Assembly: GCA_011524855.1 (NCBI GenBank)
Contig: WTJK01000061.1
Location: 1-35,394, forward strand
Direction: 5' to 3'
Length of the DNA stretch: 35,394 nt
Origin: Methanobacteriota archaeon
GTDB lineage: Archaea > Thermoplasmatota > Poseidoniia > Poseidoniales > Poseidoniaceae
Of the stretch, positions 1-35,394 are shown piece after piece. The notes below the pieces were generated by a model that worked only from the letters and a program-made list of their open reading frames with translations, did no database searches and was not told where the DNA came from. Positions within the stretch are counted from its first letter, which is position 1, and the number at the start of each line of letters is the position of its first letter. The translations under genes were made by a program, and so were the position numbers.

Positions 1-1119
1 CTGTTGACCACGCCCTACGTCAACAGCACCACCCTCACCGTCACCCAAAGCGATGGCATCGAGCAGACCATCGAAATGGAGGTCACCAACGGGACCCCCA
101 TCATCAGCGGTGAGGCATGGCTGGAACGCATGCGGTACATCCTCAGCGTGTGCGACGACGGCGCGCAGTGCGGCGGCTACATCAACCGCTGGATGGGCGC
201 CGGCAACCCTGCCTTTGAGCGGGCTGCCTCGTTCTTCCACGGTCACTTTGAGGGGCTGGGCTACCGGGCCTCGCTGATGCGAGTGCTGGACCACAACAAC
301 CCAACACAACCGGAGAGCCTGAACGTCGTTGCTTGGAAGGACGGCCCCGAGGGGAACACCTGCGTGCAAGGCATGGGGGCCCACATGGACATCGCGCCAC
401 CCGGGGGCCCACCCGGTGGTGGTGCTTACGAGGGCGCTTACGACAACACCGCCGGAACGGTCGCCATCATGCTCTACGCCCAAGCCTTCACGGAATTGGA
501 GTTCGAATGCGACACCTTCCTGGCCCTGTGGTCGTCGGAGGAAGAAGGACTTCGCGGGTCCAACGCCTTCGCCAACAACGACTGCGACATGTGCCTGCCA
601 CAGGACAAAGAGCTCCGCTTTTACATCAACATGGACATGATGGGCATCTCGTGGCCTGCGCACAAATCGACCGGTGAACCCTTCCCCTACCACGCCTGGT
701 CCGGTCCTGACTTCAACCCCGATGAACAAGACGTGGAAATCACCACCGTGTTGGAGCACGTCCACCGGGACATTCTGAAGGCGCCGATGGACCTCCGCAT
801 CGACGGCACCTACGGCGCCGGCTGCGACCAACATTGGGACGACCACGAGAACTTGGTCATGGACGTGCACGAGGACACCTTTGGTCGCTCCGACCACGTC
901 ACGTTCCGCGACCTCGGTGCACAGACGATCTTCCACCTCGGTGCCTACGACGATGATTACCCCGCCTACCACGCCCCCACCGACACGCTGGACAACATGA
1001 TCAGCGAAGTGGGCGGTGAAGAGGAATTGAAGAAGTCGATTCAGTTTGTGATGTGGGCGGCCATGCTGGAGTTCCTGATCGCCGATCAAACCCCCGAAAT
1101 CCGCAACATTGGCGCCTAG
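1..1119 (+). CDS. M28-family zinc aminopeptidase, 5'-truncated by the window edge
   Basis: The reading frame is open from base 1 to the TAG at 1117-1119, so the gene very probably starts upstream of the window. The visible 372 or so residues carry the M28 metallopeptidase pattern in order: a GAHMD motif (His codon at 382), GAYDNTAGT with the bridging Asp, SSEEEG with the catalytic and metal-binding Glu pair, NMDMMG, and a late YHAPTDT His. These are the ligands of a two-zinc aminopeptidase active site. Several Cys residues (CDD, AQCGG, ECD, NDCDMC) suggest a secreted, disulfide-bonded protein, although the signal peptide would lie outside the window. The likely role is extracellular peptide degradation, fitting a protein-scavenging marine heterotroph. 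A membrane-anchored hydrolase follows on the same strand. The family call is firm; substrate and location are inferred. Confidence 0.88.
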   Translation: MLTTPYVNSTTLTVTQSDGIEQTIEMEVTNGTPIISGEAWLERMRYILSVCDDGAQCGGYINRWMGAGNPAFERAASFFHGHFEGLGYRASLMRVLDHNNPTQPESLNVVAWKDGPEGNTCVQGMGAHMDIAPPGGPPGGGAYEGAYDNTAGTVAIMLYAQAFTELEFECDTFLALWSSEEEGLRGSNAFANNDCDMCLPQDKELRFYINMDMMGISWPAHKSTGEPFPYHAWSGPDFNPDEQDVEITTVLEHVHRDILKAPMDLRIDGTYGAGCDQHWDDHENLVMDVHEDTFGRSDHVTFRDLGAQTIFHLGAYDDDYPAYHAPTDTLDNMISEVGGEEELKKSIQFVMWAAMLEFLIADQTPEIRNIGA

Positions 1120-1154
1120 AGGGTGAACGAGGCTTCATCAACGCGATGTTCAGA

Positions 1155-1172
1155 TTCACCTCAAAAGGTGAA
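1155..1172 (+). promoter_or_regulatory. Perfect 7-bp hairpin that includes the Shine-Dalgarno site of the next gene
   Basis: TTCACCT (1155-1161) and AGGTGAA (1166-1172) are perfect inverted repeats around a CAAA loop. The right arm is the AGGTGA ribosome-binding site just before the tandem ATGs at 1174 and 1177. The left arm could also pair with a second GGTGAA at 1122-1127, which would free the binding site. The geometry suggests translational control, but a DNA operator dyad or chance cannot be excluded. Confidence 0.45.
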
Positions 1173-1173
1173 C

Positions 1174-2856
1174 ATGATGGACGACCTTGACCTCAGCCCT
1201 GCTGACCATGTGGCAGAAGGGAGCGAGGTGGAAAACGAGGCGCTGCTGGCTTGGTCGAGCCGCAGGACCGCGGGGTTGGTGGCGCTTGGCGTGGTGCTTG
1301 CTTACGCCGAATTCATGCTCGGTCTGCTCAGCGGCGACAACGCCGTGGATGCGATATGGCCTCACGCCGTTCGCTCGCTGTCGTGGACGATGACCTTCCG
1401 TTCCTCCACCGGAGGGCTCCTTGTTGGGCTTCTTGCAGCCGCCGGGACAACGGCTTGGGCCCGTCGACGGTTCGGGCGAGCATTGGATGGCTCAACCGCT
1501 CAAGCCGTTCTCTCCGTGGCCATCGGTACCGTCCTTGGGTTCATCAGCCTGCATTTCATCATGGACGTGTTCTACCTTCGAGGCGCGTTTTTGTTGCTCC
1601 CCACGACGATGGGAGCGGTGCTTGCTTGTTTGTTGGTTCTCAAAGGGGGTGCTCCCCGCTGGCGTTCGTCCCTTGAAGAGGCGTGGTCCATCCCGCGCAG
1701 CATGAACCTCGTGGGGGTGTTCTTTGCTGCTTGGCTGGTGGTGCCCGGTGTTCCTGCACTGATGGGCCTGGCCCCTTCCCCGCCTGATGCACCGGTCATC
1801 GGCTATGGCGCAGCACCCGGCCCTTACGACACCGTGGACTGGCACACCCCGTACGACATGCCCGATGCTGTGTCGGCCGTTCAGGGTGATTTGGAGGACG
1901 ACGTGACCTTCAGCGTTCACCTGACCTTGCCCGTGATCCCGTCAAGCAAGGGCGTGGAAACCGTTCCGCTCGCCATTCTTCTCCACGGCTTCTTTTATCC
2001 TGACAGGGACGCTTACACCGCGTGGATCAACCACCTGTCCGCCCGTGGCATGGCCGTCGCCTTCCTCCAGTACCCGTCCGACATTCGACCCCCGGGTGTG
2101 GAGGACCACGTGGCCACGGAGACGGGAGGACAATCCGATTTCCTGCAGCACCCCTACCGGAACCTGGCCATCCGGGCTGCCGTTGAGCGCATGGACGAGG
2201 TGCTGTTGAGCGACCAACGATCAGAGTGGGTCAACGACACCCTCGGCAACATCACGGTGGACCCGGCGTACTTGTGGGTCGGCGGGCACAGCCTTGGCGG
2301 CGCCTACACCTTCCTGACCCTCGACGAATCACTTCAGCGTGGATGGGGGTCCCAAGCCCTCGTTGTGGCCCTCGAGGCACCTGCCGACCGGCCGATGCAG
2401 GAGGAGCTCCAGCCCAACCTCACCGGTATGCCTGAGCAGACCTTGATTCAGGTCGCCGTGGCCGAAGACGACATGAGCGTGGGCGTGTGTCCTGGCGCAC
2501 ATCACCAGCGCAGCTTCAACGCCGTTGAGGACGAGCGCAACCAGCTGCTCGAATACCGCTCAGACAAATACGGCTTCCCCAGGTTGGTTGCCAGCCATTA
2601 CCTCCAAACCGACCCTGCGCACGACCGACTCTCGGATTGGGGGTTCTACCGACGCATTGACGGGCAAGCCGACTTCCTTGTGGCGCACGCCCGCAACGAC
2701 ACCTTCACCGCAGGTTGGGCCATGGAGTACATGACTGAACCCGTCACGTTGACCGAAATGGGGGAATGGTCCGATGGAACAGCCGTTGTTCCGCTCGCTT
2801 GGTACACCAACGCTCTTGACAACCATTCAAGGTTCGAGGATTGCAGGGACGGATGA
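1174..2856 (+). CDS. Membrane-anchored alpha/beta hydrolase
   Basis: I chose ATG 1174 (or the adjacent ATG 1177) over the in-frame GTG at 1123 because an AGGTGA ribosome-binding site sits directly before it. The product is 560 residues. The N-terminal third holds several hydrophobic segments (around VALGVVLAYAEFMLGLL, GGLLVGLLAAAG, AVLSVAIGTVLGFISL, GAVLACLLVL and LVGVFFAAWLVVPG), consistent with about five membrane helices. The rest looks like an extracellular alpha/beta hydrolase: an LLHGFF oxyanion-hole strand near residue 271, the nucleophile elbow GHSLGG with Ser373, and an acid/His region near the C terminus (AHARND, LDNHSRF). It could be a lipase, esterase or peptidase; the substrate cannot be read from the sequence. 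The stop codon overlaps the ATG of the next gene (ATGA at 2853-2856), suggesting translational coupling. Confidence 0.75.
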   Translation: MMDDLDLSPADHVAEGSEVENEALLAWSSRRTAGLVALGVVLAYAEFMLGLLSGDNAVDAIWPHAVRSLSWTMTFRSSTGGLLVGLLAAAGTTAWARRRFGRALDGSTAQAVLSVAIGTVLGFISLHFIMDVFYLRGAFLLLPTTMGAVLACLLVLKGGAPRWRSSLEEAWSIPRSMNLVGVFFAAWLVVPGVPALMGLAPSPPDAPVIGYGAAPGPYDTVDWHTPYDMPDAVSAVQGDLEDDVTFSVHLTLPVIPSSKGVETVPLAILLHGFFYPDRDAYTAWINHLSARGMAVAFLQYPSDIRPPGVEDHVATETGGQSDFLQHPYRNLAIRAAVERMDEVLLSDQRSEWVNDTLGNITVDPAYLWVGGHSLGGAYTFLTLDESLQRGWGSQALVVALEAPADRPMQEELQPNLTGMPEQTLIQVAVAEDDMSVGVCPGAHHQRSFNAVEDERNQLLEYRSDKYGFPRLVASHYLQTDPAHDRLSDWGFYRRIDGQADFLVAHARNDTFTAGWAMEYMTEPVTLTEMGEWSDGTAVVPLAWYTNALDNHSRFEDCRDG

Positions 2857-3287
2857 ACACCATGAGCGAAGGCAACACGCGAGACGATGTGCGGTCGTTG
2901 TGGAAATTGATGGGCGGGAGTGCGCTGCTCGCCTCCATGTGCTGTTTCCCCTCGGTGGTCCTGGTGCTCTTTGGACTCGCCAGCGTATCAACGGCAGCCT
3001 CCCTGTCAGACACCCTCTACTGGGGCACGGATGGATTTTGGTGGTTCCGTGGCACCTTGAACGTCATTTCCCTGGGGTGCGTGATCGCCGGCCTGGTGGT
3101 GTACTTCCGGCGCCAGGGCATTTGCACCCTCGACGATGCCAAGCGTCAGCGTAACCGCATCGTGAACACCAGCCTGGTGGTGCTCATCGTGGCCATCGTG
3201 AGCTACCTGGTGTTCAACTACGTCATCCTGACCGAGATCGGCATTGCGCTGGACCTTCCCTGGGAATCCAGCCGATTTTGGACCTGA
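2853..3287 (+). CDS. Small three-helix membrane protein resembling MerT/MerF transporters
   Basis: The start at 2853 overlaps the previous stop as ATGA; ATG 2862 is an alternative start. The 144-residue product has three predicted membrane helices (about 21-48, 68-86 and 104-125). The first helix contains a vicinal Cys pair (Cys30-Cys31, MCCFPSVVL) followed by a Gly/Ala-rich stretch. Cys91 lies in a basic cytoplasmic-type loop (RRQGICTLDDAKRQR) before the last helix. This matches the layout of MerT-type mercuric transporters, which pass metal from a CC pair in helix 1 to a Cys in a later loop. Similarity was judged by eye, and no MerA, MerP or MerR gene is visible nearby, so metal transport is only a hypothesis. 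The stop lies 4 nt from the convergent phosphopantetheinyl transferase stop. Confidence 0.6.
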   Translation: MNTMSEGNTRDDVRSLWKLMGGSALLASMCCFPSVVLVLFGLASVSTAASLSDTLYWGTDGFWWFRGTLNVISLGCVIAGLVVYFRRQGICTLDDAKRQRNRIVNTSLVVLIVAIVSYLVFNYVILTEIGIALDLPWESSRFWT

Positions 3288-3291
3288 ACGG

Positions 3292-4059
3292 TCACACCGA
3301 GTTTCGGGTGGTGTTGCACCCTACGCCCCATGTCGGATCAGCATCCATGGCCGACTTGGTGGCTGCGAGGAGCCGGTCCTCCGGCGTTTCATGGACCGTC
3401 CCTTCGGAACGAGCAGCAAGGGCCATCAGAAACCCTCCTTCGGACCAAATTTCCAATTGGATTTTTGAATGTTCAATTGAAATCTTTTCCGACGACATTC
3501 CAATTGGAAGTCGAACATGCCTCGGGTTCAGATGCATGCCCAGACCCATCGCTTTTTGCACGGCTTCCTTGCCAACCCAGGAGCGCATGGCCGCCTCCGG
3601 TCGAGACCGGAGTTCGCTCAATTCCTCTCCGCTCGCCATCAGATCAAAGGCGTTGGAGGCCAGCGTTCTATCCGCTGGCTCTGCATCCACGCCCAGACCC
3701 CATCCAGAAGGGCCGATGGCGACAAAGGCTCGGCCGTTGCTGTGGCAGATGGAAATGCTGGGCAACGGTGTGCGCACCCACACGCCGTGGATGTAAGCCA
3801 AGCGGGGCGCACGGTGTTCGTCCCGCACCACCATGAGGAGGTTCGAATCGACCGACGTGTGGGCTTCCAACACCGCTTGGAGGAGCCATCGCCCGGTGAG
3901 GTGTTCATCGCGGCGTTTGGCCACGGCAAACGTTCGAACTTCGTCAGCATGGGCGAGCATCGCTTCCTGAAGCGGCACGTTTCGAACCGGTGTTGAGAAC
4001 ACCCGTACACCTTCCAAGACCGAAGGGACGGTGTGCTCGACGACCGTCTCCATGCGCAT
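3292..4059 (-). CDS. 4'-phosphopantetheinyl transferase (Sfp-type)
   Basis: This enzyme transfers 4'-phosphopantetheine from CoA to acyl carrier domains. Family motifs are present in order: SISICHSNGRAFVAI, then the Mg-binding GVDAE (Asp125, Glu127), then WVGKEAVQK (Trp161, Lys164, Glu165, Lys169), the Sfp-family WxxKEAxxK signature. I set the start at ATG 4059 (255 residues; ATG 4053 is next), which is 10 nt after the stop of the synthase. A longer frame reaching 4260 lies inside the synthase gene and its extra 67 residues look like shadow translation. As last gene of the reductase-synthase-transferase operon it is the obvious activator of the synthase ACP repeats. The strength of the motifs makes the call reliable; specificity for Thr-bearing carriers would be unusual and is untested. 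Confidence 0.9.
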   Translation of the reverse strand: MRMETVVEHTVPSVLEGVRVFSTPVRNVPLQEAMLAHADEVRTFAVAKRRDEHLTGRWLLQAVLEAHTSVDSNLLMVVRDEHRAPRLAYIHGVWVRTPLPSISICHSNGRAFVAIGPSGWGLGVDAEPADRTLASNAFDLMASGEELSELRSRPEAAMRSWVGKEAVQKAMGLGMHLNPRHVRLPIGMSSEKISIEHSKIQLEIWSEGGFLMALAARSEGTVHETPEDRLLAATKSAMDADPTWGVGCNTTRNSV

Positions 4060-4069
4060 CACGCCCGTT

Positions 4070-7000
4070 TCATGATCGGTCCAGCGTGAAGCGTTGGGCC
4101 TCATCAACCGGAGCCATGGCCTTGAGTCGCAACCCCCGGAGGGCAAGCACGGGCGCATCGTCGTCCCCCACCACCACGGCATCGTGAACGGTGACACCGT
4201 CGTCTTCTTCCCCGAGCATGATGGATCGGAGTCGAAGGGCTTCGTTGGCTTCCGGGACACGGAGCATCGTTGACCATTCGATGCCGACCGGTAGGCTGCT
4301 CAAACCCAAGCGCTCCATGGCAACCAAGCCGGCGTTTTGGAACCCGGCTTCAATCAACATGGGCAGGCTCTCCAGCAGCACCGATGCCGCTTCGAGTTCC
4401 ATGCTGAACTGCTGAGGTTCAGGGAGTTGATGACGCATCAAGGCCACCCCGTCAATGCCCGGTTGTTCGCTCGAGCCAACACCGCGCAGCACGCCACCAT
4501 GGGATTGGAATCGTGGCCCGTGGAAATAGCGGTCGTAGATGAACGAAGCAGGATGGAGGTGTTGACCCGCTGCGGGAACACCGACGGAAGGCAAGGCCGC
4601 CACTTCTTCCTCCAAGAACGGACGGAGGTCGTCACTCTTGCGGACCAAGCGCACCAGGGCCGTGTGGTGTTCCCGTTGTCCGAAGACTTCGCCTTTGGAA
4701 TTGCTCAGGTCGGACACCAAATGGCACCGTACCCACACGAGCTCACCCTCTTCCCGTTCCACCACGGCCTCCACTCGAACCGTGAAGGGGCCCTTCACCA
4801 ATTTCACAGGCAATCCAAAGGCCACGTCTTCAAACCCAGCGAGGCAGGTGCTGGGCTGAAGCAACAGCGCATGCTGTGCAAACATCTCCAGCGCCATGAC
4901 GCCCGGATGATAGGGGACGCCGTTGATGGCGTGGTCGGTCAGGAACGGATGATCGGCCTCCGAGAGCGTGCACTGTCCCACCAGACGGTGTTCGGGTTCA
5001 AGGTCCAGCACCCGGTCAATGAAGGGGAACCGTGCGGGGTCCGCGATAACAGCCGCCATGGCGGGAGGCAACTTGACCGGGGCTTCCCTGAACGAACCAA
5101 AGCGGTCCATCACGCCCAGTGACCCACAACCAAGCACACGGCGTTTGCCCCCACGAAGGGCTTCGTCAACGAAGAGGTTCACCCCGTCCGCCACGGCCAG
5201 TGTTTCGATGCCAGCAGCGGCAAACACGGCTTCGATTGAACCGCGAGTGGCCATCCCCACGTCTCGCCAGCCTGTCCAGCCGATGGCCACGGCTCGGCAA
5301 TCACCGGCGGCGGTCAACCTGGCCATTTCGGCGTCGAGGATACCGTTGGCAGCGGCGTAATCGGTCTGTCCTCCGTTCCCAAAGCGACCCGCAACGCTGG
5401 TGAAACTGCAAGCAAAACGAGGGTGATCCGCACCGGACGCCTTCACGGCCCCCATGAGGGAACGCCAACCGTCCACTTTGACCCGCACCACGCGGTCAAA
5501 CACGTCGTGCCCCTTGTCCTTCACGAGTTTGGAATCCTCCAAACCAGCGCCGTGAACAATGCCCGTGATGGGAGCGCCCAGTGAACCACCGATGTCGGCC
5601 AAACGGTCACCGTCCATGACATCGGCCACGTGGTACATGGCTGCGTTGCCCGAGGCTTCAATGGCAGCGAGGGTCCGATGCACGTCAAGACTTCGCGTGA
5701 ACGCCTGCCAAGCTCGGTTCCATTGGACCATCGTAACTTTCCCGTCCGAAGTGGCGTCGACCATGCGCTGTCGAAGGGCGTTCTTTTCTTCGTTCAACGC
5801 CGCTTCGTCCCAATCCAACCAGTCGGCCGTTGCATCGATGAGCGGTGAGCGCCCAAGCAAGTGGAATTGAGCGCCAGCGTTCGGACTGGCGGTTGCCACG
5901 CCGATGATGGAGGCGGCCGTCACGCCGGAACCGCCACCGGACACCAACCAAACATCGTCGCTCATCAACGGTTCACGCTCCTGTTCGAGGTCCTCAGCGA
6001 AGGCCACCATGGCCCAGCGACGGCCGTCCCGGTCCAACCCAACCTCAACCTCACCGTCGAGGAGGAGGAGGTCGTCGAGCACAGCCTCAGCTGCCGCCTC
6101 GTGATCGAGGACGGTGTCGGGGTGCAAGTCCAACGCACGGCATCGCAGGTGAGGCCGCTCAAAGGCATAGGACTTCGTGATACCGCTCGCCCCTGCTTGG
6201 AGGGCGTTAAACCGATGACCGTTGTTGCCGTGACGACCGTCCAACGCCGTTACGGAAGCGACCAAGCCTTCGCCGTCCACCAGACGCTCACCCATTGCCT
6301 TCAACAAACCGAACCAACCCTGTGCTGCCAAATCAACCTGCGACGACGGAAGCGTGTCCTCCGCCCAGCGTTCTGAAGCAAGTTTGAGCGGCGCGAGGTG
6401 GATCAGGCCAGCCAGCCTCGTATCGGCCATTTGCCCACCGATCCATGCCGAGTGGTCCGGATTCCCGGGGTCAGCGCGAAGCACGCGACGACCGCCTTCG
6501 TTCATCTCTGATGGATCGCGAACCTTTGATTCGAAGCCGATGCGGACGGAATCGAGCCCTTGCGCTGCCAACCGCTGACAGACGGCCTCGGCGATGCCCC
6601 AGCCATCGTCGGTCACGAGAACGGTCCCGTTCAGTTTCAGCTCCGAGCGTACGCCGTGGCAAGGCTCAATCTCAACCTGCCAGCGGCGGGTGCCATCCAC
6701 GTGCAGGCCGTTGTTGGTCGTTGCTCCATCGGTGTCGGCGTCCTTCACAGGCGTGGGGTTGTCGGCTCCCTCGTCGGCGGCTTCACCCCCTTGCATTCGA
6801 ACGATGTACGCCGTGAAGTGGTTCAAGGTCGGATGGTCAGCAAGCACGAAGTGATCGTCGACCGGTAGCGAGAACCGATCACGAATTTCACCCATGATCT
6901 CCGCCTGCTTCACGGTATCAATGCCCAATTCACCTTCGAGGTCTTGGTCCATCTCAATGAAGTCCGCAGGATAACCCGTGTGGGCCACCACGACCTCAAT

Positions 7001-10000
7001 CAGCACGGATTCAATGTCAGGGTGGTTTCCAGCTGAAGCGGGTTCAACCGTCCCTTGAGCAGGAGGCCCCGGAACGGGGGTTGGCGCAGTGGGCGGTGCT
7101 GGGGCAGGTGCAGCAGCTTCCGAAACGGGCGAGGCGGCTGGGGCAGGCTGACCGCCCTTCATGCGCTGAATGTACCCCATCATGTGGTTCAGCGTGGGAT
7201 GGTCGGCGAGGACGAAGTCCTCATCCACGGGAAGTGAAAAGCGATCGCGAATGTCGGCCATGATCTCGGCTTGCTTCACCGTATCAATGCCCAACTCGCC
7301 CTCGAGGTCCTGGTCCAATTCGATGAAATCAGCCGGATAGCCCGTGTGATGGACCACCACCTCCACGACCGTGGCGACCATCGCATCGTCCGAAACCGGA
7401 GCAGAGGCCGCAACCGGGGCGGCTGAAGGCGCCACCGGAGCGACGGGGGCGGCCGGGGCTTGTGCCGGAGGTGCAGGCTGAGCAGCGGCAGACGGCGCAG
7501 CGGCAGCGGCAGCGGGTGAGCCCCCGGTCATTCGCTGGATGTAGCCGATCATGTGATTGAGCGTGGGGTAGTCGGCGAGCACGAAATCTTCGTCCACGGG
7601 CAGGCCAAACCGTTCCCGAATGTCCGCCATGATCTCGGCTTGTTTGACCGTATCAATGCCGAGTTCCCCTTCCAAATCCTGGTCGAGTTCAACGAAATCG
7701 GCAGGGTAGCCGGTGTGGTTCACCACGACGTCGATGACGGTGGCCACCATGGCCTCATCGTTGACGGGGGCTGGGGCCGTTGCAGGAGCAGCGGGCGCCG
7801 CCGGCGGAACGGGTGGGACGGTCTCAGCGACGACCTCCGGGGCCGAGGCGGGTTCCGCTTCAACGGCCGAAGGAAGCCCTTCCCAGGATTGGGTCGGGGC
7901 GTAGGCTTCACCCTGAACACCGCCGTGGAGGTTGTCCTCACCCCGCACGTAGGTGACCAGTTTGTTCTGCAACACGCGGAAGACCACGTCGTCCGTGCCG
8001 GCCAGCGAACGGACCCAAGCCAGCAGCCGTTGTCCGTCGATGCGTTCACCTTCAACCGGCCACCGACGCAGCAACGACAACGCAATTTGGGAGCCAAAGC
8101 CAGCGGCGAACCGCAACCCGTATTCCACGTTGGGGTAATGACCACCTTTGGAGAGGTTCAGGTTGCCCAGCTCTGGATCCTGTTCTTTGTGGTTGGCGAT
8201 GGGCGGAATGCGTTGGGTCAACAACCCGTACAGCATGGAGGCGTCTTCAATGCCCACCGCCATGGGATGGCCGGTGAACCCCTTGGTGTTGGCAATGACC
8301 AGTTGGTCGGTGGATTTGCCAAAGGTGTCCCGAAGGGCCTTCACTTCCGACTGGGCGGAACCGCCGCGAGCGGGCGTGTAGGTTTCGTGAGAGAAAAAGG
8401 CCGTGTTGGGCGCAATGTCGTGCCGATCAAGGCCCCACCTGCGTTCCATGCGCTCGATGAAACCGTCCACGACTTGGCTGACGTGGTCCACGTCAAGGCG
8501 GGTGCCGTGGTAGGCGGAATTGGCGGTTGTTGAACCCAGGAATTCAGCGATGGGTTGCACACCGCGTTGGGCGGCTTCCGAATGCCGCTCAACGACAAAT
8601 GCGGCTGCCCCCATGCCCAGCACCAAACCGTTGCGCCGTCGGTCGAACGGCAGGGCGGTTTCTTCCACCACGTTGCCGGTGGCGGCAGCACCCGAGGCTG
8701 CAAAGCCGCCTGCAATCCATTCCCAGAGGTCATCCCCGGTCACGTCGTCACCGCTGATGATGATCACGCGATCCACACGGTCGGCGTCCAACCAATCCTC
8801 GGCCACGCCGAACGCTGCTGTGGCTGAGGCACAGGCGAGGTTGATGGTGGTGTTCGGTCCGCGAATACCGGTGAATTGAGCGAACTGAGAGTGGCCCATG
8901 TTGAGCGTTTGGAAGAGGTAACGGCGGTCAAAGCGGCCTTCGCCGTCGTCACCGTTGTTCTTCGCATGCGCCTTGGCCATCTGCAGGCCGGGGAAGCATG
9001 AAGAAAACACAATACCGGTTCGTTCTCGCTGGATTTGTGGCACTTCCCACTTCCGAATGAGGCGCAACCCACCCTTGCCGACCTGCTCCACCGGCGTCAA
9101 TGGAATGCCAGCATCCCGAAGGGCCAGCAACCCTGCTGCCACGGAGAGTTGTGTGCTGATGTCCCATGCCAGGATGGCCTTGGGGTCCACACCGAACTCT
9201 TCAGCCAGGTCGAACGCACCTTTCAGGCCGGCCAGTTGGGGAATATCGCCAAACGCCGTGGCCGGTTCCATGTTCACCGAACCGTCCCGTCCTTTGATCA
9301 GCCGAACCAGATTTTTGTCCAGCAAGCGTTGCTTGTATTCGTCCGATACCTCCGAAAGGCACGTTTCACCGCGAACCAGGCGCTCGAAGGCATCTTCGGA
9401 GAACACGCGGTCCATGCCAGGCAAACCCAACGAAACACCGGTCACCACGTAGGGATCGGCGTCACGGCGGTGTCCAGCCGCAGGGGCAACCGAGGTGGTG
9501 GAACCGACGGCAGCAGGTGCGTTGACCAAACGGGACCGCGGCATCCAACCTGCTGGAGCCTGCTTGACCCATCGAACCAAATCGTCAGCGGTGACGGCGG
9601 CGTTGGGATCCACCGAGGCGTCCACCGACGCCTCCGAGCGCAACGTTGCAATGACGCTCTGCACGTTGGCGGGCGTCAGGCCCAACCCCGATTGGAGGTG
9701 AACATTGCCGTGGCAAAAGGAGGCCGGGTAGCCGCTGAAGACGGCGATGCGATCGCCGACATAGGCCTGAATCGCCTTGTGTTGGAGGAACGGGTCGTCC
9801 GCTGCAGGCCCGCCAACAACGGGTGCGGTCATGGCGGCCGTGGCCACCGGAGCCGTGCTGCTCGAGGGAAGGGGTCGAGCACGCGACAGCAGCGATTCCC
9901 GTTCTGCTGAAGATGCACTGGACTGCATTGGAGCGGCCTGATGTGCTTCGACCGGTCCAGCCCGGAACGCCTCGCTGAGCGCAGGTGAATCCATGGCTGG

Positions 10001-12901
10001 CCACACAGGTGGGCGGCCGGCCAGCGCCAGGGCGCCCACGGCACTGAAGAAACTGGCAATGCCGCCTTGCTTGGGATGGTTGGTCATCATTGCCACGTGA
10101 GGCGTGCCTTCCAAAATCTGGGAAGCGAACATGGTCAAGGCCCGCTTGGGGCCGACCTCAAGGAACATGCGAGCACCAGCACCGTACATGGTTCGAATTT
10201 GTTCGGTCCATTCCACCGAGGACGCCATCTGCGGTGCAAGTTTCTCCAAGATGCTCGTTTTTGCATCCTCTCCTTTGGTTGGGTAAAAGGAACCGTCAAC
10301 GTTGGCCGTGATGGGGACGCTTGGCCATCGAATCTCGAGCCCTTCGAGGAAACGGCGCAAGGGTTCGTTCGCCGGCGCCACGATTCGGGAGTGGAAAGCA
10401 TGCGATGTGGCCAACGGCACACAATTGAATCCCTTCGCTTCGAAGGCCGCCATCGCCGCTTTAACCGGTGCGGTCTCGCCTGCGATGACGGTCATCTTGG
10501 GGGAATTCTTGTTGGCGGCGATCACGTAACCTTCGGTGGCGTCGAGTACCTTCTCCACCTCGTCGTAGGGTGCCGTGACGCTCGCCATGAGGCCTTGGTC
10601 ATCGATTTCGACCGACCCCATTTCGGTGCCGCGAGCGGCAGCGGCGCGCAAGGCACCGTCCATGTCCAAAATGCCTGAAGCCATCAGTGCCGCATATTCG
10701 CCAAGCGAATGCCCGGCGACCATGTCGGGCTGGTATCCAAAGGTGTTCAGCGTCCGCTCGATGGCCAGGTCGGCCGTCAGCATGGCGGGTTGCGTGTATT
10801 CGGTTTGCTTCAGTTTGTGCTCGGCTTCCATCCGCTCGTCCTTGGACAAGGCCGTACGAAGAACAAAACTCGAGAGGGTCTCACCGTCCAGCACCTCCAC
10901 CATGGTTTCATCGGCTTGGTCCCAGACCTGCTGTGCTGCGGAAAAACGCTGGACGAGATCCACCGTCATCCCGACGTATTGGCTGCCCTGCCCCGGGTAC
11001 ATGTGGGCAACCTTGGCTTCGTTGGGAAGCGGTGGTTGGTCCGTGATCATGACGCCTTGCGCCTGCAGGAAGCCCCACTTCTCCGGGTCATGCATCGCCT
11101 TGGAAGCCAAACCCTGTCGCTTGATGAACTCCTCCCATGTCGTCGCAACCACGGCCATGCGGACCGGTGCGGCGGCATCGAAACCGGCACTCCATCGCTG
11201 AAGTTCACTGGACAGCCGTCGGCCACGGGGGTCGTCGTCGAACAACGGACCGGAGGTGTCCACTGCCATCAGCGCCGATTCAAGCTCGGCCAAGGAACCT
11301 CCGGAAAGCAACAACACACCGCCTTCCAGCGCCTTCAAGGCTTCATGAGAGAGCGAGGGCGAAGCAGACCCGTCCAACACGGAAGGTGCAGCAGGAGCGG
11401 CTGCGTACGCCCGCCAGCGTTGTTCCCAGGCCTGAGCCAGCGGCGCATGGATGTCGGGTTCATACCCCTCTAGCGCCACGTGGAAGTTCGTCCCACCGAA
11501 GCCAAAGGCGGAGACACCGGCTCGGCGAGGATGGTCTTCGGGGCGAGGCCATTCACGAGCCTCTGTTGGGACGAAGAAGGGGATGTTCGACCAGTCCACG
11601 GTGGGGTTGGGGGTTTGGAAATTGGCGCTCGGAGGGATGGTGCGATGGTGAAGCGCCATCACCGTCTTCATGATGCCAGCAATACCGGCCGCTGCCTTGA
11701 GGTGTCCAATCTGCGATTTGATGGAGCCCACGGCCACTTGACCCGTGCCCTCTACGTCGGTCCACAGCCTTGACAGCGTGGCCAATTCGGTGGCGTCACC
11801 GACTTTGGTGGACGTACCGTGGGCTTCCACCAATTCAACCGTGGAAGCCGGGTACCCGGCTTGGCTGTAGGCACGTGCAATCGCTTGGATCTGGCCGCGC
11901 TGGCTCGGGGCTGTGATGCCTTTGCCGCGCCCGTCGGAAGAACCGCCCACGCCGCGAATCACGGCGTAAATTTCGTCGTCATCGTTGATAGCGTCACTGA
12001 GACGCTTCAGCAACAACACACCGGCGCCTTCGCCCATGACGAACCCGTTCGCACGAGCATCAAACGGCGAGGAGTGGGTCGGCGAAAGTGCGCCGATGGC
12101 AGAGAATTTTGCAAACGTCGCTGGGTCCATGGTCCGGTCGGTTGCCCCAGCGAGCATGGCGTCCACCTGGCGGGTTTGAAGCAAACGGCAGGCGTCGAGC
12201 ACGGCCGCCATGGAGGACGCACAGGCAGCGTCCATGGCGTGGTTAGGCCCTTGGAGGTCGAGCAGGTTGGCCACCCGTCCCGAAACGACGTTGGCCAATT
12301 CGCCTGGCATCGTGTCCTCGTTGATGCGGGGCGTGCCGTCGATGACGGCATCAACGAACCCGTCCAACGAAGTGGCTGGCATGCCGTGGTCCGCAGCCAG
12401 CGCCCGTGTGTGATCCGACCAGACGCGAATGTTCGAGAGGTTGCGGTTCTCACCGCCCAAAGCGTTGGCAAACACCACGCCGGCTTTGCTTCGATCCAAG
12501 GGTTTCCCGTCAGCACCGTAACCTGCGTGGTCCAACGCATCGGCCGAGACCGTGACCGCCCAAAGCTGGCAGGGATCGATTTGCGGCAACGTGCCGGGAG
12601 GTTGTCGCCAACGCTTCCAATCAAACGCATCGTCGTGGACAACAGCACCGATCTTCGCGTAGGTTCGCCCTTCCGTGTGTTGGCCAGGACCCCCTTCTTT
12701 CCAAAAATGGTCCACCGGACCGGGCCATCGCCCGTCGGGCAACTCGGCGATGCTGACCTTGGCATCGAGGATGTTCTGCCAGAACGCCTCAATGGAGGGC
12801 GCATCGGGCATCAGGGCGCCCAGCCCCACCACTGCAATGGGTTCAAACGGCCCTTGTTCAAGTCCTTCGCATGGTTTTCCGTCATCGGTGGTCAAACGCA
12901 T
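4070..12901 (-). CDS. Iterative type I fatty acid/polyketide synthase (KS-AT-degenerate ACP-KS-3xACP-KR-DH)
   Basis: The 2943-residue multidomain enzyme starts at ATG 12901 behind a GGTGAG site. Domains in order: KS1 (about 18-450; Cys227 in DAACASS, His361 in EAHGTST, His400 in GHLKAAAG); AT (about 625-930; Ser732 in GHSLGE and HAFH with His837, the malonyl-CoA pattern); a degenerate ACP-like segment (about 1030-1095); KS2 (about 1140-1625; Cys1357 in ACASATA, His1505 in SHETYTP, His1545 in TGHPMA); three ACP repeats (1714-2039); KR (about 2075-2570; SGGGSGVT cofactor loop, Ser2502, Tyr2515); DH (about 2590-2940; His2657 in HAINGVPYHP, Glu2851/Gln2855 in the second half). There is no enoyl reductase or thioesterase domain; a FabI homologue is the preceding gene, 9 nt away. 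One AT serving two KS and tandem ACPs resembles PUFA-synthase logic (PfaA), but this order is not PfaA. The product is probably a reduced acyl chain; its length is unknown. Confidence 0.95.
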   Translation of the reverse strand: MRLTTDDGKPCEGLEQGPFEPIAVVGLGALMPDAPSIEAFWQNILDAKVSIAELPDGRWPGPVDHFWKEGGPGQHTEGRTYAKIGAVVHDDAFDWKRWRQPPGTLPQIDPCQLWAVTVSADALDHAGYGADGKPLDRSKAGVVFANALGGENRNLSNIRVWSDHTRALAADHGMPATSLDGFVDAVIDGTPRINEDTMPGELANVVSGRVANLLDLQGPNHAMDAACASSMAAVLDACRLLQTRQVDAMLAGATDRTMDPATFAKFSAIGALSPTHSSPFDARANGFVMGEGAGVLLLKRLSDAINDDDEIYAVIRGVGGSSDGRGKGITAPSQRGQIQAIARAYSQAGYPASTVELVEAHGTSTKVGDATELATLSRLWTDVEGTGQVAVGSIKSQIGHLKAAAGIAGIMKTVMALHHRTIPPSANFQTPNPTVDWSNIPFFVPTEAREWPRPEDHPRRAGVSAFGFGGTNFHVALEGYEPDIHAPLAQAWEQRWRAYAAAPAAPSVLDGSASPSLSHEALKALEGGVLLLSGGSLAELESALMAVDTSGPLFDDDPRGRRLSSELQRWSAGFDAAAPVRMAVVATTWEEFIKRQGLASKAMHDPEKWGFLQAQGVMITDQPPLPNEAKVAHMYPGQGSQYVGMTVDLVQRFSAAQQVWDQADETMVEVLDGETLSSFVLRTALSKDERMEAEHKLKQTEYTQPAMLTADLAIERTLNTFGYQPDMVAGHSLGEYAALMASGILDMDGALRAAAARGTEMGSVEIDDQGLMASVTAPYDEVEKVLDATEGYVIAANKNSPKMTVIAGETAPVKAAMAAFEAKGFNCVPLATSHAFHSRIVAPANEPLRRFLEGLEIRWPSVPITANVDGSFYPTKGEDAKTSILEKLAPQMASSVEWTEQIRTMYGAGARMFLEVGPKRALTMFASQILEGTPHVAMMTNHPKQGGIASFFSAVGALALAGRPPVWPAMDSPALSEAFRAGPVEAHQAAPMQSSASSAERESLLSRARPLPSSSTAPVATAAMTAPVVGGPAADDPFLQHKAIQAYVGDRIAVFSGYPASFCHGNVHLQSGLGLTPANVQSVIATLRSEASVDASVDPNAAVTADDLVRWVKQAPAGWMPRSRLVNAPAAVGSTTSVAPAAGHRRDADPYVVTGVSLGLPGMDRVFSEDAFERLVRGETCLSEVSDEYKQRLLDKNLVRLIKGRDGSVNMEPATAFGDIPQLAGLKGAFDLAEEFGVDPKAILAWDISTQLSVAAGLLALRDAGIPLTPVEQVGKGGLRLIRKWEVPQIQRERTGIVFSSCFPGLQMAKAHAKNNGDDGEGRFDRRYLFQTLNMGHSQFAQFTGIRGPNTTINLACASATAAFGVAEDWLDADRVDRVIIISGDDVTGDDLWEWIAGGFAASGAAATGNVVEETALPFDRRRNGLVLGMGAAAFVVERHSEAAQRGVQPIAEFLGSTTANSAYHGTRLDVDHVSQVVDGFIERMERRWGLDRHDIAPNTAFFSHETYTPARGGSAQSEVKALRDTFGKSTDQLVIANTKGFTGHPMAVGIEDASMLYGLLTQRIPPIANHKEQDPELGNLNLSKGGHYPNVEYGLRFAAGFGSQIALSLLRRWPVEGERIDGQRLLAWVRSLAGTDDVVFRVLQNKLVTYVRGEDNLHGGVQGEAYAPTQSWEGLPSAVEAEPASAPEVVAETVPPVPPAAPAAPATAPAPVNDEAMVATVIDVVVNHTGYPADFVELDQDLEGELGIDTVKQAEIMADIRERFGLPVDEDFVLADYPTLNHMIGYIQRMTGGSPAAAAAAPSAAAQPAPPAQAPAAPVAPVAPSAAPVAASAPVSDDAMVATVVEVVVHHTGYPADFIELDQDLEGELGIDTVKQAEIMADIRDRFSLPVDEDFVLADHPTLNHMMGYIQRMKGGQPAPAASPVSEAAAPAPAPPTAPTPVPGPPAQGTVEPASAGNHPDIESVLIEVVVAHTGYPADFIEMDQDLEGELGIDTVKQAEIMGEIRDRFSLPVDDHFVLADHPTLNHFTAYIVRMQGGEAADEGADNPTPVKDADTDGATTNNGLHVDGTRRWQVEIEPCHGVRSELKLNGTVLVTDDGWGIAEAVCQRLAAQGLDSVRIGFESKVRDPSEMNEGGRRVLRADPGNPDHSAWIGGQMADTRLAGLIHLAPLKLASERWAEDTLPSSQVDLAAQGWFGLLKAMGERLVDGEGLVASVTALDGRHGNNGHRFNALQAGASGITKSYAFERPHLRCRALDLHPDTVLDHEAAAEAVLDDLLLLDGEVEVGLDRDGRRWAMVAFAEDLEQEREPLMSDDVWLVSGGGSGVTAASIIGVATASPNAGAQFHLLGRSPLIDATADWLDWDEAALNEEKNALRQRMVDATSDGKVTMVQWNRAWQAFTRSLDVHRTLAAIEASGNAAMYHVADVMDGDRLADIGGSLGAPITGIVHGAGLEDSKLVKDKGHDVFDRVVRVKVDGWRSLMGAVKASGADHPRFACSFTSVAGRFGNGGQTDYAAANGILDAEMARLTAAGDCRAVAIGWTGWRDVGMATRGSIEAVFAAAGIETLAVADGVNLFVDEALRGGKRRVLGCGSLGVMDRFGSFREAPVKLPPAMAAVIADPARFPFIDRVLDLEPEHRLVGQCTLSEADHPFLTDHAINGVPYHPGVMALEMFAQHALLLQPSTCLAGFEDVAFGLPVKLVKGPFTVRVEAVVEREEGELVWVRCHLVSDLSNSKGEVFGQREHHTALVRLVRKSDDLRPFLEEEVAALPSVGVPAAGQHLHPASFIYDRYFHGPRFQSHGGVLRGVGSSEQPGIDGVALMRHQLPEPQQFSMELEAASVLLESLPMLIEAGFQNAGLVAMERLGLSSLPVGIEWSTMLRVPEANEALRLRSIMLGEEDDGVTVHDAVVVGDDDAPVLALRGLRLKAMAPVDEAQRFTLDRS
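6785..7762 (-). repeat. Three tandem acyl carrier protein repeats with Ala/Pro-rich linkers
   Basis: Inside the synthase, three near-identical units of about 80 residues (1714-1794, 1837-1917 and 1959-2039) are spaced about 122 residues apart. Each carries HTGYPADF, LDQDLEGELGIDTVKQ (MDQ in the third) and a YPTLNH or HPTLNH end. Linkers are rich in Ala and Pro, typical of flexible tethers between carrier domains. The residue expected to hold phosphopantetheine is Thr in all three (Thr1751, Thr1874, Thr1996; codons ACG, ACG, ACC). High mutual identity suggests internal duplication with ongoing homogenisation. Tandem ACPs are a known way for PUFA-type synthases to raise flux. Confidence 0.9.
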
Positions 12902-12904
12902 CGT

Positions 12905-12910
12905 CTCACC
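12905..12910 (-). promoter_or_regulatory. Shine-Dalgarno site of the synthase gene
   Basis: GGTGAG on the minus strand lies in the 9-nt gap between the reductase stop (12911) and the synthase ATG (12901). It fixes the synthase start and supports co-transcription of the two genes. Confidence 0.7.
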
Positions 12911-13711
12911 TCAGTTCATGATGCTCTCTGGCACCATCGTGATCGAATAGCCCGCATCCACGTGGATGCATTGTCCCGTGACGCCCGCCGAGAGCGGACT
13001 CGCCAGCCACAGTGTGGTGCCGGCCACGTCCTCCTGACTCACGTTTCGGCGCAACGGCGCGTTGGCCTCGACATGGTCAAGGATGCGATCAAAACCAGGA
13101 ATCCCGCTCGCAGCGATCGTGCGGATCGGACCCGAAGAGATGGCGTTGATGCGGTGACCCTCGGGACCCAGGTGGCAAGCCAATTCCCTTGTCCAGCACT
13201 CAAGGGCAGCTTTGGCCATGGACATGATACCGTAACTTGGGACAAACCGGGTGCTTGCTGCGTAGGTCAGGGTGATGGTGGACGACCCTGGATTCAGGTA
13301 CGGCAGCGCATGCTTGAGGCACCGCTGCAAGGAATTGGCCGAGATGGTCATGGCGGTGTTGATGTCCTCGTCTTCCACGAAGAGCACGGGCCGGTCAAAG
13401 CATGAACGTGGAGCAAAACCAATGGCGTGGACGAGGATGTCAGCTTTTTTCCCTGGATGATCGGCGGCGAAGGCCGTGAAGAATTCCTTGGTGGTGGCGT
13501 CCGCGGCCACATCGAGGGGGTAGAAGCCAGCGATGGCCGGGAGCTCATCTTTCAGTTTGAAGACGCGACTCATGAACCGCTTCTGATAACCCAAGTACAG
13601 GGTCACGCCCGAAGCAGCCAGGTGCTTGCAGATGGCCCAAGCGATGGAATCCTCGCTGGCGACTCCAAAAACAAAGGCCGTTTTCCCTTGAAGACCGAGC
13701 ATCAACGCCAC
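12911..13711 (-). CDS. fabI: Enoyl-[ACP] reductase, FabI type
   Basis: This is an NAD(P)H-dependent short-chain-fold enoyl reductase that would saturate the trans-2-enoyl intermediate in fatty acid elongation. It is 266 residues from GTG 13711, or 263 from ATG 13702, and the start is unresolved. FabI-specific signs are clear: the N-terminal GVASEDSIAWAI cofactor loop, the active-site pattern Tyr150 / Tyr160 / Lys167 with the 10- and 7-residue spacing of bacterial FabI, RINAISSGPIRTIAASGI with the substrate-loop signature, and a DAGYSI end. It is the first gene of the operon, so it probably supplies in trans the enoyl reductase missing from the synthase. PUFA synthase clusters normally use the unrelated flavoprotein PfaD for this step, so FabI here points toward saturated chains. 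Confidence 0.93.
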   Translation of the reverse strand: MALMLGLQGKTAFVFGVASEDSIAWAICKHLAASGVTLYLGYQKRFMSRVFKLKDELPAIAGFYPLDVAADATTKEFFTAFAADHPGKKADILVHAIGFAPRSCFDRPVLFVEDEDINTAMTISANSLQRCLKHALPYLNPGSSTITLTYAASTRFVPSYGIMSMAKAALECWTRELACHLGPEGHRINAISSGPIRTIAASGIPGFDRILDHVEANAPLRRNVSQEDVAGTTLWLASPLSAGVTGQCIHVDAGYSITMVPESIMN

Positions 13712-13721
13712 ACCCTATCAA

Positions 13722-13737
13722 GTGTAGTGCGCTACAC
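13722..13737. promoter_or_regulatory. Inverted repeat before the lipid operon, possible operator
   Basis: GTGTAG (13722-13727) and CTACAC (13732-13737) form perfect 6-bp arms around TGCG, 11 nt before the GTG and 20 nt before the ATG start of the reductase gene. The site lies in the only sizeable gap (97 nt) upstream of the operon. It is placed where a repressor of the operon could bind or a short RNA hairpin could affect translation. No convincing TATA box was found nearby, so the role is uncertain. Confidence 0.35.
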
Positions 13738-13807
13738 CGAGCCTTTGAGTGTTTTGACCAAAAGAGCGGGACGGCGCCCCAATTCCACCTTCGAGATTGA
13801 CGCCGAT

Positions 13808-14875
13808 TCAAAGGTCGGCAAAGACATCGTCGAAATCGTCGTCAAGGTCGTCATCGAGGTCGTCCAAATCATCGAAGTCAAACTCGTCTTCTTCCGGGTC
13901 ATCGTCCGGCAGGTTCACGGTCGGCATCACCATCGGCTGAGCGTTGGCTTTGTTGCGAAGAATACGAGCCATGGCCACCAGCAACACCAGGCCGAACAGC
14001 ACCGCACCTGCGATGCCACCGTAGAGCACGAGGTCGTCCTTGCTGACCTCTTCGAGACCACCGCCCAAGGCGTTGGATTCGCTGGCGGCTTCGAGCTGGA
14101 TCGAGATGGACATTTCACTGACTTGGGCGTCTGCGTCGTTGCCGCTGCTGGCTTGGAACACCACTTGGTGACGCGTGCCCTCGGCAATGTCGGAGGGGGA
14201 GCGAATGACGAGTTCTTTGAGCGTGGACGTACCGCCTTCGTCCACGTTTTCTGACACGAACACACCGCTGGGGAAGGTGAAACCGAGGGCTTGGAGTTCA
14301 TCGGCGTTGACGATGTCCACACGAATGTTGTCTCGGTCGTTGCCGTTGTTGCTGAACTGGAACGCCACCTTCGTTTCTTCACCTTCACTCAGGGTGCGGG
14401 TGCTGGTGTCACCGATGTCCAAATCGACCATACCAAAGGCAGCGATGTTCAAATCCCCGCTGACCGACGCATTGGAAGCCAACTGTTCCGGCCAGGTGAG
14501 CATTCCAACGTTGGTCACGGTCGCCGTGAGCGTGAAGCCCCACGATTCGGTAGCGGAAAGGCGCTTCACACCGTTGAAACTCACGGTGAAATCTTCTTCC
14601 TCACCCGCTGCAAGTGTAAACGAATCTTCCGAGAGCAGCATGTCAACCTGCGTCCCCTCCCATTCCTTCTCCACCGTGATGGTCTCCTCGAGCGATGAAG
14701 GGTTCGTCACGGTGCAGGTGATCTCCACCGTTGGGGTGTTCAACGGATGCACGTCCATTTCGGGTTGCTTTTCATCGCAGTCGATCTCAACACCCGGCAA
14801 GGATTGTGCTTGGGCAGCCATGGGAAGCGTGGCCAAGGTGAGGAGCATCACCAACCCCAACGCACTTCGCATCAT
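13808..14875 (-). CDS. Secreted, C-terminally anchored protein with beta-sandwich repeats and acidic tail
   Basis: I chose ATG 14875 because a GGCGGAG site precedes it; upstream in-frame starts at 14914 and 14932 lack one. The 355-residue product begins with a signal peptide (MMRSALGLVMLLTLATLPMA, cleavage near AQAQS). Two extracellular segments follow that read like CARDB/NEW3-type beta-sandwich domains (ITCTVTNPSSLEETITV; VAFQFSNNGNDRDNIRVDI). A single membrane helix (about 282-306, GGIAGAVLFGLVLLVAMARIL) precedes a very acidic cytoplasmic tail of about 45 residues, mostly Asp and Glu. The function is unknown; it may be a cell-surface structural or scaffold protein. It lies 97 nt upstream of the reductase gene on the same strand and might share transcription with the operon. 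Confidence 0.7.
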   Translation of the reverse strand: MMRSALGLVMLLTLATLPMAAQAQSLPGVEIDCDEKQPEMDVHPLNTPTVEITCTVTNPSSLEETITVEKEWEGTQVDMLLSEDSFTLAAGEEEDFTVSFNGVKRLSATESWGFTLTATVTNVGMLTWPEQLASNASVSGDLNIAAFGMVDLDIGDTSTRTLSEGEETKVAFQFSNNGNDRDNIRVDIVNADELQALGFTFPSGVFVSENVDEGGTSTLKELVIRSPSDIAEGTRHQVVFQASSGNDADAQVSEMSISIQLEAASESNALGGGLEEVSKDDLVLYGGIAGAVLFGLVLLVAMARILRNKANAQPMVMPTVNLPDDDPEEDEFDFDDLDDLDDDLDDDFDDVFADL

Positions 14876-14950
14876 GAGACTCCGCCCTGATGTGTGGTGA
14901 GCATCCTCTTTCATGAATGTGCTGACGCACATGCTCGTAGCGAAGCGGGG

Positions 14951-15832
14951 TCACGGTGCCGGCGTTGCTTCACCGTACAAGCGAAGCGGAAGGTCGTGGT
15001 GGGTATCCCACATGATGGATTCATCCAGACCGGCTTCGAGGAGTTGTCGCGTACGCTTCGGAACCGTTTTCGGTCCGAGAACGGCCCCCGGTCGGCGAAG
15101 GTCGTCCATGTAATCCGTTTCGAGGAAGAACCCGTGGGTTCGCCGCTCAACCGACGCCATGATGGCGTCCACCGACCCCTTTCCGGCCAGCACGCTTGGC
15201 GTCAAACCGTGCGTGTAAGCACCGTCGATGTTGGGTGGCGAGTAATGCCGGATCAGCATGTCAAGCGCCATGCCCTGGCGCCGAGCACGCATGGCCAAAT
15301 CCCCGTAGGTCTCGTCGGATTCCCCTTCCACATGCAGCTGGAGCGGAAATCCTCCTTGGGCTGCCATGTGCATGGTTTCCTCAAGGAGTTCGTTGGACAA
15401 CGCCCACACCTCATCGGACACGGGCCAATGCGGGCGGCCCACCTCACCGATGGCATGGGCTTCGCCCTCCTCGAGAAAAGCCACGGCGGCTTCGATGGAG
15501 GCACGGTAGTTCTCCACCGCCCGTTCTTTCCCTTGGTCACCGTCTTCGTTCACCCACCGTTCGAACTGATGTGCGAACGCTGCAGGGTGTGGGCCCAGGA
15601 CCACCCGGGTTGACAACCCGACCTCACTGCGCACCGAAGCGGCCATGGCGACCGTATCGGCGTACGCTTCCCGATGCCCCTCCAACGTGGTTGGAGGAGC
15701 AGAAAAATCAGGGCAGTGGACAAGCACCACGTGCGTTCCTCCCGTACGTTGGAAGTCCCGAGCGGCATCAAGAAACCGACCTTGACGGTTGAGATGGAAG
15801 TGGTTGTCCATGATGGGACCGTCGTAGACCAT
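14951..15832 (-). CDS. TatD-like metal-dependent hydrolase
   Basis: The 293-residue protein of the amidohydrolase/TatD superfamily starts at ATG 15832 behind a GGGTGA site (15836-15841), 9 nt after the TBP-like gene's stop. Metal-ligand motifs appear in the expected order: DNHFHLN near the N terminus (HxH), GEVGRPHW (Glu), LQLHVEGE (His), IRHYSPP (His) and ETDYMDD (Asp). TatD-family enzymes are metal-dependent phosphodiesterases or DNases, but archaeal members of this branch are poorly characterised, so the substrate is open. Its tight coupling to the TBP-like gene suggests a shared process, perhaps nucleic acid metabolism. Confidence 0.8.
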   Translation of the reverse strand: MVYDGPIMDNHFHLNRQGRFLDAARDFQRTGGTHVVLVHCPDFSAPPTTLEGHREAYADTVAMAASVRSEVGLSTRVVLGPHPAAFAHQFERWVNEDGDQGKERAVENYRASIEAAVAFLEEGEAHAIGEVGRPHWPVSDEVWALSNELLEETMHMAAQGGFPLQLHVEGESDETYGDLAMRARRQGMALDMLIRHYSPPNIDGAYTHGLTPSVLAGKGSVDAIMASVERRTHGFFLETDYMDDLRRPGAVLGPKTVPKRTRQLLEAGLDESIMWDTHHDLPLRLYGEATPAP

Positions 15833-15841
15833 GTTTCACCC

Positions 15842-16384
15842 TCAAGCCTCGTCGACGAAGTACCCGCGCTCCTCGAACACACCTCGCCAGTGAACGGCGG
15901 CCATGGCGACCATGTTGGCGTGACGGGCATCGGCAACGACACAGCGACCGTTGGGCCACATTTGCAAGGTGAGGCTGTGACGTTGGTCGTGAAGGGTGGT
16001 GCAGCCCAGCCGGTCATCGTACTCCGTTGTGGCAGAGGGCAACTCACCTGCAATGGCTTGGAGGTTCAAGCCGCGTTGGAACTGGAAGGAGGCAACAACA
16101 GGACCCATCTCGGCTTCAAGGCCTCCATCGTCCCGTCCCAATCGGAGCAAGAGTTCCTTCGCAGCAGCCCGAGCAGCTTCGATGCGGTGGGTGCCGTGAA
16201 CCACGATGCGGCCTTCCTTGTCGATGACCAACGTCGCACGGGGTCGGTCCATGGCCTTGATGACGACGCCGCTGTTGCGTTGGCCTCCCAGTTCGTTGAC
16301 CACTTGCTCGGGATCAACCGGTTCAGGACACACAAATCGCACCAGGAGGTTCTCCACGCGAACGTCGACCGTACCGGTGCCCAT
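15842..16384 (-). CDS. Divergent TBP-fold protein (TATA-binding protein-like)
   Basis: The start is ATG 16384, one base after the upstream stop and 6 nt from a strong GGAGGAGG site. The 180-residue product matches the length of archaeal TBP. Two repeats are visible. The first (about 7-85) runs VDVRVENLL... GVVIKAMDRPRATLVI... GRIVVHGTHRIEAAR, closely tracking TBP's N-x-V ... G-x-x-x-R-L-x-x-P-x-A ... SGK-x-V-x-T-G pattern. The second (about 92-175) starts VVASFQFQRGLNLQAIA and has NGRCVVADAR. The DNA-kinking Phe residues of genuine TBP appear absent: FPG positions read NSG and LGC, and the second pair reads IDKEG and MWPNG. It is therefore probably not the housekeeping TBP but a paralogue with altered or no TATA binding. 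The fold call was made by eye. Confidence 0.6.
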   Translation of the reverse strand: MGTGTVDVRVENLLVRFVCPEPVDPEQVVNELGGQRNSGVVIKAMDRPRATLVIDKEGRIVVHGTHRIEAARAAAKELLLRLGRDDGGLEAEMGPVVASFQFQRGLNLQAIAGELPSATTEYDDRLGCTTLHDQRHSLTLQMWPNGRCVVADARHANMVAMAAVHWRGVFEERGYFVDEA

Positions 16385-16385
16385 G

Positions 16386-17261
16386 TCACGCCTCCTCCAA
16401 CAGCCCCTCGTCACCCGCGTTGATGAAATCTCCTCCCTCCGAGGGCGTTGGCTCGACACCCGCCTGCGTCGCTGTGGTCGTTGAGGTGTCAGCGACCATG
16501 GCTTCAACCGGGTGAAGGGCGTTCAGCGCTTCGAGCAACGCTTCACGATGCGGCATGTGATGAACCACCAGCAATGCGGCTTCATCGCCGTGAAGTTGAC
16601 GGAGATCCGCCAGCGCACCGCGCAAACGCTGCGCATACCGTTGGTCTCGCCGTGCGTTCAATTCGGGGGTGCTCAACCACGCCGTGAAGGACCACCAAGT
16701 ACTGGCCAAGACGTCCGCACTGCTCAAGTCAGCAGTGATGCCTTTGGGTGGGCGATGTGCGGTCAAGAAATGGTGCTTGAGATGGCGTTTCCACCTTTTT
16801 CCAGTGCGAATCATGCCCAAGAGTTTCCGCCAATGGGACACTGCCCTCGCCTCCTCGGTAAGGTAATCGCTCCAGTCCTCATCCTCGGCCAGCGGTTCAA
16901 TGAAGTACACCGGTCGGTCGTGGCGTTCTGCGTTCCGGTGAAGGCGTCGCGGTTCCGGGTCGGGGTAGCGGCCCACGCTCAACTCGTCAAGCGTTGCAAG
17001 GCCCTCCAAGTAACGTCCAAACACACCGCCGGAAACCAACCCGACGTCGAAGTTCACGCCTGGCGAGGCCGCTTCATCGGCTTCTTCTTGTTCCCACAAA
17101 TCAACGACGTCCGGCGACTCAAGCAACGCCAAGCCGTGGCCCGATTCTCGGGGACGAAGGGCGTTGGGGTACACCACCGTTGGCAACGTGCCGTGCAACA
17201 CGAGGCGCCCGCCGTCGGGATCTTCCCATACGGCGTCCGACCAGCGGTGCGGGGTGGACAA
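16386..17261 (-). CDS. Unrecognised 291-residue protein, possibly TraB-like
   Basis: The likely start is TTG 17261, 9 nt after the stop of the giant surface protein and in the same frame; a GAGGTG site overlaps that stop. I do not recognise the family with confidence. Visible features are an N-terminal part with GGRLVLHGTLPTVVYP, a His/Lys/Arg-rich middle (WRKLLGMIRTGKRWKRHLKHHF), and ELNARRDQRYAQRLRGAL followed by ALLVVHHMPHREALLEAL. The last two segments loosely recall the ERDxyMaxxL and VVGxGHxxG signatures of TraB/Tiki-like proteins. No signal peptide or membrane helix is evident. It is transcribed with the TBP-like and TatD-like genes (1-nt and 9-nt gaps), so a joint role is plausible but unknown. 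Confidence 0.55.
   Translation of the reverse strand: MSTPHRWSDAVWEDPDGGRLVLHGTLPTVVYPNALRPRESGHGLALLESPDVVDLWEQEEADEAASPGVNFDVGLVSGGVFGRYLEGLATLDELSVGRYPDPEPRRLHRNAERHDRPVYFIEPLAEDEDWSDYLTEEARAVSHWRKLLGMIRTGKRWKRHLKHHFLTAHRPPKGITADLSSADVLASTWWSFTAWLSTPELNARRDQRYAQRLRGALADLRQLHGDEAALLVVHHMPHREALLEALNALHPVEAMVADTSTTTATQAGVEPTPSEGGDFINAGDEGLLEEA
16391..16398 (-). promoter_or_regulatory. Strong Shine-Dalgarno site of the TBP-like gene
   Basis: GGAGGAGG on the minus strand lies 6 nt before ATG 16384, inside the 3' end of the upstream gene. It rules out the longer in-frame reading that would extend to 16507. Confidence 0.75.
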
Positions 17262-17270
17262 CCCAGCACC

Positions 17271-20200
17271 TCACTGATTGTTGCGCCAGTCTTGGAGCGA
17301 TGCGATGTCCCAACCTTGGTCAAAGTAGCCTTGAATCTGGTCTTGCGTCCAATCGGGGAACGCCGCCATGGCCTCGGCCATCTGGGGTGAAACATTGCTT
17401 GGGATGGCTGCCAGCGTCTTGCTTGGTGCGGCAACCATCTCGTCTTCCTCGTCTTCGTATTCCTCGTCAAACATGGAGGGGCCGCCGCCACTGCCACGCC
17501 GAGCGAGCACGACCACCACGGTACCGAGCACACCGATGACGCCCACCAAGAGCACAACGATGAGCAAGAACGAACCCGAGTCTTCCTCTTCGGCCACCTT
17601 GACGTTGAACGCATCGGCCCATTGAGCGGAGGAACCATCGTACAACACATCGCTGGTGCCGTTCAGGCTGATGGTGTAGTACATGCCCGTGGTCTGGGCG
17701 GTGAACGGCTCAAGTTCGATTTCAATCCAGTCGCTTTGCTCTGCCACGCCGAGTTCTTCCGTGGCCACCACGATTTCGAGGCGCGGCGTGCCCTGGTCGA
17801 TGACCGATTTGATTTCCAACTCGGCGACACCGGCCATGGTACCGGTGTTGCGGACCTTGACGCGAAGTTTCATCTTGTCACCAACGCGAGGCTCCTCATC
17901 GAGCAGCACGTCGACGATCTCAAACGTGGCTTCTTCGTTGATGAAGGTGTAGAGTGAGCGGCGCTTGGCCTCGTCCGACGGGATACCGATGACAGAGCCA
18001 TCTTCTTGCGGCCCGCCACCGCCGACCACGGCCGAACCTGCTGAGTCAACACCGCTGACCCAGAACACCAGTTCAATGCCGTTCATCTGAGCGACGTCGG
18101 GCCCGTAAATGCCATCGGTGATGGGCCAAAGGTCGAGACAGGTCGCAGTGGCTGCGTAGCCATCGCCAATGGTGGAGAGGTTCAACGCGGCGGTCCCGGG
18201 ATCAGCGCCGAAATACCGGACGTACTCGTTCCACTTCACGGCCGGCGTGGCCGTGTTGTCCTGATAGAACATCCAGTTGACCGTGAGATCGCCGGGGAAC
18301 ATGGCCTCGCGCTCGGTGATTTGCACGTTCACATCGACGCAGTGGAAGTTGGCGGTGGACAGGGTTCCGACGTTGAACCGGTCTTCACCCGCAGAATCGG
18401 GCAGAGCGCCCTTTTGCGTGCTCCACGTGTTGGCCTTCACGGTGGGCGGCGAAAGATCGACCTTGATGGTGAAGGCACCACAGCCGTAATCCGTCGTTGT
18501 GGCGCAGATGGAGGCCGTGAAGTCTTCGGCTCCGTCGGGGAGGTTCACGAGTTGGAAGGTGTAGCTGTACTCGTTGGTGAAGATGGGGGCGGTCAGGTTG
18601 AAGTCGAACACACCGCCGGTGAAATTCATGACCACGGTTTCACCTGGGTACTGCGTGTAGCCACGCAGTGGGTCGGCCGTCGCCGCAGCCCGAGTGATTT
18701 CCATCTGAAGTTCCACCTCAGGATTGATGTAGACGCTGTCGTAAATTCCCTCTCGGAAAGCGTACTGACCCTGGAAGCGGATGGTGTCACCGGCGTACAC
18801 AAAGCCCTGGCGGACGTCTTGCGTGAACGGCTCGCTGGCGTCAGCGAACGTTGGTGTCACCATCAGATCGTTGGTGGGGTCGGTACGGAAGTCGAGTTGA
18901 ATGCCGTCGCTGTACCGCCAAATCTGGATGTGTCGGCCGGGAATACCGGACAACATGGTGTAGAGCGGGTTGTCGAGGTCCTGCATCTGGAGGCGTGGTT
19001 CAATGTCCGTGCCGTCAAGACCGGCAATGCCCCAGTTGATTTGGATGGGAATGTCGACGATGAAATCCCCTTCGAAGGGGTCGATGAGCGCCGTACCATC
19101 GATGTTGAGCATGCTCGGCCCGACCTCCTCGTTGTCGACGATGGTGAGGTACGGGCTGTCGGTCCACGCCGTTTCGTTGCGTGGGAAATACCACACGACC
19201 ATGTTGTCCGAGGTTTTGTCCAAGTTCAATTTGAAGTAGTCAATGTCGCGCCATCCGTTGTCGTCGCTGGCTTCGGTCAACAGGTGGTACACGTTGCCGG
19301 CGTACATGGTTTGGTTCCAAGTGCCGTCCCATTGTTGCTCGTTGGCGTTGAGGAAGGTGTTGCCTCGGGAGTCCTCGATGTTGAAATTGCGGATCACGGG
19401 GGACCTGGAGGTCATGGAAACGTAGCTCACTCGGTCGTTGTCGAAGCCCGGTGCACCACCGTCGATGGGGTTGCCAGCGTTGTCGTACCCTTCGACCCAA
19501 ATGGACACCTTGCCGCGCAGGCCTTCGTTGGCGTAATCGCTGTACGTGCCGGAGTAGTTTGCCGTGGGCGCTTCACCGTCGCTGGCCATCGTGATCGTGG
19601 CGTATTCGTCAGCGTCGGGGATGCCGTCGTCGTTCGCATCGTGGTCGTGCTCCACCCAATAGTGGAGGTCCAAACTGCTGGGCGGGTTGGGCAGGTCTTG
19701 GCTGGACATCCGGATTTCCTGCATCGACTGTGGGACGACCCACGTATCGTCAAGCAGCGTGCGCCAGTTTTCGTCGACGTTCCGGTCGGTGCCCGGGCTC
19801 AGCACTTGCAGGTCGAGCAGGTTGGGCTCGTAGGTGTCGATGGAAATGTCGAACGGAATGGCGCAGGTGGCGTCGGGCATGTACTCCGCTGGCGGACAAA
19901 CGAGGTCCCCGTCGTCGTAGCCACGGACAGCGAAGCGGTATGTTTCGCTGCCTGCAGCCGAACCAAGGTCGATGTTCCAGTTGAAATCGCCACCGATGAC
20001 CCCAGAGCGGTTGGCCACTTCTTCCCACTCAACGGTCACGTTGCCGTCGGTGATGTTCATGTGGCGAAGTTCGAGCACCATGTAGTAGGCCGACGGGTCG
20101 GGGGATTCAGCCAAATCTTCGAGACGAATCTGACCGATGATGTTGATGTCCTGGCCGGATTCAGCACCCGTGAGAGGCTGTTGCACCCCGATGCTGTTCT

Positions 20201-23120
20201 GAAGTTGGAACATCACGAGGCCTGCATCGTTCTCCACGGCATTGCCCGTGGCCGGATCCAGGAGGATGGCATCGGGCAGCCCGTTGACGCCACCGTTGGT
20301 CGTCAAACCTGCGTAAATGCGCACGGTTTCCGTATCGTCCCACGTGGGGTTGACTCGGAACTGCCACGTGATCTGCTTGCCGTTGGCAACGTCGGTGGCC
20401 GAGGACGTCGCTTCCAGCGTCAGGTAATCGTTGGGATCTTCCGCTTCGGCGAAGCCCAAGAACTCAGACCAGCTCAACTTGATGTAGTCGGTGGGAGATT
20501 CAAACGTGAGCCAAGCCTCCGACAAACTGCTGCCTGGAGCCGTCACGGTGTGGGTCGTGACCACCTCGTAAATTTCGCCGTTGGGGTAGAGGCCGACGGG
20601 GTTGTCGGTCATGGACAGCGTGTTGCCGTAACCGGTGGCCGTGGACACGTCGAGGTTCTCCAGCAAGACGCTGCCACCGGAGTTGGCGCTCACGCTCACG
20701 GGGACTTCGGCCGTTGCACCACCGGTCCAGAGGGCCACACCTTGGTTGAGTTCAATGTCGAGCCCGTCGGTCTCGTCCAAGGTGGTCGTGTAGTCGTACA
20801 CCACATCGAGATGAACGGCCTTCATCGTGGTTCCTGAAGAGGCGTTGGGGGAGTCCACGGCAAAGCGGAACATCACCCAGTAACGACCGAATTCGTCTTG
20901 ATGGGTTCCTGAGACGGAGGGGTTGGTCAACAGGTTGTTGAGCGCATCTTTGAGCGGCAAACGGGAAGCCAGCATTTCCTGGGTGAGGGTGGTGCTGTTG
21001 GGCATGTCGCCCAAAGCGACGGTTTGTGCCCCCGCCATCAGGGAGAGGCTGTAACCTTCCAACGGGTCGGTGTTGGAGCGAATGGAAATTTGGTCAAACG
21101 ACACGTCAGCCGTGCGGACCGTGGCGCCCTCCGGGAGCATGAAGAAGCCGCCTTGAGCCTGACCGTTCACGTTGAGGGTCAGGGTCGCGTCGTCGGTGCC
21201 GTAGTTCACGCCGTCCACGGTGTTGAGGATGAATTTGGTTTGCCGCCCAAACATGTCAAAGGCGGGCTCGTTGAACCCATAATCGATGTCACCGTCGTCA
21301 GCCACGTCGATTTGAACCTGCTCGGCGTGGTGGCCGAATTCAAGGTCAAACCAAATGCCACCCACGTCGCAAGGGTTGTCGTACGCCACGTTGGAACTGA
21401 AGCCCAAGACAGGATCCGTCAACGTGGTGGTCGTGCCAGCGGTGAGGTTGATCTGTGCGGTGCTGCCAATGGGCACGATGGACACGCTGGGCGTTTCCGT
21501 ACAATCGTCTTGGATCATGGGCGTGATGGCCGTCACGGGATAACTGAACTTGGCTCGCTCAATGGCGGGCGTGAATCCGAGTTGGTGAACGGCCGGTTCG
21601 TACATCATCGGCATGCCGCCGCCCAACGTGCTCCACACACCGTTGTCCACCATCATCGGGCCTGCTCCAACGGTGCTGTTGAAACCGGTACCCACCCGGG
21701 TGCCAAGGCTGAAGCCGTGAAGCACCGGTGTGGACAGTCGAGCCGGTCCAGAATTGAAGTTGAAGCGGAGGTTCACAGAACGGTGCTCTTCGGAATCGAT
21801 GTCCCAAAGTTCGATGATGTCACCGGTCAGGCCCTCCAGTGGCTCGCCGTGGCGGTCGTCGATGATTTGGTTGGTCGTGTCAAGCACGTCCACGCTGAGC
21901 ACAGCGGTCGAACTGGTCTCGGCTTCGATCGTCAGCAGACCGTACCCGTTCGGGTGGTTGTCCCCGCCGAGGGAGGAGGGAAGCATGTTGCGAACGATCA
22001 TGCTCTCGTTTTGCGGCATCAAGTCGCCCAACCGGAAGTTGTCGATGTACCAGCCCGATTCGTTGCTGCTGACCGAGGGGAAGTTGACGTTTTCGTAAGC
22101 GATGTGGCGCATGACAAAGCGGATTTGAACGTAGGAATCGGTGTAGTCGTTCAAGTCCACCACGAGGTTGGCCCACCCCGTCGGGTTGTTGGTGGGGTTC
22201 ACCGAGGTGCCTGCCAACGCTCGGTCCTGTGAGCTGCTCAGGCAAGCAGAGTGGATGCGGTTGTCGGTACCGGTGTTCCCACCGCCTTGGGAGTAACCAC
22301 TGCCGTAGCCCACGCCTGAGCTGTTGGCAAAATCGATGGGCAAGAACTGGAAGCCCGAGGCGTCAGGTGGGAACGAGCCGTCGGGAGAGGTGCGCACCTG
22401 GAGGTACGCACAATCGGGGTAGCGCTGGGCGTTGGCTGATCCTCCGGCCACGGTCTCGAGGTTGTGCCAGGAGCTGAAGGAAGCGCTCTTGCTCTTCAGC
22501 AACGGGTCGACAAACAGCGCAGGACTCACCATTCCGAGGTTGAAGGCAGCGCCGTTGTTGTCATCGGTGTAATTGGTGTCAGCGAGGTTGGTGCCCCAAC
22601 ATTCCGTGACCGAGGCGCAACCTGCGGGGATGTCGTTCACGGACAACGAGCCGTGTTCCCACATGGAATTGCCAGCCGGCATGGCGAAATTGGTGTCGAC
22701 CATGAAGCCGTCGGGCGAGCCTTCGAAATCGGTCAAAAAGCCCTCGGATTTCAGTGAAACCGGGGTGGCGGTGTTCTCGATTTGGTACTGGAAGTTGTCA
22801 ATGTCGCTGAACACCGTCAGTTGGTTGTTTTCGGCGGGGTTCCACACTCGAGGCATCGTGTCAAGGTCGATGCGAGATTGGGCACTGTGCGTGGCCATGG
22901 ACGTTGAAATGTCCAGCGATGCTCCGGTCACGGTTTCGCCGTCGGGCAGATGAATCGTACCGTCAACGAGGTTGACCAAGTCCCCCCCGTTTCGGAGTTC
23001 AACATCGGCGGTGGGGTTCCCGCTTCCGAAATTGGTTACGTTTGCAGCCGCGAGGGGCGCAAGAAGCATCAGGCCTACCAGCATCAGCGGTGTCAATTTT
23101 GAAGGAACATCTCGAGCCAC
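17271..23120 (-). CDS. Giant cell-surface protein, signal peptide plus C-terminal anchor
   Basis: The 1949-residue protein starts at GTG 23120, 4 nt from an AGGTGG site. A signal peptide (LTPLMLVGLMLLAPLAAA) is followed by a very long extracellular region rich in Thr, Asp, Asn and Gly. A jelly-roll-like part near residues 150-400 ends in SGWYIDNFRLGD, as in MAM or choice-of-anchor-type domains. Many Ig-like beta segments follow (for example PSSLDLHYWVEHDHDANDDG, with calcium-type Asp spacing). Near residue 1780 a CARDB-like stretch (VKVRNTGTMAGVAELEI) precedes one membrane helix (about 1845-1868). The cytoplasmic tail is acidic, then ends in a compact Trp-rich motif: FPDWTQDQI, then GYFDQGWDIASLQDW. 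It probably forms part of the cell envelope or an adhesin. It is the first gene of the minus-strand block and is divergent from the thioesterase gene. Confidence 0.8.
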   Translation of the reverse strand: MARDVPSKLTPLMLVGLMLLAPLAAANVTNFGSGNPTADVELRNGGDLVNLVDGTIHLPDGETVTGASLDISTSMATHSAQSRIDLDTMPRVWNPAENNQLTVFSDIDNFQYQIENTATPVSLKSEGFLTDFEGSPDGFMVDTNFAMPAGNSMWEHGSLSVNDIPAGCASVTECWGTNLADTNYTDDNNGAAFNLGMVSPALFVDPLLKSKSASFSSWHNLETVAGGSANAQRYPDCAYLQVRTSPDGSFPPDASGFQFLPIDFANSSGVGYGSGYSQGGGNTGTDNRIHSACLSSSQDRALAGTSVNPTNNPTGWANLVVDLNDYTDSYVQIRFVMRHIAYENVNFPSVSSNESGWYIDNFRLGDLMPQNESMIVRNMLPSSLGGDNHPNGYGLLTIEAETSSTAVLSVDVLDTTNQIIDDRHGEPLEGLTGDIIELWDIDSEEHRSVNLRFNFNSGPARLSTPVLHGFSLGTRVGTGFNSTVGAGPMMVDNGVWSTLGGGMPMMYEPAVHQLGFTPAIERAKFSYPVTAITPMIQDDCTETPSVSIVPIGSTAQINLTAGTTTTLTDPVLGFSSNVAYDNPCDVGGIWFDLEFGHHAEQVQIDVADDGDIDYGFNEPAFDMFGRQTKFILNTVDGVNYGTDDATLTLNVNGQAQGGFFMLPEGATVRTADVSFDQISIRSNTDPLEGYSLSLMAGAQTVALGDMPNSTTLTQEMLASRLPLKDALNNLLTNPSVSGTHQDEFGRYWVMFRFAVDSPNASSGTTMKAVHLDVVYDYTTTLDETDGLDIELNQGVALWTGGATAEVPVSVSANSGGSVLLENLDVSTATGYGNTLSMTDNPVGLYPNGEIYEVVTTHTVTAPGSSLSEAWLTFESPTDYIKLSWSEFLGFAEAEDPNDYLTLEATSSATDVANGKQITWQFRVNPTWDDTETVRIYAGLTTNGGVNGLPDAILLDPATGNAVENDAGLVMFQLQNSIGVQQPLTGAESGQDINIIGQIRLEDLAESPDPSAYYMVLELRHMNITDGNVTVEWEEVANRSGVIGGDFNWNIDLGSAAGSETYRFAVRGYDDGDLVCPPAEYMPDATCAIPFDISIDTYEPNLLDLQVLSPGTDRNVDENWRTLLDDTWVVPQSMQEIRMSSQDLPNPPSSLDLHYWVEHDHDANDDGIPDADEYATITMASDGEAPTANYSGTYSDYANEGLRGKVSIWVEGYDNAGNPIDGGAPGFDNDRVSYVSMTSRSPVIRNFNIEDSRGNTFLNANEQQWDGTWNQTMYAGNVYHLLTEASDDNGWRDIDYFKLNLDKTSDNMVVWYFPRNETAWTDSPYLTIVDNEEVGPSMLNIDGTALIDPFEGDFIVDIPIQINWGIAGLDGTDIEPRLQMQDLDNPLYTMLSGIPGRHIQIWRYSDGIQLDFRTDPTNDLMVTPTFADASEPFTQDVRQGFVYAGDTIRFQGQYAFREGIYDSVYINPEVELQMEITRAAATADPLRGYTQYPGETVVMNFTGGVFDFNLTAPIFTNEYSYTFQLVNLPDGAEDFTASICATTTDYGCGAFTIKVDLSPPTVKANTWSTQKGALPDSAGEDRFNVGTLSTANFHCVDVNVQITEREAMFPGDLTVNWMFYQDNTATPAVKWNEYVRYFGADPGTAALNLSTIGDGYAATATCLDLWPITDGIYGPDVAQMNGIELVFWVSGVDSAGSAVVGGGGPQEDGSVIGIPSDEAKRRSLYTFINEEATFEIVDVLLDEEPRVGDKMKLRVKVRNTGTMAGVAELEIKSVIDQGTPRLEIVVATEELGVAEQSDWIEIELEPFTAQTTGMYYTISLNGTSDVLYDGSSAQWADAFNVKVAEEEDSGSFLLIVVLLVGVIGVLGTVVVVLARRGSGGGPSMFDEEYEDEEDEMVAAPSKTLAAIPSNVSPQMAEAMAAFPDWTQDQIQGYFDQGWDIASLQDWRNNQ

Positions 23121-23124
23121 AGGA

Positions 23125-23130
23125 CCACCT
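23125..23130 (-). promoter_or_regulatory. Shine-Dalgarno site of the giant surface protein
   Basis: AGGTGG on the minus strand lies 4 nt before GTG 23120 and supports this GTG over internal ATG codons, which would cut into the signal peptide. Confidence 0.6.
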
Positions 23131-23210
23131 GTTCCTCGGAGAGTCCGTCACCATAAAACCCCGTCGCTCACGGGTCACGAATTTGCCTTTGATGCGCCGG
23201 TTCTTCGGTT

Positions 23211-23220
23211 TGAATTATGA
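23211..23220 (+). promoter_or_regulatory. Candidate TATA element of the thioesterase gene
   Basis: The AT-rich TGAATTATGA is centred about 28 nt before ATG 23243 in otherwise GC-rich DNA. No Shine-Dalgarno site precedes that ATG, so a leaderless transcript starting at or next to the ATG is the simplest reading. Confidence 0.4.
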
Positions 23221-23242
23221 GGGATGGACGCCACGATTGAAC

Positions 23243-23713
23243 ATGGACCCCTACTCCGTGGAACCCGTTACGCTCATCGAAGAGGTGTTTCCGCAGGACA
23301 CCAACGCCTACAACACCCTGTTTGGTGGACGGTTGTTGTCCTTGATGGACAAAGCGGGCGGGATTGCATGCGCCAAGTTTGCTCACCGTGAGTTCGTGAC
23401 CGTCTCCATTGACACGTTGACGTTCATCGCTCCGGCTCGACAAGGCGACCTCTTGGAGGTGACCGGCCAAGTGGTTTACACCAGCAGCCACACGGCGTGC
23501 ACCAAGGTGTCGGCTTACACGATGAGCAAAGCGACCTGGGAGCGCAACATCATCTGCGAGGGCTACTTCTTCTTCGTGGCCATCGACTCCATGATGCGGC
23601 CCATTCCTGTCCCGCAATTTACGCCGTCCAACGACGAAGAGCAACGGGAGTGGGACAAGGCCCATGCCATCCGCACCAACATGCTCGCCCAAAAGAAACA
23701 GCAGGATGCCTGA
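23243..23713 (+). CDS. Acyl-CoA thioesterase, hotdog fold (YciA/BFIT-like)
   Basis: From ATG 23243 the product is 156 residues, the usual size for a single-hotdog thioesterase; the frame remains open upstream but that part overlaps the divergent gene's start. The family pattern is clear: VFPQDTNAYNTLFGGRLLS with Asn24 and the Gly-Gly turn, LMDKAGG with catalytic Asp36 on the long helix, VSIDTLTFIAPARQGD, and VVYTSSHTACTKVSAY on the edge strands. Such enzymes hydrolyse acyl-CoA to free acid and CoA. It could release or recycle acyl chains made by the synthase encoded about 10 kb away, which has no thioesterase domain; that link is inference. Its last bases overlap the next gene, so the two are probably co-translated. 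Confidence 0.88.
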   Translation: MDPYSVEPVTLIEEVFPQDTNAYNTLFGGRLLSLMDKAGGIACAKFAHREFVTVSIDTLTFIAPARQGDLLEVTGQVVYTSSHTACTKVSAYTMSKATWERNIICEGYFFFVAIDSMMRPIPVPQFTPSNDEEQREWDKAHAIRTNMLAQKKQQDA

Positions 23714-24779
23714 ACACCCCCACGTTCAAGAACGCACGGCCGCAGGCGCCGACATGGTTGTGCTTAACATCGCCATGGTCGGCTCCGATGAACTGGCCAA
23801 ATCCATCGCCAAGGCTGCCGATCAGCGGGACGTCCACACGTACGTCCACAAGGAAACGACCTCGGGAGAAACACGCATTTTGTCCATCATTCGCCCCGCC
23901 AAATACCCTGAACGGTTGCGCCCCTTGCTCAACGCGCTGAGCGCAGGCCAAGCCGGCCTGGTCGAAATCACGGCGGTGGATGCAACGCTTGGCGAGGTGC
24001 TCGTCGCCTTCGCCAGCGCTGGAATCGATCACGGCGTGGCGGTCATCAACCCACCGCAAGGTGGATGGGTCGATGAAGACCAAGTCAAGATGTTGTTCAA
24101 ACAGGCGGGCCTCGGAGGATGGACATTCGCCCCCAACGACGGCTTGGTCCTGCGCGACCGCCTGTACGACTTGCTCGATGAACGTCAAGCTCACCTCGAA
24201 AGCCTGGCAGCGGCTCCGTTGGTCGTCCCCGTGGACCAACACTTCAACGTCAAAGGCATCGGCCTGGTGGCGATTGGCTATGTTCAAGCCGGCGAGTTGA
24301 ATGTTCATGACGAGTTGATGCTGCTCCCTGCCAACGGCACAGGGAACGCCAAATCCCTGCAGGTCATGGACGACGATGTTCCAACGGCACGAGCCGGGGA
24401 CCGGGTGGGCATTGCGCTTCGCAACGCCAAAGAAGACCATTTGACAGGGAGCACGGTCCTCGTACGGCCAGCTGTGGACGACAAGCGGACCAACACCCAC
24501 CGCCCCATGGCGGTGCAGCCGCAGATGCGTTCAAGCGTGGCGCTGACGACCTCCCCGTTCCAAAAGCGAGTCCTTGCGGAAGGTGACGTGATTCACGCCA
24601 GTGTGGACCTGCAATTCGTCGTCGGTCGCATTCAAAGTGTGAACGGCACCGTGCTTGAGGTGGCTTGGGACGCACCGTTGCTGATTCGCGAGCACCAGCC
24701 ACCCAACGTCGTCATCGCCCAACTGGACGCCAAACCCCGCCTGATGGGATCGGCTGCCGTCACGCTGCTGGACGCCTGA
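23706..24779 (+). CDS. EF-Tu/SelB-like protein with a degenerate GTPase domain
   Basis: The likely start is ATG 23706, overlapping the thioesterase stop by 8 nt (357 residues); ATG 23754 is a plausible alternative just before MVVLNIAMVGSD. The N-terminal 170 or so residues follow the outline of a translational GTPase (beta strand LNIAMVGS, then AGLVEITAVDATLGEVLVAF and GVAVINPP), but the P-loop GxxxxGKS/T is missing, as are DxxG and NKxD. Domain II follows (VVPVDQHFNVKGIGLVAIGYVQAGELNVHDEL ... AGDRVGIALRNAKEDHLTGSTVL), then a domain III barrel. GTPase-less paralogues of EF-1A/SelB are known in archaea, with unclear roles. It may bind tRNA or the ribosome without hydrolysing GTP. Confidence 0.75.
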   Translation: MPEHPHVQERTAAGADMVVLNIAMVGSDELAKSIAKAADQRDVHTYVHKETTSGETRILSIIRPAKYPERLRPLLNALSAGQAGLVEITAVDATLGEVLVAFASAGIDHGVAVINPPQGGWVDEDQVKMLFKQAGLGGWTFAPNDGLVLRDRLYDLLDERQAHLESLAAAPLVVPVDQHFNVKGIGLVAIGYVQAGELNVHDELMLLPANGTGNAKSLQVMDDDVPTARAGDRVGIALRNAKEDHLTGSTVLVRPAVDDKRTNTHRPMAVQPQMRSSVALTTSPFQKRVLAEGDVIHASVDLQFVVGRIQSVNGTVLEVAWDAPLLIREHQPPNVVIAQLDAKPRLMGSAAVTLLDA

Positions 24780-24872
24780 TTCGGCCAAACGGCGTGCTGG
24801 AGGCATTCTCCGGTCTCGCCCCTTCACCCCCCGGTGGTTTGATAACGGGTCACCGGCGTGGGGCCGAACGGG

Positions 24873-26324
24873 ATGCACGAAATTGGGAGGGGTTCCACCC
24901 CACCAAGTGCCGAGGACGCGGAGGTGTTCTCGACGCTGCGTACGGTGGAGCCGAATGAACGGGTCACGATCCGCTTGGATGAGCACTCGCTTCAGTTGAC
25001 GGGGAGAAAAGGCAACAACGCCAATGTCCGCCTCGGTGCCATCGACCAAACCGTTCACCACTCCACCACCCTGATGCCAAATTGGACCATGGCCGTCGGC
25101 GCCGTCTGCTTGTGGATCGGCTATCGGGTCATGCTGGATCCGATGTTCCGTTTTGGCTTCGTGAGCTTTGGCGTGGCACTCATCGCAGCACGGTTGGTCA
25201 CGCGCAAGCCCACCGTGACCGTGACAACCACCACCGGCGATGCCTATGTTATGGTGGGGCGGGAACACGAACTGGCACGCCTTCAATTCATGCTGAACAA
25301 GGTGATGAGCGGCCTGCGCCTTCCGATCGCACGCCGCCAGTGGGACCGCCGTGAGCGTGCGCTGTTGAACGGCGCACTCCCCGACGAACTGGAAGCAGAG
25401 GAGCCCGTGGTGATTCATCATCCATCGTCGCTCACCACCCTGCTGCACGGTCAAGGCGAAGCCGTCGAGGCGCCCGAACCGGTGGAGGCAGAGGTTGAGG
25501 CTGAACCCGAATGGAAGCCCACGGACCCGCCCATGCCCTCCAACCCCTACCTGCCCGCAGACTCACCGGTCCACGCATTCCAGTTCCACCAGGAGACGGC
25601 AGGGTTCGAGCCAGGCCACCGGCCCGCACCAACGGGGCACCCGGTGCTGGTGACGGTGGCACCCCCCATGCACCAACCCACCAACACCGCCTCCCAAGAC
25701 GGCTTCATCCCCAATTTTTGGAACAGCAACCAGGTCCACATCCCGACCACGCCACCGCTGCCCACCGAAGAGGAACTCATCGAGCCCCTGCCAGATCGTG
25801 AACCGGGGCATGCGCAGGAAGATGTGGACGACGCAAACGTCGAGGAGGCCCCTGAAGCCGAGACGGTCCCTGTCAACATCGCACCGAAACTCAACCACAG
25901 CGTCAGCCCTGCACCCACAAGAAAATTGGTCAACAGGGCGCCAGGGAGGAGGAGTTCGTTCACACCCCGAAAGCCACGTGGCTTGGTGGTTCGCCACCCT
26001 CCCACACATGGGTTTGTCCGGGTCGCCACGGATGCCATCCAACATGTTCGAAACAGGTTCACTGGTCGGGAGTCGAGTCAAACCGAGGTTGAGTTGAGAA
26101 ACACGGCTCAGCGAACCAACATCGAGATGCAACAGCAGGGGATGTACGACAGCCTTCGCCCTCACATCAGCGACGAGGAACTGAATCGCCTGGAAGCCTA
26201 CGCCAACCGGCTCTCTGCTGCTCACGCGTCCGCCGAAGGCGGTTCGGTTGCCCTTGACGGGTTGTCGTTCAACGAGCTTCAATCCACGGTCAGTGAGGAC
26301 GAACCATCCTTGGGCGAGTGGTGA
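24873..26324 (+). CDS. Unknown membrane protein with long disordered cytoplasmic region
   Basis: ATG 24873 gives 483 residues; GTG 24858 is an alternative. An N-terminal soluble part (VEPNERVTIRLDEHSLQLTG) resembles the start of a bacterial-type PH domain. A hairpin of two membrane helices (NWTMAVGAVCLWIGYRVML and FGFVSFGVALIAARLV) and a second beta-rich part (KPTVTVTTTTGDAYVMVG) follow. Beyond about residue 180 the chain is low-complexity, rich in Pro, Glu and Ala, with a basic patch (RKLVNRAPGRRSSFTPRKPRG) and a helical end (ISDEELNRLEAYANRLSAAH). I do not recognise a family. The order suggests a membrane-bound scaffold. Its stop is 2 nt from the convergent kinase stop. Confidence 0.65.
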   Translation: MHEIGRGSTPPSAEDAEVFSTLRTVEPNERVTIRLDEHSLQLTGRKGNNANVRLGAIDQTVHHSTTLMPNWTMAVGAVCLWIGYRVMLDPMFRFGFVSFGVALIAARLVTRKPTVTVTTTTGDAYVMVGREHELARLQFMLNKVMSGLRLPIARRQWDRRERALLNGALPDELEAEEPVVIHHPSSLTTLLHGQGEAVEAPEPVEAEVEAEPEWKPTDPPMPSNPYLPADSPVHAFQFHQETAGFEPGHRPAPTGHPVLVTVAPPMHQPTNTASQDGFIPNFWNSNQVHIPTTPPLPTEEELIEPLPDREPGHAQEDVDDANVEEAPEAETVPVNIAPKLNHSVSPAPTRKLVNRAPGRRSSFTPRKPRGLVVRHPPTHGFVRVATDAIQHVRNRFTGRESSQTEVELRNTAQRTNIEMQQQGMYDSLRPHISDEELNRLEAYANRLSAAHASAEGGSVALDGLSFNELQSTVSEDEPSLGEW

Positions 26325-26326
26325 AA

Positions 26327-27259
26327 TCAGCTTCGCTGAGGCATCATCGCACGGTATGCAGCAAGCCTTGCTTCGTAGGCCTCCTCTGAAAGGGAAACCA
26401 GACCGCCCGTGCCGAAGGATTGGAGGGTGAAACTGGCCGTCACGTTGGCAGCTTCGAGGGCGGTGCCCAGCACCGATGGTGTCAATTGGCCACCGTTGGC
26501 CGCAACGTGCGCAGCGAGGGTGCCTGCAAAACTGTCGCCGCAGCCGGTCGGGTCCACCAGTTCGATGGCAGGGAAGGCAGGCAGGGCCAACCACGAACCT
26601 TCATGCAAGGCAAGCACGCCGTGTTCACCTCGCTTGACAACCAGGGTGCTGGTTGACGTCATGTCTGCCAATGCCATCATGGCGCGTGGCAGGTGATCGT
26701 CACCCGTCAACATCCGTGCTTCTCCGTCGTTGATGATGACCAGGTCAGCTCGCTCCATGGCTGAGAGCAACTCGTCGCGAGCGATGGTGATCCAGAGGTT
26801 CATCGAATCCAACATGGTGATCCCATCGGCATCCGTTTGGTCCATCACTTGATGCTGCAAGGCTGGATGGAGATTCGCACAGAACAGCACCTTGGGTTGA
26901 GCGATGCTCGCTGGGACGCGAGGCTGAAAATGTTCGAACACGTTCAGGTGGGTGGCTTTTGTTTCTGCCTCACCCATGCTCCCGGCGTATCCACCCTCCC
27001 ATCGGAAAGTTGAGCCGGGTACCGTCTCCAAACCGGTCAAATCCAATCCAGCGCTGTGGAGCACATCACGATCGGCATCTGCAAAATCTTCACCAACCAC
27101 GCCAACAATGGCCGCCGGTGAGTCCATGCCGAGCCGCCTCAGGTGAAATTGGCACGCCAGCCCTCCGTACGTGGCCGAGCCTCCCAACGCGTTGGTCACG
27201 GCACCCGCAGGTGTTTCGATGCTGTCGTACGCTAAACTACCAACGATGAGAACCGCCAT
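26327..27259 (-). CDS. PfkB-family carbohydrate/nucleoside kinase
   Basis: The 310-residue ribokinase-like protein starts at ATG 27259. The family signatures are present: an N-terminal strand LIVGSLAYD, NALGGSATYGG with the sugar-binding Gly pair, and near the C terminus VDPTGCGDSFAGTLAAH, which contains the anion hole and the catalytic Asp of GxGD. ADLVIINDGEARMLTG fits the conserved NxxE motif region. PfkB enzymes phosphorylate sugars, nucleosides or related alcohols; the substrate cannot be told from the sequence. It follows the biotin carboxylase gene by 44 nt on the same strand and may be its operon partner. Confidence 0.88.
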   Translation of the reverse strand: MAVLIVGSLAYDSIETPAGAVTNALGGSATYGGLACQFHLRRLGMDSPAAIVGVVGEDFADADRDVLHSAGLDLTGLETVPGSTFRWEGGYAGSMGEAETKATHLNVFEHFQPRVPASIAQPKVLFCANLHPALQHQVMDQTDADGITMLDSMNLWITIARDELLSAMERADLVIINDGEARMLTGDDHLPRAMMALADMTSTSTLVVKRGEHGVLALHEGSWLALPAFPAIELVDPTGCGDSFAGTLAAHVAANGGQLTPSVLGTALEAANVTASFTLQSFGTGGLVSLSEEAYEARLAAYRAMMPQRS

Positions 27260-27303
27260 GCCCTGCTCAAGTGGGAGGGGTTCAAGGTTCTACCTCACGC
27301 CGT

Positions 27304-28644
27304 TTATCCAAGCAATTCCTGGTGCATGTCGATGTACTGGATGGTGATGTCTCCGTTGATGAAATCTGTTTCATCCATGATGCGGCGATGAAGCGGAATC
27401 AAATGCTCCACCCCGGTGATGATGGTTTCATCGAGGGCGGTGCGCATGCGGCGGACAGCGTCCTCACGATCGCGCCCCCACACCAGCAACTTTGCCAGCA
27501 ACGAGTCGAAACATCCCGGCATTTCGTACCCGGGGTGAGCATGAGTGTCGCATCGGACACCGAAGCCGCTGGGGAAATGGCATTCCCACAAACGACCTGG
27601 ACTGGGGACGAAGGCTCGCGGGTCCTCTGCGTTGAGGCGGCATTGAATGGCATGCCCTCGCCAGCGAATGTCCTCTTGAGCCAGCGGCAAGGCTTCACCT
27701 TGCGCCACACGGATGCCAAGTTCCACGAGGTTGTGACCGGTGATCAGTTCCGTCACGGTGTGCTCAACCTGAACCCGTGGATTGACCTCGAGGAAATAGA
27801 AATCCCCGTTTGCATCTCGGAGGAATTCGAAGGTGGCGAGGCCCTTGTAGCCCACAGCCTCTGCACCACGGCAGACCAAGGAGCCGATTTCCTCCCGCTT
27901 GGCATCGGTCAACCACGGCCCTTCCTCGACGAGCTTTTGGTGACGGCGTTGGATCGAGCAAAACCGTTCGCCGAAGTGAATCGCCTTCTTCCCGTCCGCC
28001 AAGACTTGAAACTCAACGTGCTGGGCGCCTTGGATGTACTTCTCAACAAACACCCGGTCATCGCCAAACGCCGATTTGGCCCGTGACTGGCAGAGTTTGA
28101 GGGCGCCTTCGAATTCATCGGCTTGGTGCACGATTTGCATACCGATGCCACCACCGCCAGCGGCCGCCTTGATGATGACGGGGTAACCGATTTCATCGGC
28201 GAGCGCACTCGCCACGTCCGCACTGGCGATGGGTTCGGACGACCCTTTGGCCGTCGGCAGACCGGCGGCCTCCATGGCAGCGCGAGCCTGGATTTTATCA
28301 CCCAAGAGCGTGATCACGTCCGACGAAGGACCGATGAACGTGATGCCCTCCTCTTCCAAACGAGCCACGAAGGCGGCGTTTTCAGCGAGGAAGCCGTACC
28401 CGGGGTGGACGGCGTCGCATTCCAATTCCTTGGCAGCCGTGATGACGGCTTCGATGTCGAGGTAGGAATCCAACGGGTTGGTGCGGTAGTTGGCGTACGC
28501 CACGTCCGCCATGCGCACCGGCAACGACAACCGGTCTTCTCGGCCGTGAATGATGGCTGCTTCAATGCCCATGTCGCGCAACGTTCGGAGAATGCGCAAG
28601 GCGATTTCACCGCGGTTGGCAATCAGAACCCGCTTGAACGTCAT
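27304..28644 (-). CDS. accC: Biotin carboxylase subunit of an acyl-CoA carboxylase
   Basis: ATG 28644 behind GAGGATG gives 446 residues, the normal size for a stand-alone AccC. The protein has the biotin carboxylase start (KRVLIANRGEIALRILRT), HPGYGFLAENAAFV, the ATP-grasp glycine loop KAAAGGGGIGM, FGERFCSIQRRHQKL, and EVNPRVQVEHTVTE with catalytic and metal-binding residues. It carboxylates biotin on a carrier protein using ATP and bicarbonate, the first half of malonyl-CoA or propionyl-CoA formation. No biotin carrier or carboxyltransferase gene is visible here, so partners must be elsewhere. It lies just downstream of a fatty acid hydroxylase-family gene on the same strand, and could supply malonyl-CoA to the synthase in this window. 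Confidence 0.92.
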   Translation of the reverse strand: MTFKRVLIANRGEIALRILRTLRDMGIEAAIIHGREDRLSLPVRMADVAYANYRTNPLDSYLDIEAVITAAKELECDAVHPGYGFLAENAAFVARLEEEGITFIGPSSDVITLLGDKIQARAAMEAAGLPTAKGSSEPIASADVASALADEIGYPVIIKAAAGGGGIGMQIVHQADEFEGALKLCQSRAKSAFGDDRVFVEKYIQGAQHVEFQVLADGKKAIHFGERFCSIQRRHQKLVEEGPWLTDAKREEIGSLVCRGAEAVGYKGLATFEFLRDANGDFYFLEVNPRVQVEHTVTELITGHNLVELGIRVAQGEALPLAQEDIRWRGHAIQCRLNAEDPRAFVPSPGRLWECHFPSGFGVRCDTHAHPGYEMPGCFDSLLAKLLVWGRDREDAVRRMRTALDETIITGVEHLIPLHRRIMDETDFINGDITIQYIDMHQELLG

Positions 28645-28707
28645 GCATCCTCGGCAACCGAAGCCATCTATGAGCAAAGCGGTGCCGAAGGACGAAGGGA
28701 CGGCGAT

Positions 28708-29775
28708 TCAAACCGGAGGGAGGTCCACCGGTTCAGAGTGGTTGGTGCGTTGTTGCACACGCTCGACGGCACGCTCAAACGGTTCACCGCGTGGCCGGAA
28801 CATCGAACGACGCATCATGCCCAAGATGCCCCAAAGGCCGCCCACCATGGCCTTGAAACTCCGGAACGGATGACGGAGGAACCTCAGAGGGTTGCCCATG
28901 CCCTCCAGGGGGTACCGAAGTTGCTCCATCATCGTCATCGGAATGGGCTCGTCGATCCCGTACACGGTGGGACGCTTGTCTTTGGGCATGTAATAGGTGC
29001 CGAAGACGATGTCCCACAGCGGCAGGAAGGTGGAGTAGTTGCACCAGATGGCTTCCTCTTCGTTGGCATGGTGCCAGTGGTGGAATTCAGGCGTCATGAT
29101 GAGGCGGGAGAGGGGCCGAAGGCGCAACCGAACGTTGGCATGAAGGAACAGCCCCAACACGATCTGCACCACCGCAATGGCCCCGGAGAATTCGGGGCTG
29201 AAACCTGCGGCGATGAGGAAGAAGAAGGCCGGCGCGATCAGCGTGCCGTCGAAGGGATGTGCGCGAAAGCCACTCACCCAATCCATGTCCTCGGGCGAGT
29301 GGTGAACAGCGTGGAAGCGCCATAATTGAGGGACTTCGTGGTACCAACGGTGAGTCCAGTAGCCGGCAAGGTCAAACAACGCGACACCGACCAGCAGCAA
29401 ATACGGCTCCGGAATGGATTGGATGTACGGCCTCAGCAACAACCCCGGCAACCAAGCGAAGCTGAGGACACCCACGAGCACGGCAGCCACCAAACCCGCC
29501 CCTTGGAGAATCGGTGAAGCGATGGCGTAGCCGATGTCGAGATCGAGGTGCGGGCGTCTGAACCCTTGATGAGGATGGCGAGGAAAAAGCCGCTCAAACG
29601 GCACGACAAGAACGAACAGAGCAATCACAGCACTGAGTCCTTCCTGGTCGTAGAGGTAGGCCACACCCGCCAGCGTCAAGGCCATGATGCGCAAGACAAT
29701 GGCACGGGGCCAACCCCCGACCGGCGGCAAGCGTGGTGCTTCAGGCACCTCGCGCTTGGCCTCTTCGCCGTCCAT
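28708..29775 (-). CDS. Fatty acid hydroxylase / sterol desaturase superfamily membrane enzyme
   Basis: ATG 29775 gives 355 residues. It has hydrophobic segments around 28-60, 83-117, 125-140 and 176-212. The di-iron histidine clusters of the family are present: HRWYH (His142, His146), HAVHH (His155, His158, His159) and HHWHH (His232-236), with further His at 173 and 212. Family members use O2 and a di-iron centre to hydroxylate or desaturate acyl chains, sterols or carotenoids. Substrate is unknown. The gene precedes the biotin carboxylase by 63 nt, and with the synthase and thioesterase it adds to the lipid theme. No Shine-Dalgarno site precedes the ATG; a TATA-like box lies about 23 nt upstream, suggesting a leaderless mRNA. 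Confidence 0.87.
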   Translation of the reverse strand: MDGEEAKREVPEAPRLPPVGGWPRAIVLRIMALTLAGVAYLYDQEGLSAVIALFVLVVPFERLFPRHPHQGFRRPHLDLDIGYAIASPILQGAGLVAAVLVGVLSFAWLPGLLLRPYIQSIPEPYLLLVGVALFDLAGYWTHRWYHEVPQLWRFHAVHHSPEDMDWVSGFRAHPFDGTLIAPAFFFLIAAGFSPEFSGAIAVVQIVLGLFLHANVRLRLRPLSRLIMTPEFHHWHHANEEEAIWCNYSTFLPLWDIVFGTYYMPKDKRPTVYGIDEPIPMTMMEQLRYPLEGMGNPLRFLRHPFRSFKAMVGGLWGILGMMRRSMFRPRGEPFERAVERVQQRTNHSEPVDLPPV

Positions 29776-29794
29776 GGCCCGTGGTGACGCTGGA

Positions 29795-29802
29795 CCTATA
29801 CG
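29795..29802 (-). promoter_or_regulatory. Candidate TATA box of the hydroxylase-carboxylase-kinase operon
   Basis: CGTATAGG on the minus strand is centred about 23 nt before ATG 29775, a spacing consistent with a leaderless archaeal transcript. There is no competing Shine-Dalgarno site. Confidence 0.4.
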
Positions 29803-29892
29803 GTTCTTCGCGTCACTTGATTGCCGGGCAGGGTGTCGGAAAGAGGAGGTTTATCGCGCCCAAATGCCGGATTCTTGAAAGGAATTCGGCGA

Positions 29893-30399
29893 ATGCGCCC
29901 GAAACTTGATATCCATCCACGGCGATGGATTTGCATGAGCGGAACGGCACCATCCGGCCGAGAGCGGCTGGCAGAACTTGCTGGACGGGATTTGAACAAC
30001 GACGGCGTGGTGATCAACCTCGTCGTCTGCGGCCATTCCAAATTTTACGACGCTGCCTTCGTCGAGCACGAACTTGAGATGTGGATCAAATACAACGGGT
30101 ACCCGGACGTGGTCATCCTCGGCGGCGCAAGCGGTGTGGATTTCCTCGTGGAGCGATGGGCCACCAACAATCACGTCCCTGTGGCGGTCTTCACCGAGGC
30201 ATGGGAGCAACCACGACCCGAACACGAGGAAGATTCGGGACGGCCGGAGGCAAGGCACGACCTCGGAACACAAATGTTGGAACATGCAACCCACCTGCTG
30301 GCGTTTCCCGGACCCAAGTCGGTGTGGACCCGTCGCATGATGGAGATGGGGCGAGAAGCCGCCATCCAGGTGGTGGCCATCGAATTGCCGGTGACGTGA
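29893..30399 (+). CDS. SLOG/DUF2493-type Rossmann-fold protein
   Basis: The start is uncertain: ATG 29893 (168 residues) or ATG 29935 (154 residues); an in-frame frame extends to 29821 but nothing supports it. The core INLVVCGHSKFYDAAFVEHELEMW ... DVVILGGASGVDFLVERWA ... HVPVAVFTEAWEQ matches the YspA/DUF2493 branch of the SLOG superfamily, with its strand-G-x-R/H-x-F-x-D start and GGAxGVD nucleotide-binding loop. The later HATHLLAFPGPKSVWTRRMMEMG is the expected second nucleotide-contact segment. SLOG proteins bind nucleotides or their derivatives; the ligand here is unknown. It is convergent with the flavoreductase: the two stops are adjacent. Confidence 0.75.
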   Translation: MRPKLDIHPRRWICMSGTAPSGRERLAELAGRDLNNDGVVINLVVCGHSKFYDAAFVEHELEMWIKYNGYPDVVILGGASGVDFLVERWATNNHVPVAVFTEAWEQPRPEHEEDSGRPEARHDLGTQMLEHATHLLAFPGPKSVWTRRMMEMGREAAIQVVAIELPVT

Positions 30400-31653
30400 T
30401 CAGTACACGTCGCGCAGGTACCGCTTCTGCTCCCGCATCATGGTTTTCTCAATGAAGTGCGTAGCATCGGCTTCACTCATGCCGCCGTGCTCGATGGCGA
30501 TGTCAATCAGGGCTCGGTGGACGTCCTTGGCCATGTACTGCTTGTCGCCGCAAATGTAGAAGTAGGCCCCGTTTTCGAACCATTCCCATACCTCTTTGCC
30601 GTGCTCCTTCAACCGGTGCTGGACGTAGATTTTCTCCTCTTGGTCGCGAGACCAAGCGGTGGTGAACTTGTAGAGATGACCCTCATCAACCCATCCCTCG
30701 ATGGTGTCCTTGTAGTAGAACTCGGTGGATGCGGATTGGTCGCCAAAGAAGAGCCAGTTCCGCCCTTTGCCACCGTCATGCACGCGCTGTTCCATGAAGG
30801 CACGGAAGGGTGCGATGCCGGTGCCGGGCCCGACCATGATGATGTCGATGTCCTTGTCTTCGGGGAGAACGAACGATTTGGTGGGCGACATGAACACACC
30901 GATGGGGGCGCCCGAGGTGTTGATCTCGTCGGCCATGAACTGCGTGCACAAACCGCCACGCGCCCTGCCGTTGTATTCGAAACGGACGATGCCGACCGTG
31001 AGTTCAACAAAGCCGGGGTGGGCGTCGTGGGAGGAAGCGATGGAGTACAGGCGTGGCTTGAGTTTGTCCGCCAGTTCCATGAACTCTTCAATGGTGTACT
31101 TGACCTCGAATTCCCGCATGATGTCCACGTAATCGCGAGTCCAAAGGTAGTCTTCCACTGCTTTCACATCGGCGTTGATAGCCTCAACCTGAGCAGCAGG
31201 GTCGTTGGAAGGTACGGAGGCTTTGAGGCCGGTGGGACGAGCATCATCGTCCGAAGCGTTCCAAGCGTCGTCATTGCGTTGGCGCGATACAAAGGCCATC
31301 GAGATGTTCATGCCGGTGGAAACCACCTTGCTGGCGAGGGATTTGACGAACTTCTTGTTGGCCATGTGGACTTCGAAATCCTTCTTCAGTGCGTCGTACA
31401 GGGTGCGCTCGCCCTTGTGGGTGGTCACGGTTTGGTCGCGGTCCCAACCTTGGACCTCGATGAGCTCGTCGACGATGTGGGGTGGGTTTTCAGCGATGAC
31501 GCCCAAGGCATCGCCCACTTTGTAGTCCAACCCCGAATCGCCCAGGTCGAACACGATGTGACGGGTCTCCTTACGAGAGCCCTCGCCGTTGAGGATGTAA
31601 TTCTCTGTGATGCTCGTCATGTAGGGGTTTTTTGCCGACCATTGTTCCGCCAT
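30400..31653 (-). CDS. NADPH flavoreductase, CysJ/cytochrome P450 reductase-like, without FMN domain
   Basis: ATG 31653 behind AGGTGA (31659-31664) gives 417 residues. It corresponds to the FAD/NADPH half of sulfite reductase flavoprotein: KVGDALGVIAENP, the FAD-binding RLYSIASS (201-208), GLCTQFMAD (234-242), the NADPH-binding VGPGTGIAPFRAF (274-286), WLFFGDQ, YICGDKQYMAKDV, and a C terminus KRYLRDVY whose final Tyr would stack on FAD. The N-terminal flavodoxin-like domain is absent, so electrons must pass to a separate partner such as a flavodoxin or ferredoxin. No sulfite reductase haemoprotein gene is in view. The hydroxylase 0.6 kb away is a conceivable electron acceptor, but that is speculation. 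Confidence 0.87.
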   Translation of the reverse strand: MAEQWSAKNPYMTSITENYILNGEGSRKETRHIVFDLGDSGLDYKVGDALGVIAENPPHIVDELIEVQGWDRDQTVTTHKGERTLYDALKKDFEVHMANKKFVKSLASKVVSTGMNISMAFVSRQRNDDAWNASDDDARPTGLKASVPSNDPAAQVEAINADVKAVEDYLWTRDYVDIMREFEVKYTIEEFMELADKLKPRLYSIASSHDAHPGFVELTVGIVRFEYNGRARGGLCTQFMADEINTSGAPIGVFMSPTKSFVLPEDKDIDIIMVGPGTGIAPFRAFMEQRVHDGGKGRNWLFFGDQSASTEFYYKDTIEGWVDEGHLYKFTTAWSRDQEEKIYVQHRLKEHGKEVWEWFENGAYFYICGDKQYMAKDVHRALIDIAIEHGGMSEADATHFIEKTMMREQKRYLRDVY

Positions 31654-31658
31654 TTACT

Positions 31659-31664
31659 TCACCT
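31659..31664 (-). promoter_or_regulatory. Shine-Dalgarno site of the flavoreductase gene
   Basis: AGGTGA on the minus strand lies 5 nt before ATG 31653, the consensus archaeal form and spacing, and fixes the start. Confidence 0.7.
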
Positions 31665-31706
31665 CAATCCGTACGGTGTCGGATGGTTTTGGGCACCTGC
31701 GCAGGC

Positions 31707-31714
31707 TATATCAT
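31707..31714. promoter_or_regulatory. TATA-like element between divergent flavoreductase and MBL genes
   Basis: TATATCAT sits in the 127-nt gap between the two divergent genes, about 55 nt from the flavoreductase ATG and 70 nt from the MBL ATG. It could serve the flavoreductase, which has a 5' leader with a Shine-Dalgarno site. Based on composition only. Confidence 0.3.
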
Positions 31715-31780
31715 CGTTGGTATGAAGTCGCATCGCCCGCCACCGGTGGCAACATGTAGTGGGGTGGGCTCAGGCAGGAC

Positions 31781-32575
31781 ATGACCCACGCCGTCACCAT
31801 GTTGGGCACCGGCAACGCCTTTCTTCCCCACGGCCGGATGCACTCTCTGGCGATGTTCGATGGCACCCACCTCATCGATGCACCCCCTACCGCGCTCATC
31901 GCTTTGCGCCATCACGGCATCAACGTCGCCGAGGTCCGAACGATCTTCGTGACCCACGTCCACGGCGACCACGTGTTCGGCTTTCCGTTTTTACTCCTTG
32001 AACGGAAATACATCTCCGACCGAGACGGCAAACGACCGCTCCGGGTCGTGACCACACCGTTTGGCAAAGCCCGGTTGGAACACTTGTGCGACCTGGCGTT
32101 CCCAGGTTCGCTGTCGGATGCCTTGGAGCGCATTGAATGGTGCTTGAGCGATGTTGGCGAATGCGATGACGGCTGGCGCTGGGAACGGTTTGAGGTTCAC
32201 CACGACGATGCGGTTGAACCGTTTGGTTACCGGTTTGAGCATCCCTCGGGAGCCAACTTTGTGCACAGCGGGGATTCGGGCCCTTGTGACACGCTGTTGG
32301 AGGCCATGCAGCGCTCGGACCTTACCGTCTTGGAGATGGGGTTCCCTGATTGGGTGCCGTCCACGCACCACCACAAGCCGAAAGACGTCACTGCTGTGGC
32401 GAACGTCGTCAACACACCGATCGGCATCACCCACACCTACGTCGATGCGCCGTCGGCGTTTCCACCGCTGCTGGAACGAGGCGACTGGCAACATCCCGAA
32501 CACGTCGTTCATCTCCTCGACGGGGACCGGTGGATATGGTCGGAAGGGCGTTGGGACCACCTCCGCAACACGTGA
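31781..32575 (+). CDS. Metallo-beta-lactamase-fold hydrolase, RNase Z-like
   Basis: ATG 31781 gives 264 residues. The N terminus VTMLGTGNAFLPHGRMHS resembles the opening strand and turn of RNase Z/ElaC-type proteins. The metal site is THVHGDHVFGFPFLL (HxHxDH), followed by VHSGDSGPCD (bridging Asp) and late His-containing segments (STHHHKP, ITHTYVD). It is smaller than typical tRNase Z, and the flexible arm is not obvious, so a phosphodiesterase of another kind is possible. No Shine-Dalgarno site is evident. Its stop is followed by a T tract and then the Orc1/Cdc6 upstream region. Confidence 0.8.
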   Translation: MTHAVTMLGTGNAFLPHGRMHSLAMFDGTHLIDAPPTALIALRHHGINVAEVRTIFVTHVHGDHVFGFPFLLLERKYISDRDGKRPLRVVTTPFGKARLEHLCDLAFPGSLSDALERIEWCLSDVGECDDGWRWERFEVHHDDAVEPFGYRFEHPSGANFVHSGDSGPCDTLLEAMQRSDLTVLEMGFPDWVPSTHHHKPKDVTAVANVVNTPIGITHTYVDAPSAFPPLLERGDWQHPEHVVHLLDGDRWIWSEGRWDHLRNT

Positions 32576-32577
32576 TA

Positions 32578-32584
32578 TTTTTTT
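32578..32584 (+). terminator. T7 tract after the MBL gene, candidate archaeal terminator
   Basis: A run of seven T begins 3 nt after the TGA at 32573-32575, followed by more T-rich sequence. Archaeal RNA polymerase terminates intrinsically at such tracts without needing a stem-loop. Confidence 0.45.
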
Positions 32585-32768
32585 CACCAAACCGTTGTTT
32601 TCGTTCTTGTACTCGATATTAATTTTCGTTGTATAAATAGAGGAAATCTCGCCACGCCAATTCTCGTTTGGGACATCACTATAAGGGGGTCTCGGACTTC
32701 GTATAATCACGGCGTTCAATCGCCACAGGAACCCCCCCGACCGCCTTCACCAAAACGAGTTGATTCAC
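32585..32768. other. Candidate replication origin upstream of orc1/cdc6
   Basis: This is the largest and most AT-rich intergenic stretch in the window, directly upstream of an initiator gene, the usual place for an archaeal origin. It holds an AT-rich core (about 32595-32645), an 8-mer TTTTCGTT repeated at 32598 and 32623, and two G/C tracts facing each other: AAGGGGGT (32683-32690) and ACCCCCCC (32731-32738). Origin recognition boxes in archaea carry such G tracts and often lie inverted around the unwinding region. No full origin box consensus was recognised, so this rests mainly on position. Confidence 0.4.
32631..32640 (+). promoter_or_regulatory. TATA box candidates for orc1/cdc6
   Basis: GTATAAATAG (32631-32640) is the best TATA match in the window; a second, GTATAATC, lies at 32701-32708. 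Either could drive the gene with a leader of roughly 40-110 nt. Two promoters, or one promoter plus an origin element, are both possible. Confidence 0.45.
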
Positions 32769-34010
32769 ATGGAAGAGAACATCTTTGACAGGTTCATGTC
32801 ACAGAAAACCCTCTTCAAAAACAAGGAAATCCTTCGGCATGACCACCGACCTTCTCACCTTCCCCACCGCAACGATGAGGTGGAGCGCATGTCGTACAAC
32901 CTGTGGGAAGCGCTGAAGGGCCACATTCCGTCCAACATGACCGTTTACGGCGTCACCGGCGCCGGGAAGACGGCCGTGACGAACTACATCTGCCATCACC
33001 TCAAAGTGAAGGGTGAAACCATCGGCCGCAAGGTGGATTCAATCATGGTGAATTGCCGTCAAATCGACACGCAGTATCGCGTGCTGAGCCACCTTGGGAA
33101 CATGCTGCTCGAACCTCATGAGTCCGAAGAGATCCCGTTCACGGGCTGGCCGACCGACCGCGTGTTCAAGGAGCTCGTGCGGCGAATGGACGCGCGCGGT
33201 GGTGTCTTCATCATCGTGCTCGACGAAATCGACCATCTTGTCCGGAAGGCTGGCGACGATTTGTTGTACAACTTGACCAGTCTCAACGGTTCGCTCAACA
33301 CCGCCCGAGCCTGCGTCATCGGCATTTCAAATGACCTCAAATTCACCGATTTCTTGGACCCCCGCGTCCGTTCACGACTGGGCCAATTGGACATTCTCTT
33401 CCGACCCTACGACGCCGAACAACTGCAGGACATTCTTCGCCAGCGCGCCGAACGGGCGTTGCAAGAGAACGTGTTGGGTCCAGGTGTCATCGAACTCTGC
33501 GCAGCGCTTGCAGCACAGGAACACGGCGATGCTCGGTGCGCCCTTGACCTCCTTCGCATCTCCACGGAGAAAGCCGAATTCACCGGTGAAAACGTGGTGA
33601 ATCAGAGCCATGTCCGGGCTGCTCAAAGCCAAATTGAAGCCGACCAAATGAACCCGGTGCTCGCTACCCTCCCAACACAACAGAAGTTGGTGTTGGCTGC
33701 GCTCCTGCTCAACGAACGGAACGGGTTGCGCAACGTGGCGACCGGTCAGGTGTACGACATCTATCGACAAGCCTGCCAGCACATCCGGCAAAGCCCCTTG
33801 ACGCAACGGCGTATATCGGGCTTGATCTCCAACCTTGACATGCTCGGCCTGATCACCGCTCGCACCGTGAGCAAAGGACGCTACGGTCGATCCAAGGAAA
33901 TCAATTCCTGCATCCCCGCCAACGTCAACCCTGTTGAAATCATGGTGGCGGCGGAAGAAGAGTTGGGGGTGGTGTTCGCCTCCAACTACCAACACCAATC
34001 GTCCCTCTGA
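32769..34010 (+). CDS. cdc6: Orc1/Cdc6 replication initiator
   Basis: ATG 32769 (in-frame TTG at 32760 is an alternative) gives 413 residues, the standard size. This AAA+ ATPase binds origin DNA and loads the MCM helicase. Visible motifs: IFDRFMSQKTLFKNKEIL with RPSHLPHRNDEV (the initiator-type start), Walker A GVTGAGKT (61-68), Walker B FIIVLDEID (Asp-Glu at about 152-153), sensor 1 VIGISND, the VRSRL arginine segment after sensor 1, and sensor 2 in HGDARCALDLLR. The C-terminal winged helix is visible from LPTQQKLVLAALLL to RISGLISNLDMLGLI. Together with the AT-rich upstream region it marks a possible chromosomal origin. The call is secure. Confidence 0.95.
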   Translation: MEENIFDRFMSQKTLFKNKEILRHDHRPSHLPHRNDEVERMSYNLWEALKGHIPSNMTVYGVTGAGKTAVTNYICHHLKVKGETIGRKVDSIMVNCRQIDTQYRVLSHLGNMLLEPHESEEIPFTGWPTDRVFKELVRRMDARGGVFIIVLDEIDHLVRKAGDDLLYNLTSLNGSLNTARACVIGISNDLKFTDFLDPRVRSRLGQLDILFRPYDAEQLQDILRQRAERALQENVLGPGVIELCAALAAQEHGDARCALDLLRISTEKAEFTGENVVNQSHVRAAQSQIEADQMNPVLATLPTQQKLVLAALLLNERNGLRNVATGQVYDIYRQACQHIRQSPLTQRRISGLISNLDMLGLITARTVSKGRYGRSKEINSCIPANVNPVEIMVAAEEELGVVFASNYQHQSSL

Positions 34011-34058
34011 ACCAAACGTCGAAAGGCGCCGAACAGCGGGTTGCATCGCTTCGGTGTG

Positions 34059-34065
34059 CTTAAAT
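34059..34065 (+). promoter_or_regulatory. Candidate TATA element of the four-helix membrane protein gene
   Basis: CTTAAAT is centred 27 nt before ATG 34089, the spacing expected for a leaderless transcript. A GGAGG lies only 1 nt from the ATG, too close to act as a normal ribosome-binding site. Confidence 0.45.
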
Positions 34066-34088
34066 GCCCATCGGGATTCGCCGGAGGC

Positions 34089-34652
34089 ATGAGCGACGAC
34101 GTGCCCACCCCTGTTGCGTCCAAGATGGCATCCGGTGAACCGGTGCCCGCCTACGCCAACTGGTTCGTTCTCATCGGTGTGTGGGGTTTGATGTTGGCCG
34201 TGTTGAACATGTTTGGCATGGCTCATCCCACCTATCACATTTCGTGGGGCGGTTTGCTGACCTTGGAAACCACCAACGCCGCCTTTGGAACCGCCAGCGA
34301 CGGCTTCCAGTTCTCCGTCCTTGGCGACTCCATCTTCCTCGCCATCTGCATCGGCCTCATCGTGGGTGGCCTCAACCAAATCAACAAATCCACCGACACC
34401 GCTTCTTGGGTGCGGGGCTTGTTCGTGAACGACACCTGGACGGCACTCGCTGATACCAACGTGGGAGGCGGACACCGCACGGCCGGTGCATGGTGCCTTC
34501 TCCTTGGGTTCGTTTTCTACTTCTGGTTCGGCATCCAGCACACCGGCTGGACCGACGTGGGCGTGTACTCCGTGGCCATGGCACTCATCGCCTCCGGCTA
34601 CGCCTTGAACCACCTCAGCCGTGTCCCCCCCGGCGATGACAAGATCGACTGA
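34089..34652 (+). CDS. Four-helix integral membrane protein of unknown function
   Basis: ATG 34089 gives 187 residues; a longer frame from 34041 would cross the TATA-like element and is less likely. Four hydrophobic segments are visible: NWFVLIGVWGLMLAVLNMFG, SIFLAICIGLIVGGL, AGAWCLLLGFVFYFWFGI and VGVYSVAMALIASGYAL, with both ends hydrophilic. No catalytic motif or known family was recognised. It lies between orc1/cdc6 and a convergent glycosyltransferase gene, which gives no functional hint. Confidence 0.65.
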   Translation: MSDDVPTPVASKMASGEPVPAYANWFVLIGVWGLMLAVLNMFGMAHPTYHISWGGLLTLETTNAAFGTASDGFQFSVLGDSIFLAICIGLIVGGLNQINKSTDTASWVRGLFVNDTWTALADTNVGGGHRTAGAWCLLLGFVFYFWFGIQHTGWTDVGVYSVAMALIASGYALNHLSRVPPGDDKID

Positions 34653-34665
34653 GTTGGACGCACGC

Positions 34666-35394
34666 TCAGTGACCGTGGCGCCGCAGAACAGCGTCTGTTA
34701 TCCCGCACACGATGCCGTACCACAGTGCAAAACTCCAGGCGAGCACCAACCCGTGAAGCAACACGGCGTTCATCAGCCGTGACCGCGGTGCCTGCCTCAA
34801 CACTTCACGGTTCACCGAACCCAACGAGCCGCCCCACATCATGGACAGCTGAACCAGCAACAGGGTGACCCATCCGGCCTTGATGGCCAACATGGCACCC
34901 GAAGTGGCACCCCAGAGGCCCGAAACGCCCGGAGCGAACGCCAACATGCCGAACAGCGCAAACGCCAATGTCCAAGGAAGCGCTCCAAGAACGGCAGTTG
35001 AACTGCCGAGGAAATCAAAGCGTTGCTGTCGACGCTCCTTCGCGGGGTAGCGCCGAACGATCCTCAGGTGGGCTCGAGCGTCCCGAGCTCGCTTGGACAA
35101 AAACCGACGAACGCCGGTTTCCGGTACGTGTCGTACGACAGCGTCGGGCGTGTACACGATGCCACCGCCCGTTTGAATCAAGCGGAGGCTCACCTCCATG
35201 TCCTCTGCGTGGTACCACCTGGGGTCAAAGCCGCCAATCTCCACCAAGGAGGTGCGATGAAACATCGAACAAGGGCCGTTTGCAAGGCTGGTGTGACGGG
35301 GCCTGGACCGATACTTTGCTGAAATTTCGACCGAACGGTGCCAACTCACGAGGTCACGTGCCCGCTCAAAGACGGTGCGCCCGGTGACCGCCAC
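34666..35394 (-). CDS. Family 2 glycosyltransferase, N terminus cut by the window end
   Basis: The frame is open to base 35394, so the gene starts beyond the window. The 242 visible residues hold the C-terminal half of a GT2 catalytic domain: NGPCSMFHRTSLVEIGGFDPRWY, the catalytic-base segment AEDMEVSLRL and VVRHVPETG. After a basic stretch (RRFLSKRARDARAHLRIVRRYP) come about three membrane helices (LPWTLAFALFGMLAFA, MLAIKAGWVTLLLVQLSMM and VLLHGLVLAWSFALWYGIV). Such enzymes transfer sugars from nucleotide or lipid-linked donors at the inner membrane face, for glycan or glycolipid assembly. The donor-binding DxD part lies outside the window. Confidence 0.85.
   Translation of the reverse strand: MAVTGRTVFERARDLVSWHRSVEISAKYRSRPRHTSLANGPCSMFHRTSLVEIGGFDPRWYHAEDMEVSLRLIQTGGGIVYTPDAVVRHVPETGVRRFLSKRARDARAHLRIVRRYPAKERRQQRFDFLGSSTAVLGALPWTLAFALFGMLAFAPGVSGLWGATSGAMLAIKAGWVTLLLVQLSMMWGGSLGSVNREVLRQAPRSRLMNAVLLHGLVLAWSFALWYGIVCGITDAVLRRHGH

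What the first reader, a model, noticed from the sequence alone, without database searches (positions are those of the whole stretch)
3292..13711. Complete ACP-dependent fatty acid/polyketide synthase operon in an apparent archaeon
Three tightly packed genes encode a FabI enoyl reductase, a 2943-residue KS-AT-(ACP)-KS-3xACP-KR-DH synthase and a phosphopantetheinyl transferase (gaps of 9 and 10 nt). Together they provide every step of a reducing elongation cycle. Archaea are generally held to lack ACP-dependent fatty acid synthesis, and the domain order differs from PfaA, FAS I and standard modular PKS. Surrounding genes (Orc1/Cdc6, TBP-fold protein) argue that the operon sits on an archaeal chromosome.
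Basis: partly seen in the sequence, partly recalled or inferred. Interest (0 to 1): 0.93.

Follow-up and report, generated by a model that had tools for sequence, protein, structure and literature searches.

The report
Archaeal fatty-acid megasynthase with threonine carriers
Abundant ocean archaea carry an old, well-kept three-gene factory that looks able to build fatty acids the way bacteria do, but its swinging arm appears to be fixed to a threonine where carrier proteins normally use a serine.

Summary
The operon is real: FabI-like enoyl reductase (12911-13711), 2943-aa synthase (4070-12901) and Sfp-type phosphopantetheinyl transferase, PPT (3292-4059), minus strand, 9- and 10-nt gaps. It is archaeal and vertically kept: found in 41 of 59 Poseidoniales genomes, with conserved gene order. 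Relatives with a KS-AT-KS-ACPn-KR-DH core occur in six other Thermoplasmatota families and in the actinobacterium Nonomuraea.

Of 313 readable family carriers 304 are Thr and 9 Ser. In 38 of 59 genomes the synthase's carriers are the only ones detected, and each PPT-bearing genome has one PPT; the 18 genomes without the synthase have neither. In other families the PPT is fused to synthases with only Thr carriers.

Best reading: an iterative, PfaA-like, malonyl-CoA-using synthase of reduced acyl chains on phosphopantetheinyl-threonine, probably for acyl lipids. Product and threonine modification are inferred, not shown. [quoted passage not shown]

The parts
12911..13711 (-). FabI-like enoyl reductase, first gene of the operon (266 aa)
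   Evidence: PF13561 234 bits; best NCBIfam rows are FabI models but below their cut-offs (214.5 of 391 bits for the best); Tyr-x6-Lys spacing YGIMSMAK (that this spacing marks enoyl reductases is recalled); directly upstream of the synthase in 66 of 66 testable named loci
4070..12901 (-). 2943-aa iterative type I synthase: KS1 (aa 20-483), AT (634-931), degenerate carrier (about 1055-1135), KS2 (about 1150-1640), three Thr carriers, KR, DH
   Evidence: Pfam and NCBIfam; catalytic residues compared over 36 rows (exceptions in the report)
7502..7759 (-). Carrier 1, GIDT motif (Thr1751)
   Evidence: PF00550; aligned to the site serine of solved ACPs; alignment A3
7133..7390 (-). Carrier 2, GIDT motif (Thr1874)
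   Evidence: PF00550 match G000:C72:7169-7372; site position
6767..7024 (-). Carrier 3, GIDT motif (Thr1996)
   Evidence: PF00550 match G000:C72:6803-7003; site position
9497..9739 (-). Degenerate carrier-like domain before KS2 (aa about 1055-1135), no Ser or Thr at the site by my reading
   Evidence: The carrier HMM finds the domain before KS2 in 10 named loci, with Asp or Glu at the site; the window's own copy was not found by that HMM and is linked by pairwise matches to those loci
7982..9454 (-). Second ketosynthase (KS2), its own subfamily, intact Cys-His-Lys-His
   Evidence: Alignment A1; PDB hits by sequence are FabF-type KS first; catalytic residues in 36 of 36 rows
3292..4059 (-). Sfp-type phosphopantetheinyl transferase (255 aa)
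   Evidence: PF01648; Asp125, Glu127, Trp161, Lys164, Glu165, Lys169 invariant in 27 aligned sequences; AF2 model pLDDT 90.3; of 28 Foldseek PDB hits at E<=0.001, 25 are titled as phosphopantetheinyl transferases and 3 only as mycobacterial 'Transferase'
28708..29775 (-). Fatty-acid-hydroxylase-family protein that co-occurs with the synthase; possible partner, outside the operon
   Evidence: PF04116; weak OlsE-like match, 102.6 of 475 bits; match at 1e-10 in 31 of 41 genomes with the synthase (one, G035, only 30% identical) and 0 of 18 without
27304..28677 (-). Biotin carboxylase subunit, possible contributor to malonyl-CoA supply
   Evidence: Pfam and NCBIfam; biotin carboxylases lie beside homologous synthases in L150, L154, L157 and L115

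Best explanation
A vertically inherited, dedicated iterative type I synthase that makes reduced straight acyl chains from malonyl-CoA. Proposed steps: the adjacent PPT puts 4'-phosphopantetheine on the carriers' threonine (inferred); the AT, with a malonyl-type HAFH motif, loads malonyl (inferred from the motif, whose meaning is recalled); KS1 and KS2 condense (two intact condensing domains, division of labour unknown); KR and DH reduce and dehydrate; the separate FabI-like protein reduces the enoyl double bond. Release is perhaps by an acyltransferase, as no thioesterase domain was seen in the synthase or the window genes scanned. A PlsC-type acyltransferase and a fatty-acid hydroxylase elsewhere in the genome tend to occur with the synthase, so the likely end product is an acyl (perhaps hydroxyacyl) lipid. 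Shown by sequence: gene order, domain order, conserved catalytic residues, purifying selection, exclusive pairing of carriers and PPT. Inferred: activity, threonine modification, product.
For: KS1, AT, KS2, KR and DH catalytic residues kept over 36 rows apart from listed exceptions; dN/dS 0.043 and 0.046 in the two pairs that could be computed (rough, dS 1.4 and 2.3). fabI upstream 66 of 66, PPT downstream 58 of 58. A hydroxyl is kept at the site: 304 Thr and 9 Ser of 313 readable family carriers. PP-binding matches in 38 of 59 genomes, all 96 on synthase contigs and frames; PPT in 38 of 59, one each; 0 of 18 genomes without the synthase has either. PPT motifs in the same open frame as synthases whose carriers are all Thr in L150, L151, L152, L153, L155 and L157. 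PPT fold. Biotin carboxylase beside homologues. PlsC in 39 of 39 relatives and 0 of 4 archaeal controls. Hydroxylase in 31 of 41 with and 0 of 18 without.
Against: No biochemistry. E. coli ACP with Ser36Thr cannot be modified and is dead. 16 genomes of family f2 lack the system yet have PlsC acyltransferases where searched (one search covered ten of them), so it is not needed for membranes across the order. Release and starter loading are unexplained. In genus g7 the carriers are Ser and the PPT is barely recognisable (13.4 bits). NCBIfam FabI and PfaA cut-offs are not met. The field study I saw passages of found no unusual abundant polar lipids in MGII-dominated water. PP-binding also occurs in one of four archaeal controls, Methanosarcina acetivorans, so carriers as such are not unheard of in archaea.
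Confidence: 0.72

Rival explanations
1. Polyketide or PUFA-like secondary-lipid synthase: the same machinery, but the product is a specialised, partly reduced or unsaturated chain (as in Pfa synthases), not a general fatty acid.
For: Best overall profile is PfaA (857 bits); tandem carriers and the order KS-AT-ACPn-KR-DH; enoyl reduction is by a separate protein, so it could be skipped; absence from 16 of 24 family-f2 genomes suggests a non-essential product.
Against: A FabI-like reductase is tightly linked (66 of 66), whereas Pfa systems use PfaD (recalled); no pfaC-type gene among the window genes scanned; PfaA cut-off not met.
Confidence: 0.35
2. The Thr carriers are never phosphopantetheinylated: the complex works on CoA-bound chains, the carrier domains are structural and the PPT has another target.
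For: S36T abolishes modification of E. coli ACP; an ACP-independent route has been proposed for archaea in general.
Against: No other PP-binding match in any of the 59 genomes; PPT and synthase are absent together; PPT motif residues invariant in 27 sequences; PPT in one frame with synthases that have Thr carriers only; the site is Thr or Ser in all 313 readable family carriers.
Confidence: 0.1
3. Contamination or a recent bacterial transfer binned into an archaeal genome.
For: The one bacterial homologue found, in Nonomuraea, has the same domain order (41% identity over 79% of the query).
Against: Single-contig archaeal chromosome record, synteny with archaeal TBP-domain genes, clade at 100/100, GC like the rest of the window.
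Confidence: 0.02
4. Ancient transfer from bacteria: the family arose in bacteria with Thr carriers and came into Thermoplasmatota once or several times (compatible with the best explanation).
For: Nonomuraea has the same architecture, a Thr carrier, and a neighbouring acyl-CoA carboxylase and wax-ester/DGAT synthase; only a few archaea are said to have ACP machinery, ascribed to transfer.
Against: Only one bacterial member was found, in a plasmid collection, since wide bacterial genome searches were not open to me; deep branches of the KS-AT tree are unresolved and long.
Confidence: 0.6

Closest known systems
PfaA subunit of PUFA (Pfa) synthases (TIGR02813)
   Same: KS-AT-tandem ACP-KR-DH order; best profile match overall (857 bits); carriers alike (GIDSIKR in the Persicobacter synthase L117, GIDTVKQ here)
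   Different: Extra KS2 between AT and carriers; Thr at the attachment site; FabI-like reductase; own PPT in the operon; score under the cut-off
Nonomuraea gerenzanensis KS-AT-KS-ACP-KR-DH protein (L115:11986-19653)
   Same: Same domain order, KS2 subfamily (51% identity) and a Thr carrier (GVDTVKQAE)
   Different: One carrier found instead of three; fused acyl-CoA carboxylase next door; no PPT motif pair found in the 31-kb locus by the pattern
Enediyne-type PKS of Streptomyces globisporus C-1027 (L118)
   Same: Iterative KS-AT-ACP-KR-DH with a PPT on the same polypeptide (recalled), as in the other Thermoplasmatota relatives
   Different: Far in sequence (KS1 36% identity); no KS2 match
Bacterial type II FAS (FabI, FabF, ACP)
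   Same: Chemistry of the cycle; FabI-like reductase; KS2 hits FabF structures first
   Different: Fused megasynthase, Thr carriers

Membership tests
PfaA (TIGR02813) | Score over the curated cut-off (1010.1 bits) | tested here: not met
   857.3 bits
PfaA (TIGR02813) | KS-AT-tandem ACP-KR-DH order | tested here: met
   Present, with KS2 and a degenerate carrier inserted
PfaA (TIGR02813) | Partner genes pfaB, pfaC, pfaD nearby | tested here: not met
   None among the window genes scanned with Pfam; the rest of the genome was not searched for them
Type I synthase (FAS/PKS) in general | KS, AT and carrier on one chain with intact KS and AT catalytic residues | tested here: met
   KS1, KS2, AT Ser and AT His in 36 of 36 rows
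Phosphopantetheine carrier (PF00550) | Profile score over cut-off | tested here: met
   Three stretches, 87.6 bits in all
Phosphopantetheine carrier (PF00550) | Serine at the attachment position | tested here: not met
   Thr in all three
Phosphopantetheine carrier (PF00550) | Holo form carries phosphopantetheine | not testable with these tools
   Needs mass spectrometry
Sfp-type PPT | Fold and motif residues | tested here: met
FabI enoyl-ACP reductase | NCBIfam equivalog cut-off | tested here: not met
   214.5 of 391 bits for the best row
FabI enoyl-ACP reductase | Tyr-x6-Lys spacing in an enoyl-reductase-type SDR | tested here: met
   YGIMSMAK; PF13561 234 bits
Fatty acid synthase (function) | Makes saturated acyl chains from malonyl-CoA | not testable with these tools
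   The domain set permits it; product unknown

The most novel reading that the evidence does not exclude
A whole family of archaeal (and at least one actinobacterial) fatty-acid-type megasynthases uses O-(4'-phosphopantetheinyl)-threonine as its swinging arm, installed by a co-evolved, often fused PPT. It would be a natural exception to the serine rule of carrier proteins, and would supply the acyl chains long sought for mixed-membrane lipids in Marine Group II archaea.
Probability: 0.6. Interest if true: 0.92.

Novelty: new variant of a known kind. Interest (0 to 1): 0.83.

Why it matters
Marine Group II archaea are a dominant archaeal group of the upper ocean, and what their membranes are made of is open: they are reported to lack the enzyme for the archaeal glycerol backbone while keeping PlsC-like acyltransferases (passages). 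A dedicated acyl-chain synthase gives that question a concrete, testable enzyme. The threonine carriers question a textbook rule (the phosphopantetheine arm sits on serine) with a natural series in which Thr and Ser interchange, and the cognate PPT might become a tool for Thr-directed labelling.

Tried and rejected
Chimera or contamination: rejected (synteny, single-contig chromosome, tree, GC). A fourth working carrier before KS2: rejected, the domain is degenerate. Very long N-terminal extensions in the stop-to-stop ORFs of L150-L157: probably artefacts of reading GC-rich DNA from stop to stop (in L152 the fabI match lies in another frame of the same stretch; the N-terminal pieces of L150, L152 and L154 had no Pfam match, L151 a match below its cut-off, L157 an NMO domain). 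Searches that gave nothing: viral contigs with P0001 and with KS2 (52 pattern hits, none confirmed); further bacterial members among plasmids with the Nonomuraea KS2 (501 records, the 40 listed are the known one and KS at 26-29% identity) and with its carrier (only itself). Single-sequence AF2 of the PPT failed (pLDDT 35) and was redone with an alignment. dN/dS failed in two of four pairs because of N bases. PlsC paralogues: my first ORF choice was wrong for two loci and was redone. Co-occurrence tests are not corrected for relatedness; family-f2 genomes without the synthase tend to be smaller, two of the 18 'absent' genomes (G006, G016) are only 70% and 67% complete, and I ran only two control genes (PfkB, in 15 of 16 family-f2 genomes without the synthase; a metallo-beta-lactamase-fold protein, in 16 of 16). 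In the full-length alignment the column of the third carrier shows Val, Ile or Glu in four rows; I take that for misalignment in rows with fewer carriers, since the carrier HMM shows no such residue in a working carrier. Literature: ten full-text searches; in the listings and passages I saw there was no report of this operon or of natural threonine carriers. The library holds open-licence papers only, one search listed 10 of 548 papers, and Villanueva 2017 (the MGII lipid-gene paper) I know only through passages of papers that cite it. Passages, never whole texts, were seen of PMC6962369, PMC3340395, PMC7852524, PMC13343975, PMC6461757, PMC6336850, PMC3533463, PMC11744666 and PMC12664062.
Full report
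OBSERVATION. The three genes are as described: FabI-like 12911-13711, synthase 4070-12901, PPT 3292-4059, all minus strand, spacers 9 and 10 nt. Pfam and NCBIfam give KS1, AT, KS2, three carriers, KR and a PKS-type DH in the synthase, an enoyl-reductase SDR and a PPT. The AT carries HAFH, a malonyl-type motif (recalled). In an alignment of 36 rows (25 MGII, the window's own copy L005 among them, 10 other Thermoplasmatota, 1 Nonomuraea) the KS1, AT and KS2 catalytic residues are in 36 of 36, and KR Ser/Tyr/Asn and DH His/Glu/Gln in every row long enough to show them. Departures in the same call: one MGII and one other row have Asn for the DH glycine, one other row has Ala for the DH proline, Nonomuraea has Ala for one KR glycine, the KR Leu-x-Asp position varies, the first letter of HAFH is Ala in 6 of 10 other rows, and the column of the third carrier is disturbed (see Tried and rejected).

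ARCHAEAL AND OLD. The window is contig C72 of an 84%-complete genome. The synthase is found in 41 of 59 genomes, the window's own included. Of 155 confirmed stretches the best 80 were kept; all 80 titles are Poseidonia, Poseidoniaceae, Poseidoniales, Euryarchaeota or euryarchaeote records, among them the 2,064,136-base chromosome record CM001443.1 (L081). The fabI homologue is upstream in 66 of 66 and the PPT downstream in 58 of 58 of those loci that reach far enough. Genes for a TBP-domain protein and TatD precede the operon in L162 (family f1) and in L158, L159 and L161 (family f2), but were not seen in L160; I equate f1 with MGIIa and f2 with MGIIb by inference. In the KS-AT tree the 25 Poseidoniales rows form a clade at 100/100 and the four MGIIb rows branch together (98/92); deeper forks are unresolved and several branches are long. 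dN/dS is 0.043 and 0.046 in two MGIIa pairs (L008/L014, L074/L109); dS is 1.4 and 2.3, so the values are rough.

WIDER FAMILY. With a KS2 profile, 97 of 389 Thermoplasmatota genomes (an even draw from the phylum) match at 1e-40, 16 of them outside Poseidoniales in six unnamed families. I fetched eleven of these sixteen. Among the eight long ones, pairwise matches show KS-AT-KS-ACPn-KR-DH in L150-L153 and L155-L157, L153 and L156 having further carriers before KS1; in L154 the DH appears by Pfam instead. L163, L164 and L165 lie at contig ends and are incomplete. One bacterial member was found, Nonomuraea gerenzanensis, next to a fused acyl-CoA carboxylase, an acyl-CoA dehydrogenase and a wax-ester/DGAT synthase. 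A biotin carboxylase also lies beside the synthase in L150, L154 and L157, which fits malonyl-CoA as extender; carboxyltransferase (PF01039) is in 39 of 39 Poseidoniales genomes searched.

THE THREONINE. All three window carriers read GIDTVKQAE. HMMER aligns that Thr with the site serine of solved ACPs; in AcpM chain 9rgb the aligned letter is X, a non-standard residue, presumably the modified serine. Over 111 distinct loci a carrier HMM found 304 Thr, 15 Ser, 10 Asp/Glu and 4 truncated. Six of the Ser are ordinary PKS controls (L116, L117). The 10 Asp/Glu all sit before KS2, in the degenerate domain, and the 4 truncated ones at ORF ends. So in the family 304 of 313 readable carriers are Thr and 9 Ser; by distinct sequence 299 and 9. 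Ser occurs in genera g14 (L159), g7 (L160, L177), g5 (L178) and in one of four carriers of L154. L159 and L160 are nested among Thr rows of the tree, so there the change seems to have gone from Thr to Ser. The other invariant threonines of the carrier (T16, T66) are also in the Ser-type controls and so look structural.

WHY I THINK THE THREONINE IS MODIFIED. (a) In the 59 genomes, PF00550 matches occur in 38, and all 96 matches lie on synthase contigs in long frames; PF01648 matches occur in 38, one each. The 18 genomes without the synthase have neither. Of the 38 genomes with carrier matches, 29 have carriers that I read as Thr, four as Ser (G033, G035, G049, G050), and five I did not read. 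Three genomes with the synthase lack a carrier match (G019, G025, G038) and three a PPT match (G022, G035, G049); G022 is cut by a contig end, while G035 and G049 are the g7 genomes, where the next gene in G035 is a barely recognisable PPT (13.4 bits). PF00550 could miss a diverged carrier. (b) PPT motif residues are invariant in 27 aligned sequences, and the model matches Sfp-type PPTs. (c) In other Thermoplasmatota the PPT motifs lie in the same open frame as the synthase in L150-L153, L155 (FSAKEAYLK variant of the second motif) and L157; L154 has the PPT by Pfam only; none was found in L156. In L150-L153, L155 and L157 every carrier found is Thr. Against: in E. coli, ACP(S36T) is a standard negative control that cannot be modified and is not functional (PMC3340395, passages). 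So the cognate PPT must accept Thr, or the system works in another way.

LIPID SETTING. Passages of PMC6962369 and PMC7852524 say that MGII lack G1PDH and, citing Villanueva 2017, have a putative fatty-acid pathway and PlsC; the passages do not describe this synthase. Term searches inside PMC6461757 and PMC6336850 found no 'polyketide', and the fatty-acid passages speak of degradation. PMC3533463 (passages) says only a few archaea have ACP and its machinery, by transfer. Here PlsC-type acyltransferases (PF01553) are in 39 of 39 genomes and in none of the four archaeal controls. One paralogue group (288 bits or more) is in 35 of 41 genomes with the synthase and 2 of 18 without (both MAGs of the window's genus, 70% and 67% complete; 0 of 16 in family f2); it is missing from G035 and G049 too. 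The window's fatty-acid hydroxylase matches at 1e-10 in 31 of 41 (one of them weakly) and 0 of 18. Relatedness is not corrected for, and only two control genes were run.

VERDICT. Real, archaeal, conserved; it works like a PfaA-type iterative synthase with a separate FabI-like reductase, but is not a member of PfaA by cut-off. New variant of a known kind; the threonine carrier would be a new biochemical feature if shown.

Noticed in passing
window 17271-23120 (-): 1949-aa open frame without Pfam or NCBIfam match; a partial homologue (32% over 823 aa) lies upstream of the operon in MGIIb locus L159.
   Followed up: partly
window 27304-31653: Run of biotin carboxylase, fatty-acid-hydroxylase-family protein and a CysJ-like flavoprotein reductase, perhaps a hydroxylase with its electron donor.
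   Followed up: partly
G000:C29:48961-50556 (L192): PlsC-type acyltransferase with a long C-terminal part of no Pfam family; its paralogue group tends to occur with the synthase.
   Followed up: partly
L160:13516-14169: Gene downstream of the Ser-carrier synthase of genus g7 is a very diverged PPT candidate (13.4 bits).
   Followed up: no
L157:13110-15203: An NMO domain (family of FabK/PfaD-like reductases, recalled) precedes the synthase, so the enoyl reductase may have been swapped in that lineage.
   Followed up: no
window 13808-14932 (-): Choice-of-anchor T family protein next to the operon; a homologue (42% identity) lies beside the operon in L162.
   Followed up: no
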